Shown here: positions 1 to 64,000 of the stretch, piece by piece | Layout of the letters: each line of letters opens with the position of its first letter | Numbering within the stretch: position 1 is the first letter of the stretch | Assembly (NCBI GenBank): GCA_902544525.1 | Contig: CACCCN010000002.1 | Location: forward strand, 81,416 to 145,415 | DNA from: an uncultured Pelagibacteraceae bacterium | Lineage (GTDB): Bacteria > Pseudomonadota > Alphaproteobacteria > Pelagibacterales > AG-422-B15 | DNA: 64,000 bases | Reading direction: 5' to 3' | Position numbers and translations under genes: made by a program | Notes under the pieces: model-generated | The model's database searches: none | Told to the model about the DNA's origin: nothing | Seen by the model: the letters and a program-made list of their open reading frames with translations, nothing else

Positions 1-557
1 TTGATGAGAATATGTCTAGGCTTGCTCAATATGCTAAAATTGTGCAGGTAAATAAAATGGTTCCAATTGTTGAACCTGAAGTGTTAATGGATGGATCTCA
101 TGATATTGATCAATGCTATTCAGCTACATCAAGAGTTTTGAAATCTCTCTTTGCGCATTTAGTTGACCTTGGTGTAGATATTGAAGGTACAATTTTGAAA
201 CCTAATATGGTAATATCTGGTTCTACTTGTCCCGAACAAGCTGGTGTTCAAGAAGTAGCGAAAAAAACTCTTAAATGTCTAATTGAAAATGTGCCTGAAG
301 ATTTGCCTGGTATAACTTTTCTATCTGGAGGACAGTCTGATATAGATGCAACCGCACATTTAGATGCAATGAACAAAATTGGTGGGTTTAAATGGAAATT
401 AAGTTTTTCATATGGTAGGGCACTGCAGCAAGCTGCTCTAAAAACGTGGATGGGAAAGGATGAAAATATTCATTCTGCACAAGCTGCTTTTTCTCATAGA
501 GCTCTAATGAATAAAGAAGCTGCTCTAGGAATTTGGAACAAAGACTCAGAAAATTAA
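1..557 (+). CDS. Fructose-bisphosphate aldolase class I, C-terminal part (5' end outside window)
   Basis: Frame open from window start; motifs VPIVEPEVLMDGSHDI, GTILKPNMVISG, ITFLSGGQSDIDATAHLDAMN, WKLSFSYGRALQ typical of class I FBP aldolase. Confidence 0.93.
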   Translation, partial: DENMSRLAQYAKIVQVNKMVPIVEPEVLMDGSHDIDQCYSATSRVLKSLFAHLVDLGVDIEGTILKPNMVISGSTCPEQAGVQEVAKKTLKCLIENVPEDLPGITFLSGGQSDIDATAHLDAMNKIGGFKWKLSFSYGRALQQAALKTWMGKDENIHSAQAAFSHRALMNKEAALGIWNKDSEN

Positions 558-562
558 TAATT

Positions 563-1129
563 ATGAAGATCAATGGAAACGCCGTAAAACCCGGCATGAT
601 AATAGAGCACCAGAATGCTCTTTGGGTAGTAACTAAAACTCAGCACGTTAAACCTGGCAAAGGTGGTGCATTTAATCAAGTTGAGATGAAAAATCTAAAA
701 AGTAATTCTAAGCTCAATGAACGCTTTAGGGCTTCAGAACAAGTAGAAAAAGCTCGTGTTGAAGAAGAACAATTTCAATACTTATATAAACAAGAAAGCA
801 AATTAATTTTCATGAACTTGACATCATATGAGCAAATTGAATTAGATGAAGAGTTTATAGCTGATAAAGTTAAAATGCTGAGAGAAAATGAAGAAGTTAC
901 ACTAGAACTTTATGACGAAGTCCCAATTGGTCTTCAGTTGCCAAAAACAATGATATTTACAGTTAAAGAGACAGAAGCAGTTGTTAAAGGTCAAACTGCT
1001 GCATCATCTAACAAGCCTGCAATCGTAGATAACGACCTAAGAGTGATGGTGCCTCCATTCATTGAGCAAGGTGAAGAAATAGTAATTAACACTGAAGATA
1101 TGACGTACCTTAAACGAAATGAAAAATGA
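563..1129 (+). CDS. efp: Elongation factor P
   Basis: MKINGNAVKPGMIIEHQNALWVV...HVKPGKGGAFNQVEMKNL. ORF track starts at 533, but ATG at 563 matches the usual family N-terminus. Confidence 0.96.
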   Translation: MKINGNAVKPGMIIEHQNALWVVTKTQHVKPGKGGAFNQVEMKNLKSNSKLNERFRASEQVEKARVEEEQFQYLYKQESKLIFMNLTSYEQIELDEEFIADKVKMLRENEEVTLELYDEVPIGLQLPKTMIFTVKETEAVVKGQTAASSNKPAIVDNDLRVMVPPFIEQGEEIVINTEDMTYLKRNEK

Positions 1130-1920
1130 GCTATAGCAGTCCACATATCAATACTATGCTGACAGCGGCAAGACAGGCTGGTAAAAAATTAGTAAGAGAT
1201 TTTGGTGAGGTTGAGAATCTGCAAGTTTCAGTTAAAGGAGTTTCCGATTTCGTATCAGCAGCAGACATGCAATCAGAAAAAATTTTAATTAACGAACTTT
1301 CTAGGGCATATCCTGATTACGATATATTGGCTGAAGAAGCTGGGGAAATAAAAAATAGTAAAAATGACAATCCGTTAAAGTGGATAATTGATCCTTTAGA
1401 TGGAACAACAAATTTTTTATTTGGAATACCTCACTTTGCCATAAGTATTGCTTTACAGAAAAACGGCGAAACCTTGTCTGGAATTGTTTACAATCCAATT
1501 ACTGATGATCTATTTTGGGCAGTTAAAGGTAAGGGAGCTTTTTGTAACAATAAAAGATTAAGAGTGTCAGTTAGAGAAAAATTTGGTAGCTGTACAATTG
1601 GTACAGGAATACCCCACAAAGGGCTTAAAGACCATGAGGAATACTTAGTTGGCTTAACAAAGATAATGGAAAATGCAGCTGCTATAAGAAGATTTGGTAC
1701 AGCTTCTCTTGATCTTGTTTATGTTGCAGCAGGAAAATTTGATGGATACTGGGAAAAAAATTTAAAAATTTGGGATATTGCTGCTGGTGCATTAATCGTT
1801 ACTGAAGCTGGTGGTAGAGTAACAGATTTTAGAGGGATGAATGGATATTTAGAAAGTGGCAATATAGTCAGCTCTAATTTTAAAATCCACGATGAATTAC
1901 TTAGACTAATTAAGATTTAG
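1126..1920 (+). CDS. Inositol monophosphatase family protein (SuhB-like)
   Basis: IMPase motifs EEAGE, WIIDPLDGTTNFLFGIPHFAISIAL, WDIAAGALIVTEAGG; 4-nt overlap with efp. Confidence 0.93.
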   Translation: MSYSSPHINTMLTAARQAGKKLVRDFGEVENLQVSVKGVSDFVSAADMQSEKILINELSRAYPDYDILAEEAGEIKNSKNDNPLKWIIDPLDGTTNFLFGIPHFAISIALQKNGETLSGIVYNPITDDLFWAVKGKGAFCNNKRLRVSVREKFGSCTIGTGIPHKGLKDHEEYLVGLTKIMENAAAIRRFGTASLDLVYVAAGKFDGYWEKNLKIWDIAAGALIVTEAGGRVTDFRGMNGYLESGNIVSSNFKIHDELLRLIKI

Positions 1921-2208
1921 ACCAAACCTTTTAAGCATTTTTTTTTCAACTTTGAGAAAATAGTTAAATTGTCCAAATGGAATAGCTACAATGATTAATA
2001 AAACTTGATAAACTACAAAAACAGACAAAATTCTCACAGGCCAAAAAACTAGGGGTGACATGTTTACTAGATCCATGTTAAATGCGTTAACAACATACTG
2101 AGATACATATAATGATAATGATCCAGTTATTGCGAATACCAGCATTACGCAGATAAATTGTGAATCAGATGAAATCAAAAGTCGCTTATATATTGATTTT
2201 TTTGTCAT
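1906..2208 (-). CDS. Small conserved membrane protein, function unknown
   Basis: 100-aa ORF with two hydrophobic helices; convergent with the IMPase gene. Confidence 0.7.
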   Translation of the reverse strand: MTKKSIYKRLLISSDSQFICVMLVFAITGSLSLYVSQYVVNAFNMDLVNMSPLVFWPVRILSVFVVYQVLLIIVAIPFGQFNYFLKVEKKMLKRFGLNLN

Positions 2209-2286
2209 TCTTTGATTATTTTTCTCTAAAATAGAGATTGATTTATCCGATCTTATAAGCTATTTAAGCGGAAATAAATATACATT

Positions 2287-2508
2287 ATGAAAAAAAATAC
2301 GCATCCAGATTACCATAACATCAATGTAGTTATGACTGATGGAACAAAGTTTGAAACTAAATCAACATGGGGTAAAGAGGGTGATACTATGACACTTGAT
2401 ATTGATCCTGCATCTCATCCAGCATGGACTGGTGGAGCTCAGAAAGTTCAAGATAAAGGTCAAGTAAGTAAATTTAATAAAAGATTTAGTAACCTTAAAA
2501 CTTCTTAA
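2287..2508 (+). CDS. rpmE: 50S ribosomal protein L31
   Basis: [29 protein letters not shown]...[11 protein letters not shown]...SKFNKRF is typical bL31. Confidence 0.95.
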
Positions 2509-2556
2509 ATCAATTTTACATGAGAATCTCCAACTACTCATAAATAATAATCATCT

Positions 2557-3528
2557 ATGAAGGCTGTATTGTTTGATAACTATGGTGACTCTTCAGTCAT
2601 GTATTGTGGAGAAATTGAACAACCAGAAATAAATGAAGATGAAGTTTTAATTAAAGTTGCTGCAGCGGGTATTAATAGGCCTGATATATTACAAAGGCAG
2701 GGCAGTTACCCACCTCCTGCAGGAGCATCAAGAATCTTAGGATTAGAAGTCTCAGGTAAAATTATTAAAATAGGCAAAAACATTAGTTTAGACTTTTTAA
2801 ATAAAGACGTATGCGCATTAGTGACTGGAGGAGGATATGCAGAATATGTTAAAACTACAGTTTCTACAGTTCTACCTTTGCCTAAAGGAGTTAATATTAT
2901 TGAAGCCGCTGCTATTCCCGAAACTTTTTTTACAGTATGGACAAATTTATTTGACTCAGGATCATTAAAAAAAAATGAGACTTTATTAATTCATGGCGGA
3001 GCAAGTGGAATTGGTATTACCGCAGCATTAATTGCTAAAGCTATGGGTATAAAATTTGTAGCTACAGTAGGCTCAGATAAGAAAAGAAAATTCTTAGATA
3101 GTGTTGGAAGCGATTTAACAATTAATTATAAGGAAGACGATTTTGAAAAATTAATAAAAGACAAATTGTCTGGCGTAGATGTTATTCTTGATATTGTTGG
3201 TGGAGAGTATTTTCAAAAGAATATAAATATTCTCAATAAATTTGGAAGATTAATTAATATTGCTTATTTACAAAGCCCTTTGATAAAAGCAAATTTACTG
3301 CCAATCATGCTCAAAAGGCTGGTAGTTACAGGATCTACTCTTAGGGTAAGATCAGATGAAGAAAAGGCAGTAATTAGAGACTCTCTCATATCAAATGTTT
3401 GGCCATTGTTTGAAAAAAAATCTATAAATTTAGTTATAGATAAAAAATTTAATTTTGATGATGTAAAAAAAGCCCATGAATACATGGAAAAAAACCAAAA
3501 TATAGGCAAATTGGTCTTAAAAATCTAG
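2557..3528 (+). CDS. NAD(P)H quinone oxidoreductase / zinc-type alcohol dehydrogenase family (PIG3-like)
   Basis: AAGINRPDILQRQGSYPPPAGAS...LGLEVSGKI; LIHGGASGIGITAALIAKAMG. Confidence 0.92.
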   Translation: MKAVLFDNYGDSSVMYCGEIEQPEINEDEVLIKVAAAGINRPDILQRQGSYPPPAGASRILGLEVSGKIIKIGKNISLDFLNKDVCALVTGGGYAEYVKTTVSTVLPLPKGVNIIEAAAIPETFFTVWTNLFDSGSLKKNETLLIHGGASGIGITAALIAKAMGIKFVATVGSDKKRKFLDSVGSDLTINYKEDDFEKLIKDKLSGVDVILDIVGGEYFQKNINILNKFGRLINIAYLQSPLIKANLLPIMLKRLVVTGSTLRVRSDEEKAVIRDSLISNVWPLFEKKSINLVIDKKFNFDDVKKAHEYMEKNQNIGKLVLKI

Positions 3529-3594
3529 TATCTGCTTTTAAAAGGAAACAAATTCCAATATAAGGTTTTTTTGAATTTAATTTAGGATCCCATT

Positions 3595-4230
3595 ATGACA
3601 TTACCTCTGATGCCCAAAGCAACTGCAATATGGCTAGTAGAAAATACAGCATTAACTTTTAAACAAATTGCTGATTTCTGTGGCATGCACGAGCTAGAAA
3701 TAAAAGGTATTGCAGATGGAGAAGTTGGAATAGGAATTAAAGGTTTAAATCCTATTAGCACTAATCAACTGACAAAAGAAGAAATAGACAAAGCAGCCAA
3801 TGACCCCGAACACTCGCTAGAATTAATTCAAAACGAAATCACTATTCAAACTGAAAGAGATCCTAAACAAAAAAAATATACCCCGTTATCTAAAAGACAG
3901 GAAAGACCAGATGCTATTTCTTGGCTTTTAAGAAATCATCCTGAACTTAAAGACTCCCAAGTAGCAAAATTAGTTAGTAGTACAAAAAATATGGTTGTTT
4001 CTATTAAAAATAAAACAAATTGGAATATGTCGAACATCAGACCACAAGACCCAGTAGGATTAGGCCTTTGCAAGCAGGTTGATCTTGATGAGGCATTAGA
4101 AAAAGCTGAAAGATCTCAAAAAAGAGCTGCAAAGAAAAAATTAAAAGAAGAAAAGATTTTGCAGCAACAAAAGCAGGAAGAGCTTCAATCAAAGACTGAT
4201 GCAGAAGTATCGTCAAATCCTGAAGGATAA
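3595..4230 (+). CDS. DUF1013 family protein (TrcR-like cell-cycle transcriptional regulator)
   Basis: MPKATAIWLVENTALTFKQIADFCGMHELEIKGIADGEVGIGIKGLNPI... matches the alphaproteobacterial DUF1013 pattern. Confidence 0.85.
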   Translation: MTLPLMPKATAIWLVENTALTFKQIADFCGMHELEIKGIADGEVGIGIKGLNPISTNQLTKEEIDKAANDPEHSLELIQNEITIQTERDPKQKKYTPLSKRQERPDAISWLLRNHPELKDSQVAKLVSSTKNMVVSIKNKTNWNMSNIRPQDPVGLGLCKQVDLDEALEKAERSQKRAAKKKLKEEKILQQQKQEELQSKTDAEVSSNPEG

Positions 4231-4245
4231 ACATTTCTTATATTA

Positions 4246-4728
4246 ATGAAAAAAAAACCATTAATAAGCGTTATCATGGGCAGTAAATCTGATTGGCCTA
4301 CAATGAAACATGCCACTAGGATTTTAGAAGAATTTAAAATACCTCACGAGGTAAAAATAGTGTCTGCTCATAGAACCCCAAAGAGAATGAGTAGCTTTGC
4401 AAATAGCGCAGAAAAAAGAGGAATAAAAATTATAATATCTGGTGCTGGTGGCGCTGCTCATCTGCCTGGCATGACTGCCTCTCACACAAATATTCCAGTG
4501 CTCGGTGTACCTATTAAATCAAAACAACTAGATGGAATTGACAGTCTTCTATCAATTGCTCAAATGCCAAAAGGAATTCCTGTGGGTACTTTAGCTATAG
4601 GTGAAGCTGGTGCAGCTAATGCAGCCTTATTAGCCATCTCAATATTAGGGCTTAGCAATAAAGCTATTAATGCGAAATATTCAAAATGGCGACTAAACCA
4701 GACGAAAAGAGTTTCACTTAAGCCATAA
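4246..4728 (+). CDS. purE: N5-carboxyaminoimidazole ribonucleotide mutase
   Basis: [15 protein letters not shown]...[10 protein letters not shown]...[17 protein letters not shown]. Confidence 0.97.
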
Positions 4729-4731
4729 TCA

Positions 4732-5799
4732 ATGAAAAAAAAAATTAAAGTTGGAATTATTGGTGGCGGTCAATTAGGGATGATGCTTGCAGAGGCATCA
4801 TCAAAATTAAATATAGTGCCTTTAGTATATTCAAATACTAAAGATTCTCCTGCAGCAAGGGTCGCAAAAACATATTACGGTGATTTTAATGATGATAAAA
4901 AAATAAGAAAATTTATCGGCAAAGTAGATTTAATAACCTATGAATTTGAAAATATTCCAACTAATTCTTTAAAAATAATTGAAAAATCAATACCTATTTT
5001 TCCACCGATAAGTGCTTTAAAAATTACCCAAGATAGGGTGAAAGAAAAAAAATTTTTTAAAGATAATAATATTCCTTGCGCTAAAACTCTGATCTTAAAA
5101 AAGATATCAGATCTTAAGAAAATAAAAAAAGAATTACTTTACCCGTCAATTATTAAAACTACCCGACTTGGCTATGATGGAAAAGGACAGTTTAGTTTTA
5201 AAAACTTTTTAGAATTAGAAGCAAGTTGGTATAAGCTAGAGAAAACCCCTTGTATTATTGAAGAAAAAATTAATATAAAAAAAGAAATATCAATTATAGG
5301 GGCAAGAACTCCTTCTGGAGAAATAAAAGTATATCCATCTTTTAACAATATTCACAAAAATCACATACTTGATATTACAAAGCTACCTTCTCGCACTAAT
5401 AAAAAAACTGAAAAATTAGCAATAGATTATACAATTAGAATATTAAAAAAATTAAGATATGTAGGCATTTTGTGTGTAGAGTTTTTTATAGATAAAAACG
5501 GAAAACTTGTTGCTAATGAGATGGCTCCAAGAGTTCATAACTCAGGGCATATAACAATTGAAGCTTGTTTAACTAGTCAATTTGAACAACATCTTAGGGC
5601 AATTACTAACCAATCTCTGGGTAAAGTAAATTTAATAAAGCCAGCTATAATGAAAAACCTGATCGGTAATGATATAAACAACACCAAATTAATTAAATCA
5701 AAAAAAATTTTCAGTAATTTTAAGAAATCAAAATTACATAACTATAAAAAAGCAGAGATAAAAAGTGGCCGTAAAATGGGTCACATTACTTTTATATAA
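4732..5799 (+). CDS. purK: 5-(carboxyamino)imidazole ribonucleotide synthase
   Basis: IGGGQLGMMLAEAS; TRLGYDGKGQ; NEMAPRVHNSGHITIEAC; adjacent to purE. Confidence 0.96.
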   Translation: MKKKIKVGIIGGGQLGMMLAEASSKLNIVPLVYSNTKDSPAARVAKTYYGDFNDDKKIRKFIGKVDLITYEFENIPTNSLKIIEKSIPIFPPISALKITQDRVKEKKFFKDNNIPCAKTLILKKISDLKKIKKELLYPSIIKTTRLGYDGKGQFSFKNFLELEASWYKLEKTPCIIEEKINIKKEISIIGARTPSGEIKVYPSFNNIHKNHILDITKLPSRTNKKTEKLAIDYTIRILKKLRYVGILCVEFFIDKNGKLVANEMAPRVHNSGHITIEACLTSQFEQHLRAITNQSLGKVNLIKPAIMKNLIGNDINNTKLIKSKKIFSNFKKSKLHNYKKAEIKSGRKMGHITFI

Positions 5800-5809
5800 T
5801 AAATAAAAG

Positions 5810-6412
5810 TTAAAAGAATTTTGAAAATGTTTTTTTAATATTGTTTTTAAATATTCCTATTTTCATAGATCTTTTAAAACATTTTTTCATGTAATCCTTT
5901 GTTTTTGAATTGTCTAAAGATTCATCATTTAGCCAAAATAAAGTTGTAGGTACAATAACACTCATTAAAATAAATCTTTTTGTATAATAATTAAAATCAA
6001 TCGACTTATCCTCAATTAGTCTCCAAAATTTGTCTGATATATGATAAATCGATTCAGGCGTAACAGCCATCGACTCATAAGTTTTTAAAAAATTAACTAA
6101 TTTATTTACAACTAACTTGTCATTAAATTGATTAAAATAAGACATCAAAATTTCTTCAAGTCTCTCTTGAGTTTTCAAATGTACAAACTGATCTTTGTTA
6201 GGAATAGAGATATTTTCTAATGATTGAGCAATATAAAAAGCGGTTAAGTCTCTAAGCCCTAAAGGAAAATTAGCACTCCACACTGCCTCACTTGAACTAC
6301 TTTCTTCTATAACATTCAAATAATTAGACTTAGACCAGTTCTTATCAGTTAAACTTAATAAAAATTCTTCTAAAAGTGTGTTTTTCTCAATATTTTTACT
6401 CATTTTTTTCAA
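5810..6412 (-). CDS. COQ9 family protein
   Basis: C-terminal DFNYYTKRFILMSVIVPTTLFWLNDES COQ9-like segment; divergent from rpsU, a common alphaproteobacterial arrangement. Confidence 0.78.
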   Translation of the reverse strand: MKKMSKNIEKNTLLEEFLLSLTDKNWSKSNYLNVIEESSSSEAVWSANFPLGLRDLTAFYIAQSLENISIPNKDQFVHLKTQERLEEILMSYFNQFNDKLVVNKLVNFLKTYESMAVTPESIYHISDKFWRLIEDKSIDFNYYTKRFILMSVIVPTTLFWLNDESLDNSKTKDYMKKCFKRSMKIGIFKNNIKKTFSKFF

Positions 6413-6492
6413 TTTATTAAGTAGACATAATTATATGTCAGTGTTAAAAGACCAGCAATTAATTAACAGATGTTCTTTAGGAGGACAATACC

Positions 6493-6690
6493 ATAGTTGA
6501 AGTAAGCGTAAAAGATAACAATGTTGAAGGTGCTCTTCGCATTCTTAAGAAAAAAATGCAGCGTGAAGGTATCTTTAAAGAAATGAAGATGCGCTCTCAC
6601 TTTGAAAAGCCAAGCCAAAGAAAACTTCGAGAAAAAGCTGAGAATATTAGAAGATCGAGAAAAAACGCTAGAAGAAAAATTTTTGGCTAA
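6493..6690 (+). CDS. rpsU: 30S ribosomal protein S21 with apparent non-canonical ATA start codon
   Basis: Not in the ORF track. Frame reads (I)[70 protein letters not shown] at 6479-6484 lies 8 nt before ATA 6493; in-frame TAG at 6478 and no ATG/GTG/TTG between them. Confidence 0.9.
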
Positions 6691-6691
6691 T

Positions 6692-8110
6692 TTATAAAGA
6701 TTTTACAATACCCTCAACCATTTTTTTGGCATCAGAAAATAACATCATAGTATTATCTCTGTAAAATAATTCATTATCGACACCAGCATAACCAAGCCCT
6801 CTTCCTCTCTTTACAAAAAGGACGGTGTTTGCTTTTTCAACATCTAGAATAGGCATACCAAATATGGGGCTGGCAGGATCGGTTTTAGCAATTGGATTAG
6901 TGACGTCATTAGCTCCTATTACAAAAGCTACATCTGCTTGCGCAAATTCCGAGTTTATATCTTCTAATTCGAAAACATCTTCATATCCTACACTTGCTTC
7001 TGCTAATAATACATTCATATGCCCAGGCATTCTTCCAGCAACGGGATGGATTGCAAAACTAACTTTCACACCATGATTTTTTAATGCATCAGTCATTTCT
7101 TTTACAGTATGCTGGGCTTGCGCAACTGCCATACCATAACCAGGAACAATTATTACAGAACTAGCATTTTTCATTATAAATGCAGCATCATCAGCACTTC
7201 CCTCTTTTACTGGTCTTTGCTCTTTTGTAGCGGCATCTTCAGCAGCTGCTTCAGCACCAAATCCACCTAATATAACACTGATGAAAGATCTATTCATAGC
7301 TGCACACATAATATATGAAAGTATTGCTCCTGAAGAACCTACTAATGCACCTGTAATAATTAATGCAGAGTTTTGTAATGTAAATCCAATACCTGCAGCC
7401 GCCCAACCTGAATATGAGTTAAGCATAGACACAACAACTGGCATATCGGCGCCACCAATTGGTATAATGATCAAAAAACCGATCAAAAAAGATAAAGCAA
7501 TAACTATCCAAAATATGTTTTGCCCTTGGTCAATACAAAGATAAGCAACACCAGCAATGATAATTAGTCCGATTAATAAATTAAGTAAATGCTGTCCTTT
7601 AAAAACAATAGGGGCACCAGACATAATTCCTTGAAGTTTTGCAAAAGCAATGACTGAACCAGAAAATGTAATTGCGCCTACAACGGCCCCAATAGATAAT
7701 TCAACAATACTAAGCGTTTTAATTTGATTAGCTTTATTGTCAAAAATTCCAAAAGCAGTTGGATCATAAAATGCAGCAACAGCAACGAATACTGCCGCTA
7801 ATCCAACAAGACTATGAAAAGCAGCAACGAGCTGGGGCATATCTGTCATCGCAATACGCTTAGCTATTATGGCGCCTATAATTCCACCAATAATTATGGC
7901 GACAACAACCAAAATTGCATCAGTTGATCGAGCAGCAAGATTTTGAATTATCTCTGTGGCGAATAAAGTAGCAATGACTGCTATAGCCATTCCAGCCATT
8001 CCTAACAAGTTTCCAGTTCTAGAACTATCTGGAGATGATAAACCCCTAAGAGCTGTTATAAACAAAACTCCAGAAATTACATAGGCTACCGCAACTAGAT
8101 TAACTAACAT
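6692..8110 (-). CDS. pntB: NAD(P) transhydrogenase subunit beta
   Basis: Multi-TM N-terminus plus VIIVPGYGMAVAQAQHTVKEM, IHPVAGRMPGHMNVLLAEA, FVIGANDVTNP. Confidence 0.97.
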   Translation of the reverse strand: MLVNLVAVAYVISGVLFITALRGLSSPDSSRTGNLLGMAGMAIAVIATLFATEIIQNLAARSTDAILVVVAIIIGGIIGAIIAKRIAMTDMPQLVAAFHSLVGLAAVFVAVAAFYDPTAFGIFDNKANQIKTLSIVELSIGAVVGAITFSGSVIAFAKLQGIMSGAPIVFKGQHLLNLLIGLIIIAGVAYLCIDQGQNIFWIVIALSFLIGFLIIIPIGGADMPVVVSMLNSYSGWAAAGIGFTLQNSALIITGALVGSSGAILSYIMCAAMNRSFISVILGGFGAEAAAEDAATKEQRPVKEGSADDAAFIMKNASSVIIVPGYGMAVAQAQHTVKEMTDALKNHGVKVSFAIHPVAGRMPGHMNVLLAEASVGYEDVFELEDINSEFAQADVAFVIGANDVTNPIAKTDPASPIFGMPILDVEKANTVLFVKRGRGLGYAGVDNELFYRDNTMMLFSDAKKMVEGIVKSL

Positions 8111-8431
8111 TTATTGGTCCTCTTTTTTTGATTGCGGTTTTTTCTTAAACATTGCTAGCATTCTCTGCGTAACTAAAAATCCACCAAAGATATTTACAGA
8201 TGCCAATACAACTGCGAAGAAACCAAATCCTTTTGCAAAAAATGAATCTCCCGAGCTCGCAACTAATGCATATAAACCACCGACGATAATAACTGATGAG
8301 ATTGCATTGGTTACGGCCATTAAAGGAGTATGCAATGCTGGCGTGACACTCCAGACAACGTAATAACCAACAAATATTGACAAAATAAATATAGTTAGTC
8401 TAAAGATATTTGGGTCTATTGCTGCTTCCAT
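8111..8431 (-). CDS. pntA2: NAD(P) transhydrogenase subunit alpha 2 (membrane part)
   Basis: VTPALHTPLMAVTNAISSVIIVGGL; FAVVLASVNIFGGFLVTQRMLAMFKKK. Confidence 0.95.
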   Translation of the reverse strand: MEAAIDPNIFRLTIFILSIFVGYYVVWSVTPALHTPLMAVTNAISSVIIVGGLYALVASSGDSFFAKGFGFFAVVLASVNIFGGFLVTQRMLAMFKKKPQSKKEDQ

Positions 8432-9544
8432 TTATATAAATTCCTTATGTATAAATGCACCATCTTTTGTTAGTGCTGTGTTAACGATAATTTCATCTTC
8501 CCAATCAATATTTAAATCATTAGTTTCACTGTCAAATAAAATTGACATGAAATTTAGTAAGTTTTTTGAGTATAAAGAAGATGCATCTTGTGAAATATCT
8601 GAAGCAAAATCTGTAGCACCAATTATACTCACCCCATTAACTACAACGGTCTCACCTGGTTTTGAAAGTTCACAATTTCCACCACTCTGAGCAGCTAAAT
8701 CCATAATAACTGATCCAGGTTTCATTGACTTAACGTTTGCTTCAGTTATCAAAGTTGGTGCTTTTTTCCCAGGAATTAAAGCCGTACAAATAGCAATATC
8801 TTGGTTACTTAAAGTGCTAGCAATTAATTCAGCTTGCTGCTTTTTAAAATCTTCACTCATTTCTTTTGCATATCCACCAGCAGTTTCTGCATCTTTAAGT
8901 TCATCACTTTCAACTATTACAAATTTACCACCTAGACTTTCAACTTGCTCCTTAGCAGCTAGCCTTACATCAGTCGCCGAAACCACAGCTCCCAATCTTT
9001 TTGCAGTTGCAATTGCTTGAAGACCAGCAACGCCAGCTCCAAAAACCATAACTTTTGCTGGCGCTATAGTACCAGCTGCTGTCATCATCATTGGCATTGC
9101 TTTGTTAAAATTACTTGATGCTTCTATAACGGCTTTATAACCAGATAAATTTGATTGTGAGGAAAGAACATCCATTGACTGTGCTCTAGTTATTCTTGGC
9201 ATCCACTCCATTGCAAAAGTAGTTATATTTTTGATACGAAGTTCATCTATTAGCTCTCGATTATTATAAGGGTCTAACATTGCTATCAGCATCGATCCAT
9301 CTTTATATTTAGCTACTTCCGATGATAATGGTTTTCCTACTTTTAAAATAATATCTGCTGAGGAAGACCCATCTGAAATTGAGGCTCCTACTTCCTTATA
9401 CATATTATCATCAAAATTAGATCTTGAGCCCGCTGATGGTTCAATAGTTACATCATGGCCCATACTAATAAATTTCTTTACAGAATCTGGAGTTGCAGCA
9501 ACTCTATTTTCGTTATTTATTTCTTTAGGGATAAAAATTTTCAT
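8432..9544 (-). CDS. pntA1: NAD(P) transhydrogenase subunit alpha 1
   Basis: MKIFIPKEINNENRVAATPDSVKK; MMTAAGTIAPAKVMVFGAGVAGLQAIATAKRLGA. Confidence 0.96.
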   Translation of the reverse strand: MKIFIPKEINNENRVAATPDSVKKFISMGHDVTIEPSAGSRSNFDDNMYKEVGASISDGSSSADIILKVGKPLSSEVAKYKDGSMLIAMLDPYNNRELIDELRIKNITTFAMEWMPRITRAQSMDVLSSQSNLSGYKAVIEASSNFNKAMPMMMTAAGTIAPAKVMVFGAGVAGLQAIATAKRLGAVVSATDVRLAAKEQVESLGGKFVIVESDELKDAETAGGYAKEMSEDFKKQQAELIASTLSNQDIAICTALIPGKKAPTLITEANVKSMKPGSVIMDLAAQSGGNCELSKPGETVVVNGVSIIGATDFASDISQDASSLYSKNLLNFMSILFDSETNDLNIDWEDEIIVNTALTKDGAFIHKEFI

Positions 9545-9554
9545 TTGTAAGTGA

Positions 9555-9665
9555 TTAAACTAAAAAAACGGCCATAAGAACTAGAACAAGAATTATTAGT
9601 AGGCTTGATCTAAAGACCATTTTTTGAAATAAATTATATGTTTTTTTTTGCTCTTCGGTATCCAT
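9555..9665 (-). CDS. Small single-TM protein resembling bacterial aa3-type cytochrome c oxidase subunit IV
   Basis: Manual translation MDTEEQKKTYNLFQKMVFRSSLLIILVLVLMAVFLV* (36 aa); directly upstream of pntA1. Not in ORF track (too short). Confidence 0.6.
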   Translation of the reverse strand: MDTEEQKKTYNLFQKMVFRSSLLIILVLVLMAVFLV

Positions 9666-9729
9666 ATTTTCTCTTTAAGAAATAGCAATAATATTCAAAA
9701 AGTCCAATTTTAACAGTTTTTTTTATGTT

Positions 9730-10641
9730 TTAGTCAGCTTTAGCTGGATTTGAATGATCCCAATCAGTAACCAATGCTCTTAAAGCACTAATTAGAGCTA
9801 GCGGTTGATCAACCATTATATGATGATGAGCTTCTGGAATAGCAATAATGGGGGTTTTTTTATTTGTTAACTCTCGCATATATTTGCTGGCGCTCTCTGA
9901 AAATAACATCGACTTTTCACCTCTAAATACCGCGACTCTGCACTTAAGACCAGCCAATTTATCACTTAGGATTGCCTGTCTCTCTCTAAAGCCGTCTGTA
10001 TTAAATATTTTCATGTATGATGGATCAAACTTCCATGTCCATCCTTGGTCAGTTTTTCTAAGTGATTTTTCAGCTATAAAATCCATTATGTAATCCAAAG
10101 AATTACCTTGAGAAGGAACTAATCTAAACCTAGATTTAGCCTCATCTATTGATTGATATGTTTTGTTGGCTTTAATTTTCAAATCAAATTTATCTGGGAT
10201 TTCAGAAGGGGGTAAGATTGCGGTATCTACAATTACCAAACCGTATAATTCATTTTTAAATTGAGACGCTGCAATTACAGAACACATACCTCCCAAACTG
10301 TGACCAACAATAATTGGCTTGTTTAATTTTTCATATTTAGCAATTTCAACTATTTCTTTACCCCATAATTCTGAGGCATAGTTTTCTCTCCAATCACTAT
10401 CTCCCATGCCACTTAAATTCATTGCAATTACCCGATGAGTCTTAGCAAAATATGGAGCTATAAAACTCCACCAGTGGGCGTGCGCCATACCACCATGAAC
10501 AAAAAGAATTCCAGGTTTATTCTTTTCTCCCCAAGCTAAATATTTTATATTTACTCCATCAACTTGCAATGACTGAGTAGTTGGCTTTAAGTCTAGTGCT
10601 TCTTTAAACCATTTTGGAGATTCATTTCTAATCATTTTCAA
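9730..10641 (-). CDS. Alpha/beta hydrolase
   Basis: LFVHGGMAHAHWW; VGHSLGGMCSV; nucleophile-elbow GHSLGG. Confidence 0.9.
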   Translation of the reverse strand: MKMIRNESPKWFKEALDLKPTTQSLQVDGVNIKYLAWGEKNKPGILFVHGGMAHAHWWSFIAPYFAKTHRVIAMNLSGMGDSDWRENYASELWGKEIVEIAKYEKLNKPIIVGHSLGGMCSVIAASQFKNELYGLVIVDTAILPPSEIPDKFDLKIKANKTYQSIDEAKSRFRLVPSQGNSLDYIMDFIAEKSLRKTDQGWTWKFDPSYMKIFNTDGFRERQAILSDKLAGLKCRVAVFRGEKSMLFSESASKYMRELTNKKTPIIAIPEAHHHIMVDQPLALISALRALVTDWDHSNPAKAD

Positions 10642-11578
10642 TTAATCCTTGCTTATTTTCTAAAATTATTTCAATTTCATTTTTTATTAAATTTGGTTTA
10701 AGCTCTATTATACTATGTGCTACGTTAGCTACCTTTACTAATTTTGATTGTTTAATCTCACTATTTAGCTGATAAGAATGTAGACTATTAGGCGTAACAG
10801 TATCTTCATTACCTGACATAATAGTAACAGGAATAGATAATTTATTGTAAAAGTTTTTTTGCAATTCTAGAGCTTCTCTTAAGTTAAGAGCATCATAAGT
10901 ATATGATTGTAAAGTTTTTGGTCTTAAAGTTAATTCTGAGCTAGTATTTTTTATATAATTAATAGGTGCTTTACTATTGGGAAAATTGTTGTTAGCACTT
11001 GTATCTAAATTGATTTTTCCGTAAATCATGGCAAAAGTGTTTGAAAATAATTTACCATATATTGGATTTGAAATTATTCTAAAGGGTAACCATGGCTTTC
11101 CTTTTTTCCATGGATGTGAAGCTGTGTTGACTAAAACAAGTCCTTTAACCGAGTCTTCAAATTGAATTGCATATGATAATGCTAACGCTCCACCATATGA
11201 ATGACCCACAATAATTGGTTTCTTAACTTTCAAATCTTTCAAAAGCTCTCTTATTAATTGAGCTTGAATTTGCAGTCTTTTAGGAGATATTTCTTTTATT
11301 GGATCGCTGTAACCCATCCCTGGTCTATCAATACTAATCACTTGATAATTATCTTTTAAGATGTCTTTAAGTTTGTAAAATTGTTTTTGATTAGATGGTT
11401 GAGAATGAAGTAAGACAACAGTAGGTCCCTTCCCAATAATATCATAGTGCATTTTTAAGTTATTAATTAGCTTAAACTGGCCCTCTGGTGGATGATTATT
11501 TTCAATTTGAGCAACTGAATATTGAGTATACCCATATGGAATACCTACTAATAAAAACAGGGCAATAATAATATTCAT
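10628..11578 (-). CDS. Alpha/beta hydrolase, membrane-anchored or secreted
   Basis: N-terminal hydrophobic segment; VVLLHSQPSNQKQF; VGHSYGGALALSYA; DRPGMGYSD. Confidence 0.88.
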   Translation of the reverse strand: MNIIIALFLLVGIPYGYTQYSVAQIENNHPPEGQFKLINNLKMHYDIIGKGPTVVLLHSQPSNQKQFYKLKDILKDNYQVISIDRPGMGYSDPIKEISPKRLQIQAQLIRELLKDLKVKKPIIVGHSYGGALALSYAIQFEDSVKGLVLVNTASHPWKKGKPWLPFRIISNPIYGKLFSNTFAMIYGKINLDTSANNNFPNSKAPINYIKNTSSELTLRPKTLQSYTYDALNLREALELQKNFYNKLSIPVTIMSGNEDTVTPNSLHSYQLNSEIKQSKLVKVANVAHSIIELKPNLIKNEIEIILENKQGLIEND

Positions 11579-11594
11579 TATGTGGTTTATATTA

Positions 11595-11720
11595 TTAGCC
11601 TTGTCTAGCTTTCATTCTTGGATTCAATTTGTTAATAATATAAAGTTTTCCTTTACGTTTGATTAACTTGTTATTTCTATCTCTAGTTTTCAGATTTTTA
11701 AGAGAACTTCTTACTTTCAT
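11595..11720 (-). CDS. rpmJ: 50S ribosomal protein L36
   Basis: Manual translation [41 protein letters not shown] (41 aa), alphaproteobacterial bL36 pattern. Too short for ORF track. Confidence 0.93.
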
Positions 11721-11726
11721 AAATAT

Positions 11727-11855
11727 CTATTCTGCGACAGGCGCGGTGGCTGCTTCTTCAATTTTTTTTAGCCTCACTTTATGCTTTCTAATATTATTCT
11801 TTCTAGAACGCATTTTATTTAGCTTAGCTTCACGAATTTTATTTGGCTTTTTCAT
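11727..11855 (-). CDS. Very basic 42-aa protein of unknown function, upstream of rpmJ
   Basis: Manual translation MKKPNKIREAKLNKMRSRKNNIRKHKVRLKKIEEAATAPVAE*; 6 nt upstream of the rpmJ start. Confidence 0.55.
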   Translation of the reverse strand: MKKPNKIREAKLNKMRSRKNNIRKHKVRLKKIEEAATAPVAE

Positions 11856-11980
11856 TATATCTTCGAGTTTTTACAGTAGCATGATAAAAAAGACAACTGT
11901 TATTCTTCATTATTTTGCCTCAGATAAAGGTTTAATTTGCGGAGTAATTTAAGTAAATACCCTGACTTTATAATAATATG

Positions 11981-12055
11981 TGGTGGGCACGGTTGGGATC
12001 GAACCAACAACCCCCACGATGTCAACGTGATGCTCTACCACTGAGCTACGTGCCC
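11981..12055 (-). tRNA. tRNA-Val (anticodon GAC)
   Basis: Reverse complement GGGCACGTAGCTCAGTGGTAGAGCATCACGTTGACATCGTGGGGGTTGTTGGTTCGATCCCAACCGTGCCCACCA: 7-bp acceptor stem GGGCACG/CGTGCCC, GGTTCGATCC T-loop, anticodon loop TTGACAT, encoded CCA. Confidence 0.97.
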
Positions 12056-12092
12056 ATCAATATATAACTATTAATTTAATTAGAATATGATA

Positions 12093-13979
12093 TCAATCCT
12101 TAAACTCTTTGATTAGCAACTCTTCAATAATCTTATCGACTTTTAACTTATCAGTATTAAAAGTATATTCAGGAGAAATGGGCTTTTCATAAGAACTATC
12201 AATACCGGTAAAATTTTTAATTTGACCTGATCTTGCTTTCTTGTATAGGCCCTTTGGATCTCTTTTTTCTGCAATTTTTATTGGAACGTCAACAAAAACC
12301 TCTTTGAACTCATCTTTTTCGAACATATTTCTCGCCATTTCACGCTCAGCTCTAAATGGCGAAATAAATGCTGCAAGAACTATTATACCGGCATCGACCA
12401 TTAACTTAGCAACTTCACTTATTCTTCTAATATTCTCTACTCTATCAGTATCTGTAAAACCTAAATCTTTATTTAATCCATGTCTAATATTGTCACCATC
12501 CAATATGTATGTGCGTTTACCTTGCTCATGAAGTCTTTTTTCAAGAGCATTAGCAATAGTAGACTTGCCTGAGCCACTTAAACCTGTAAACCATATTAAT
12601 TTACTCTTATGTCCATTTAAAACCTGTCTTGAAATTTTATTAACATCGAGTTTTTGATTATAAATATTTTGAGATCTTCGCAATGAAAAATTGATCATAC
12701 CAACAGCAATAGTCTGATTTGTTAATCGATCGATTAATATAAAGCTACCCATAGATTTATTTTTTATATATTCTTCAAATATTATTTTTTTATCTAAATT
12801 TATTTCTGCGATACAAATATCGTTAAGCTCTAGAGTTTTGCCTGGTAATTTTTCAAAAGAATTAATATTAATTTTATATTTAATATTTGTAATTTGCACT
12901 CCAGCCATTTGATGTCCAATTTTTATCAAGTGTGATCTGCCCAAAAGTCCTGGGGTGCTACTCATCCAAACTAAATTGCACTGAAACTGGTTGCTAATTT
13001 CACACGGCTCATTGCTTCCAACCAAAACATCACCTCTAGAGATATCTAATTCCTTATCTAAAGTAACTGTTACAGCAGTATTTTTTGATGAAACTTGACT
13101 CTTTTTACCACTTACAATTATTTCTTTGATTTTAGCCTGTGTCCAATGTGGCAATATATTAACTACATCACCTTTTTTAATCTTTCCAGACACAATCGAT
13201 CCTGAAAAACCTCTGAAATCAGAACTTGTTCTATTTACCCATTGGATTGGCAGTCTTAATTTTTCTTGAATATCTGAACTCTTAATTTTTATTGTTTCAA
13301 GAGTCTTGAAAACAGACTTACCTTTGTACCATGGCATTTTTTTAGAACCATTAACAATATTTTCACCGTTTAAAGCAGATATAGGAATTGAAATTATTTT
13401 TTCAAAATCAAAGTTTGAAGCTAGCTTTTTATAATCATCAACAATTTTTTGATATTCAGTCTCTTTGTAATGTATCAAATCCATTTTATTAATTGCTAGA
13501 ATAATATTTTTTATACCCATCAAAGAACAAATATATGAATGACGTTTTGTTTGCGTCATCAATCCATGTCTTGCATCGACAAGAATGATTGCTGCATCTG
13601 CCGTCGATGCGCCAGTTATCATATTCCTAGTATATTGTTCATGACCAGGAGTATCAGCTACAATAAATTTCCTTTTCTCAGTTGCAAAATACCTATAAGC
13701 AACGTCAATGGTTATTCCCTGTTCCCGCTCTGCGGCTAAACCATCAACTAAAAGAGCAAAATCAATATCATCTCCTTGGGTTCCTGATTTTTTAGAATCA
13801 CTTTCTAATGAAATTATCTGATCATCAAATATAAGCTGAGACTCAAATAACATTCGACCTATTAAAGTACTTTTTCCATCATCTACACTTCCACATGTAA
13901 TGAATCTTAGAGTTTTAAGAGAACTCTGTTTTTTTAAAAACTTCTTTATAGATATATTTTTAGAAACTTGTGATTGCAT
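12093..13979 (-). CDS. cysNC: Bifunctional sulfate adenylyltransferase subunit 1 / adenylylsulfate kinase (CysN-CysC fusion)
   Basis: [34 protein letters not shown] (GTPase); C-terminal [21 protein letters not shown]...[16 protein letters not shown] (APS kinase). Confidence 0.96.
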
Positions 13980-13981
13980 TT

Positions 13982-15469
13982 TTAAAAATAACCCTCAACT
14001 TTTTTCTTTTCCATTGAAGATGACTCATCACTATCGATTAATCTACCTTGTCTTTCGCTTACTCTAGAATTTATTATTTCTAAAATTATTGACGTTATGT
14101 CAGAAGCGTCTGACTCTATTGCATTGGTAAGGGGATAACATCCAAGAGTTCTAAATCGTACTTTTTTAATTTGAATTTTTTCTTCTTTTTGAAATTTAAA
14201 TCTATTATCGTCAACCATTAAAATACCACTTTTCCTGATGACTACGGGTCTAGGGGCAGCAAAATAAAGAGGGACTATTTCAATATTTTCTCTATAGATA
14301 TATTCCCAAATATCTAATTCTGTCCAATTTGAGAGAGGAAAAACTCTTATACTCTCACCCTTATTTTTTTTGCCATTATATAAATCCCATACCTCAGGTC
14401 TTTGATTTTTTGGATCCCATCTGTGGAAAGAATCTCTAAATGAAAAAATACGTTCTTTTGCCCTACTTTTCTCCTCGTCTCGTCGAGCGCCACCAAATGC
14501 AACATCAAATTCCATTTCATCCAATGCCTGCTTAAGCGCATTAGTTTTCATTATTTCTGTATGCTTTTTTGAACCAGAGTCAAAAGGATTTATATTCATT
14601 TTTATACCTTCCTGATTCTTATGAATTAATAACTTCATCCCAGTTTTTCTTGTAATTTGATTTCTAAATTCATACATCATTTGAAACTTCCATCCAGTGT
14701 CAACATGTAATAGTGGGAATGGTGGAATGCTCGGATAAAATGCTTTAAGAGCTAAATGCAACATAACAGCACTATCCTTACCAATAGAATATAACATTAC
14801 AGGATTATCTGATTCAGCAAGAACTTCTCTTATGATATGAATGCTCTCACTTTCTAGATAATCCAAATGAGATAATTCAGTATTTTTTAAAACAAAATTT
14901 TTTTGAAGTAGCTTATTTTTTTCGTTAAAGTATTCTTGATAAGCTGAAGATGGAAATATTCCAAAATTACTGTTTGATTTCACAATTGATTGCTCAATAT
15001 TATTTGTATTTAAATCTCTAAAGTAGCTTACAATTTGTCCTGTAGGAATAAGACAAACATTCTTATTATTATCTTTAACTAAAGCAAAAATACATTTCTT
15101 TATGAAAGATATTGATATTTGTTTTTTATTAAGCCAAAACCATTTTCTTCCAGATCTGCCATCATTTGCCATTATCGTATATAAGTCTTCTTCCAATTTG
15201 TATAATTGAATAATATAAATTGTGTCTCTTCTCTTTTTGGAAATCAAAATTTGATTACTGATAACTTCTTTCTTTAAAGGATTGAGTCTTTCATCAACAA
15301 CTTCATCTAATTTTATAGTATTTGGTAAAAGTCTTGATTTCTCAATCAATCTCTCGGCTGCACGAAGCGAAGCCTTGTTAATTTTTTTTTGAGTTATTTT
15401 TTGAACTTGTGAGGTATCCCAAGGAATTATATTTCCTGATCTATCATTTAAATTATATGTAGGAATCAT
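13982..15469 (-). CDS. cysD: Sulfate adenylyltransferase subunit 2 with ~200-aa N-terminal extension
   Basis: C-terminal ~300 aa: [36 protein letters not shown]...[15 protein letters not shown]...[37 protein letters not shown]...GYF. N-terminal ~200 aa not recognised. Confidence 0.93.
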
Positions 15470-15600
15470 TAATGTCGCATTATGTTAAATTTACAAATTT
15501 ATATAAATTACATATAGAAAAATTAAAAAAAATCTATAAATAATTGATTAAATTACTAAAAGCGACAATTAAATATGTTAACTAATTGAATTAATTCAAT

Positions 15601-16881
15601 TTATTTAGCATATCTTTTAAGTCCATTTGGAGTAAATAATTGAATGTCATGTGGCTTATCTGCCCTCCAAATAATTTTGTCTATTTCAGAAGATCTCACA
15701 TTGTTTAGTAGATATCTCTTGGTGTCAAAATTATAAGTAGCTGAATGAACTGCTAAACAAGCAGGTTCATCATAAAAGTTCATTAGAGGTAATTCTCTAT
15801 AATTCATTATTTCTTTTTTTCCATCGTATACCTCTTCAGATATCATCCCATGACTATCTACATCAAAATACATAACTCTATGAGGGTATATGTGTCGTTT
15901 ATCACTTTTAACATCTGCCCTTACGATATTAACTTTAACTAACTCATAGCGCATAAATTTTTGATTTACATGAAAATTTGTTAAAACGTTTTTTCTATCA
16001 GCATTATAAAAGTCGTAAACATTATAAGGCATGAACTTCAATTCAGTTCCAACATTTGACCAATTATATCTATCCTTAGCACCATTAAATCCATCAAATG
16101 AGTCTGCTGTTGATAACCCCTGTGAAGCTGAGCCTAAATAATCATATGCGATATTAGGCGCTCTTCTAACTCTTCGAGTCCCAGGATCGTATACCCAAGC
16201 TTTTCTTGGACTCTTTAATGCATTTAATGACTCAATTACCAATAAGCTTGCGTCGGCAAGTCTTGGTGGATGAGTAACTTTTTGCATCAACATTCCTTGA
16301 AGTCCTTCACAATGACTATCTTTAACAAAAGGATTCCAACAGTTTTTAGCTATTGCCTCACCAGCACCTTGTGTCATTGTACCATCAGGATTAACAACAT
16401 AATACGGTGCACCACCAATTATATCTACGCCTCTATATCTTAGGATGTGATTCCATACATGATGAAGAGGTTCAGATGCATCCGGGAAAGGAATGCTACC
16501 AATAATTCCATCAACACCCTCACCGTCTGCTATCATATTTGCATTCCCTGATTTAGATAAATCTAATACTTCCCGCGGGACTGCACAGCTTCTACGCGAG
16601 GGATATATGTTCATGAAAAAAGTTTCTGGATAAGACTGAAACATTTGAATTTGACCTTCAGTTAAATGTGTCAAATAATTTTCATAATTTAACGCATTTA
16701 TTTCAAATTGAATCTCATCTTGTATAAATGGATTTATATATTCATTCGAATCTGGATTATAATTCTCTACAGGCGAGCTAATAGGAATTCTATCGCCTAT
16801 ATCATTATTCTTGAATAGAGTTTCCGCATTAACAACAATATTTGATATGGTCAGTAATATAAAAAAAATATAGTTTTTCAT
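15601..16881 (-). CDS. DUF1329 family periplasmic protein
   Basis: Signal-peptide-like N-terminus; PFPDASEPLHHVWNHILRYRG, KAWVYDPGTRRVRRAPNIAYD, YDFYNADRKN. Confidence 0.85.
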   Translation of the reverse strand: MKNYIFFILLTISNIVVNAETLFKNNDIGDRIPISSPVENYNPDSNEYINPFIQDEIQFEINALNYENYLTHLTEGQIQMFQSYPETFFMNIYPSRRSCAVPREVLDLSKSGNANMIADGEGVDGIIGSIPFPDASEPLHHVWNHILRYRGVDIIGGAPYYVVNPDGTMTQGAGEAIAKNCWNPFVKDSHCEGLQGMLMQKVTHPPRLADASLLVIESLNALKSPRKAWVYDPGTRRVRRAPNIAYDYLGSASQGLSTADSFDGFNGAKDRYNWSNVGTELKFMPYNVYDFYNADRKNVLTNFHVNQKFMRYELVKVNIVRADVKSDKRHIYPHRVMYFDVDSHGMISEEVYDGKKEIMNYRELPLMNFYDEPACLAVHSATYNFDTKRYLLNNVRSSEIDKIIWRADKPHDIQLFTPNGLKRYAK

Positions 16882-16927
16882 TTAAAGCAATTGAGTATAA
16901 TTAAATTTAGCAATATTAATAATAATT

Positions 16928-17707
16928 ATGACAAATATTAGAGAATTTCTAAATTTTGGCAATCTTTTAGCTGATAACTCCAGAAAGATATCATTAAAAT
17001 ATTTTAAAAAGAAATTAAATGTTTCATCAAAATCAAAGGATAAATTCAATCCAGTAACAATAGCTGATACTTCAGTTCAAAACTTTATTAATAGTAGTAT
17101 TAACAAAAAATATCCTGATCATTCAATAATTGGAGAAGAAAGTTGTCTCTTCCAAAATAGTGAATATGAGTGGTGTATTGACCCTATTGATGGCACTAAA
17201 TCATTCATTAGTGGTTTTCCAACTTGGGGAACTCTTATCTCTCTGAGTATTAACGAAAAAATAGTTTTAGGTATTGCTGATTTTCCAGCATTAAATGAAA
17301 GATATGTTGGATATGATAAAATTTCATATAAGCTTATTAATAATAGAAAAAAAATTCTAAAGGTAAAAAGCAATAGTCTATCAAAATCTATTTTATCTAC
17401 CACGTCAACTTACGCATTTAAAAATAAAATTGATAAAAATATTTTTGAAAAAATTTCAAAAAAAGTAAAAAATATACATTTGGGTGGTGATTGTTATCAA
17501 TATTGTCTTTTAGCTGATGGCTATATTGATATAGTTATGGAAAGTGGACTAAGCTCTTATGATATTAGAGCTTTGATACCAATTATTAAAAATTCGGGAG
17601 GTTCAATAAGAACTTGGAATGGAGATAATCCAAAAGATGGTGGTAGGATTATTGCTACCAGTGATAGAAAGCTTTTATCAGTAGTTCAGTCGTTATCTCT
17701 AAAATAA
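16928..17707 (+). CDS. hisN: Histidinol-phosphatase, IMPase family
   Basis: EWCIDPIDGTKSFISGFPTWGTLI; GGDCYQYCLLADGYIDIVMESGLSSYDIRALIPIIKNSGG. Confidence 0.88.
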   Translation: MTNIREFLNFGNLLADNSRKISLKYFKKKLNVSSKSKDKFNPVTIADTSVQNFINSSINKKYPDHSIIGEESCLFQNSEYEWCIDPIDGTKSFISGFPTWGTLISLSINEKIVLGIADFPALNERYVGYDKISYKLINNRKKILKVKSNSLSKSILSTTSTYAFKNKIDKNIFEKISKKVKNIHLGGDCYQYCLLADGYIDIVMESGLSSYDIRALIPIIKNSGGSIRTWNGDNPKDGGRIIATSDRKLLSVVQSLSLK

Positions 17708-17710
17708 AAA

Positions 17711-17745
17711 AAAGCCCAGCAAAACTTTTGCTGGGCTTTTTTTGG
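17711..17745. terminator. Bidirectional rho-independent terminator between convergent hisN and SCP2 gene
   Basis: AAAGCCCAGCAAAA-C-TTTTGCTGGGCTTT perfect inverted repeat, followed by T's on + and preceded by A's (T's on -). Confidence 0.93.
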
Positions 17746-17764
17746 CATTTAATTAAAAACTTAA

Positions 17765-18079
17765 TTATTTTAAAGCATCCATAACTGAAGAAAGCTTCAT
17801 AGCTACTGACATATCGCCATCAACTTTAAGCTGTCCTTGCATAAACGCGCTAGTTCCATCTAATTCACCAGAAGACATTTTTTCAAATGTTTCTACGGAC
17901 ATTGTAAGTGTACAATCAGCTTCCTGATCTTCTCCGCTCACTGTGTTAGGGTTTGATTTTCCGTCAAGAAAAATACATCCGGCACCTTCAAAATCAAATT
18001 TTACAGTTGCTCCGAGACCAGTGTCTTTTCCCGCAATCCCTGCTTCGAATTGTGCTAGTATACTTGCTACATCAGCCAT
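17765..18079 (-). CDS. SCP2 sterol-binding domain protein
   Basis: VKFDFEGAGCIFLDGKSNPNTVSGEDQEADCTLTMSVETFEKMSSGELDGTSAFMQGQLKVDGDMSVAMKLSSV. Confidence 0.93.
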   Translation of the reverse strand: MADVASILAQFEAGIAGKDTGLGATVKFDFEGAGCIFLDGKSNPNTVSGEDQEADCTLTMSVETFEKMSSGELDGTSAFMQGQLKVDGDMSVAMKLSSVMDALK

Positions 18080-18192
18080 TATTTTTTCTCCATAAGTTAA
18101 TTAACAGAGCGTAATAAAACATTTTATCTAATAGATGACAATACATTTATTTGGGTATATTTTTTGAAAAAAGCTATTAATACAGTAAGTTA

Positions 18193-18828
18193 ATGAATAA
18201 TATAAATTATAAGCCCCCAAGATTTTGGGAACGAGGCAAAAAATATCTTATAGAAAAAGATAAAAGATTAGGTAATTTAATTAAATCTTACCCAAAAGAT
18301 TTTTTATTTACTAAATCTGATCCATTTTTAACTTTAGCAAGATCAATAGTTGGGCAACAAATATCTGTAAAAGCTGCACAATCTGTTTGGGATAGGCTTG
18401 AAATTAAGGTAAAAAAAATTGCCCCCTATAATATAAAAAAAATACACTCAAACTCCCTTAAGTCAGTTGGGTTATCTCGTCAAAAAATCAAATATTTAAA
18501 AAATCTCTCTGATGCATTTATTGAAAATAAAGTCAAAATAAAACTGTGGAGTAAAATGAATGATGAAGAAATAATTCAAGACTTAATACAAATTAAAGGT
18601 ATTGGTAGATGGACAGCAGAAATGTTTTTAATTTTTAATTTATGTAGAGCCGATATCTTTCCTTTAGATGATATAGGAATGATTAAAGGATTGTGTAAAA
18701 TTTATAATTTGGACTACCCACTTAATAAAAATGAAGTTTTAAAAATAGGAAATAAATGGAAGCCCTATAGATCTATAGCTACATGGTACCTATGGCGTTC
18801 ACTTGATCCAATACCTGTGGAATATTAA
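18193..18828 (+). CDS. DNA-3-methyladenine glycosylase II family (HhH-GPD)
   Basis: LARSIVGQQISVKAAQSVWDRL; LIQIKGIGRWTAEMFLIFNLCRADIFPLDDIG. Confidence 0.93.
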   Translation: MNNINYKPPRFWERGKKYLIEKDKRLGNLIKSYPKDFLFTKSDPFLTLARSIVGQQISVKAAQSVWDRLEIKVKKIAPYNIKKIHSNSLKSVGLSRQKIKYLKNLSDAFIENKVKIKLWSKMNDEEIIQDLIQIKGIGRWTAEMFLIFNLCRADIFPLDDIGMIKGLCKIYNLDYPLNKNEVLKIGNKWKPYRSIATWYLWRSLDPIPVEY

Positions 18829-18829
18829 T

Positions 18830-19762
18830 ATGCTGAAAGAAAAAATATATATTTATACTTTTTACAGATTCAAAGATTTAAAAAATATTAAGCGCATAAA
18901 GAATCAGCTAGATAAGTTTACTAAGGATAAATTAGTATTAGGGACCATTTTAATAGCGAGCGAAGGAATTAATGGAACAATATCAGGAACTAAAAAAAAT
19001 TTAGACTTAATAATTAGAGAATTAAAAAAATTATTAAAGATAAAAAAACTTTCACTTAAGATATCTAGCAATCAGTTTATACCTTTCTATCGTCTTAAAA
19101 TTCGATTAAAAAAAGAAATTGTAACTATAGGAAATAAATCTATTAAGCCAGAGAAAATATCGGGGAAGCATATATCACCAAAGGATTGGGATAAAATTAT
19201 TTTTAATAAAGACTATATAATAATTGATACGAGAAATGAATATGAAATTAAAATTGGCACATTTCAAAATGCTTATAACCCAAAGACTAAATCTTTTAGA
19301 GATTTTCCTGATTATGTTGCAAATTCTAGAATAGATAAAAATCAAGCAATAGCAATGTTTTGCACAGGAGGAATTAGGTGTGAAAAAGCTTCATCCTATT
19401 TGATTAAAAAAGGATATAAAGATGTATCTCAATTAGATGGGGGAATACTTAATTACTTGGAGTATAAAAGAAATAAAAAGAAAAGCACCTGGATTGGCGA
19501 ATGCTTTGTTTTTGACAATAGAGTTTCAGTTGACAAGTATCTTAATAAAGGCACACATTATCAATGTTACGGGTGCAGACATCCAATTACAAAAGTAGAT
19601 ATGAAGCTCAAATCGTATGTAAAGGGAGTTTCTTGTAAATACTGTATAAAAAATAAAAGTGATAAAAAAATAAATTCGTCACTTGTAAGACAAAAACAAA
19701 TTGATAATGCTGAAAAGAAACAAATTAAACATTCATTTAAAAAAGTTTATTCAGTAAAATAA
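18830..19762 (+). CDS. trhO: tRNA uridine(34) hydroxylase, rhodanese-related (UPF0176)
   Basis: ILIASEGINGTISG; IIDTRNEYEIKIGTFQNAYNPKTKSFRDFPDYV; AMFCTGGIRCEKASSYL; VFDNRVSVDKYL. Start set to ATG 18830 rather than track start 18803. Confidence 0.94.
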   Translation: MLKEKIYIYTFYRFKDLKNIKRIKNQLDKFTKDKLVLGTILIASEGINGTISGTKKNLDLIIRELKKLLKIKKLSLKISSNQFIPFYRLKIRLKKEIVTIGNKSIKPEKISGKHISPKDWDKIIFNKDYIIIDTRNEYEIKIGTFQNAYNPKTKSFRDFPDYVANSRIDKNQAIAMFCTGGIRCEKASSYLIKKGYKDVSQLDGGILNYLEYKRNKKKSTWIGECFVFDNRVSVDKYLNKGTHYQCYGCRHPITKVDMKLKSYVKGVSCKYCIKNKSDKKINSSLVRQKQIDNAEKKQIKHSFKKVYSVK

Positions 19763-19766
19763 ATAT

Positions 19767-20267
19767 TTATATATTTTCAACTCTTTTAATAAATTCAAGT
19801 AAGTTTCCACTATTAAATAAATGCCCTCTAATTCCATAATTAATCGCACATTCAATATCACTATCTTTGTCTCCAATTAAAAAGCTATCCTTTTTTTCAA
19901 TTGGCCATCTAGACTCAGCAATTTCAAGCATGCCTGATTGGGGTTTTCGTAAATGAGCACAATCTTTAAATTTGTCGGGAAACATCGGATGATATGGCGA
20001 TATAAAAAATTCATCTATGTAAGCATTAATTTTTTTTAGTTCTTTTCTAATGAATTCATGAAGGATTAAAACATCTTTTTCTGAGTAAAGACCTCTAGCT
20101 ATACCAGATTGATTAGATACTACAAAAACATGATAATTGTTCTCATTCAAGAATTTAATACCCTCTTGGGATCCTTCAATCCATTCAAAATCACTAATTT
20201 TATATAAGTATTTTTTTTCTTTATTAATCACACCGTCTCTATCAAGAAATGCTGCTGGCTTTAGCAT
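19767..20267 (-). CDS. gmhB: D-glycero-beta-D-manno-heptose 1,7-bisphosphate 7-phosphatase
   Basis: FLDRDGVINKEKKYLYKISDFEWIEG; VVSNQSGIARGLYSE; RKPQSGMLEIA; LIGDKDSDIECA. Confidence 0.93.
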   Translation of the reverse strand: MLKPAAFLDRDGVINKEKKYLYKISDFEWIEGSQEGIKFLNENNYHVFVVSNQSGIARGLYSEKDVLILHEFIRKELKKINAYIDEFFISPYHPMFPDKFKDCAHLRKPQSGMLEIAESRWPIEKKDSFLIGDKDSDIECAINYGIRGHLFNSGNLLEFIKRVENI

Positions 20268-20824
20268 AATTCTTTTTCAAGTATTTCACATATAATTTGA
20301 CCAATAGCTATATGCATTTCTTGAATTCTATCTGGTCGAGAGGCTGGAACACTGATTGTCACATCACATAATTCTCTAAAACCACTTTCATCATTGCCAG
20401 TAAGCCCCAGTGTATTAATGTTTAATTGTTTCGCTACTTTTAACGCATTAATTACATTTTTACTTTTACTACTTGTTGAGATAGCATATAGAACATCTCC
20501 ATTATTTCCAACAGACTCTACTTGTCTTGAAAAAATATCATCGAATGAAAAATCATTACTAACTGCAGTTATTATAGATGTGTCTGTTGTTAAGGCAATT
20601 GAAGCAATTGGTTTTCTATTTTTTCTATATCTTCCAACTAACTCTGCTGAAAGATGTTGTGCATCAGCTGCTGAACCACCATTTCCACAAAACATTATCT
20701 TTCCACCATTCTTTAAACTTTTAATAATTAATTTTGAAGCTTCTTCAATTTGCGGAACAGATTTTCTAGCAAGATTGTTAAAATTTTCTGAGATCTCAGT
20801 AAGTGTTTTATTGATAGATTTCAT
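20261..20824 (-). CDS. gmhA: Phosphoheptose isomerase (SIS domain)
   Basis: GGKIMFCGNGGSAADAQHLSAELVGRY; YAISTSSKSKNVINAL; RIQEMHIAIGQIICEILE. Confidence 0.95.
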   Translation of the reverse strand: MKSINKTLTEISENFNNLARKSVPQIEEASKLIIKSLKNGGKIMFCGNGGSAADAQHLSAELVGRYRKNRKPIASIALTTDTSIITAVSNDFSFDDIFSRQVESVGNNGDVLYAISTSSKSKNVINALKVAKQLNINTLGLTGNDESGFRELCDVTISVPASRPDRIQEMHIAIGQIICEILEKELC

Positions 20825-20847
20825 AATTAATAATAATATATATTAGA

Positions 20848-21327
20848 CTAAATACTAGAACTGTTGATAATATTTGAAGTACTTATACCATTTATCATTT
20901 CAATAAATTCAACCTTACCCCCACTTTTTATCACGCTTTCTGAACCGACTACTTTTTTATATTTATAGTCAGCCCCTTTAAATAAAATATTCGGCTTTAA
21001 TCCATCTATAATTCTTATTGGCGTTTCTTCATTAAAAATAATTAAGGCATCAACATCATTAATTGCTGCTAACTTTTTCAATCTAACTTTCGCATTATCG
21101 ATTGGTCTATCATTTCCTTTTAATAATTTAACTGATATATCAGAATTTACTGCGACAATTAAATAATCACATCTTTTTTTTGACTCTCTCAAAGAATATA
21201 AATGTCCTTTATGCAGCAAATCAAAACATCCATTAGTAAATCCAATAATTGCATTTTCCTTTTTTTTTAATAGATTTGTTTTATAAATTAAATCGTCTAA
21301 TAAATACTCTTTATATTTATATTTCAT
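20848..21327 (-). CDS. rfaE2: D-glycero-beta-D-manno-heptose 1-phosphate adenylyltransferase (HldE C-terminal domain as separate gene)
   Basis: GFTNGCFDLLHKGHLYSLRESKKRCDYLIVAVNSD; KLLKGNDRPI. Confidence 0.93.
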   Translation of the reverse strand: MKYKYKEYLLDDLIYKTNLLKKKENAIIGFTNGCFDLLHKGHLYSLRESKKRCDYLIVAVNSDISVKLLKGNDRPIDNAKVRLKKLAAINDVDALIIFNEETPIRIIDGLKPNILFKGADYKYKKVVGSESVIKSGGKVEFIEMINGISTSNIINSSSI

Positions 21328-21329
21328 AA

Positions 21330-22307
21330 TTAACCTATTAAGTCAGCAAAATTTAGACTTGCAGTACCACTAAACCCTATAACTTTTCCAGCTGCATAAT
21401 TAGATATTTCGATACTTTCATTATACGAGAATTTCAAAGCTAACATTATTCCAATCAAGGCAACTACTGTGTCCCCTGCGCCTGTAACATCAATAACTTT
21501 TTTCGGATTTGACTTAAATTTTGTTATACTCCCTCTATTAATCAATAACATGCCTTTTTCTGATCTAGTAATTAATAGGTTACTTATATTATATTTTTTT
21601 ACAATATATCTCCCTGACTTAATTAATCTCTTTTCGTTTAATGACTTAATGTTTGTTGCATCCATCATTTCTTTTTGATTCGGTGTAAGAATATCAACAT
21701 TACTAAAAATACTTAAATCAGTTTTTTTTGGATCTGCTATGATTTTTTTATGATATTTTTTTGAAATCTTAATTATTAAACTAATTAATTTTTTATCTAA
21801 TAATCCCTTATTATAATCAGATAAGATTATTAAATCATTTTTTTTAATTGTATTAATTAGTTTCTTTAATACAATCTTTTTGTACACATCTTTTAATTTA
21901 AAATTTTTACTTTCATCATCAACTCTTAGTAAATGATTACTATCTTCCACGTATCTTGTTTTTCTTGGTGTTTTAAAATTAGGAACTGGTATATTTATAT
22001 TATTAATATTTTTTTCCTTGTTTAATAATTTTTTAATTATTTTAGAGGAATGATCATTACCTGATAAATATATGAGACTAGTTTTTACACCAAGATTTGC
22101 CATATTTCTCACAACGTTTCCTGCACCACCTATTTCATACTTTTCATTTTTCATTGCTAGTATTTTGACAGGTGCTTCTGGTGACATTCTTTCTACATTA
22201 CCAACTATATAGTGATCTAAAATTATATCTCCAATACAAATAATCTTTAATTTTGAAATATTTTTTTTATTTTTTTTTAAAAGACTGATTAATTTTTTAT
22301 TAAGCAT
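21330..22307 (-). CDS. rfaE1: D-glycero-beta-D-manno-heptose-7-phosphate kinase (HldE N-terminal domain as separate gene)
   Basis: CIGDIILDHYIVGNVERMSPEAPVKIL; GGAGNVVRNMANLG; VIDVTGAGDTVVALIG. Confidence 0.93.
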   Translation of the reverse strand: MLNKKLISLLKKNKKNISKLKIICIGDIILDHYIVGNVERMSPEAPVKILAMKNEKYEIGGAGNVVRNMANLGVKTSLIYLSGNDHSSKIIKKLLNKEKNINNINIPVPNFKTPRKTRYVEDSNHLLRVDDESKNFKLKDVYKKIVLKKLINTIKKNDLIILSDYNKGLLDKKLISLIIKISKKYHKKIIADPKKTDLSIFSNVDILTPNQKEMMDATNIKSLNEKRLIKSGRYIVKKYNISNLLITRSEKGMLLINRGSITKFKSNPKKVIDVTGAGDTVVALIGIMLALKFSYNESIEISNYAAGKVIGFSGTASLNFADLIG

Positions 22308-22788
22308 TTTTTTTCTTGCGTTTTAAATATTTTTTATACTTCGGCCAATCATCTTGTGATATTATATAACCAATACATTTTTTTGATCCACATCTACAAA
22401 CATGGTCTTTAAAATCTTCTGGATCAAAAGGATATCCATAATCATAAGATAGTTCCTCACCTTTTTTTATATTTTTAATTGAACTTATCCAAATTTCATT
22501 TTTTACAATATCAACTTCACAGTTAGGATTACACGAATGATTGATATATCTTGCATTGTTATAGGCAAAGGAACCATCGATATCATACTTATTATTGAGT
22601 TCAAAGATATATACGGAACCTTCATTTTTTTTATTTAAATATTTCTTAATTCTAACTGCAGACCTTCTATCCCCTTCTTTTTTTGTTATTTTTTCTCCAA
22701 CATATTGTATTATTTGTGAATTTTTTTTAATATCACAATCAGCTATAATACCAGTACCATGTATTTTTGATTTCTTTTCTTTCCACAT
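22300..22788 (-). CDS. SET domain-containing protein-lysine methyltransferase homolog with post-SET CxC motif
   Basis: KSKIHGTGIIADCDIKKNSQIIQYVGE; YINHSCNPNCEVDI; KKGEELSYDYG; CRCGSKKCIGYI; 8-nt overlap with rfaE1. Confidence 0.92.
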   Translation of the reverse strand: MWKEKKSKIHGTGIIADCDIKKNSQIIQYVGEKITKKEGDRRSAVRIKKYLNKKNEGSVYIFELNNKYDIDGSFAYNNARYINHSCNPNCEVDIVKNEIWISSIKNIKKGEELSYDYGYPFDPEDFKDHVCRCGSKKCIGYIISQDDWPKYKKYLKRKKKNA

Positions 22789-22835
22789 ATTTTTTTAACT
22801 GTTATTTATTTTCTTTTTATACTATTTTATAAAGA

Positions 22836-24077
22836 TTAATTATTTTTTTTTGCATAAATTGAATTAAGTAAAAAACCTATAGGTAAATAATAAATAATAT
22901 TAATCCAATTATTAAAGAAGTTTTGAGTTGGTATAATTGGCCATAATGATATAAATATACATATCATTAAATATATTTGAAAATCAGTCAATTTAGCCTT
23001 ACGTCTACTTATTTTGTAATTTAGATGACATAAAAATAAATAGACTAAATATATAAATGGTATGATTATAAACAATATTCCAATAACTCCAGTTTCCGAT
23101 AACAATTGTAGATATGAATTATGCGGATGAGTTGAACAAAAAAGATTACTACTCTTATCAACGTAGTTATCACATAAAACTCTAAATTGTTTTGGCCCTG
23201 CACCAAAAATTTTATTGTCTTTAAAGATGTTAATTGCTGCAATTGCTAAAGACTCATGATCAGAAGAAAAATACGTCAGATTATTTGAATAAAATAATTG
23301 GGTAGCAGTATTACCAATATTTCTTTGTTTAATAGTGCTATTAGTTGATGCAAGAAAGCTAATGACTATAATTGAAATTACTATTGTAATTATTCTTAAT
23401 AGCTTAAATTTTGATGTAATCAACAGTATCATTATAGTAGACAAAAATAATAAGGCTAAAGCGGTTCTTTCTCCTGTTAAAAAAGTAAGGCAATCAATTA
23501 ATATTAGTAATATAAATATTAAAACCATATATTTTTTTTCTTTAGAGAAATTATAAATAATGAGTGCAAATAAAAATGGAAATAGTCTTGATAAATAGCC
23601 CCCTAAAATCATTTTATCATTAAATGCCAATGTCAATCTATTTATAGAATTACTTCCGAACCCAAAAATACTATTGCCAACAAAATACTGATAATAGCCA
23701 TCAATAATTGCAGCAATAAAAATAATTAAAAATGATATTGTAAATTTTTTAATAAGATAATTATCGTTCTCCAAAAGATACCATATTGCTATAGAAAATA
23801 CACCAAACCTGAAATAAAATAATGACGATTCAAGAGAAAAGGCAACATTTGATGAAATCAGTGATGAAAATATAAAATAAAAATAAAAACTAATAAAAAA
23901 TATAAAAAATTTATTATAATAATAATTCCAATATTTTTTTTGAAAAGAAATTAATAAAAATAATAAGGATATTATAGATAGAAATAGATCTGGAACAAAT
24001 GGGCCTGTCAACAATGCTAGTGGTAATAGGCATAAAAGTATACCCATTAATTTTATTGATAATTTTTCTGAAATCAA
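22836..24077 (-). CDS. O-antigen ligase family protein (WaaL-like)
   Basis: ~10 hydrophobic segments; LTFLTGERTALALLFLSTI; KIFGAGPKQFRVLCDNYV...CSTHPHNSYLQLLSETGVIG. Confidence 0.9.
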   Translation of the reverse strand: MISEKLSIKLMGILLCLLPLALLTGPFVPDLFLSIISLLFLLISFQKKYWNYYYNKFFIFFISFYFYFIFSSLISSNVAFSLESSLFYFRFGVFSIAIWYLLENDNYLIKKFTISFLIIFIAAIIDGYYQYFVGNSIFGFGSNSINRLTLAFNDKMILGGYLSRLFPFLFALIIYNFSKEKKYMVLIFILLILIDCLTFLTGERTALALLFLSTIMILLITSKFKLLRIITIVISIIVISFLASTNSTIKQRNIGNTATQLFYSNNLTYFSSDHESLAIAAINIFKDNKIFGAGPKQFRVLCDNYVDKSSNLFCSTHPHNSYLQLLSETGVIGILFIIIPFIYLVYLFLCHLNYKISRRKAKLTDFQIYLMICIFISLWPIIPTQNFFNNWINIIYYLPIGFLLNSIYAKKNN

Positions 24078-24200
24078 TTTATAATTTATTGTTAGATTAT
24101 TTTCTATAATACAAAAAATATACTATATGCTATAAAAAGTCTATGAAAGATGATCTTAAAAAAGCCATAGAAAATTGGAAAACAAATAACAATAATTATA

Positions 24201-25373
24201 ATGACTAAAAATATAACTATTGTCGGACTGGGTTATGTAGGCTTCTCATTATCATTATTAGTTTCTCAAAATTTTAATGTTATTGGATTGGATATTGACA
24301 AAGAAAAAGTAGCTAATGTAAATAAAAAAATCTCACCTATCGTTGATAGTGATGCAGTGAATTTTTTGACAAATAAAAATTTAAAATTAGAAGCAACAAT
24401 AGACTCAAATTATGCATTTAGTAATGCTGATTTTATAGTTATTGCCGTACCTACTGATTATTCACCTAAAACAAAAGAATTCGATACAAATATTGTAAAA
24501 TCTGTAATTAAACAAATACTAACCGTTAATCGAAATGTAACAATAATTATTAAATCAACAATCCCAATTGGTTTCACTGAAAAGATTAGAAAACAAACTA
24601 ATTATAGTGATATCATATTTTCTCCTGAATTTTTAAGAGAAGGTAAGTCTTTATATGACTATCAATATCCATCTAGAATTATCATAGGAGAAAATACCTC
24701 AACTGCAAAAGAGTTTGGTACAATACTAAAAAACCTTACAGTTAAAAAAGATGTACCATTAATATTTATGAAATCAAAAGAAGCTGAGGCTGTAAAATTA
24801 TTTTCAAATACTTATCTTGCCATGAGAGTTGCTTTTTTTAATGAGTTAGATACATTTTCAGAAATTAGTGATCTCAACACTTCAAATATAATTAAGGGAA
24901 TATCTTTAGATGATAGAATAGGCAATTACTATAATAATCCTTCTTTCGGCTATGGTGGATACTGCTTACCAAAAGATACTCGCCAGTTATTAAGCAATTA
25001 TAAAAATATTCCAAATAAAATAATTAAATCAGTTATAGAATCAAATGATACTCGTAAGAAATTCATAGTAGAATCAATTATAAAGAAGAATCCAGGTACT
25101 GTAGGAATTTATAGACTCACTATGAAAGAAGGGTCAGATAATTTCAAAGAGAGTGCAATTTTAGAAATAGCAAATATCTTAATAAAAAAAAATTTAAAAG
25201 TAATAATTTTTGAACCATATATTAATGAAAATACTTACAATAATTTTAAATGCTATAGCGATCTTAAAAAATTTATAAATCATAGTGATTTAATAATTGC
25301 CAATAGACTTAATAAAGACTTAAAAGAGGTTAAACACAAAGTTTATTCAAGAGATATATTTAGAAAAGACTAG
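24201..25373 (+). CDS. ugd: UDP-glucose 6-dehydrogenase-like nucleotide-sugar dehydrogenase
   Basis: ITIVGLGYVGFSLSLLVSQNFNVIGLDID; VPTDYSPKTKEFDT; SPEFLREGKSLYDYQYPSRIIIGE; FGYGGYCLPKDTRQLL. Confidence 0.92.
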   Translation: MTKNITIVGLGYVGFSLSLLVSQNFNVIGLDIDKEKVANVNKKISPIVDSDAVNFLTNKNLKLEATIDSNYAFSNADFIVIAVPTDYSPKTKEFDTNIVKSVIKQILTVNRNVTIIIKSTIPIGFTEKIRKQTNYSDIIFSPEFLREGKSLYDYQYPSRIIIGENTSTAKEFGTILKNLTVKKDVPLIFMKSKEAEAVKLFSNTYLAMRVAFFNELDTFSEISDLNTSNIIKGISLDDRIGNYYNNPSFGYGGYCLPKDTRQLLSNYKNIPNKIIKSVIESNDTRKKFIVESIIKKNPGTVGIYRLTMKEGSDNFKESAILEIANILIKKNLKVIIFEPYINENTYNNFKCYSDLKKFINHSDLIIANRLNKDLKEVKHKVYSRDIFRKD

Positions 25374-27268
25374 CTTTTCTGCTTAAACCCAATAACATAC
25401 CTTTCAAGTAAACTTATTGTTCTCTCTAAATCAAAATCTGAAATGCTTTTTTCAAGTAAATTTGAAAAACTTTCCAACTCACTAAGCTTTATAAATTCTT
25501 CATTAGCATAGAATATATTCTTATGTTTGCTAGAAGTAGACTGCTCATTAATTAATAACTCTTCATAGAGCTTTTCTCCAGGTCTTAGTCCAGTAATTTT
25601 AATTTGAATTTCTCCATTTGGGTTTTTATCGCTTAAAAGTGAAAGACCACTAAGACGAACCATTTTTTCTGCAATATCAATTATTTTAATTGGCTGACCC
25701 ATGTCCAATAAAAATACTTCTCCACCTTTAGCAATTTTATATGATTGTAATATTAGCTGAACCGCCTCGAATATAGTCATGAAATATCTAGTAACTTCAG
25801 GATGAGTCACTGTAAGAGCCTCTCTATTTTTGATTTGTTCATTAAATTTATTAATTACTGAACCTGAAGAAGCCAATACATTACCAAATCTAACAATTGA
25901 AAATATTGTTTTTTTATTATTGTTTGAAGCGTTATCTGCGAAAGCTTGAACTGCCATTTCTGATAGTCGTTTAGTTGCACCCATAATATTGGTCGGTCGT
26001 ACTGCTTTATCGCTTGAAATCAAAACAAAATTTTCAATATCAAATTCACTAGCTAATTTAATAATATTTAAGGTGCCAAAATAGTTATTCCTAATGGACT
26101 CAAACACATTTGTTTCGACTAAATTAACATGCTTATAAGCAGCTGCATGAAAAATTATATCAGGTAATTTTCTATTGAAAATATACCTTAGACCTGAATA
26201 ATTATTTATGGATATTAATTCAGGGGTAATCTTAATTGATGAAAGATTTTTGTATATATTGCATATTTTTTCTAAGTCATCTTTAACTCGATATAAATTA
26301 TATTCACTATGATCAACTAAAATAATTTCTGATGGATTTTGAAAAATTAGTTGCCTACATAGTTCGCTTCCAATTGAGCCACCAGCACCACTAATTAAGA
26401 CTTGTTTATTTTTAGTTAAATCTTTTATGGCATGGTAATCTTTATTTATTTCTCTATCTAATAAATCGTCAATATTTAAATTTCTAATATCATCGATTGA
26501 TACCATGCTATTCATCAAATCTTTAATATCTGGCAAAATTTTAATTTCAATATTATAAATTTCTAATTTTTTTACTAACATTTTTCTCTTACTTATATTT
26601 AAAGAGGGAATTGCAATAATTATATTTTTAACATTCAGTACTTTAATCGCTTTTGAAATTTCACTTTCAGAAATTATTTTTACCCCTGAAATAAGTTTTT
26701 TTTGTTTACGTTCATCGTCATCAATAAATGCTACAACTCTATACATATTATTTTTTTGGATTAGTTCATACAATTGAGACCCTGCAATCCCTGCTCCATA
26801 AATCATTAGATTAGGTATTATATCTTTTGTAGTTTTTAAATTACGTGAAGAAAAAATTAATCGACTTAAACAAGTAAAAAAGCAGAATATTATAGGCTGA
26901 ATGATTGCTATTGATCTTGGTATTGAATTACTAAATAATATATGATTGTAATTAAGACGTAATATTTTATAGATTGAAAAAATTAATAATAATAACAAGC
27001 TATAAATGATAGTTGCCACTACTATTCTTCTTATTGTATAAAGATTTGTATATTTAATAATACTATCATAGATACCAAAATAAAAATAAATCGGAATAAA
27101 TAATATCAAACAAATAAGATATGTGTTTACAGTATCAAACGAAGGAGTATGATAACTTTCAAGCCTTAATGAGTAAGCTAAGTAAGTTGCAAATAAAGAA
27201 ATGATAATATCAAATAAAAGTATTGATGTAAAAACCACACTCAAATAATGACTTATTTTTTTTATCAT
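25370..27268 (-). CDS. Membrane nucleotide-sugar 4,6-dehydratase/epimerase (WbpM/CapD/FlaA1-like)
   Basis: N-terminal TM segments; NLMIYGAGIAGSQLYELI; VLISGAGGSIGSELCRQLI; SSDKAVRPTNIMGATKRLSEM; GLRPGEKLYEELL. Confidence 0.94.
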   Translation of the reverse strand: MIKKISHYLSVVFTSILLFDIIISLFATYLAYSLRLESYHTPSFDTVNTYLICLILFIPIYFYFGIYDSIIKYTNLYTIRRIVVATIIYSLLLLLIFSIYKILRLNYNHILFSNSIPRSIAIIQPIIFCFFTCLSRLIFSSRNLKTTKDIIPNLMIYGAGIAGSQLYELIQKNNMYRVVAFIDDDERKQKKLISGVKIISESEISKAIKVLNVKNIIIAIPSLNISKRKMLVKKLEIYNIEIKILPDIKDLMNSMVSIDDIRNLNIDDLLDREINKDYHAIKDLTKNKQVLISGAGGSIGSELCRQLIFQNPSEIILVDHSEYNLYRVKDDLEKICNIYKNLSSIKITPELISINNYSGLRYIFNRKLPDIIFHAAAYKHVNLVETNVFESIRNNYFGTLNIIKLASEFDIENFVLISSDKAVRPTNIMGATKRLSEMAVQAFADNASNNNKKTIFSIVRFGNVLASSGSVINKFNEQIKNREALTVTHPEVTRYFMTIFEAVQLILQSYKIAKGGEVFLLDMGQPIKIIDIAEKMVRLSGLSLLSDKNPNGEIQIKITGLRPGEKLYEELLINEQSTSSKHKNIFYANEEFIKLSELESFSNLLEKSISDFDLERTISLLERYVIGFKQKS

Positions 27269-27280
27269 AAAAATAATTAC

Positions 27281-27955
27281 TTATATTACTATTCTTACAA
27301 CTTTAAATGCTTCGGCGTATTTACAACCATTTTGACTACCTCTAAATTTTGCTAGAGATTCAACAGCTTCAATAGATCTTGATGGAGTTTTATTATTTAT
27401 TTGTGATTTATAATATTTTAATGCAGTTAGTTTATATTTAATTTGTTTATCAATTCTTACGAAGAAATCAGGAGAAAAACTTGCCTCAACTCCTGGAACA
27501 TTCCAATGAGTTTCTGATAAAGTTTCATATAGTAATACTGTTTTTGGTGAGTTTTTGTCTATTGGTCTAGACGCCACAATTCCAGAGTCAAAAATTATTC
27601 TATGATCAATATGTCTATCTGGAAAAGGAATTAAAACTGTGTCTGGATTTCTTCTTTTAATAAAATCGCTAATTTTTGAGTTTAAATCAGAAGTAGGTAC
27701 TTCATTTAATTTTGTTGCTGGAATATTTAAAAATTCAAAATCACTAACTCCCAAATATTTAAAAACTTTTTTACATTCTGTTAATGTTTTTTCATATTTT
27801 TTTATAGAATATAGTGGTGGCATATGCCCTGAAACAATTAAAATTGATACTTTGATATTATTTTCGACTAATCTCTTTATTGTACCGCCCGCACCCAATG
27901 TTTCATCATCTGGATGAGGTGCAATTATTACAGCATTTTTAATATTTAAAATCAT
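27281..27955 (-). CDS. PIG-L/LmbE family deacetylase
   Basis: AVIIAPHPDDETLGAGGTIKRLVE; PFPDRHIDHRIIFDSGIVASRP. Confidence 0.93.
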   Translation of the reverse strand: MILNIKNAVIIAPHPDDETLGAGGTIKRLVENNIKVSILIVSGHMPPLYSIKKYEKTLTECKKVFKYLGVSDFEFLNIPATKLNEVPTSDLNSKISDFIKRRNPDTVLIPFPDRHIDHRIIFDSGIVASRPIDKNSPKTVLLYETLSETHWNVPGVEASFSPDFFVRIDKQIKYKLTALKYYKSQINNKTPSRSIEAVESLAKFRGSQNGCKYAEAFKVVRIVI

Positions 27956-29199
27956 ATATAAAATATTTTAACTTTTGGTAATGGAACTATTATAATTTTT
28001 TTCGATATTTTTTCTTTTTTTAGTTTCTTAATTATATCTGAAAAAAAATTCCATGCAAAAATAATGATTACATCAGCACTAATCAGCTCATTTTTCTTAT
28101 ATTTAATTATTTTGATATTAGTCTTTGGCATATATTTTCCAGCTTTAAGATCATTATCTTCAATAATTTTTGTTATTATATTTTTACTCATTTTTGACAT
28201 CTTTAAAATTAAAGTGGCTTTAGTTGGTGCACCATAACCAACTATATTTTTTTTTTCCTTATAATAACCCATCACAACTTTATTTAGTTGGATCATATTT
28301 TGATTAATTCTATTTGGCCAATTAGTTAGAAAATCAAAATTATTGATTACTGTATTATTCTCTTTAACTAAAAACTTTTTTGGTTGCGCATACAGTCTTA
28401 CAATATTATTTTTTTTGCATAATATTCTTAATGTTCCACCTTGTATTTTGTTTGTAGTAATGCTTACAATACTAAATCCAATACTCAAAAGATATTTTAC
28501 TAATGGAGATGCGTGATGGTAGTCTAAGTGTTCATGATAAATTGTATCAAAATAGTTTTTTTGCAATACTTTTAAAAAATAGCCTACTTCAAAACAAAAA
28601 TATCCTCTATCTTTTAATAAATCGAATATACTCTCGAAAACTTCTTTTATATTGCCAATATGTGCCAACACATTATGACTAGTTATAAAATCTATTTGTC
28701 CATATTTTTTTTTTATTTCTTCGGTACTTTGTCTATTAAAAAATTTATTTAGTGTATTAATTCCTCTTTTATTAGCTATTTTTGATGGAAGAGAAGCTGG
28801 GTCGATGCCAAGTACATTGATATTATTATTTTTAAATGCATTTAAACAAGTACCATCATTAGACCCAACATCTAAAACAGTATTATTAGAGTTAAGATTA
28901 CATTTTTTTATTATCCATTTCGAATATCTATCAAAGTGTTTGATAAAACTTGGGGCTACACCGCTTAAGTAAGTATAGTTAGTTGCATACAATTTATCAG
29001 GTGAAACTTCATAATTAAGTTGAAAATGATTACATTTATTACATCTAAATAAACATAATTTGTAAGTGTCAACTCTCATTGATGATTCTGAGGATATAGA
29101 TAAATTATTACCTAAAGGTACTCTTCCAAAATCAATAATCTTCAAAAGTTTTTTTGAGTCGCAAAGTCGACAACTATCTATTTTTTTTGATTTATTCAT
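27952..29199 (-). CDS. SAM-dependent sugar C-methyltransferase family protein
   Basis: Zn-type N-terminus CRLCDSKKLLKIIDFGRVPLGN...FRCNKCNHFQL; VLDVGSNDGTCL; FEVGYFLKVLQKNYFDTIYHEHLDYHHASPL; VGYGAPTKATL. Confidence 0.9.
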   Translation of the reverse strand: MNKSKKIDSCRLCDSKKLLKIIDFGRVPLGNNLSISSESSMRVDTYKLCLFRCNKCNHFQLNYEVSPDKLYATNYTYLSGVAPSFIKHFDRYSKWIIKKCNLNSNNTVLDVGSNDGTCLNAFKNNNINVLGIDPASLPSKIANKRGINTLNKFFNRQSTEEIKKKYGQIDFITSHNVLAHIGNIKEVFESIFDLLKDRGYFCFEVGYFLKVLQKNYFDTIYHEHLDYHHASPLVKYLLSIGFSIVSITTNKIQGGTLRILCKKNNIVRLYAQPKKFLVKENNTVINNFDFLTNWPNRINQNMIQLNKVVMGYYKEKKNIVGYGAPTKATLILKMSKMSKNIITKIIEDNDLKAGKYMPKTNIKIIKYKKNELISADVIIIFAWNFFSDIIKKLKKEKISKKIIIVPLPKVKIFYI

Positions 29200-29211
29200 T
29201 GAATAAAGATG

Positions 29212-29649
29212 TTAATTATTTGAGTATTTTTTTAGTAAGTCATTAATATTATGCTCATTAACAAAATCTACTCTGACTGTATCTTTTTCATATGTTTCCT
29301 GATCCCTTGGATTAAGACTACTAACAATTAAAGTAGAATTTACGGGAAAATGAGTTGCGTGAATCTCCATTGGGGGAGTAAATATATTTTCACCTTGATT
29401 CACTTTTAGATATTCGACGGAATCTGTGTCAACTTTCTTAAAAAAATAATCTATTTCACCCTCTAATACATACATGTAATGAAAATCACTTAAATGGTAG
29501 TGATTAGATCTAATTGAACCAGAAACACAGGAGATTATAGAAACATTTTTTATTTTATCGTCTACTATTGAGAGTATCTTTCCTCTTTTATCTTCATCTC
29601 GAACTACATTATTAATTATTATTGATTTATCTGAAATCATATTTTTCAA
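29212..29649 (-). CDS. Cupin-fold sugar isomerase/WxcM-like or capsular polysaccharide protein
   Basis: SNHYHLSDFHYMYVLEGEIDYFF; GENIFTPPMEIHATHF. Confidence 0.75.
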   Translation of the reverse strand: MKNMISDKSIIINNVVRDEDKRGKILSIVDDKIKNVSIISCVSGSIRSNHYHLSDFHYMYVLEGEIDYFFKKVDTDSVEYLKVNQGENIFTPPMEIHATHFPVNSTLIVSSLNPRDQETYEKDTVRVDFVNEHNINDLLKKYSNN

Positions 29650-30590
29650 TTTTTTAGAATACTATTATACTGTTTGGATAGATTTTCAAGTAAAGATAGA
29701 TTACTTATCATAGCTTTATTTCTTATCGATTGAGTATTAAACCAATGACTTTCTTTTTTTCCAAACAAAGTTTGAAAACAGTCTTGACAATAAAATGAAA
29801 TATTATTGATATTTGTTCCATCATTTTCCTGCAGGATTCTTTCTCCCTCACGTCCAAAAAAAAATGGTTCAAATTTAAACTGTGCTTTATTAAATTTTGT
29901 AATTTTAACAAAATTACTGTAGTCACAATTTAAACCAATAATTATTAAGACATCGGCCTTAAAAACTTTGCCTTTTAGTATAATCTTTTCGCTATCCACA
30001 TGGCCTTTATTTGATATTTTATAAATAAATAGTGTAGCATCTTCAGATAAATTATTAACTAAAGAAACTACATAACTTCCAATATCGTATAAGTTGATTG
30101 GATAATTTTTACTCTTGTGTCTAAAAGTATTTTTAGGCATACTAGGTAGAGTAAATTCTACATCAATCTTTTTTATTTCTTTTTTTTGTTTTTCCCAAAG
30201 ATTTATAAAATTATAATAAAATTTTGAATACTGATGCATAAAATTTTCAACAAAAAAAGTTTTCTTTTTATTTGAGGCATATATAATTTTTTTTAATTCA
30301 ATTAATTTTATTGTAACTGGTTTTTCAATGAATAAGTTATGTCCATTCTCAATAATCTTTAAAGCTTGCGAATAATGTAAATCTGGTGGTGTACATAAAA
30401 TAAATATTGTTTCAGGTTTTACTTTTGACAGTGCATCACTTAAGGATGGGAATAATTCATAATTATTCTCTACATTAGTTTTGCTAGTAACGATTCCCTC
30501 AATTTTTCCGTTAATTTTCTCAACCGCAGGTATAATTTTTGATCTAGAATGATTTCCAAGTCCGACTATGCAGAAATATTTATTTTCCAT
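29646..30590 (-). CDS. Gfo/Idh/MocA family oxidoreductase
   Basis: CIVGLGNHSRSKIIPAV; ILCTPPDLHYSQALKIIENGHNLFIEKPVTIKL. Confidence 0.88.
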   Translation of the reverse strand: MENKYFCIVGLGNHSRSKIIPAVEKINGKIEGIVTSKTNVENNYELFPSLSDALSKVKPETIFILCTPPDLHYSQALKIIENGHNLFIEKPVTIKLIELKKIIYASNKKKTFFVENFMHQYSKFYYNFINLWEKQKKEIKKIDVEFTLPSMPKNTFRHKSKNYPINLYDIGSYVVSLVNNLSEDATLFIYKISNKGHVDSEKIILKGKVFKADVLIIIGLNCDYSNFVKITKFNKAQFKFEPFFFGREGERILQENDGTNINNISFYCQDCFQTLFGKKESHWFNTQSIRNKAMISNLSLLENLSKQYNSILKN

Positions 30591-30597
30591 AAAAACT

Positions 30598-31548
30598 TTA
30601 TTTTTTAATTTGAGTGATATTTTTGAAAAATATATATATTAAAGCAGTAAGGATAATAGACAAAAATATAAAAATGAAATATTGCATGAGGTTGCCAGCA
30701 TATTCGTTTATGACTATTTTACTTACTATATACAAAATAAAGGCATTTAATACTTGTGGTAAGATATAAAGCATATTTTTATATCTAAGCCTAAATTGAT
30801 GATACAAATGATAATAGTTTCGAGTTAACAAGGGCTCTTTTTTATAAATTCTTAATAATACAACATAGACAACATCAAATGATGGTAATGCTAATGGAAT
30901 TATTAGATAGATCACACTTATTTCAGCAATTAAAATAGATTTTATAATAATAAAAGTAAGACAGGATGAGACGACAAAACATCCAGAGTCACCAAAGAAA
31001 ATATTATTTGGAGTAAAGTTAAAAAATATGAAACCGAGAGTAAATCCTACTATAATTAAAGCATGTTTATTTATTAAATCCTGATTTTTTAGCATAAAAA
31101 AAGATATAAAACCTAGTATAATTAGGAAAGTAGCAACATTTAAATCAAGGCCATCATAAAAATTTATAACATTACTAAGAAAAATATTTAAGATGCCAGA
31201 AATAAAAGCAAATAGAATAGAATAAGTGTTTATTTCATATTCAAAATATACTGATAAAAAAATATAAATTAATACTCCACTTAAGAATTGAAGAAAGAAT
31301 CTAAAAAATGATGATAAGTATGAATAATCATCTATCCAATAAATTAGTGATATTACTGCAATTAATAAATAGATTGCCAAATGCAACATACTAAAATTAA
31401 TAAAGTATGTGTAAATAATCAAAAAAAATACTAAAGTAACTCCATAACCAGTAGGAGTATTTTTATTTACGACATTCCAAATTTTTTTGTAGGAGTAACA
31501 GGCTATGATTGATGAAATAATAGAAATTGAAAGTATATTTAATAACAT
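30598..31548 (-). CDS. Polyprenyl-phosphate glycosyl-1-phosphate transferase (WecA/MraY-like, initiating GT)
   Basis: Multi-TM; TPTGYGVTLVFF; NVINFYDGLDLNVA; NNIFFGDSGCFVVSSCL; YYHLYHQFRLRYKNM. Confidence 0.85.
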   Translation of the reverse strand: MLLNILSISIISSIIACYSYKKIWNVVNKNTPTGYGVTLVFFLIIYTYFINFSMLHLAIYLLIAVISLIYWIDDYSYLSSFFRFFLQFLSGVLIYIFLSVYFEYEINTYSILFAFISGILNIFLSNVINFYDGLDLNVATFLIILGFISFFMLKNQDLINKHALIIVGFTLGFIFFNFTPNNIFFGDSGCFVVSSCLTFIIIKSILIAEISVIYLIIPLALPSFDVVYVVLLRIYKKEPLLTRNYYHLYHQFRLRYKNMLYILPQVLNAFILYIVSKIVINEYAGNLMQYFIFIFLSIILTALIYIFFKNITQIKK

Positions 31549-31550
31549 CT

Positions 31551-32747
31551 TTATATTGAATTCAAAAATTTATTAACAACTTTCTCTTTTGTAAAATTTT
31601 CTAAATAAAAGTTGTATGCATTACTTGACATTTGATCTCTTTCAAATATAGATAATTTTAACGCATCTTTATACATTTTACTTACGTCCTTAATATTATA
31701 TTTATTACAAACCAATCCTGCCAAAGTTGACTTAATTAATTTACCAACAGCTCCATCAGAGACGCACAGTATTGGCTTTTTGTGCATAAAGTATGACTGA
31801 ATTTTGCTTGGGATTATAAGTTTCTGTCTACCTCTTGAGTTTAAACTCAATATCAAAAAATCACTATTATTATATACATTAGCTAAATTATTACCTGAAA
31901 GCCATCCATGCCATTTTATATTTTTATATTTATATTTATTAGATAAGCCTTTGTATAGACTGCCGTCACCACAAATATTTAATTTTACATTATCTAATCT
32001 TGAGTCTAAAAAGGACTCAATTATAAGTTCAATATTTTGGGCTTTTCCTATATTTCCAATATATGAAAATTCAATGGTTTTTCTTTTTTCATTACTATTG
32101 TTAAATAATTCACCAAAATCATTTTCAATCGGATTGAATAATGTTGTAATTTTTTTGTTTTTTATTTTACTTTCAATATATTCACCTAAATCATTAGACT
32201 CTGTAAAGATAAGATCTGTACATTTCCACATATAATTTTGCAGATTATAAATAACTTTTCTTAAGAACTTATTTTTTATTCCCACCGTTGTCTCTATTGC
32301 CTCAGGCCAAATGTCTTGAACCCATTGTGATGAATTAGCATTCAATATTTTTGAAGCAATAAATCCAATATAGCCTACATATACAGGAGACCCACAATAA
32401 GTTATCAAGTGTTCATATTTGTTTCTATTTAATAAGGCAAAAAAAATAATAAAAATAAAAGAGCTAATACAGAATGTTGAATAAAAAGAAAAAATAGCTA
32501 ATTTAGAATTAGAAAATCTAGGTATAACAGGTAGTCTTATTACTTTAAGTTTGTTTTTCTTTTCAATATACGGTCCAAAAAAATTAAATCCATCATAAAA
32601 TTTATAGTTCCTGTAATTTGGTAAGGAAGTAATTACTGTAACCTGATCTATATCACTTCTATTTACTAATTCTTCTGTAAAAGTTCCAATAACAACGGGT
32701 TCAGGACTGTAATAAGGCGATAGTATTAAAAAATTTTTTTTTGACAT
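31551..32747 (-). CDS. Glycosyltransferase family 4 (WbuB-like)
   Basis: LSPYYSPEPVVIGTFTEEL; VQDIWPEAIETT; EFSYIGNIGKAQNIELIIE; IPSKIQSYFMHKKPILCVSDGAVGKLI. Confidence 0.9.
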   Translation of the reverse strand: MSKKNFLILSPYYSPEPVVIGTFTEELVNRSDIDQVTVITSLPNYRNYKFYDGFNFFGPYIEKKNKLKVIRLPVIPRFSNSKLAIFSFYSTFCISSFIFIIFFALLNRNKYEHLITYCGSPVYVGYIGFIASKILNANSSQWVQDIWPEAIETTVGIKNKFLRKVIYNLQNYMWKCTDLIFTESNDLGEYIESKIKNKKITTLFNPIENDFGELFNNSNEKRKTIEFSYIGNIGKAQNIELIIESFLDSRLDNVKLNICGDGSLYKGLSNKYKYKNIKWHGWLSGNNLANVYNNSDFLILSLNSRGRQKLIIPSKIQSYFMHKKPILCVSDGAVGKLIKSTLAGLVCNKYNIKDVSKMYKDALKLSIFERDQMSSNAYNFYLENFTKEKVVNKFLNSI

Positions 32748-32759
32748 AAATTCAATTAA

Positions 32760-33782
32760 TTATCTTATTCTTCCAAAAAGTGTCTTAAGAATTGTGACGA
32801 TGGTTAAAAACTTATATAAGAAAAAAAAATAAAATATTTCTTTACTGTCAGTTTTTTTTAAAAATAACTTTAACGCTAAATAGAAAGGGGTAAGAAAAAA
32901 AGTTACTAATTTTAAAACGTATAATAAATATCTATGTTTCTCAAATATGAAAAAATATAATTTAACCAAAGAATGAAGATAGGTTATTCCATCAATATTT
33001 TGATTACTCACTTTTAATGATTCATTTTTTAAAAATGAATCAATATTTTTTTTATAAAATTTTAAAAAATTTTCAGTAAAATTCTGAATTTTTACTAGAA
33101 ACTTATCAATTGAGGTATCCTCTCGATGAATAATTGGTGCTAGACATGTCTTCAGTTTAAAGCCTTTTTTGATCCCATCTAATCCAAATTGATTATCCTC
33201 TAATCCATAAAAAGTGTAATCTTCATCAAATAGCAGATTTTTATCGATTAATTCATTTTTTTTAAATGACATATTCATTGTTACTATATTGTAGAAACTC
33301 ATATCACTTTTTTGATGATATACATTATCATAAATTCTATGCCTTTCATTTCTATATTTGTAATAGTTGGAATTTTGATATAATGTTTCTGAAAATCTCA
33401 CAACTCCAGAACATATAACATTAGCATCGTTCTTTTTTAAGCTTTTATAATGAACATTTATAAAATTTTCTCCTGGAATACAATCGTCATCTAATGAAAT
33501 TATATTGTTTGATCTAGCTTTTTTTATACCTAAATTTCTTTTATAACTTGCGCTATTAAATGTATCTATTTTCTTAATAGATAATTCGGAAGTTGGCATG
33601 TAAGACTTAATTATTTTATCTAGATTAATTGATGAATTGCTATCAATAAATATAATTTCAATATTTAAATCTAGATAAGTATTTTCTTTATCTAATTCAT
33701 TCAATATGTCTAAAACAAATACATCTCTTTTGTAAAAAGGTATAATAATAGATAAATCATAAGTTTGATTGGTTTTAATCAA
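32760..33782 (-). CDS. Glycosyltransferase family 2
   Basis: LSIIIPFYKRDVFVLDIL; SASYKRNLGIKKARSNNIISLDDDCIPG. Confidence 0.9.
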   Translation of the reverse strand: MIKTNQTYDLSIIIPFYKRDVFVLDILNELDKENTYLDLNIEIIFIDSNSSINLDKIIKSYMPTSELSIKKIDTFNSASYKRNLGIKKARSNNIISLDDDCIPGENFINVHYKSLKKNDANVICSGVVRFSETLYQNSNYYKYRNERHRIYDNVYHQKSDMSFYNIVTMNMSFKKNELIDKNLLFDEDYTFYGLEDNQFGLDGIKKGFKLKTCLAPIIHREDTSIDKFLVKIQNFTENFLKFYKKNIDSFLKNESLKVSNQNIDGITYLHSLVKLYFFIFEKHRYLLYVLKLVTFFLTPFYLALKLFLKKTDSKEIFYFFFLYKFLTIVTILKTLFGRIR

Positions 33783-33784
33783 AA

Positions 33785-34675
33785 TTAAGACCTTATTCTA
33801 TTGATTAATGAAAGTGGTATCATTAGAACTAAGAATAGCTTTAAAATAAAATATAAATTATTCATATAAAAAATTTTTTTAAATGCGGAAACCCTTTTTT
33901 TCTCTCTTATACATGCAATACCAGAATAAAACAGAACATAGTTTTGCAAATAATTAAAATTACTCAAATTCACTATTTTATTGTTCTCATTCATTCTATC
34001 CGTTATCCAAATAGACAGTTCTCGCATATTTAAATTAAATTTTAAGTAACCCAAATTCTCTCCATGCCATCTATAATAACACTCTATATTTGTTGTGCAT
34101 GCTAGTTTAAATTTTTGAGAAAGTCTTAATGTTAAATCGTAATCACCAATTATTTCAAATTTAGGATTAAACCCTGGTTTAATTGAAAAATAACACTCTC
34201 TTCTAATCATTAGCGTTGACATACCAATAAAGTTTTTTTTTAACAATTCATTGGCTATATATCCAGTTGGAATTTTTTTAAATGCTAGTTTTTTTGTTTT
34301 TTTTCTTTCATTTATAATCCAATAATTGGAGCAGGCAAATCCAACATCTAAATCGTTAAACAATCGAATTTGAGACTCTAGCTTTGTTGGCTCCCACCAA
34401 TCATCAACATCTAAAAAACAAATTAATTCTTTGCTACTTTTTTCTACAGCTCTTTTTCTAGCCTCATATTGACTTGTATGATCTTTAGAAAAATAATATT
34501 TTATTCTTTCGTCATTAAATTCATTTACTATAAGTCTGCTTTTATCAGTTGAAGCGTTATCCCAAAAAATTATTTCCCAATTTTTAAATGTTTGATTTAT
34601 AACTGAACTAATAGCTTCTTTTAAATATTTTTCACCATTAAAACAATTGATTATCACATTTACTTCAGCATTCAT
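33785..34675 (-). CDS. Glycosyltransferase family 2
   Basis: VNVIINCFNGEKYLKEAISSVINQTFKNWEIIFWDNASTDKS; ICFLDVDDWWEPTKLE. Confidence 0.93.
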   Translation of the reverse strand: MNAEVNVIINCFNGEKYLKEAISSVINQTFKNWEIIFWDNASTDKSRLIVNEFNDERIKYYFSKDHTSQYEARKRAVEKSSKELICFLDVDDWWEPTKLESQIRLFNDLDVGFACSNYWIINERKKTKKLAFKKIPTGYIANELLKKNFIGMSTLMIRRECYFSIKPGFNPKFEIIGDYDLTLRLSQKFKLACTTNIECYYRWHGENLGYLKFNLNMRELSIWITDRMNENNKIVNLSNFNYLQNYVLFYSGIACIREKKRVSAFKKIFYMNNLYFILKLFLVLMIPLSLINRIRS

Positions 34676-34783
34676 TTTTATATTACCGCCTTTTTTTATA
34701 TTACTATATTATTTGATTTATGATTTTCTGACAATTTATTTGAAATAGAAAAATTGACTTAATAAAAAGTAGTATTTTATTGC

Positions 34784-36040
34784 TTAAATATTAATGTCTA
34801 TTCTTCTTAGTATAAATAAATAAGCAATTGATACCCAAAACATAAATGACATAGCTGGATGTAGTAATGCCCCGTTATGAACTAATCCATTAATAAATAT
34901 TAGTAAATTAGAAATAAACATTGCTAGAATAAAACTTTCTTTATTTTCATAATATGATTTTATCAAAGAAGTTTGTACAGATACAAATAGTCCTATAACT
35001 GCAAAAAAAGAAATTATACCTCCCATAACATAAATATCTAAAAATGCGTTATGTGTAGTAGGTGAATAAAATCCAGTTACACCACTGCCACCCTTAAGAC
35101 CAATCCCAAAAAAGAATTCTCTTATTAATGGCATTTCCTCACTTAGAAAATATCCAAAAATTCTATCTAAAATTCTTTCGGTAACACCTTGCCACTCAGT
35201 TGCGGAACTTTTAGTCATACCTATAAGTTCAATCCCAAATGTATTAACAATTGTAATTACTGCAGCATTCAAAATCTGACTAGAAATTAATAATACTACA
35301 AAAGAAAATGAATAGAGATAAAGTAATAGTCTATATTTTTTCAATAAAATTCCTAAAAAAGAAAATAACAAAAAAATTATTATAGTATTCAGTAATCCTG
35401 ATTTAGACATTGTGAATATTGATGCACCACATATAAATAAAATTAACAACGCTTTAATAAAATCATTTTTATAATTAGACAAAAATAACAGAACTGCAGC
35501 ACTGTAAAAAGCCCCAGGATATGTATTAACAGCACCAGTAATTGATGCATATCCAGGCAATCCAAATCTTAATGCTCCATAAGGGTTAGCAACAAAAGAT
35601 AGTTTACCGAATATTACCTGATAAATTATTGAAATAGCAGCTAAAACAATAAAAAAAATAAATATATTCTTAATTAAAATAAAATCTCTAGTATCTCTAA
35701 TTAAAGTAAATAATATAAAGGCTAGTGTTGGCATTAGAAAAAGCCTTATACTTCCAGTAGCTATTTTAGAAATGCTATGACCTTCTAAAATATAAAAAAA
35801 ACTTTCAATTGCTATTACCGAAAATGATAAAAGCACTAATAAATAAAAAAAACTAACTAAACTATTTAATGAAATAAGTTTGGGTTGATTTATAAAAATT
35901 AAAAAAGTCATTGAATAGAAAAAAGAAAGTGCTAGATAATAAATAAAGCTAATATCCTGCAGAAATTGCATGAGCAATAAAACAATAAGTGATGAAAACA
36001 CTAATTTATTAAAATCTATTTTTACGTCTACTAAATTCAT
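34784..36040 (-). CDS. O-antigen polymerase (Wzy-like) 1
   Basis: Multi-TM protein; GYASITGAVNTYPGAFYS; TMSKSGLLNTI; TTHNAFLDIYVMGG; paralogous to 55870-57150. Confidence 0.78.
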   Translation of the reverse strand: MNLVDVKIDFNKLVFSSLIVLLLMQFLQDISFIYYLALSFFYSMTFLIFINQPKLISLNSLVSFFYLLVLLSFSVIAIESFFYILEGHSISKIATGSIRLFLMPTLAFILFTLIRDTRDFILIKNIFIFFIVLAAISIIYQVIFGKLSFVANPYGALRFGLPGYASITGAVNTYPGAFYSAAVLLFLSNYKNDFIKALLILFICGASIFTMSKSGLLNTIIIFLLFSFLGILLKKYRLLLYLYSFSFVVLLISSQILNAAVITIVNTFGIELIGMTKSSATEWQGVTERILDRIFGYFLSEEMPLIREFFFGIGLKGGSGVTGFYSPTTHNAFLDIYVMGGIISFFAVIGLFVSVQTSLIKSYYENKESFILAMFISNLLIFINGLVHNGALLHPAMSFMFWVSIAYLFILRRIDINI

Positions 36041-36045
36041 TTGGC

Positions 36046-36951
36046 TTAAGCATTACAGAAAATTAAGATTTCTTTAATATTATTTCTTATATCATAGCTG
36101 ACAAAATCTAGTTTACTTTTTTTAATTTTATCTATATTAAATTCAAAATTTAAATTATTAGATTTATTATTTCCTAAATTGATTTTAATTGAACTGTTAA
36201 ATAATTTAAAATACTCTTCTTTAACTATATTGGCTAAATTCTTAATTGATATTGTCTGCCCACTCGCAACATTATAAATATCTGATTTTATTTCTTCATT
36301 TTTAGTTATTATGCTCTCAACTATATTTTCAATACTATTAATTGAAATAAAATCTCTCCTATCCATTCCGTTATTATTAATGTTTATTTGTTTATTTTTA
36401 ATAGCTTGTTGACAAAAATCGTTTACTACTAATGACCAATATGAGTTCTTTTTAATTCTAGAAAGACCAATTACATTTGAGACTCTCAAAATTACCAACT
36501 TTGTACTAGAATTTTTTGCAAGCTCCATACAATACTGTTCTGCCATTAGATTAGATTTAGAATAATTATCATAAGGCAGTGTAGCATCGTCTTCATTGAT
36601 TTCACCAGAAAGTTCTTTTCCATAAACATGTATTGTTGAAAAGAGAACAAAAGTTTTTGTCTTTTTTTTTATAGCTTCTTTAAATAAATCTCTAGCTCCA
36701 AATGAATTAACTATAATTGCTTCTTTTTCATTTCTATTACATTGATCTCTATTTAAGCCAGCAAGATGGATTATCGTGTCAATTTTATTTAACGAATTTT
36801 CAATATCTTCTTTTTTTCTAATATCAATTTGAATTGCATTATCTAAGTTTTTAATTTTTCGAACACCCTTTATTATATTATAATTTTTTTTTATAAGGTA
36901 CGATGAGAGTGATTTTCCAATGAACCCATCTGCACCGGTAATAAGAATCAT
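36046..36951 (-). CDS. NAD-dependent epimerase/dehydratase (SDR), possible nucleotide-sugar 4-reductase/epimerase
   Basis: MILITGADGFIGKSLSSYL; IIHLAGLNRDQ; YDNYSKSNLMAEQYC; RRDFISINSIENIVESI. Confidence 0.9.
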   Translation of the reverse strand: MILITGADGFIGKSLSSYLIKKNYNIIKGVRKIKNLDNAIQIDIRKKEDIENSLNKIDTIIHLAGLNRDQCNRNEKEAIIVNSFGARDLFKEAIKKKTKTFVLFSTIHVYGKELSGEINEDDATLPYDNYSKSNLMAEQYCMELAKNSSTKLVILRVSNVIGLSRIKKNSYWSLVVNDFCQQAIKNKQININNNGMDRRDFISINSIENIVESIITKNEEIKSDIYNVASGQTISIKNLANIVKEEYFKLFNSSIKINLGNNKSNNLNFEFNIDKIKKSKLDFVSYDIRNNIKEILIFCNA

Positions 36952-36954
36952 AAA

Positions 36955-37716
36955 TTATTGCCAGGTTTTGTTATTTTCAGTCCAGATTTTTTGAAGAAGT
37001 TCGTAATCTCGCTTATTATCCATACATTGCCAAAAGCCTTCGTGTTGGAATGCTAATAATTCTTTATTGCTTGTCAATTCTTCTAAAGGTTCCCTCTCTA
37101 AAAGAGTTTCATCAGAATCAATCATATCAAAAAAATCTTTTTTGAAAATAAAAAAACCTCCGTTTATCCAACCTTTTTGCATTTGTGGTTTTTCTTTAAA
37201 ACTAATTACTAAATTATTTGAAATTTCCAGTTCTCCAAATCTAGCTGGTGGTCTCACTCCCGTCACAGTTCCTATTTTTGAGTGAGAATTATGAAATTTT
37301 AAAAGCTGATCAATGTTTACATTAGAAATACCATCTCCATAAGTAACCATAAAATTTTCAGAGCAGATAAATTTTTTCATTCTTTTTACTCTACCACCTG
37401 TCATTGTATTTTTACCAGTCTGCACAAGTCTAATATCAATTTTTTGATCAATATATTCACTGTTATAGTCTAAAACTCTAATAATTTCTTTTTTACAAAT
37501 TTTATCCGAATACTTTTCCTTTAGGAAATATTTAATTATGACATCTGATTTGTAACCCATCGCAATATAAAAATTTTTAATATTATACTTTTGATAGTGG
37601 TCAATAATATGAATTAATATTGGCTTACCTCCAATTTCAATCATTGGTTTTGGAGTAACATCAGTGTACTCTGACAGTCTTGTTCCAAATCCTCCAGCTA
37701 AAATGATAACGTCCAT
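36955..37716 (-). CDS. rfbF: Glucose-1-phosphate cytidylyltransferase
   Basis: MDVIILAGGFGTRLSEYTDVTPKPMIEIGGKPILIHIIDHYQKY; VTYGDGISNVNIDQLLKFH; WQCMDNKRDYELLQKIW. Confidence 0.95.
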   Translation of the reverse strand: MDVIILAGGFGTRLSEYTDVTPKPMIEIGGKPILIHIIDHYQKYNIKNFYIAMGYKSDVIIKYFLKEKYSDKICKKEIIRVLDYNSEYIDQKIDIRLVQTGKNTMTGGRVKRMKKFICSENFMVTYGDGISNVNIDQLLKFHNSHSKIGTVTGVRPPARFGELEISNNLVISFKEKPQMQKGWINGGFFIFKKDFFDMIDSDETLLEREPLEELTSNKELLAFQHEGFWQCMDNKRDYELLQKIWTENNKTWQ

Positions 37717-37723
37717 TGCTTAT

Positions 37724-38149
37724 TCACCATTTATAATTAATCATATTTTGATCAAGTCTTTTAACTTCATTCTCGTCATGAATTATATTCGAGAAGTTTA
37801 AAATAATATTTTTGGAACTACTTGTTCCTTGAAATCCAAACCATATATTTGGTGGAACAAATAAAGATTTGTAATTTTTTGATCCAATTTCCAATACTTT
37901 AAATGGTCCATCTTTATTCGTCGTAAATACAAATTTAACGGATCCAGATGGAACAACTAGATTCATTGTCATTTTAGTATGGAGTTTCCAAGCCTTAATA
38001 AATTTATTTTCTATGAATGAAAAATAAGCTTCTCCAAAATTTTTATAATTTTCGTCACTATTTTTTAAAAATTTTAAAATATTGCCTCCATTGACACTTA
38101 TCTCTTCAAGCTCGAGAGATTTTATTTTACTTAATGTACTTGTGCCCAA
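37724..38149 (-). CDS. dTDP-4-dehydrorhamnose 3,5-epimerase-like cupin protein
   Basis: AWKLHTKMTMNLVVPSGSVKFVF; LFVPPNIWFGFQG; overlaps rfbG. Confidence 0.8.
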   Translation of the reverse strand: MGTSTLSKIKSLELEEISVNGGNILKFLKNSDENYKNFGEAYFSFIENKFIKAWKLHTKMTMNLVVPSGSVKFVFTTNKDGPFKVLEIGSKNYKSLFVPPNIWFGFQGTSSSKNIILNFSNIIHDENEVKRLDQNMINYKW

Positions 38150-39240
38150 TTTAAATTTCTTTCTTTTGCAATTTTTTCATATTCAGAAATTTGACTATTA
38201 GTAATTGTCTGAGTATTTAATTCATTTTTAAAATAGTCTTTATACCAATTAACAGTAAGTTTTATAGTTTCCTCAAACGTTAAAGTAGCGTTCCATTTTA
38301 GAAGTTCCATAGCTTTATCGCAATTAAGCTTTAGTAATCCTGACTCATTATTGAAAGAGGTGTTACTTGCATTAACCCATTTTCCCCCTTTCCAATGAAT
38401 ACTCATAGTGTTAGCTACATCTAGTACAGTATAATTGTACTTATCATTCGGTCCAAAGTTGAATGGTTCACCATGAATCTTTAAACCTTCATTTAAATTC
38501 ATCGCCAAACAAAGATAACCACTTAATGGCTCTAAAACATGCTGCCATGGACGAGTAGAATGAGGGTTTCTAATTTTTACTTCCTTTTTTTTATTCCAAG
38601 CAGTTATAATATCAGGAATTATTCTATCATTTGACCAATCTCCACCACCAATTACATTTCCAGCCCTCCCAATTGATATTCGAACTTTGGAGTTATTGTT
38701 AAAATACGATTTCAAATATGAATATATGGCAAGCTCAGTTGCTGCTTTAGAGCCGCTGTAAGGATCAGAACCTCCCAAAATATCTGTTTCTCTATAGCCC
38801 CATATCCACTCTGAATTTTTATAACATTTATCACTGGTAATTAAAACAACAGTACAATGGTTACTAAGGTTTCTACATGAATCTAATAAGTTAATAGTAC
38901 CTATTACATTTGTCTCCCAGGTGTCTCTAGGATTATTAAGTGATTCCTTTACTAAAGCCTGGGCCGCTAGGTGAAAAATAAAATCAGGTTTTATATCATT
39001 AATAATCGTATTAATTTTTTTGTGATCTCTTATATCTATTCTTATATCATTAATTTTTTTTTCTAAATTAATTTCATCAAAATGGGAGGGAGATGTAATA
39101 GGATCTAAAGCTAATCCAGTGATATTTGCTCCCATTAGGCTCAGCCATGATGTGAGCCAAGATCCTTTAAATCCTGTATGTCCTGTAATAAGAATTTTTT
39201 TACCATTAAATGTTTTATAAAATAGGTTTGATTGATTCAT
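38131..39240 (-). CDS. rfbG: CDP-glucose 4,6-dehydratase
   Basis: KKILITGHTGFKGSWLTSWLSLMGANITGLALDP; TSDKCYKNSEWIWGYRETDILGGSDPYSGSKAATEL; RIIPDIITAW; RPWQHVLEPLSGYL. Confidence 0.96.
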   Translation of the reverse strand: MNQSNLFYKTFNGKKILITGHTGFKGSWLTSWLSLMGANITGLALDPITSPSHFDEINLEKKINDIRIDIRDHKKINTIINDIKPDFIFHLAAQALVKESLNNPRDTWETNVIGTINLLDSCRNLSNHCTVVLITSDKCYKNSEWIWGYRETDILGGSDPYSGSKAATELAIYSYLKSYFNNNSKVRISIGRAGNVIGGGDWSNDRIIPDIITAWNKKKEVKIRNPHSTRPWQHVLEPLSGYLCLAMNLNEGLKIHGEPFNFGPNDKYNYTVLDVANTMSIHWKGGKWVNASNTSFNNESGLLKLNCDKAMELLKWNATLTFEETIKLTVNWYKDYFKNELNTQTITNSQISEYEKIAKERNLNWAQVH

Positions 39241-39441
39241 ACAAGTGATAATCTATTAATGTTTATTTAAAAATATGTACTTTATAAATTTCAAATACAT
39301 AATTACTTACTATCTTTTAACTAATAAACGAGAGATTAAACTAACTTTATTTAGTTGCATAGAATTAATCTGATAAAAAACCACTGTATATAAAACTACT
39401 TCACAAATCATTACCAAAAAAAATAAATATTACTCAATCGG

Positions 39442-40644
39442 CTAAAAATTTACCAGTTTCTCATATATAATTTGAGCTGACGTTATCTGCGCATCATCTG
39501 AATTATCAGAAATATAATTTTTAAAATAATTAATATAATTTTTATATTTTATTGAGATATTTAAATCGTAATAATTATCTTTTTTACTAGAAAGATTTAC
39601 AGATTTTGTACCCAATTCTGTTGCTAAATCTTCGATTGAGGCCCTATAATTGAATAAATAATTTTGAGAAGTCATGAAAATTAAAGGCTTATTATAAATG
39701 ACAGAAAAATTAACTGCTGTACTATTGTGTTGAATAACAAAAAAAGAATTTTTTATGAGTTCTAAAGTCTTATTCTTGAATGCTTTTCTACCATACGGGT
39801 TATCTTCGATGCTATATTGAGCTTTTGGATAAACTGCAATCACGACTTCGCAATTATATTTATTTTCTAGATAGTCAAAAAAATTACATATCTCCTTATA
39901 AAAAATATTTTTTTCACAAAGATTTTTTTTAAACCCATGATAATATGGATCTTTATGATTAGGAACATCCTCATCGATATATAGAATATATTTTTTTTTA
40001 AATTGTTTGCGAAGTAAATCATTACTTTCAGTATTTGAATTTTTATTTAAAAGAAATTCATTATATGCAAATGAATGAGCGCTAATTTTTAAGGAATCTG
40101 AATGTACATCAAAAGATATATTTTTTTTTGCATTATTTCCTGCATAAATAATAAACTTAGGCGAAATTTTATTTACCTTATTTTTGAATAAAAAAAAATT
40201 GACTGATCTTTTTTTTATCATTTCAAGTTTTTCAATTAAAATTTTTTGATTTAGTATAATAGTTCTGATAATGCCCATAAATGAAAGTTTATTAATAGGA
40301 TAATAAGATAATCTGAAATAACCCCATGTAATAAAATTCTTTTCAAGTTCTAAAAAAATCCATTCTGATTTAGTATTTAAACTTAAGCTTGTCATAACGA
40401 AAGTTTCTTTATTTATTTGTTTTGCTAATTTTTTGAAAGAATTTTTATCTAAAAAATTTATAATTTTTAAATTTTGATAACTATTAATAAAATCAGATTT
40501 TGGAATGGAGATGTTTTTAAGAATAAATTTGGAGATGTCCCATATTTCAATTTTTAAATTTTTTTTTAAATAAAAATCTATTTCGAATCTTTTGAAATCT
40601 CTTTCTAAAAATACATTTTCGTAAATAATTATAATTTTTTTCAT
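39442..40644 (-). CDS. Uncharacterised protein of polysaccharide clusters; candidate glycosyltransferase (possibly nonulosonate transferase)
   Basis: IIYENVFLERDFKRFEIDFYLKKNLKIEIWDI; FFVIQHNSTAVNFSVIYNKPLIFMTSQNY resembles GT-B-like/sialyltransferase-like C-terminal segment; next to neuA. Confidence 0.6.
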   Translation of the reverse strand: MKKIIIIYENVFLERDFKRFEIDFYLKKNLKIEIWDISKFILKNISIPKSDFINSYQNLKIINFLDKNSFKKLAKQINKETFVMTSLSLNTKSEWIFLELEKNFITWGYFRLSYYPINKLSFMGIIRTIILNQKILIEKLEMIKKRSVNFFLFKNKVNKISPKFIIYAGNNAKKNISFDVHSDSLKISAHSFAYNEFLLNKNSNTESNDLLRKQFKKKYILYIDEDVPNHKDPYYHGFKKNLCEKNIFYKEICNFFDYLENKYNCEVVIAVYPKAQYSIEDNPYGRKAFKNKTLELIKNSFFVIQHNSTAVNFSVIYNKPLIFMTSQNYLFNYRASIEDLATELGTKSVNLSSKKDNYYDLNISIKYKNYINYFKNYISDNSDDAQITSAQIIYEKLVNF

Positions 40645-40738
40645 AAACTTAATTTTTAATCATTATTGAAAGAGTCTTATAGAGTATTAGAAAACTCATG
40701 AGTTGCCTCACTTTTTTTTACAATTATCATAAAATTTT

Positions 40739-41431
40739 TTAATATAGTTGACTAATTATTCTAGCTAATCTTAAGTCACTCATATCATCAATATCAATAC
40801 TATAATCTGAATTAAATTTATAAACTATTGACTTATTCTCTACAATGAAAGATTTATACTTCTTAATAAAAGAAGTAGTAGACAAATAAAAACTTCCATC
40901 AATAAAATAATAGTCACTTTCGTACTCTTGTCTTCCACTAATTTTTTTTTTATTTTTCTTAAGATAAGACCAATTTGATTTATTAGTCTTAATACATTCT
41001 CTTGGATGCTCTTTCATTTTGACTGCACCAAAGATAGATTCGATTTTTTTATGTTTAAATTTATTTATAGCAGCTTTTATCTCTTTTAAATTTCTAAATG
41101 GCGAAGTTGGTTGCAATAGGAGCACTGCATCTGGATCATAATTTTCAATTTTGTTGAGCCAATTTAGTGCATGTAACACAGCATCAACAACTTTACTTTT
41201 ATCAGTTGACAAGGAAATAGGTCTAACATAGTTGCTACTAATTCCTTTTTTTTTACAATAATTTAAGATTTCATTATTATCAGAAGATACAAATGTCCTA
41301 AAATTTTTTGGTAATTTTCTTGCTATATCTAAACTATAATCAATTAGTTTTTTATTGCCAATTATGGAGAGATTTTTTCTTTTTATACCTTTTGATCCAC
41401 CTCTTGCAGGAATAAACACAAGAACATTCAT
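40739..41431 (-). CDS. neuA: CMP-nonulosonate (acylneuraminate) cytidylyltransferase, NeuA/LegF-like
   Basis: FIPARGGSKGIKRKNLSIIGNKKLIDYSLDIA; VLLLQPTSPFRNLKEIKAAI; YSIDIDDMSDLRLA. Confidence 0.92.
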   Translation of the reverse strand: MNVLVFIPARGGSKGIKRKNLSIIGNKKLIDYSLDIARKLPKNFRTFVSSDNNEILNYCKKKGISSNYVRPISLSTDKSKVVDAVLHALNWLNKIENYDPDAVLLLQPTSPFRNLKEIKAAINKFKHKKIESIFGAVKMKEHPRECIKTNKSNWSYLKKNKKKISGRQEYESDYYFIDGSFYLSTTSFIKKYKSFIVENKSIVYKFNSDYSIDIDDMSDLRLARIISQLY

Positions 41432-42564
41432 TTAAATATTTTCTCTAATTCTTTTGCTAGGGACTTATAATCATTTATTTTTTTCTTCAATTGAATTGGA
41501 ATTGCTATAGATGTTTTTAAAATATCTCTTGATATTTTTGAGCGAATTATATTTTTTTTTGAAAGTGCGTGATCCCAATAAAATGAACAATGCCACTCAA
41601 TTGCATCAGGTAGATTCTTAGTTCCAAATTCTAACTTATTTAAAAGATTAATTACCTGTTTTTTTAGTAATTTATTTTTTACAAAAAATATATAAGTATC
41701 GTAAATTAAATCACTTCCTTTTGGTATTGTTCTCATTTCAAGATATTTACCCACAATTTTATCAATAGCAAAATATCTGCGTTTATTTTCTGAAATTATA
41801 TAATCGAGTTTTTTTAATTGTTCTTTTCCAATTACAGCCTGAATTTCTGTCATTCTATAATTGAAACCATATATTTTTTTTGTATCTGTTCCTCTTGTTT
41901 TCCGTGGGTTATTTTGGTGACCATGATCGTGATATTCCTTAGCAAAATTATAAATTTTTTTTGACTTAGTATGTATTGTTCCTCCCTCTCCACACGTTAT
42001 TATCTTTCCAAAATCTAAACTTGCAACTCCTACATCGCCAATTGTACCTAGGTATTTTTTATTAAATCTGCCACCAAGAGCCTCGCAGTTATCCTCTAAA
42101 ACTTTAATTTTATATTTTTTTGCAATTTTAAGAATTTCTTTCATATTGGCTGGAACTCCAAGCATATGAACTGGAATTATTGCCTTAGTTTTCTTTGAAA
42201 TTAAATTTTCAATTTCTAAAGGATCAATATTTAATGAGTTATCGATGTTGGCTATAACCGGTTTCGCACCAATATCTAGTATTGCTTCAACTGTTGCAAT
42301 AAAGTTAAAAGCTTGAGTTATTACTTCGTCTCCTCTTTTAACCCCAATAGATAAAAGACCTATTTTTATTGCTGATGTTCCAGATGAAACTGCTAGAGTA
42401 TACTTAGATTTTAATTTTTTATTAAAATTTTGTTCAAATTCTCTAACATGATAATTTTTTCTAAGATTATTGAAACCATGCGCAAACAGAATACCATTTT
42501 CTTTTTTAAACAATCTATTAACTGCATTATACTCCTTACTGTCAATGATTTCAAACCCTGGCAT
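41428..42564 (-). CDS. DegT/DnrJ/EryC1/StrS aminotransferase, resembling KdnA (8-amino-3,8-dideoxy-octulosonate aminotransferase)
   Basis: MPGFEIIDSKEYNAVN; AHGFNNLRKNYHVREFEQNF; LDFGKIITCGEGGTI; YHDHGHQNNPRKTRGTDTKKIYGFNYRMTEIQAVIG; NLPDAIEWHCSFYWDH. Confidence 0.85.
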   Translation of the reverse strand: MPGFEIIDSKEYNAVNRLFKKENGILFAHGFNNLRKNYHVREFEQNFNKKLKSKYTLAVSSGTSAIKIGLLSIGVKRGDEVITQAFNFIATVEAILDIGAKPVIANIDNSLNIDPLEIENLISKKTKAIIPVHMLGVPANMKEILKIAKKYKIKVLEDNCEALGGRFNKKYLGTIGDVGVASLDFGKIITCGEGGTIHTKSKKIYNFAKEYHDHGHQNNPRKTRGTDTKKIYGFNYRMTEIQAVIGKEQLKKLDYIISENKRRYFAIDKIVGKYLEMRTIPKGSDLIYDTYIFFVKNKLLKKQVINLLNKLEFGTKNLPDAIEWHCSFYWDHALSKKNIIRSKISRDILKTSIAIPIQLKKKINDYKSLAKELEKIFK

Positions 42565-43303
42565 ATTTTGTAATACTATTTTTGAGCTCTATCTCATACG
42601 TTTTTTTTCTGTTGAGATCGATTTTTGAAGACTTACCTATATATCTGATTGTTAATCCTCTTCTCGCATGCCGGCTAGTGTTTTTTTTGCTACCATGAAC
42701 AACCAGGCAATTATGAATTATACAATCGCCTCTTTTTATGTTTGGAATATTTTTTTTTAGAAGCTTCATGCTTTTTGGATATTTTAAAGTCTGTGATGAA
42801 CCAGGAGCGAATGATTGTGCATGTTCTAGTAATCCAAAATGGTGAGATTTATCATAATAAAAAACACCTCCATTTTTTTCATTAGAGTCATCGAGAGCAA
42901 TCCAAATTGTCAATCCTTTTGAATTATCCACACACCAATAATAATTATCTTGATGCATAGGAGAGGCTAGTCCCACTTTAGCAGGCTTTGCGAATAATTC
43001 GGAACCAAAATCTTTAATACTATCTTCAAGTAAGATTGAGGAAATTTTTTTTAAAACTTTATTATTTTTTAATTTTTTAGACCACCTCCAATTATTCATA
43101 AAGTGAACTGAATTTATAATATTATTCTTAGTTTTGTTTATATCTCTACCTTTGAAATTTTTTAATCTTAGCAAAAAAGATTCTTCTAAGTCTTTGCCGG
43201 CTGTAATTATATCTTTTTTATCAAAAATATTTCTAGCAACTATATACCCCTTAGTATCATATTCTTTTTTTAATCTTTGTATTTTTTTATTATCAAAAAT
43301 CAT
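42551..43303 (-). CDS. Phytanoyl-CoA dioxygenase (PhyH) family Fe(II)/2-oxoglutarate oxygenase
   Basis: SPMHQDNYYWCVDNSKGLTIWIALDDSNEKNGGVFYYDKSH; distal CLVVHGSKKNTS then R in RRGLTIRY: HxD...H facial triad. Confidence 0.88.
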   Translation of the reverse strand: MIFDNKKIQRLKKEYDTKGYIVARNIFDKKDIITAGKDLEESFLLRLKNFKGRDINKTKNNIINSVHFMNNWRWSKKLKNNKVLKKISSILLEDSIKDFGSELFAKPAKVGLASPMHQDNYYWCVDNSKGLTIWIALDDSNEKNGGVFYYDKSHHFGLLEHAQSFAPGSSQTLKYPKSMKLLKKNIPNIKRGDCIIHNCLVVHGSKKNTSRHARRGLTIRYIGKSSKIDLNRKKTYEIELKNSITKYARV

Positions 43304-43310
43304 TTTTATT

Positions 43311-44033
43311 CTATTTTATTTTTTTGCAGATAATTAAATATGGTGTAGATATTATCTCAAGTCCATTTCTGGTAATTCTTGTTCCATCGTCTAATTTGTG
43401 GGTATAGGTTCGTCTGTCGTCCTCAGTTTTTTCAATATCCATGTCTAAATTAAATTTTTTCAATATTACATCAAAATTATTTTTTTCGAACTCTTTTTGA
43501 ACTGTTTTCAGGCTAAATCTGTTCCATCCTTTTTCCCATACATCACTATCTACTGCCTTTACTCTTGTTATAACATCAAAATTTGATTCATTAAAAGAAC
43601 CAAATACATAAATTATCCCATTTTCTGAAACTAAACTAATAAGATTTTCAATCCATGGTGTGACCTCATCAAAAATTGTATGAACACCATCTAATATGAC
43701 AGCATCAAACTTTTTGCCACCAAATTTTTTCTCAACAGATGCTTTATCAAAAATATCTATATGATAAAATTTAGCTGAAGAACAATTATTTTTCGCTTTA
43801 AGTAGTAACTCTTCTAATATGTCGGCCCCACTAATTTCAACGTTCGGAAGCTCTTTATTCACGTATGATATGAAAACTCCTGTAGCACAACCAATATCTA
43901 ATAAACTAAATTTATTGCTATGATTTTTTTTTATTTCATTTAATAAAAATTTGAAACTTTCCTTAACCAAAAATTTTTCGTTTAAATAGAAATTATCATG
44001 TATTCTTTTGCTATTTTTAAAAATCTTTTCCAT
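43311..44033 (-). CDS. Class I SAM-dependent methyltransferase
   Basis: SLLDIGCATGVFISYVNKELPNVEISGADI; AVILDGVHTIFDEV; ENGIIYVFGSFNE. Confidence 0.88.
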   Translation of the reverse strand: MEKIFKNSKRIHDNFYLNEKFLVKESFKFLLNEIKKNHSNKFSLLDIGCATGVFISYVNKELPNVEISGADILEELLLKAKNNCSSAKFYHIDIFDKASVEKKFGGKKFDAVILDGVHTIFDEVTPWIENLISLVSENGIIYVFGSFNESNFDVITRVKAVDSDVWEKGWNRFSLKTVQKEFEKNNFDVILKKFNLDMDIEKTEDDRRTYTHKLDDGTRITRNGLEIISTPYLIICKKIK

Positions 44034-45107
44034 TTATTCTTCAAAATTCAATTTATTTAATGCTTTCTTATATTCATTCCATTGACCAATATCAACCCAT
44101 GCTTCTTGACTTACAGGAAAAACCCCTATTCTTTTTTTTAAAATAATTAACTTTTCGATTAATTGGGGTAAGTCAAACTTTGTATTTTTTGGAATTTGAT
44201 TAATTACTTCTTTACTCATAATATACATGCCAGTATTTGCCAAAAGGCTAATATTTGGTTTTTCATTAATTTTAACTAGTAATCCATCTTTATTAATTTT
44301 GCAGTCTCCATAAGGAATAGTATAATTTCTAAAAGAAGCTACAATAGTAATTATATTTTTATTTTTTTTATGATATTTGATTATGTCTGCGTAATCACAA
44401 TTAATAAGAATATCACAATTAGTGACAAAAAATATGGGTTTAATACTTTTAGTAATCTTTGACAGAGCGCCTATAGTGCCTAAAGGTTTTTTTTCTTCAA
44501 TAAAGGATATTTTATTTTCTTGATTCTTTTCATCAAAAAAAGCTTTTAAAATTCTACTTTTATGATTAATTGATAAAAAATATTCACTTACTCCAAAGTC
44601 ATTAAATTTATCCATAATGTGATCTATTATAGGTTTTCCATTTATTGGAATGAGTGGTTTAGGCAGTATTGAAGTGAAAGGTTCTAGTCTTGCTCCCTTT
44701 CCTCCCGCCATGATAACTACTGGTAATGAACTTTTTTTTATATTTTTCTTACTTACTTTTTGGAATACATCATCCATTTTGATAATTTTAGTAATAGTTT
44801 TGTTAGAAGTAACTATCGGAATTAAATCTAATAAAAAATTTAAAAATAAATTTTGCGCTTTTAGTTTGGTATATTTTTCCTCTGTCAAAAACTTGGGTTT
44901 TTTGTTAAATATAGTGGTAATTTTGTATGATAGCTTCTTTCCATTTAAGATAGCTTTTCTCACATCCCCATCACTTAAAGTCCCAAGCATTTTATTGTTT
45001 TTGTCAACAACAACTAGACATTTTGATCCACTGTTATCTATAGAATTGAGAGAATCCTGAATTGATGCAGTCTTATAAATGAGAAACTTATTAATGTCTA
45101 AACTCAT
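44034..45107 (-). CDS. CBS-domain sugar-phosphate nucleotidyltransferase (PtmE/LegX-like)
   Basis: N-terminal CBS (LVVVDKNNKMLGTLSDGDVRKAIL) then VVIMAGGKGARLEPFTSILPKPLIPINGKPIIDHIMDKF. Confidence 0.9.
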   Translation of the reverse strand: MSLDINKFLIYKTASIQDSLNSIDNSGSKCLVVVDKNNKMLGTLSDGDVRKAILNGKKLSYKITTIFNKKPKFLTEEKYTKLKAQNLFLNFLLDLIPIVTSNKTITKIIKMDDVFQKVSKKNIKKSSLPVVIMAGGKGARLEPFTSILPKPLIPINGKPIIDHIMDKFNDFGVSEYFLSINHKSRILKAFFDEKNQENKISFIEEKKPLGTIGALSKITKSIKPIFFVTNCDILINCDYADIIKYHKKNKNIITIVASFRNYTIPYGDCKINKDGLLVKINEKPNISLLANTGMYIMSKEVINQIPKNTKFDLPQLIEKLIILKKRIGVFPVSQEAWVDIGQWNEYKKALNKLNFEE

Positions 45108-45118
45108 AATAGTAATTG

Positions 45119-46282
45119 TTAATTAATATCGAAAAATAATTTTTTAGTATTATTATTATTTAAATTGATTTTTTTTAAAATATCTAATATTTTTTTTGAT
45201 GAATTTAGCTTTCCATATGGATTAGTATAAATTGACATATCTCTATTTAGATTTAATTTGATGGCTTTATTTAAAGCCTTAGCGATAGATAATCTATCCT
45301 TTTTAGCATTTATAACAGACTTTGCGAATACTCTTCCAGTCTGTCTATCTCCAATATTCACAGACGGTGTACAGAAATAAGGGGCTTCAATAATTCCACT
45401 TGAGGAGTTTCCAACTACAATATTACAATGTTTTAATGCAGAATAGTATAATTTCTGCCCCATAGAATGATAACAAATTGAATTTGAGGGATTTTTTTTA
45501 ATAAAATCTTTAATTTTTTTATTAATAATCCCGCCTTGAGCATCCGCACTAGATAAAGTGAATATAATGGAACTATTTTTAATTTTTTTAATTTCACTAA
45601 TCATATTTTTAAATGCAAGCATTTCAAAACTTTGATTTGATGTTTCTGGATGAAAAGTAATTAGAAAATTATTTTTTTTAAGCTTTAGATTTATCTGTCT
45701 TTCAAAATTTTTTTTTGAAAATAATCTTTCACTTTTGATAGCTTCATAAGCTAAAGCACCAACATAAAAAACATTTTTTGGAAATTCTCCTAACTGTATA
45801 ACTCTTTTTTTGTATTCTTTAGTAGAAACAAAGTGCCATTTTGACATTTTTGTTATTGAATGACGCATATTTTCATCATTTGATCCAAGTGTTTTTTCTC
45901 CTCCATGAATATGAGCAATAGGTATATTGATATTCATTGCTGAAAATGTAGCAGCAAATATTTCATATCTATCGCCTAGTACAACTACTATATCCGGATC
46001 AAGTTTTTTATATGCATCGACAAAACCTAGAATAGCATTTGCAGTTAGTTTGGTGGTATCGTATTTATTGTTATTTTTTTTTATTGGAAGATATATTTTT
46101 TTATCAATTTTAAAACCATCGTCTATAATTTCTTTATGCGTATTACCATAAAACTTTGATAAATGTGTACCCGTTACTATTATTTGAAGCTTCAATAATT
46201 TTTCATTAGCTAGTCTAGAAATTAATTTTTTCAAAAGTCCATATTCTGCTCTACTTCCAGTTACAACACAAATTTTTTTCAT
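45119..46282 (-). CDS. neuC: UDP-N-acetylglucosamine 2-epimerase (hydrolysing), NeuC/LegG-like
   Basis: CVVTGSRAEYGLLKKLI; VVLGDRYEIFAATFSAMNINIPIAHIHGGEKTLGSNDENMRHSITKMS; VGNSSSGIIEAP. Confidence 0.94.
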   Translation of the reverse strand: MKKICVVTGSRAEYGLLKKLISRLANEKLLKLQIIVTGTHLSKFYGNTHKEIIDDGFKIDKKIYLPIKKNNNKYDTTKLTANAILGFVDAYKKLDPDIVVVLGDRYEIFAATFSAMNINIPIAHIHGGEKTLGSNDENMRHSITKMSKWHFVSTKEYKKRVIQLGEFPKNVFYVGALAYEAIKSERLFSKKNFERQINLKLKKNNFLITFHPETSNQSFEMLAFKNMISEIKKIKNSSIIFTLSSADAQGGIINKKIKDFIKKNPSNSICYHSMGQKLYYSALKHCNIVVGNSSSGIIEAPYFCTPSVNIGDRQTGRVFAKSVINAKKDRLSIAKALNKAIKLNLNRDMSIYTNPYGKLNSSKKILDILKKINLNNNNTKKLFFDIN

Positions 46283-46312
46283 TTATTATTTCAATATTAA
46301 CTAATATTATAT

Positions 46313-47539
46313 TTAGTCATCAACTCCATCTTTATTAACTGTATGCCTTAGGTACCATTTGCCATCTACTTCTATCCATAAATGTGGTGATCGAAAATCA
46401 TCACACCGCTTATGGAAGTAATCTTCTTTTATGTCTAGATAATTCAATATTTCTTTTAAATACCTATCTGGTAATTCACCATCAAATCTCTTGGCCAAAG
46501 CTTTTCCTTCCTCCCTAGTGAGGTGATTATTTCGTATCTCCTGAGAAGCTTCGTCAGTAGCCCTTCCAATGCCAAACTTAATAAATCTTGTATACCAGTG
46601 TAAGTCATCAATTTTATCGTCAATACTATTATACTTACTATATGTACCTTGTGATCTATGAGGCCTCGCTCTAAAATTTGTGTTTTCAACTGCAAAATAG
46701 TAAGCCTCTTGTGGTATCCACTTAATATAATATCCAAGATAATGAATTTGAATATTCTCTTTATATTCACTGTCTAAAAGTGGTAAGAATATTTTTAAGT
46801 CCTTAAGGTCCAATCCATAAACTTCCTTTAACTCCTTTAAGCTTTTTCCTGCAAGCATAATTGAATCAAAATCTTTGATCGAAAAAAATGATTTATCTCT
46901 TAAAGATTGATTATTATCTGCAATAGGATTTCCGTACTCCGCTTCATTTTCTCCGTAAAAAACTAAATCAATTCCATATTTTGTTGCAATTTTTGGAGCT
47001 AAATTTTTTTGACCTAGTATAAAAGTTTGAAATGGATGTAATAACGTTTCTATAGCGATTTTTGTTAGCTTTCTCATCACTTCTCCAGAAGGTTTGTATG
47101 TAATATTATCAAATCCTCCTATATCTAACCAATTCTTATAGTTTTCATAACCATAGTCTGTGTACATTATAGGTGGCCATGTAATCGTCAAAGGATTCAT
47201 TCCATATTTATGCTTCAAAAGATATGAGGCATAAACACTATCTTTACCCCCACTTCCAGGCACTAGACAATCATATTCTCCATCACTTCTCCTATAATTA
47301 TCTAACAACTTCAGAAGCTGATCCTCTCTATTCTTCCAGTCAATTTCTGTTTTTATTATAGCTTGAGTACAAGCATCACAAATATTTTCATCACTAAAAT
47401 TAACATAATTAGCATTTTTTCTGTCGACTGAATGCTGAAATTCAGGTACTGAAGCCGGATACTGATTTGAATTTACGCAAATACTACAAAATTTAACCTC
47501 ACTTGGTAAGTTGTAATATGTTTCTAATTTTTTTTTCAT
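46313..47539 (-). CDS. N-acetyl sugar amidotransferase, WbpG/PtmG-like (copy 1)
   Basis: CxxC...CDAC zinc motifs; PP-loop CLVPGSGGKDSVYASYLLK; KWIPQEAYYFAVENTNF; followed by HisH and HisF homologs. Confidence 0.92.
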   Translation of the reverse strand: MKKKLETYYNLPSEVKFCSICVNSNQYPASVPEFQHSVDRKNANYVNFSDENICDACTQAIIKTEIDWKNREDQLLKLLDNYRRSDGEYDCLVPGSGGKDSVYASYLLKHKYGMNPLTITWPPIMYTDYGYENYKNWLDIGGFDNITYKPSGEVMRKLTKIAIETLLHPFQTFILGQKNLAPKIATKYGIDLVFYGENEAEYGNPIADNNQSLRDKSFFSIKDFDSIMLAGKSLKELKEVYGLDLKDLKIFLPLLDSEYKENIQIHYLGYYIKWIPQEAYYFAVENTNFRARPHRSQGTYSKYNSIDDKIDDLHWYTRFIKFGIGRATDEASQEIRNNHLTREEGKALAKRFDGELPDRYLKEILNYLDIKEDYFHKRCDDFRSPHLWIEVDGKWYLRHTVNKDGVDD

Positions 47540-48165
47540 AAAAGTTTTTTTATTTCATTAAAAATTTTTATTCCATTATTACCGCTTTTCTCTGGATGAA
47601 ATTGAAAGGCGGTAACATTTTCCGTAATTATTGAAGAACAATAAGTTGTATCTTGGTAAGTTGTGGAAGTCAATTCAATATCCTTTGACTGAGGTGTAAC
47701 ATAGTATGAGTGAACAAAATACATAAATTCTTTATTAAGATTATTTTTCATAACAGAGTTTTTATAATTGTTATTGTTGAATGATACTTTATTCCAGCCA
47801 ACGTGAGGTACTATAAGTTTTTTTTTTACATTCGAATCAAACCTTGAAACTTTTCCTTTAATAATTCCTAGGCCTTGTGTTGATCCAAATTCTGCACTTT
47901 CATCAAATAACAATTGCATTCCTAAACAAACACCAAAAAAAGGTTTACCAGTACTTATAAAATCATAAATTGATTTATCTAAATTTTTATTTTTTATATT
48001 TTGTATAGCTTCTCTAAATGCTCCAACACCTGGCAGTATAGCAATCTTAGAATTTAAGATTACTTCATGGTCATCAGTTATAATAGAATTAATTCCTATA
48101 TTATTACATGCATTCTGAACACTATAAAGATTATTCATTCCATAATTTATTATTGATATTTCCAT
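47536..48165 (-). CDS. hisH: HisH-like glutamine amidotransferase (copy 1)
   Basis: INYGMNNLYSVQNA; ILPGVGAFREA; GVCLGMQLLFDES; FQFHPEKSG (Cys-His-Glu). Confidence 0.93.
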   Translation of the reverse strand: MEISIINYGMNNLYSVQNACNNIGINSIITDDHEVILNSKIAILPGVGAFREAIQNIKNKNLDKSIYDFISTGKPFFGVCLGMQLLFDESAEFGSTQGLGIIKGKVSRFDSNVKKKLIVPHVGWNKVSFNNNNYKNSVMKNNLNKEFMYFVHSYYVTPQSKDIELTSTTYQDTTYCSSIITENVTAFQFHPEKSGNNGIKIFNEIKKLL

Positions 48166-48169
48166 ATTT

Positions 48170-49015
48170 CTACTTATCTCGAATCGGTACTATATCCTTG
48201 AGTTCATTTTTTATTTTTTTTATATCAATTGGTCCAAATGACTTAAATTTTTTAAAATTAGATACAAAATTTTTATTTCCCTCTATAGTCTCATTATCAA
48301 TAAACTCATTATCAAATAATGCTCCATAGTGAATAATCGACGCTATTGCAACAGCATTTGCACCACTTAAAAAGGCTTGCTCAATGTGCTTTGTCACACC
48401 TATACCCCCATGGGCTATTAAAGGTACTGAAATTAAATCTCTTATTTTTTCAATTAAGTATGTATCGCACCCAGTGCCGGTGCCATCTCTATCAATCGAT
48501 GTAATCATAATTTCTCCAGCACCTAAGTCCTCTAATTTTTTACACCATTCGAATATGTCTATTCCAGTATATTCTCTCCCGTTATCTGTGTAAGCAAGAT
48601 AAGTCTTATTTTCAGACTCTATAGTCTCAACAGTTGCAACAATTGTTGATGAACCAAATATTCTTGATGCTTCTTTAATTATATTTGGGTTATTAATTGC
48701 TGCTGTGTTTATTGCTACTTTATCTGCACCTGCTTCTAACGCATTACTTATGTCGGAGATTTCTCTTATTCCTCCACCGACTGTAAGTGGAATAGAAATT
48801 GTTTTTGCAGTATTTCTTATAAATTCTAAAATTGAATTTCTATTATATAAACTTGCAACTACATCTTGATAAAATAGTTCATCAGCTCCATCTATAAAAT
48901 ATTTATTAGCAAACTGACTAGGAGATCCAAGCACTCTTAAACCTTCTAAATGAATACCTTTTACTAAATTAGGTCCTTTTATGTCTAAGCGCGCTATTAT
49001 TCTTGGAAAAATCAT
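48170..49015 (-). CDS. hisF: HisF-like subunit (copy 1; WbpI/HisF2 type)
   Basis: RIIARLDIKGPNLVKGIHLEGLRVLG; TVGGGIREISDISNALEAGADKVAINTAAI; SIDRDGTGTGCD. Confidence 0.92.
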   Translation of the reverse strand: MIFPRIIARLDIKGPNLVKGIHLEGLRVLGSPSQFANKYFIDGADELFYQDVVASLYNRNSILEFIRNTAKTISIPLTVGGGIREISDISNALEAGADKVAINTAAINNPNIIKEASRIFGSSTIVATVETIESENKTYLAYTDNGREYTGIDIFEWCKKLEDLGAGEIMITSIDRDGTGTGCDTYLIEKIRDLISVPLIAHGGIGVTKHIEQAFLSGANAVAIASIIHYGALFDNEFIDNETIEGNKNFVSNFKKFKSFGPIDIKKIKNELKDIVPIRDK

Positions 49016-49019
49016 AATA

Positions 49020-50045
49020 TTATTTTACGATAAATTCATCAGGTTTATAATCTCTGTTGGCTTTTTTTCCAATAAATTTATCCCACTCCAGTGGAGATAT
49101 TCCAGTACCTGGTCTTTTAATTGTAATATTTTTTTTATTAAATATTTCACCTTTTTTAATATAAGAATTAGCTACTAAAGATTTTCTTACTAACTTAATA
49201 TTATTTTTTTCCCGCGGAACTGGTACTTTTTTTCCGTCACCATAAATTTGCGAAATATTTCTAATTGACTTAACCATTTGTGAAAACTCTTTTTCCTCCA
49301 GGCTGGCCTTGTGATCTGGACCAGGTAATTTTTTATCGATAGTAAAATGCTTTTCAATAACTGAAGCACCTAGAGTTGCTGCGGCTATAGCAACATCATT
49401 TCCAATTGTATGATCTGAATATCCAACTTTTACACCTAACTTATCTCTCATCAAAATCATAGCAGATAGGTTTACGTCTTTTAGATTTGTAGGATAGTCA
49501 GTAGTACAATGCAAAACAGTAATTTTATTTTTTGGAAGCCCATTGGATTTTAAAATTTCAATAGCACTTGATACTTCACTTAGTGTGGCCATTCCACTAG
49601 ACATAATTACATTTTTTTTTTGTTTTGCTATTTCTCTAAGATAGGGGAGATTATTTATCTCACCAGATGGAATTTTTATTTTTTTTAAATTTAATTTTTT
49701 TATATCTAAAATACAGTCTACATCAAAGGGGCTAAGCATAAATTCTATTTTTATTTTTTTACAATAGTTAGAGAGTTTTTTCATTTGTTTTATAGATAAC
49801 TCAAGTTCTTTTAATATTTGAAATTGAGTTTTTTTTTGTAAAGAGCTATTTTCTCTAATATACTTTGGTTTGTCTGCTTTTTGAGTGATTAAATTATTAG
49901 CTTTAAATAATTGAAATTTTACAATATCTGCCCCACATCTTTTAGCTGCCTTTATTAACTTAAAGGCGAGACTAACTCTGCCATTATGATTTACACCAGC
50001 TTCAGCAATTATAATTACTTTTTTTGGAAACTTAAATTTGTTCAT
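49020..50045 (-). CDS. neuB: N-acetylneuraminate/nonulosonate synthase (LegI/NeuB-like) with C-terminal SAF domain
   Basis: IIIAEAGVNHNGRVSLAFKLIKAAKRCGADIVKFQ; VLHCTTDYPT; VGYSDHTIGNDVAIAAATLGASVIEKHFTIDKKLPGPDHKASL; SLVANSYIKKGEIFNKKNITIKRPGTGISP. Start chosen at MNKFKF. Confidence 0.95.
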   Translation of the reverse strand: MNKFKFPKKVIIIAEAGVNHNGRVSLAFKLIKAAKRCGADIVKFQLFKANNLITQKADKPKYIRENSSLQKKTQFQILKELELSIKQMKKLSNYCKKIKIEFMLSPFDVDCILDIKKLNLKKIKIPSGEINNLPYLREIAKQKKNVIMSSGMATLSEVSSAIEILKSNGLPKNKITVLHCTTDYPTNLKDVNLSAMILMRDKLGVKVGYSDHTIGNDVAIAAATLGASVIEKHFTIDKKLPGPDHKASLEEKEFSQMVKSIRNISQIYGDGKKVPVPREKNNIKLVRKSLVANSYIKKGEIFNKKNITIKRPGTGISPLEWDKFIGKKANRDYKPDEFIVK

Positions 50046-50634
50046 TATCCCCAATATCTTTTGTGATTGTGGATCCCATCTTTATAAAACATTGTGATCC
50101 AATTGAAATACCCTCTCTAATAATACAACCACTTCCAATGAATGTATTATTTCCAATTTTGACATTGCCATTAATGATTGTTCCTGTAGATACATGAGAA
50201 TTATTTCCAATTTGAGATTCGTGCTCAATAATTACAGATGTATTAATAATAGAGTTATGTCCTATTTGAACTTTGGGACCAATTACCACACTATGCATTA
50301 TAATAGTAGACTCTTCTATAAAATTTTTATCTGCTGTGATTGCTGACGGTGCAATAATACAAGGCAAATTATAATCTAAGCTTTTAAGAAGGTTATAAGC
50401 TTTTAACCTAGGCTCAAAATTTTTTATTTGCCCTATACCAATAAATGCATAATTAATTTTTTTTCTTAACTTTTTTAAATCCGAGTCATTACCAATCAAA
50501 GGATAACTTGATTTTGATGAAAAATTTTTATAATTATCAATAATCCCATGAATATTATAAGTAGATAAAGATTCAATAATACTTATAGATGATAAGCTAT
50601 GACCTCCTGAACCAATAATAATTATGTTATTCAT
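50032..50634 (-). CDS. neuD: NeuD/LegH-like sugar O/N-acetyltransferase (left-handed beta-helix)
   Basis: NIIIIGSGGHSLSSISII; hexapeptide repeats IGHNSIINTSVIIEHESQIGNNSHVSTGTIINGNVKIGNNTFIGSG. Confidence 0.9.
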   Translation of the reverse strand: MNNIIIIGSGGHSLSSISIIESLSTYNIHGIIDNYKNFSSKSSYPLIGNDSDLKKLRKKINYAFIGIGQIKNFEPRLKAYNLLKSLDYNLPCIIAPSAITADKNFIEESTIIMHSVVIGPKVQIGHNSIINTSVIIEHESQIGNNSHVSTGTIINGNVKIGNNTFIGSGCIIREGISIGSQCFIKMGSTITKDIGDNEQI

Positions 50635-51787
50635 TTATTATTGCAACCACGCGTTTGATATCTTTTGTAGTAAGTGAAATACTGCTTGGCAAGCATAGTG
50701 TTCTATTTACCAGAATTAGAGCATTGCTAATATTATATTTTTCACATTTTTTATATATCTTCTGTAAATGGTTTAATTGCCAAATTGGTCTTACTTCAAT
50801 TTTATTTTTTTTAAACATTTCAATTTTTTTTAGTAAGTTTTTTTTTGTATTACAGTCAATAAATTCAACAAGGTTCAACCAATGATTACTGCTAGCAAAT
50901 TTTGGAATCTCTTTAAATAATATTTTATTGTTTTTACCAATTAATTTTTTATAATGTTGATATATTAATTTCTTTTTTTTAAGGTATTGATTTATTTTCT
51001 CTAGCTGTGCCAATCCTAATGCTGCCTGAATATTAGTTAATCTGTAGTTATATCCAACTTCATTATGAATAAACTCAAGAGTATTATCTTTTGCTGTTGT
51101 TGTTAAATATTTAGCTTTTTGTGCTAATAATTTGTTATTTGTTATTATCATACCACCGCCACCAGATGTAATGACTTTATTGCCATTGAATGATAAACAG
51201 CCAAATTTTCCAATTGTACCAACATGCTTATTTTTATTATCACCTTTTTCAAAAAAATTACCCAAACCTTCAGCTGCATCTTCAATTATTGAAATATTTT
51301 TACTTTTACATACTTTCAAAAGTTCATCCAGTAAGACTGATCTTCCATAAACATGGACAACTATAATGGCTAAAATTTTTCTTTTTGTTTTCTTATTTAT
51401 AGTTATTCCGTTTTTAAAAATCGTCTTTGTATTTAAAAATTCAATAGTCTTTTTAATATCTATTGTGTAATTATCATCAACATCCATAAATACAGGTTTG
51501 GCATTACAATAATTAATAGCATTTATTGGTGCTATAAACGATATAGTTGGAACTATAACTTCATCATTTCTTGATATCCCTGATAGTATTAGTGATATAT
51601 GCAGTGCGGAAGTTCCGTTTATACAGGCTATTGCATATTTAGCCTTAGTATAATCTTCGATTTTATTCTCAAATAAATCTACATACTTGCCGGTAGATGA
51701 GACCCAATTTGTCTTAAGGCAGTCTTTTATATATTTCCACTCATTTCCAGATATATGTGGTACTGATAATGGTATAAAGTTATTCAT
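50627..51787 (-). CDS. LegC family aminotransferase
   Basis: FIPLSVPHISGNEWKYIKDCLKTNWVSSTGKYVDLFE; VHVYGRSVLLDELL; LSFNGNKVITSGGGGMI; GYNYRLTNIQAALGLAQLE. Confidence 0.92.
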   Translation of the reverse strand: MNNFIPLSVPHISGNEWKYIKDCLKTNWVSSTGKYVDLFENKIEDYTKAKYAIACINGTSALHISLILSGISRNDEVIVPTISFIAPINAINYCNAKPVFMDVDDNYTIDIKKTIEFLNTKTIFKNGITINKKTKRKILAIIVVHVYGRSVLLDELLKVCKSKNISIIEDAAEGLGNFFEKGDNKNKHVGTIGKFGCLSFNGNKVITSGGGGMIITNNKLLAQKAKYLTTTAKDNTLEFIHNEVGYNYRLTNIQAALGLAQLEKINQYLKKKKLIYQHYKKLIGKNNKILFKEIPKFASSNHWLNLVEFIDCNTKKNLLKKIEMFKKNKIEVRPIWQLNHLQKIYKKCEKYNISNALILVNRTLCLPSSISLTTKDIKRVVAIINE

Positions 51788-52784
51788 GTAATTGATAATT
51801 TATATTATAATTTCCATAACGATTTTTATTTGAATCAATATCAATAAACTCATTATGATTTAGTGCATTTAAAATTTCCTCTATACCATCTCTTATGCTG
51901 AACTTTGGAATGAAATCTAGTATATTTTTTACTTTATTAAAATTTACAATATAGTTCCTTGGATCGCTTCCATTAGATGAATATGAAACATTAGAAGAGT
52001 CTATAAAACTTGTTATTTCACTGACAATTTGTTTTTTTGTTGCATGGTTTGATTGTCCTCCAGCATTAAATATTTCGAAGGATACTTTATTTTTTGGTGA
52101 ACTTATAACAATATCAATTAACCTCGCAAAATCCTTTACATGACAATAAGGCCTCCACGTATTTTCATCATAAATTGAAAGCTTATTATTTTTAAATAGC
52201 TCATAAGTAAATTCATTTACAGTTAAATCAAATCTCATCCTTTCTGAAAGACCAAAAGCTGTTGCGAATCTTAATATAGTTGGTACATAATCAACTTTTC
52301 CCTTTAAAGACATTAAAAACTTTTCTGCATCTACTTTATGTTTAGCGTATAATGATAAAGGTTTTAAATCAGTATTTTCATCTGCTTTAATATTATTATT
52401 TACTAAGCCATAATTTGAACAAGTAGAAATAAAAATTAACCTCTCAATATTCTTTTCTGATAATAATAAAAATAATTTTTTGATACCAATCAAATTTATA
52501 GCTTGTGACTCTTCAGGATATTTTTTAGTAATTGGATCACCAACTAAACCTCCTAAGATTACAGCATAATTTACTCCAGATAAGTTTTGAATTAAACTTT
52601 TAGAATCACAAAAATCTATATTTACAACTTCAAGGTTTTTATTATTTATTTTTTTAATGATAAATGAATTATCATAGATAAATAAATCATATATCAGAAC
52701 CTTATAGCCCTTATCTAAAAAATATTGAGCTATTACTGATCCTATATAACCTCCACCGCCAATTAATAAAATTTTTTTATACAT
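51780..52784 (-). CDS. NAD-dependent epimerase/dehydratase (extended SDR)
   Basis: ILLIGGGGYIGSVIAQYFLDKGYKVLIYDL; GLVGDP; STCSNYGLVNNN; SLYAKHKVDAEKFL; WRPYCHVKDFARLI. Confidence 0.9.
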   Translation of the reverse strand: MYKKILLIGGGGYIGSVIAQYFLDKGYKVLIYDLFIYDNSFIIKKINNKNLEVVNIDFCDSKSLIQNLSGVNYAVILGGLVGDPITKKYPEESQAINLIGIKKLFLLLSEKNIERLIFISTCSNYGLVNNNIKADENTDLKPLSLYAKHKVDAEKFLMSLKGKVDYVPTILRFATAFGLSERMRFDLTVNEFTYELFKNNKLSIYDENTWRPYCHVKDFARLIDIVISSPKNKVSFEIFNAGGQSNHATKKQIVSEITSFIDSSNVSYSSNGSDPRNYIVNFNKVKNILDFIPKFSIRDGIEEILNALNHNEFIDIDSNKNRYGNYNINYQLHE

Positions 52785-52787
52785 AAA

Positions 52788-54527
52788 TTATTTTTCTAAC
52801 TCAATTCTTCCGTTTTTTATTCTAAATATTTTATCACAATATGTTATAGTTTCTTGCCGATGGGAAATCATTATTATAGTTTTTGATCCTTTTAAATTGT
52901 TAATTTGATTCATTATCTCACTTTCTATTCTACTATCCAAGGCACTAGTAGCTTCATCAAACATTAAAATTTCTTTATCAAAATAAAAGGCCCGTGCCAA
53001 CGCTATTCTTTGCTTTTGTCCGCCAGATAAATTTATACCGTTTTCATTTATTTCAGTCTTTAAGCCATTCGGCAACTCACAAATAAAATCAAATAATTGA
53101 GCTTGTTTTACTACCATCTCAATTTTTTTTAAATTTATCAATTTAGGATCTTCACCTAATGCAATATTTTTAATTATAGTATCTTGAATCAGAAAAACAT
53201 CCTGTGGCAAATATGCAACTTTATCTTGCCACATCCTTAAACAATTTTGAATTTCTAAATCATTGAGAAGTATTTTTCCTTTACTAGGATTTAGAAGTCC
53301 TAAAATTAAATTTATTAATGTTGTTTTGCCCGAGCCTGACTCGCCAATAATTGCAATTGTATCTCCAGCTTGTATTTCAAATGAAATATTTTCAAGAACT
53401 TTAAATTCATTTTTTGGATAAGAATATGAAACATTATCAATTTTTAGCAATTTAAATGCTGCTTTCAAGTCTGTTTGTTTACTTATTTTATTTTCACTGC
53501 TTTTAGGGTTATTAAGTGTTGAGACTTCTTTATAAATTCTATTTATAGAATCTTCTCCATACTTAAAAACTCCAAAAAACCTTGTAATTTGATTAAGCAT
53601 TGGTGCCACCCTTAGTGCGGCGGCTGCGAAGAGACTTACTATTGGTACAATTGAATTAAATTCAACACCTGCTAGCATGCTTACAAAAATTAAAGAAACT
53701 ATAAATAGTATAATTACAAATTCAAGTAAGAGCCTCGGAATTGCAGTGATTATTGCTTGTTTAGTTTCACTCTTTGCTACTAATTCTGTTCCATTTATTA
53801 TTTTATCATCAAAATAAAAATAATTATTTAAAATCCTAATTTCTTTGAAGCCACTAAAAAATTCTTGTATGCCTCTATAAATATTATTAAGACCGCTGTT
53901 TACCTGTATACCTAATAACTTAGAACTATCTAAATAAAAAATTTTGTATAAATAAATTGTAAAGGCTAAAATTGAAACGAGAGCTAATAATATAGGTCCA
54001 CTTGCAAAAAAAAGCAGTATGAAAATGAATGTTGCAACTATCATATCTCCAATAAATAATAATAATCCATTTAAAACTGCGCCATAAGCCTTAACATATA
54101 TTCCTACAGAGGCTATCGTAATCGAGCTATCTCTATATATGTATTCTTCATAGGGTAGCTTTTTGTAAGTATTTAATATTTTAAATCTAATATCTTTAAT
54201 ACAGTTTTGCGTGAAGTAAAATATTTTGTAATAAGTAGCAATTGACAATATAAATTTAATGAAAAATATGAACACTAAAAAACCTCCGGTAATTATTGCA
54301 AGTTTATAAAGTGGAATATTTTCTATTGGATAATTAAAAGAATCAATAAAAGAACTATTATAAATTATTTCTGGAGATACGATTAGTGATGCATAAATTG
54401 ATATTGTTCCAATGCCAATTAAATCTAAGGTGGAGGTAAAAATAAATAAAAAAATAATGATTGCTAATTGTTTTTTATTACTACCTGATAAATAATAAAT
54501 CTGTTTTAAATATTCTCTAATTTTCAT
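52788..54527 (-). CDS. ABC transporter, fused TM-ATPase (PglK/MsbA-like; candidate lipid-linked oligosaccharide flippase)
   Basis: Six TM segments plus IIGESGSGKTTLINLILGLLNPSKGKILLND, LSGGQKQRIALARAFYFDKEILMFDEATSALDS. Confidence 0.93.
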   Translation of the reverse strand: MKIREYLKQIYYLSGSNKKQLAIIIFLFIFTSTLDLIGIGTISIYASLIVSPEIIYNSSFIDSFNYPIENIPLYKLAIITGGFLVFIFFIKFILSIATYYKIFYFTQNCIKDIRFKILNTYKKLPYEEYIYRDSSITIASVGIYVKAYGAVLNGLLLFIGDMIVATFIFILLFFASGPILLALVSILAFTIYLYKIFYLDSSKLLGIQVNSGLNNIYRGIQEFFSGFKEIRILNNYFYFDDKIINGTELVAKSETKQAIITAIPRLLLEFVIILFIVSLIFVSMLAGVEFNSIVPIVSLFAAAALRVAPMLNQITRFFGVFKYGEDSINRIYKEVSTLNNPKSSENKISKQTDLKAAFKLLKIDNVSYSYPKNEFKVLENISFEIQAGDTIAIIGESGSGKTTLINLILGLLNPSKGKILLNDLEIQNCLRMWQDKVAYLPQDVFLIQDTIIKNIALGEDPKLINLKKIEMVVKQAQLFDFICELPNGLKTEINENGINLSGGQKQRIALARAFYFDKEILMFDEATSALDSRIESEIMNQINNLKGSKTIIMISHRQETITYCDKIFRIKNGRIELEK

Positions 54528-54630
54528 TTTATTTATTCTATTAAATAAACTATTAACAGATTATAATTTTAAATTTTATTACTGGAAAAGCATGAAGTTA
54601 TTTATTCCGGGAAACAATATAAAAAATTTA

Positions 54631-55746
54631 TTATGTTAATGATTTAGATATTTTTATCATTTCTCTCATCAAAATTATGAAAAAAGTTAAAATGATTCCT
54701 AATACAGCAGAGACTAGGATATAAATAATTAATATTACTATTTTATCGGGATTGACAATTTGAATAGAAAAATAATTGGATGGTAGTAAATTCATTCTTC
54801 TCACAGTAATTATATCACTGTTTATTTGACTTATTTCTTTATCTAAATCTTTAATCTGTTTCTTAATTTTATATCTATCGCCTAATAACCCTATATATAT
54901 TGGATCTTTCAAAATTTTTTCATCAGGTTCATATTTTTTTAAATTAGATAATTTCTCATTTAGTATTTTTTTGCCTTCAAAATAAGAATACTTTTTGTTT
55001 CGAGATGAGAAGCTACTTTCACCAATTACATTAAAAAATGAACTTATCGCTCCAGGCATTGTCAAAGTATTTGATATATTGTTAATATCAATATCAACTA
55101 TATTTGATATTTTAATTAAGTTTTCAATATCCTCTATTTCTTTATTATAAGATATATTAAATAATTTTTTATGATTATCTATTGTGTTGTCTATGAATAA
55201 CATTTCATTGTTAGTCAAATTCTCAATTTTTTTTTGTAAATTATTACTTTTTAATCTCATTTTTTTTATTGAATGATCAATAAGACTTACTTTTAATTGA
55301 GAGTGTGCATAAGACATCATTTCTTTCAATTCTTCGTAATTATTATTAACAAAAATAACTTGAAGATATTCTTGATCATTCTTCTCATATTTAATTGTGT
55401 TGCTCACTACGCTTGATGTTTCACTTTCAATAAAGTTCTCAGCTATAATCAACTCATCACTCTTAGAATCTGATTTCATATTATTAAATATGTTATCAAT
55501 GGTATTTAATTCAATTTCCATTGCTGAAAAACTGTAAACGTAATCGTTATCAGCAATTAAAATATCATCAGTTAAAATATAATCTATTTTTCCAGTGAAG
55601 GTGTTGAATGATAAGCTTGTTAAGGAAAAATACAACCCTAAGGCTGATGCAACTATTGTGGTAAAAAGAAATAAAAATCGGTGTTGCCTGCACTTTTGCA
55701 AAAAAATTTTTATTGAAAGATTTCCATCGTAGATATTAGTTTCCAT
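54631..55746 (-). CDS. Wzz-like chain-length determinant protein
   Basis: N-terminal KCRQHRFLFLFTTIVASALGLYFSL TM, central coiled-coil region, C-terminal TM IVNPDKIVILIIYILVSAVLGIILTFFIIL. Confidence 0.8.
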   Translation of the reverse strand: METNIYDGNLSIKIFLQKCRQHRFLFLFTTIVASALGLYFSLTSLSFNTFTGKIDYILTDDILIADNDYVYSFSAMEIELNTIDNIFNNMKSDSKSDELIIAENFIESETSSVVSNTIKYEKNDQEYLQVIFVNNNYEELKEMMSYAHSQLKVSLIDHSIKKMRLKSNNLQKKIENLTNNEMLFIDNTIDNHKKLFNISYNKEIEDIENLIKISNIVDIDINNISNTLTMPGAISSFFNVIGESSFSSRNKKYSYFEGKKILNEKLSNLKKYEPDEKILKDPIYIGLLGDRYKIKKQIKDLDKEISQINSDIITVRRMNLLPSNYFSIQIVNPDKIVILIIYILVSAVLGIILTFFIILMREMIKISKSLT

Positions 55747-55869
55747 AATATAATATTAAATTTTTGAGCTTTTTTTATATAACAATTTTGAATTTATTCA
55801 ATATTATAGTGTTAAAGTACTATTTTATTTATATGATACGAAATAAAGTATATTTTCTTTTATAATATA

Positions 55870-57150
55870 TTGCATATATCAATGACAAATTTCCTATTTT
55901 TTATAAAGAATAATATTCTACATCTGACAATTTTAACTCTTCTTCTACATTTCCTCAAAAATAATTTTTCTGCATACTATTTTTTTATCATAATAATGAT
56001 GATGATAAGTTTTTTTGTTATCTATAAGGATAAGAAAATATTTAAATTTGAACTAGATAAGAATATATTTTTTTTTTATATAATTTTTTTAATTTCACTA
56101 TTTTATATTGGACTAATATCAATAATATCTAACCAAAGATTTAACCTTGATTACGTTTTAATTTTATTTGCACTTGGCAAGATTTATATATCTCCATTAA
56201 TTGTTATATTAGTGGTTTTTCTTACGAAACATAGGTACGACTATTATTCTCTACTTAATATATATACTGTGATAATGTTATTTGCATTTTTATCAATATT
56301 GCTACAAAATTTCTTAGGCCATATACCTTTTTTCGGGGAAACATATTATCATGAGGCTAGATATGGTGTGCTAGGTTATTCTTCTATAACTGGGTCTGTA
56401 AATAGCTATGGTCTATGTATTAGTCTTGCTACTTTATTTATTTTTTTTAACAAAAAAATTGGTGATTTTATTAAATCAATTTTGATTTTTTTGATATTTT
56501 TTGGTGCTATTTTATCTATGTCAAAGTCGAGTTTAATCAATATAGGTTTACTGTTTAGTATTATGTTATTTTATAATTATAAATTAAGAAATAATTGGAA
56601 TTTTTTTATTTATTTAATTATTTTTTTTATTTTATCATTTATTTTTATTAAATTTTTTCAAGATGCTTTTACTGGACTATTTATTCATACTACTGGCATA
56701 GAAATATTTGATAAAAAAATAAATGATGAAAAATATTTTAATATATTTGCAGCGGCTCTTGAAAGAGTAAATTTACGCTGGGGTTTTCCTGGTAATTTTT
56801 CAAGTTATGACTTCTTATTTGGAATTGGGGTTTTTGCTGGTGGAGCTTCTCTAGGTTTCGAGCACCAGGCCTCTTCTCATAATGCTATATATGACCTATA
56901 CTTTATTGGTGGTCCTTTTTTGCTTGTTTCGTTCATATCTCTAGCAATAATCATACAGTATCGATTATATCAGATATATAAAGCCAGTAATTATAGACAC
57001 GAATTGTCTATTATTTTCTTCATTTCAAATAATATTTTATTATTTAATTCACTTTTCTTTACGAACGCATTTTTTCATCCAGTTATTTCATTTGGGTTTT
57101 ATTTGTCTATCGGGTACTTATTGACATATAAAATGTATTATGAATCATGA
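55870..57150 (+). CDS. O-antigen polymerase (Wzy-like) 2
   Basis: Multi-TM; GVLGYSSITGSVNSYGLCIS; LSMSKSSLINIGL; SSHNAIYDLYFIGG; paralogous to 34784-36040. Confidence 0.78.
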   Translation: MHISMTNFLFFIKNNILHLTILTLLLHFLKNNFSAYYFFIIIMMMISFFVIYKDKKIFKFELDKNIFFFYIIFLISLFYIGLISIISNQRFNLDYVLILFALGKIYISPLIVILVVFLTKHRYDYYSLLNIYTVIMLFAFLSILLQNFLGHIPFFGETYYHEARYGVLGYSSITGSVNSYGLCISLATLFIFFNKKIGDFIKSILIFLIFFGAILSMSKSSLINIGLLFSIMLFYNYKLRNNWNFFIYLIIFFILSFIFIKFFQDAFTGLFIHTTGIEIFDKKINDEKYFNIFAAALERVNLRWGFPGNFSSYDFLFGIGVFAGGASLGFEHQASSHNAIYDLYFIGGPFLLVSFISLAIIIQYRLYQIYKASNYRHELSIIFFISNNILLFNSLFFTNAFFHPVISFGFYLSIGYLLTYKMYYES

Positions 57151-58067
57151 AAAAAAAAATTGAAATTTTTTTTCAAGTCATATTAGTCTGTTTATTAATT
57201 AAAATATTCTATTTTGACAGATCTCTGTTATTAAATATCAATAATATAATTAATTATAATTTTTACAATTTACTATTTTTTGTAATTGGAATTAATTTAT
57301 TTATTGCATTTCTTTTCTATGTAATCATAGGTACGATAACTATTTCAAAGATAAGATTTATAGAGACACTTCAAATATTTTTGCAAGGGGGTTTAATGAA
57401 TCAATTCATTCCTTCTTCAGGATTAATATTTAGATATTATAAATTTAAAATAGTTAGTAAAATTACTTTACCTGAATATACTGTGAGTCAATTTATTTTT
57501 TCAATTTACTCTTTATCTTCATATATATTTTTAGGAGCTTTATTTGGTCTATTGGCCTTCATTAATGTTAATTTGTATAAAATACTAATTTTAATTTTAA
57601 TGCTGATTATTTTAATTATTTGTATTTTTTTTATTAGAAAAAAAATTTTAAATATAATTAAGTATAATTTATTAAGATTTTCATCATTTAATAAGTTTAT
57701 CGAGAATTTTTTAAATATAAAAGACAAGCTTAAGAAAAACTTTATTTTCTTTATTTTTATTTTATTCGGTTTTTTATTTTTAACTTTTCTTGAATGCTGG
57801 GCTTTTTATCAAACTTTACAAATTTTCAGCATTGAAATTAGTTTTTTAACAGCAGCTATATTATGGATTTCTGCGTCAATTATTTCTGTATTGGCAATAA
57901 TTAATTTTTTTGGTTTTTTTGAGATTGTTTTGGCAATTTCAGCACTTACGATAATCAACGAAACCTTGGGTGGTATGGTAATTATCGCATTCACATTCAG
58001 ATTACTCTACATAATTGCTCAAATAATTCTGATAATTTACTCTTTTTTACATAAATTAATAAAGTAA
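57147..58067 (+). CDS. Flippase-like / lysylphosphatidylglycerol synthase TM-region family membrane protein
   Basis: Multi-TM; LQIFLQGGLMNQFIPSSGLIFRYYKFK; AAILWISASIISVLAIINFFGFFEIVLA. Confidence 0.72.
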   Translation: MKKKIEIFFQVILVCLLIKIFYFDRSLLLNINNIINYNFYNLLFFVIGINLFIAFLFYVIIGTITISKIRFIETLQIFLQGGLMNQFIPSSGLIFRYYKFKIVSKITLPEYTVSQFIFSIYSLSSYIFLGALFGLLAFINVNLYKILILILMLIILIICIFFIRKKILNIIKYNLLRFSSFNKFIENFLNIKDKLKKNFIFFIFILFGFLFLTFLECWAFYQTLQIFSIEISFLTAAILWISASIISVLAIINFFGFFEIVLAISALTIINETLGGMVIIAFTFRLLYIIAQIILIIYSFLHKLIK

Positions 58068-58068
58068 C

Positions 58069-58812
58069 CTATTTGCCTCTAATATTTTCGGGGTAATTAA
58101 CCAAAACTGCTTTTTTTTTGCCTTTGTAGATAAAAAGACTTCCAACCCCAAGTCCTATAGTTGGAAATTTTTTTTCTATATCTAATACATTTGCTATAGA
58201 ACTTGCACCACCAGCTACAGTAAAAGGAATAGAAGTATATTTATAAATTTTTTCAATTAATATTTCGTCATAACCTGTTTCGGTTCCATCTTTATGAACA
58301 CAATTTATTAGAATTTCACCTACTCCTAAATCAATAAGTTCTAAGATAAACTTTTCTATTTCACTCTCGTAAATAATATTTTTTTGATATTCGATATAGT
58401 AATTACTATTATTGTCTTTATCAATGCACAATGTTGCTACACAACTCTGTGAACCAAACTTATTTGCAATTTCACTAATAATTTTTTTATTATTAAAAAG
58501 AGTTTTACCAATAGAAACTCTCTCTAAACCAGCCATAAATATTTTCTCGACAGTATTTAAATCTTTGATACCGCCTCCATAACATAGAGGCATCCTTGCA
58601 TTGACAGCAATATCATTTAATAAGTCATAATTAATTTTATTATCATTATATGCATTTATATCAAATAAGACCAACTCATCTGCTTGCTTATCATTAAAAA
58701 GCTTTACTATATTTACCGGCTCTCCAATATAATTTGGATCTCGAAAATTAATTGTTTTAACAATATAATTATTTTGCATTAATAAAACAGGAATAAGCCT
58801 GGATCTATACAT
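58069..58812 (-). CDS. hisF: HisF-like subunit (copy 2; catalytic residues of the cyclase replaced)
   Basis: SRLIPVLLMQNNYIVKTINFRDPNYIGEPVN; PLCYGGGIKDLNTVEKIFMAGLERVSIGKTLF; VHKDGTETGYDEILIEKI; PFTVAGGASS. Confidence 0.9.
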   Translation of the reverse strand: MYRSRLIPVLLMQNNYIVKTINFRDPNYIGEPVNIVKLFNDKQADELVLFDINAYNDNKINYDLLNDIAVNARMPLCYGGGIKDLNTVEKIFMAGLERVSIGKTLFNNKKIISEIANKFGSQSCVATLCIDKDNNSNYYIEYQKNIIYESEIEKFILELIDLGVGEILINCVHKDGTETGYDEILIEKIYKYTSIPFTVAGGASSIANVLDIEKKFPTIGLGVGSLFIYKGKKKAVLVNYPENIRGK

Positions 58813-59419
58813 ATAGTTTTGAAAAGTTATCTAGTAGCTTAATTCCATTTTTATGACTTTTTTCTGGGTGAAATTGAACTCCAAAAAAGTTTTTATACTC
58901 AAACGAGCTGATAAAATTTTCACCATAATTTGTATATCCATATTTAGTATTTTCACTTTTAAATTTATTTTTAATTCCATAACTATGCAGAAAATAAAAA
59001 TAGCTACCAGTATCTATATTGCTAAACAGTAAATTTCTTTTTTCATAATTTACGCTATTCCAACCGATATGCGGATACCTTACCTTAATAGAGTTAAGTT
59101 TTATTACCTCATTATCGATCCAACCAAAGCCAGTTTCATTTCCCTCTTCGCTAGAATTAAAAAAAATTTGCATACCTATGCAAATTCCTAAAATAGGTTT
59201 TTTCAAGTGTATTGCAAAATTATTTATTTCCTCATAAATTTTATTTTCTTTTAAGTTGTTTATTATTGAGTCGAAACTACCGATTCCTGGTATTATTAAT
59301 TTGGTAATTTTTTTAAAACATGACGGATCATTAACTACTATATGATCAACTCCTAAATCTGAGTAAATATTACTTAAAGAATTAATATTTGCATGTTTTG
59401 TATTAATTATACCTATCAT
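58805..59419 (-). CDS. hisH: HisH-like glutamine amidotransferase (copy 2)
   Basis: IIPGIGSFDSII; GICIGMQIFFNSSEEG; YFLHSYGI; VQFHPEKSHKNG. Start at MIGIIN gives an ATGA overlap with the upstream amidotransferase gene. Confidence 0.92.
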   Translation of the reverse strand: MIGIINTKHANINSLSNIYSDLGVDHIVVNDPSCFKKITKLIIPGIGSFDSIINNLKENKIYEEINNFAIHLKKPILGICIGMQIFFNSSEEGNETGFGWIDNEVIKLNSIKVRYPHIGWNSVNYEKRNLLFSNIDTGSYFYFLHSYGIKNKFKSENTKYGYTNYGENFISSFEYKNFFGVQFHPEKSHKNGIKLLDNFSKLYV

Positions 59420-60579
59420 CTCATTAATCTTTTTTCTAGTTTTAGTATTTTGAGGAACCATAAAATGACGTTTAGTAGTTTTTCTTTAGATTTATAATTG
59501 TAATGATATTTATTCTCCTGATTATAAATAGATCGCAATTGATCTGCATTAATACCTAATTTAATAGCAATATAATTAAAATCTTTTTTTAACTCGACAG
59601 GATTATATGGTGGCTCTTGTAGTTTCTTTAAGGCTTCATCTCTTGTAATCTCTTTTGACATTATTAAACTTGAAAGATGAGCTCTTCTTTTATCAATATT
59701 AAACTTTGTAGGCAGCCAATATCCTTCAAGGAATTTAGTAAAATTTGATTCATGATGTTTAGCGCCGTAGTCTTTCCAGCCAATTTCTTTTTTCATTAAG
59801 TCTATTGCTTTTTTTTTACTGTAATTGATATGATTTAGAGGTTGAATAATTTTTATTTTATGAACATATTTATAGATAATCTGATAATTTAGAATATCAC
59901 ACATGGGAAATTTTTTTAGATTTATAGTCCCAAATTTTTTATGAATATTCCTTATTTGTGTCAAATCTCCTGCATGATAATGCCAATATATGGGCTCTCT
60001 TATTCCCTCAGTATGCAAATTACCACCAGTTAAAATATATTTAAAATTATTTTTTTTTGCAAAATTGAATGTAGCAGCCCATATTGCATGATCTTGAATC
60101 GCATCAACTGTTGGAACTTGAGCTTTAAAAAAAGAAAGTTTTAAATCTTTAATCTCATTCCAGTCAATTACTTCTGTATGGAGATCAAGATTATATTTAT
60201 CAATAAATTTTTCTATATTTGATATTGCTATTTTATTATTCCATCCTGTATCAACGTGGAACAATAGTGGATTTAACTTGAGTTCACATACGATAAAATA
60301 CAATAAATAACTACTGTCAATCCCACCACTTATACCTATCAAGCAGTCATATTCAGAATTATTTTGTTTTTTGTTATTTAATAAATTTTTTTTTAAAGTA
60401 TCAAAGTAATTCGTGCTATTTTCTATATTATTTTTTAAATAAGGTCTTATATTTTTTTCATAATTAACGCAGTAATCACATATTCCAAAACTATTAAATT
60501 TAATATTTTTGTCGGAATTATCCATTACGCAAGATTTACAAATCTGATAATTAATAGTTTTTTTTTCTGATAACTGCAT
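59416..60579 (-). CDS. N-acetyl sugar amidotransferase, WbpG-like (copy 2)
   Basis: CKSCVMD...CDYC zinc motifs; CLIGISGGIDSSYLLYFIV; HVDTGWNN; LTGGNLHTEGIREPIYWHY. Confidence 0.93.
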   Translation of the reverse strand: MQLSEKKTINYQICKSCVMDNSDKNIKFNSFGICDYCVNYEKNIRPYLKNNIENSTNYFDTLKKNLLNNKKQNNSEYDCLIGISGGIDSSYLLYFIVCELKLNPLLFHVDTGWNNKIAISNIEKFIDKYNLDLHTEVIDWNEIKDLKLSFFKAQVPTVDAIQDHAIWAATFNFAKKNNFKYILTGGNLHTEGIREPIYWHYHAGDLTQIRNIHKKFGTINLKKFPMCDILNYQIIYKYVHKIKIIQPLNHINYSKKKAIDLMKKEIGWKDYGAKHHESNFTKFLEGYWLPTKFNIDKRRAHLSSLIMSKEITRDEALKKLQEPPYNPVELKKDFNYIAIKLGINADQLRSIYNQENKYHYNYKSKEKLLNVILWFLKILKLEKRLMR

Positions 60580-60827
60580 CTAATTTATTTCTAATAAGTA
60601 TTTATGAAAATTATTTTATCAATCTTAGTATTACAGTATCGATCATTATAATCTCTTGTTCATTAATACTTGTAAATTTATTTATGCTCATATTATTATA
60701 CATTATATATTACAACGTAATTTCATATACTAATAAATAAAAATAAAACTTAACTTAGATAATATATTTATCAAAAAATAATATATTTAATTGCCATAAT
60801 GCTTTTAATTACTTAAAACTTAATATA

Positions 60828-61361
60828 ATGAAAAAACATAATATAAAACCAAAAGTGCTCATTCTTGATGTTGATGGTGTTATGACTGATGGTAAATTTT
60901 ACTATAATGTGGATGGAAAATTCCTTAAAGCTTTTGGTCCAGATGATGCAGATGCGTTAGGCTTAATTGATAAATTTTTAGAGGTAAGATTCATCACAGG
61001 AGACAAGAAGGGGTTTGAAATATCAAGAAAAAGGATAGTTGATGATATGGGTTACAAGCTTGACCTAGTTAGTACTATAAACCGATTAGAGTGGATGAGA
61101 GCAAAGTATGACTTAAAAGATATTATTTTCATAGGAGATGGAATTTTTGACTATATTGCAATGAAGGAGGTAAGTTACTCAATTGTTACAAACAATGGTG
61201 ACATTCAAACAAAAAAATATGCTGATTATGTTACTCAGAGATACGGCGGTGATAGAGCTGTTGCTGAAGCAGTCATGCACATTTTGAATAAATTTTTTAA
61301 AGAGTTTGATTTCAATAAAAATTTATCCTCTAAAGATATATCGGGAGAATGGGCAAAATGA
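60828..61361 (+). CDS. KdsC-like HAD phosphatase
   Basis: KVLILDVDGVMTDGKFYYNVDGKFLKAFGPDDADALGLI; FITGDKKGFEISRKR; IFIGDGIFDYIAMKEV; YGGDRAVAEAVMHIL. Confidence 0.92.
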   Translation: MKKHNIKPKVLILDVDGVMTDGKFYYNVDGKFLKAFGPDDADALGLIDKFLEVRFITGDKKGFEISRKRIVDDMGYKLDLVSTINRLEWMRAKYDLKDIIFIGDGIFDYIAMKEVSYSIVTNNGDIQTKKYADYVTQRYGGDRAVAEAVMHILNKFFKEFDFNKNLSSKDISGEWAK

Positions 61362-62506
61362 AGATTCTTACTGATGTCATAAAAACTAAAAAATCAACAC
61401 TTTTAGGCGTAGGACCGATGAGTGTTAATTGTGTCAATGCAACTATAGAACTTGCTAATGAAAATAATATACCCCTTATGATGATAGCAAGTAGAAGACA
61501 GATAGATAGCAAAGAGATGGGTGGAGGTTATGTTAATAATTGGACTACTGAGGAATTTTCAAAGTATATTAATACAAATGATAGAAACTCAATGATTATT
61601 TTGTCTCGAGATCACGGTGGACCTTATCAAAATAATATTGAGTACGAAAAACAATTAAACTTAGATGATGCGATGCTTTCTGCAAAAAAATCGTTTGAAA
61701 TTGACATTATAAATAATTTTAAAATAATACACATTGATCCTAGTATAGACCCATCAGGAGATTTAAATTCTGAAATAATATTAGAACGATTAAAAGAACT
61801 TTATGCTTTTTGTATTGAGACATCTAAAATACACAATAAACCTATAGAAATTGAAGTAGGTACAGAAGAACAGTCTGGTGGTACCAACACCATAGAAGAA
61901 TTAGAATATTCACTGAATGAAATAACAAATTTTTGTGAAAAAAATAAGTTTAAAAAACCTCTTTTTGTTGTAGTTCAAACGGGTACAAAAGTAATGGAAA
62001 CTAAAAATATTGGTATTTTTAAGGGTATTTCAAAAGATTTTGAAAAAAGTAATATTCCCGCACTAATTAATCTGTGTGAAAAATATAAAATAAATATAAA
62101 ACAGCATAATACGGATTATCTTGATGATGGTTTTTTAAGCAAACATCCTTCGTTTGGGATTCATGCTGCTAATGTGGCTCCAGAATATGGTGTGGCTGAA
62201 ACATTACAATTATTTAAAATAATTGAAGACTATAATATGCATAAAATTAAAGAAGAATTTATTGAGATTAGTGTTTCTTCAAAAAAATGGACTAAATGGA
62301 TTATTGATAATGAAAAAATTAATGACTATGAAAGAGCAATCATAAGTGGTCATTACGTTTTTTCAACTGATAAATTTATTAACCTTAAAAAAAAATTAAT
62401 TAGAGAAATTGGTTATAGTCAAAAAAGATTAGATAGTATTCTAAAGAATGCTGTCAAGTCATCAATAAAAAGATATATGACTTGTTTTAACTTAATTTTA
62501 CATTAA
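61349..62506 (+). CDS. GatZ/KbaZ-like (class II D-tagatose-bisphosphate aldolase non-catalytic-subunit family) protein
   Basis: LGVGPMSVNCVNATIELANENNIPLMMIASRRQID...GGGYVNNWTTEEFSKYI; ILSRDHGGPYQNN; IEIEVGTEEQSGGTN; KQHNTDYL. Overlaps KdsC-like gene. Confidence 0.8.
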   Translation: MGKMKILTDVIKTKKSTLLGVGPMSVNCVNATIELANENNIPLMMIASRRQIDSKEMGGGYVNNWTTEEFSKYINTNDRNSMIILSRDHGGPYQNNIEYEKQLNLDDAMLSAKKSFEIDIINNFKIIHIDPSIDPSGDLNSEIILERLKELYAFCIETSKIHNKPIEIEVGTEEQSGGTNTIEELEYSLNEITNFCEKNKFKKPLFVVVQTGTKVMETKNIGIFKGISKDFEKSNIPALINLCEKYKINIKQHNTDYLDDGFLSKHPSFGIHAANVAPEYGVAETLQLFKIIEDYNMHKIKEEFIEISVSSKKWTKWIIDNEKINDYERAIISGHYVFSTDKFINLKKKLIREIGYSQKRLDSILKNAVKSSIKRYMTCFNLILH

Positions 62507-63273
62507 TTTTTAAAAATATACTCAGTATTTCGTAATATACTATTTTTAAATAAAGATTTTTTATAAAAAACATATTTAAAAAGAATTTCTGCCCATTTAA
62601 TTGCATGACTAAAAAGTTTTACATTAGATAATTGGTCATCTTCACTCCACATGATTGGAAAATAAAAAAACTTTGCTTTACTGTCACAAATATAAAAAAT
62701 TAAACAATAATTAAATGTAAGATCATTAGGAAAATCTAAATAAAATCTATTTTTAAGATATGAGACTTTAAACATATTTAAACCAGAGCCTAAATCAGTT
62801 AAAAACTTAAATGTTACAACTGATGCAACTAAGTTAATAATATAATTTGCATAAATCCTAAATTTTGGATAATTGACTAGTTTAGACTCTTTCGCAAACC
62901 TTGAGCCAAGACAACAATCATAATTTTTATATTTATCATTTAGGAATATATTTTCTAAATTATTTATATCTCCTTGGTCATCACCGTGTAAAATAGTTAC
63001 ATAATCATAGTTATTATCAATGGCATAATTAAATCCTGTTTTATGGGTACCTCCTAAATTATAGTTATTTTTATTTTGGAAGAGTTTAAATTTATTCAAA
63101 TTTCTCTGAACTATTGTATTATTTACAACTTCAAAAGTATTATCAGTACTATTATTATCAATAATTATAATTTCTTCAAATTTACATTCTACTTTAGACT
63201 CTAATATCTTATCTATGACACGTAAGATTTGTTTTTCACAATTAAATACCGGAATAAAAAGTAAATGTTTCAT
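62503..63273 (-). CDS. Glycosyltransferase family 2 (dolichol-phosphate mannosyltransferase-like)
   Basis: HLLFIPVFNCEKQILRVIDKIL; IIIDNNSTDNTFEVV; NYNLGGTHKTGFNYAIDNNYDYVTILHGDDQGD. Confidence 0.9.
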   Translation of the reverse strand: MKHLLFIPVFNCEKQILRVIDKILESKVECKFEEIIIIDNNSTDNTFEVVNNTIVQRNLNKFKLFQNKNNYNLGGTHKTGFNYAIDNNYDYVTILHGDDQGDINNLENIFLNDKYKNYDCCLGSRFAKESKLVNYPKFRIYANYIINLVASVVTFKFLTDLGSGLNMFKVSYLKNRFYLDFPNDLTFNYCLIFYICDSKAKFFYFPIMWSEDDQLSNVKLFSHAIKWAEILFKYVFYKKSLFKNSILRNTEYIFKN

Positions 63274-63281
63274 TAAATAAT

Positions 63282-63611
63282 TTAGCCTTTAAATGCCTTA
63301 ATCTCTGATATTTTTGAATCTTGGTTAAATGTAATTTTGTCTAAAACTTTTATAATCTCATTGTTATGAAGAGTAATCTCTATTTCAGCAAAAATAATAT
63401 TTTCTGACTGAGTTAAGTCAATTATTTTTAGTTTAAAATTATCTAAATTTTCAAAAATTTTCTTATTCTGCATTACGACATTATCAAAACCTTGAACATT
63501 TATTTCCCAATCACGTAATTTTACTTCACTTCCAAATAAAGATTTTAATGATTTGATATTTTTATTTTCAAAATATAGAAAATATTTTTTTGCAAGGGGT
63601 ATTAAATTCAT
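63282..63611 (-). CDS. SnoaL/NTF2-like small protein
   Basis: 109 aa: YFLYFENKNIKSLKSLFGSEVKLRDWEINVQGFDNVV...ILTQ... NTF2-like layout; next to GT2. Confidence 0.65.
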   Translation of the reverse strand: MNLIPLAKKYFLYFENKNIKSLKSLFGSEVKLRDWEINVQGFDNVVMQNKKIFENLDNFKLKIIDLTQSENIIFAEIEITLHNNEIIKVLDKITFNQDSKISEIKAFKG

Positions 63612-63650
63612 ATACTATAAAACTATATTAACTACTTTTGGGTAAAAGAT

Positions 63651-64000
63651 ATGTTAACTCTTCTTTCAAAGTTGCATTTTTTAATAAATATAATAATTAG
63701 AATTTACAATCTATTACCAATACCTGTCTACCATAACCTTGAAAGAATTAAAGCTTATAGAAGAATATTTTTCTTGATTAATTTTGAAGCAGTAAAAGGA
63801 GATTATTTGGAGTTTGGTGTGTTTGAAGGGACTTCACTTATCTCTGCATATTATGCTAATAAATCAACAGGAAAAGTTGATAAATTAGTGATGCTTAATA
63901 AACCTAACAAAAGAAGATTCATAGGTTTTGATAGTTTTGAGGAGGGTTTTAAATATTTTAAAGAAGAAGATAAACATGATAATTGGATAGAGGGTCATTT
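63651..64000 (+). CDS. TylF/MycF-like macrocin O-methyltransferase family protein, N-terminal part (3' end outside window)
   Basis: Manual translation MLTLLSKLHFLIN...VYHNLERIKAYRRIFFLINFEAVKGDYLEFGVFEGTSLISAYYANK...RRFIGFDSFEEGFKYF, frame open to window end. Confidence 0.75.
   Translation, partial: MLTLLSKLHFLINIIIRIYNLLPIPVYHNLERIKAYRRIFFLINFEAVKGDYLEFGVFEGTSLISAYYANKSTGKVDKLVMLNKPNKRRFIGFDSFEEGFKYFKEEDKHDNWIEGH

Follow-up and report, generated by a model that had tools for sequence, protein, structure and literature searches.

The window analyzed here, a stretch of 64,000 nucleotides, is part of the 1.26 Mb genome of an uncultured Pelagibacteraceae bacterium and contains a closely packed run of minus-strand genes extending from position 52784 to position 40739. 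The genome is classed as SAR11-type through its close matches to named Pelagibacteraceae records. The first eight genes of the run encode SDR, LegC, NeuD, NeuB, HisF, HisH, WbuX and NeuC homologues, and are followed by genes for a PtmE-like nucleotidyltransferase, a methyltransferase, a PhyH oxygenase, a KdnA-like transaminase and NeuA (Table 1). The name PtmE is taken over from Leg clusters. The positions, the open reading frames and the 14-nt overlap of the oxygenase and transaminase genes had been given correctly in the original prediction, from which the strand was absent.

Table 1. Genes of the nonulosonate operon, with positions counted within the window.
Product	Position	Strand	Remarks
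NeuA/PseF-like CMP-nonulosonate cytidylyltransferase	40739..41431	-	Under the PseF cut-off
KdnA-like DegT-family PLP transaminase, 378 aa	41428..42564	-	neuA downstream (4-nt overlap), oxygenase gene upstream (14-nt overlap)
PhyH-family Fe(II)/2-oxoglutarate oxygenase, 250 aa	42551..43303	-	Occupies the slot of KdnB/Fe-ADH in other KdnA clusters
SAM methyltransferase	43311..44033	-	Operon member; hardly conserved alongside the oxygenase-transaminase pair
CBS-domain and nucleotidyltransferase protein, PtmE-like	44034..45107	-	From family matches and neighbors
NeuC-type hydrolysing UDP-GlcNAc 2-epimerase	45119..46282	-	433 bits, cut-off 236
WbuX-family N-acetyl sugar amidotransferase	46313..47539	-	316 bits, cut-off 203
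HisH-like glutaminase subunit of amidotransferase	47536..48165	-	
HisF/WbuZ-like subunit of amidotransferase	48170..49015	-	
NeuB-type nonulosonate synthase	49020..50054	-	451 bits, cut-off 400
NeuD/PglD-type sugar N-acetyltransferase	50032..50634	-	172 bits, cut-off 161
LegC-family C4 aminotransferase (standard nonulosonate step)	50627..51787	-	460 bits, cut-off 420
Extended SDR, probable NDP-sugar C4-dehydrogenase	51780..52784	-	LegB 52 bits, cut-off 475; STCSNYG, no dehydratase TDE

LegC, NeuB, NeuC and NeuD of the legionaminic acid pathway each score above their curated cut-offs, and the block does contain the separate LegC-type aminotransferase that had been predicted for it. The SDR encoded at 51780 was considered as a LegB candidate and rejected on its score, and LegB was not found at the cut-off of 475 bits in the genome to which the window belongs (best TIGR04180 match, 110.5 bits). 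The nearest solved relative of this SDR is 6vo6/6vo8 (162 bits, full length), which we believe to be Cj1427. Cj1427 has been described as a C4-dehydrogenase (PMC10680097). The STCSNYG motif of the SDR is also found in most family members from other KdnA loci.

The WbuX-HisH-HisF set (46313-49015) is expected to convert an N-acetyl group of the sugar into an acetamidino group, and the methyltransferase (43311-44033) may accompany this set. According to the original prediction, the methyltransferase decorates the newly formed amine. However, a relative was present in only one other PhyH-type locus examined (L087), and because this locus, like the window, also has the WbuX amidotransferase, the methyltransferase probably serves another decoration. 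It is a peripheral, mostly unconserved addition.

Downstream of neuA, positions 39442-40644 encode a 400-aa protein without a Pfam match, relatives of which lie beside kdnA/neuA in many loci; this protein possibly represents a new glycosyltransferase family. On a Prochlorococcus contig (L124:10001-15373), kdnA is followed by rfbG, a cupin gene, rfbF, an SDR gene and a glycosyltransferase gene, in nearly the same order as at 36046-42564 of the window (55% identity for rfbG, 51% for rfbF). This near-identical gene order suggests that SAR11 and Prochlorococcus share surface-sugar gene sets.

Families of the transaminase and the oxygenase

The DegT protein belongs to PF01041 (Pfam) and has the MPGFE start and the DHGH segment that had led to its being likened to KdnA. 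In a single-sequence search of all PDB, its nearest sequence was KdnA 5k8b (E=1.8e-60). Furthermore, a family profile built from twelve relatives matched 5k8b over its full length (positions 1-379) with 343 bits, the next family scoring 237. Lys187, which is invariant in set A1 and aligns with a lysine of 5k8b, is presumably the PLP-binding lysine. The C-terminal substrate region diverges from that of KdnA. The protein falls in the KdnA clade and not in an unrelated one, and the idea that it is an ordinary LegC duplicate was rejected since the KdnA profile fits far better.

The oxygenase belongs to PF05721 (Pfam, E=3.6e-24). The HxD...H motif reported in the original prediction is intact: His117, Asp119 and His203, together with Arg214, are invariant in 22 relatives that include divergent Prochlorococcus sequences. 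Among known structures, the AlphaFold model (pLDDT 90.7) matches 2OG proline hydroxylases best (TM about 0.8 to one of them), and GriE, EctD, MysH and SnoN/SnoK appear lower in the list of structural matches. The HxD...H triad, the putative 2OG-binding Arg and the double-stranded beta-helix fold of the model thus point to a 2OG oxygenase. KdnB is defined by a type-III Fe-ADH fold and sequence, and the oxygenase lies outside this family (PF05721, not PF00465); it may work in the place of KdnB without being a family member.

Relatives of the PhyH protein were not found in viral contigs nor PhyH matches in phage records, and plasmids held distant PhyH matches only. No DegT match was found in phage records at E<=1e-40 or in plasmids at E<=1e-60.

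Oxidizing partners of KdnA-like transaminases

Among 397 genomes of the same order, the transaminase (E<1e-120) was found in 14, a close oxygenase (E<1e-40) in 15 and both in 12, compared with about 0.5 genomes expected by chance (Fisher p=1.5e-18, uncorrected for relatedness). The survey called for in the original prediction thus revealed a strong and conserved co-occurrence of PhyH with the KdnA-like enzyme. One genome with the transaminase only (G621, L158) has an Fe-ADH gene 2 nt upstream of kdnA, and in another (G629) kdnA lies on a short contig with no recognized partner. Conversely, three close PhyH relatives within the order (L034, L046, L047) had no recognized kdnA in the fetched stretch. 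Across the class, the sampled genomes other than the one under study had only weak PhyH matches, and the order is the informative rank. Distant SAR11 relatives of PhyH (L021, L023-L033) were set aside as KdnA-like genes were not beside them. In several SAR11 genomes (L024-L032), distant PhyH relatives without KdnA adjoin a GMC-like flavoprotein, a second conserved pairing of PhyH, here with GMC.

A KdnA-like profile scan of 84,980 species yielded 204 relatives, from which 80 loci of many phyla were taken up and 79 were usable. In these loci, which include near-copies and are not independent samples, one type of carbonyl-forming partner almost always excludes the others. With partners labeled by home-made profile thresholds (PhyH >40, Fe-ADH >200, GMC >60 bits), the sole partner was an Fe-ADH of the KdnB superfamily in 31 loci, PhyH in 20 and a GMC flavoprotein in 18. 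PhyH and Fe-ADH stood together in a single locus (L051, with the Fe-ADH adjacent), and no recognized partner was found in 9, several of them at contig ends. Directly upstream of kdnA, we found Fe-ADH in 28 loci and PhyH in 15. In some loci, PhyH and kdnA do not adjoin each other or differ in strand (L041, L042, L057, L059, L060, L070). Other DegT genes of the same loci rarely neighbored PhyH or Fe-ADH (3/33 versus 44/79 for KdnA-like genes, p=2e-6).

GMC genes usually lie two genes downstream of kdnA, behind neuA, and their identity was confirmed by Pfam in three loci. Alphaproteobacterial kdnA-neuA-GMC loci comprise L063-L079, L084 and L125. With the GMC flavoprotein, there seem to be three classes of enzyme that form the carbonyl for KdnA-like transaminases.

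The same gene context was also found with different partners: neuC-ptmE-FeADH-kdnA-neuA (L115) versus neuC-ptmE-PhyH-kdnA-neuA (L061, L066), and FeADH-kdnA-neuA-neuB-neuC (L104) versus PhyH-kdnA-neuA-neuB-neuC (L100). The place of the transaminase is therefore constant while the presumed supplier of the carbonyl changes. The Fe-ADH of the Bacteroidetes locus L086 is a genuine KdnB, scoring 334 bits against 5k8c, and ten Fe-ADHs group with KdnB itself, the remainder falling in different Fe-ADH subfamilies. KdnB-kdnA-neuA-neuB-neuC loci occur in Bacteroidetes and others (L086, L089, L093-L099) and imply an aminated Neu-type nonulosonate beyond the Kdo8N setting. The partners also seem to be split by habitat, with oxygen-using enzymes in marine aerobes and NAD-dependent Fe-ADHs in many groundwater and sediment lineages.

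Phylogenetic analysis rejected a single clade of PhyH-paired transaminases (AU p=0.00017). On the KdnA tree, which came from a quick search, has many weak inner branches and includes near-copy loci, 6 changes of the PhyH label are required, and strongly supported branches force at least 4 of these, indicating that partners were exchanged repeatedly. The window itself provides an example. Its transaminase is most identical (62%) to that of L051, an Fe-ADH-paired locus, whereas its oxygenase is nearest (50-53%) to those of L034, L035 and L036, the transaminases of which, where present, are only 43-46% identical. Hence, the closest relatives of the oxygenase accompany transaminases of another KdnA clade, and the two genes were re-paired.

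No Fe-ADH was found in the window, confirming that KdnB is not encoded nearby, and the slot of the linked Fe-ADH is taken by PhyH. Elsewhere in the genome, we found two clear Fe-ADH genes and one match below the cut-off. The two unlinked Fe-ADHs could act in trans for the transaminase; their neighbors are other metabolic genes, not sugar genes.

Proposed reaction and comparison with known systems

The oxygenase and the KdnA-like transaminase probably form a two-enzyme module that adds an extra amine to a nonulosonate in the manner of KdnB-KdnA, with the oxygenase as the oxidizing half. The proposal is based on computed features: the family membership of both proteins is established, the oxygenase motif is intact, the two genes are conserved as neighbors, PhyH, Fe-ADH and GMC partners almost exclude one another, and PhyH shares its gene slot with Fe-ADH. 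On the simplest reading of the sequences, PhyH would replace KdnB in forming the carbonyl for the KdnA-like enzyme. The core of the original prediction, that the oxygenase creates a carbonyl which the transaminase converts into an amine, is strongly supported by comparative genomics; its C8 site and its role for the methyltransferase are not.

We infer the reaction, its site, its product and, from the analogy to KdnB-KdnA, its order, in which the free sugar would be modified first and activated with CMP afterwards. Using Fe(II), 2-oxoglutarate and O2, the oxygenase would hydroxylate an alcohol carbon of the free nonulosonate, and the resulting gem-diol would collapse to an aldehyde or ketone. 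The KdnA-like PLP enzyme would transaminate that carbonyl, and NeuA would then activate the amino sugar, making it the CMP-linked donor for an O-antigen or capsule whose genes surround the cluster. The hydroxyl most likely to react is the terminal one at C9, so that a 9-amino-9-deoxy nonulosonate would result. Our full proposal is more tentative: SAR11 and Prochlorococcus may make an undescribed 9-amino-9-deoxy nonulosonate in which PhyH, in an O2-dependent step, converts the terminal alcohol into the aldehyde used by a KdnA-type enzyme, this step being, across microbes, a plug-in filled by KdnB, other Fe-ADHs, GMC or 2OG oxygenases.

Amination at C8, as originally proposed, would require a 9-deoxy Leg-type sugar, the secondary C8 alcohol of which would be oxidized to a ketone and yield an 8-amino nonulosonate. 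We consider this unlikely, although the cluster encodes a LegC-family C4 aminotransferase, a PglF/WbpM-type dehydratase encoded at 25370-27268, about 23 kb off, could feed LegC a 6-deoxy sugar, and matches to PseB/FnlA dehydratases were obtained for nine SDRs from KdnA loci (A4 set). C9 is favored over C8 because the SDR adjoining LegC resembles a C4-dehydrogenase and not LegB, and the C9 hydroxyl would stay. Furthermore, the genome lacks LegB at the cut-off and the sampled SDRs are far from it (best E 4e-42), most KdnA loci have only neuC/neuB/neuA, a gene set implying a sugar of Neu type that carries a hydroxyl at C9, and the position used by KdnB-KdnA is a terminal primary alcohol.

PhyH enzymes mostly catalyze C-H hydroxylation and seldom stop at carbonyls. 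The role of the oxygenase could then be purely decorative, a hydroxylation of the nonulosonate or of some other chain sugar, with an unlinked dehydrogenase providing the carbonyl for the transaminase. Hydroxylation being the commonest PhyH reaction, the two Fe-ADH genes elsewhere in the genome and the PhyH relatives without KdnA all fit such a role. Nevertheless, we regard it as doubtful given the near-mutual exclusion and common slot with Fe-ADH, the repeated exchange on the tree and the location of the unlinked Fe-ADHs among other metabolic genes.

Synthesis of Kdo8N from Kdo for the lipopolysaccharide core, as by KdnB-KdnA in Shewanella, is improbable. KdnA is the closest characterized relative, and two loci resemble true Kdo8N loci (Fe-ADH-kdnA-kdsB in L128 and L129, the latter with waaA and kdsD-like genes, all names being our own reading). 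However, the genes around the pair in the window, and in the majority of PhyH loci, are neuA/neuB/neuC and not Kdo genes, a context that suggests a nonulosonate rather than 8-oxo-Kdo as the substrate of the transaminase, and the C-terminal substrate region of the transaminase differs from that of KdnA. Finally, it is very improbable that the DegT protein acts as an ordinary NDP-sugar aminotransferase and resembles KdnA only incidentally: DegT enzymes are diverse and the cluster already uses LegC, but the affinity to KdnA is clearly above that to all other solved DegT proteins, the N-terminal MPG and the C-terminal WH region are common to KdnA, and the oxidizing partner is conserved.

If true, a module in which a 2OG oxygenase oxidizes a sialic-acid-like sugar prior to transamination would be new chemistry for bacterial glycan biosynthesis, and would predict amino-nonulosonates on some of the ocean's most abundant cells. 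It would also provide a simple genomic rule, the neighbor of kdnA predicting such sugars. Surface sugars of this type are, in our view, likely phage receptors. Searches of open-licence literature found no paper linking 9-amino-9-deoxy with nonulosonic, and none linking PhyH with nonulosonic acid, which, given that scope, is weak evidence of novelty. Judged from the genes, the oxygenase-transaminase pair, which occurs in SAR11 and some Prochlorococcus, appears to be an exchangeable and previously undescribed route to such sugars.

Like legionaminic acid clusters (legB/C, ptmE, neuB/C/D/A), the window has LegC, NeuB, NeuC, NeuD, NeuA and a PtmE-like protein; unlike them, it has a C4-dehydrogenase-like SDR in the place of LegB, and the oxygenase-transaminase pair has no counterpart there. 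The KdnA-KdnB system (KdnA 5k8b, KdnB 5k8c) makes Kdo8N in Shewanella oneidensis (Gattis et al. 2013, as cited in PMC5125639). As in that system, a KdnA-family transaminase gene lies beside, and usually directly downstream of, the gene for an oxidizing enzyme, and other phyla have a true KdnB at the same position inside nonulosonate clusters (L086). In contrast, oxidation in the window would fall to an Fe(II)/2OG oxygenase unrelated to KdnB, and the surrounding genes are those of a neuA/B/C nonulosonate operon rather than Kdo genes. LipL is a 2OG oxygenase of nucleoside antibiotic synthesis that yields uridine-5'-aldehyde for a PLP enzyme (PMC6384614). It hydroxylates a terminal oxygenated carbon to give the aldehyde, as we propose for the window pair; however, its substrate is UMP, from which phosphate is lost, and it works with LipK, a PLP-dependent transaldolase. 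LipL shows that a PLP enzyme can receive its aldehyde from a 2OG oxygenase, and provides a chemical precedent for the pair described here.
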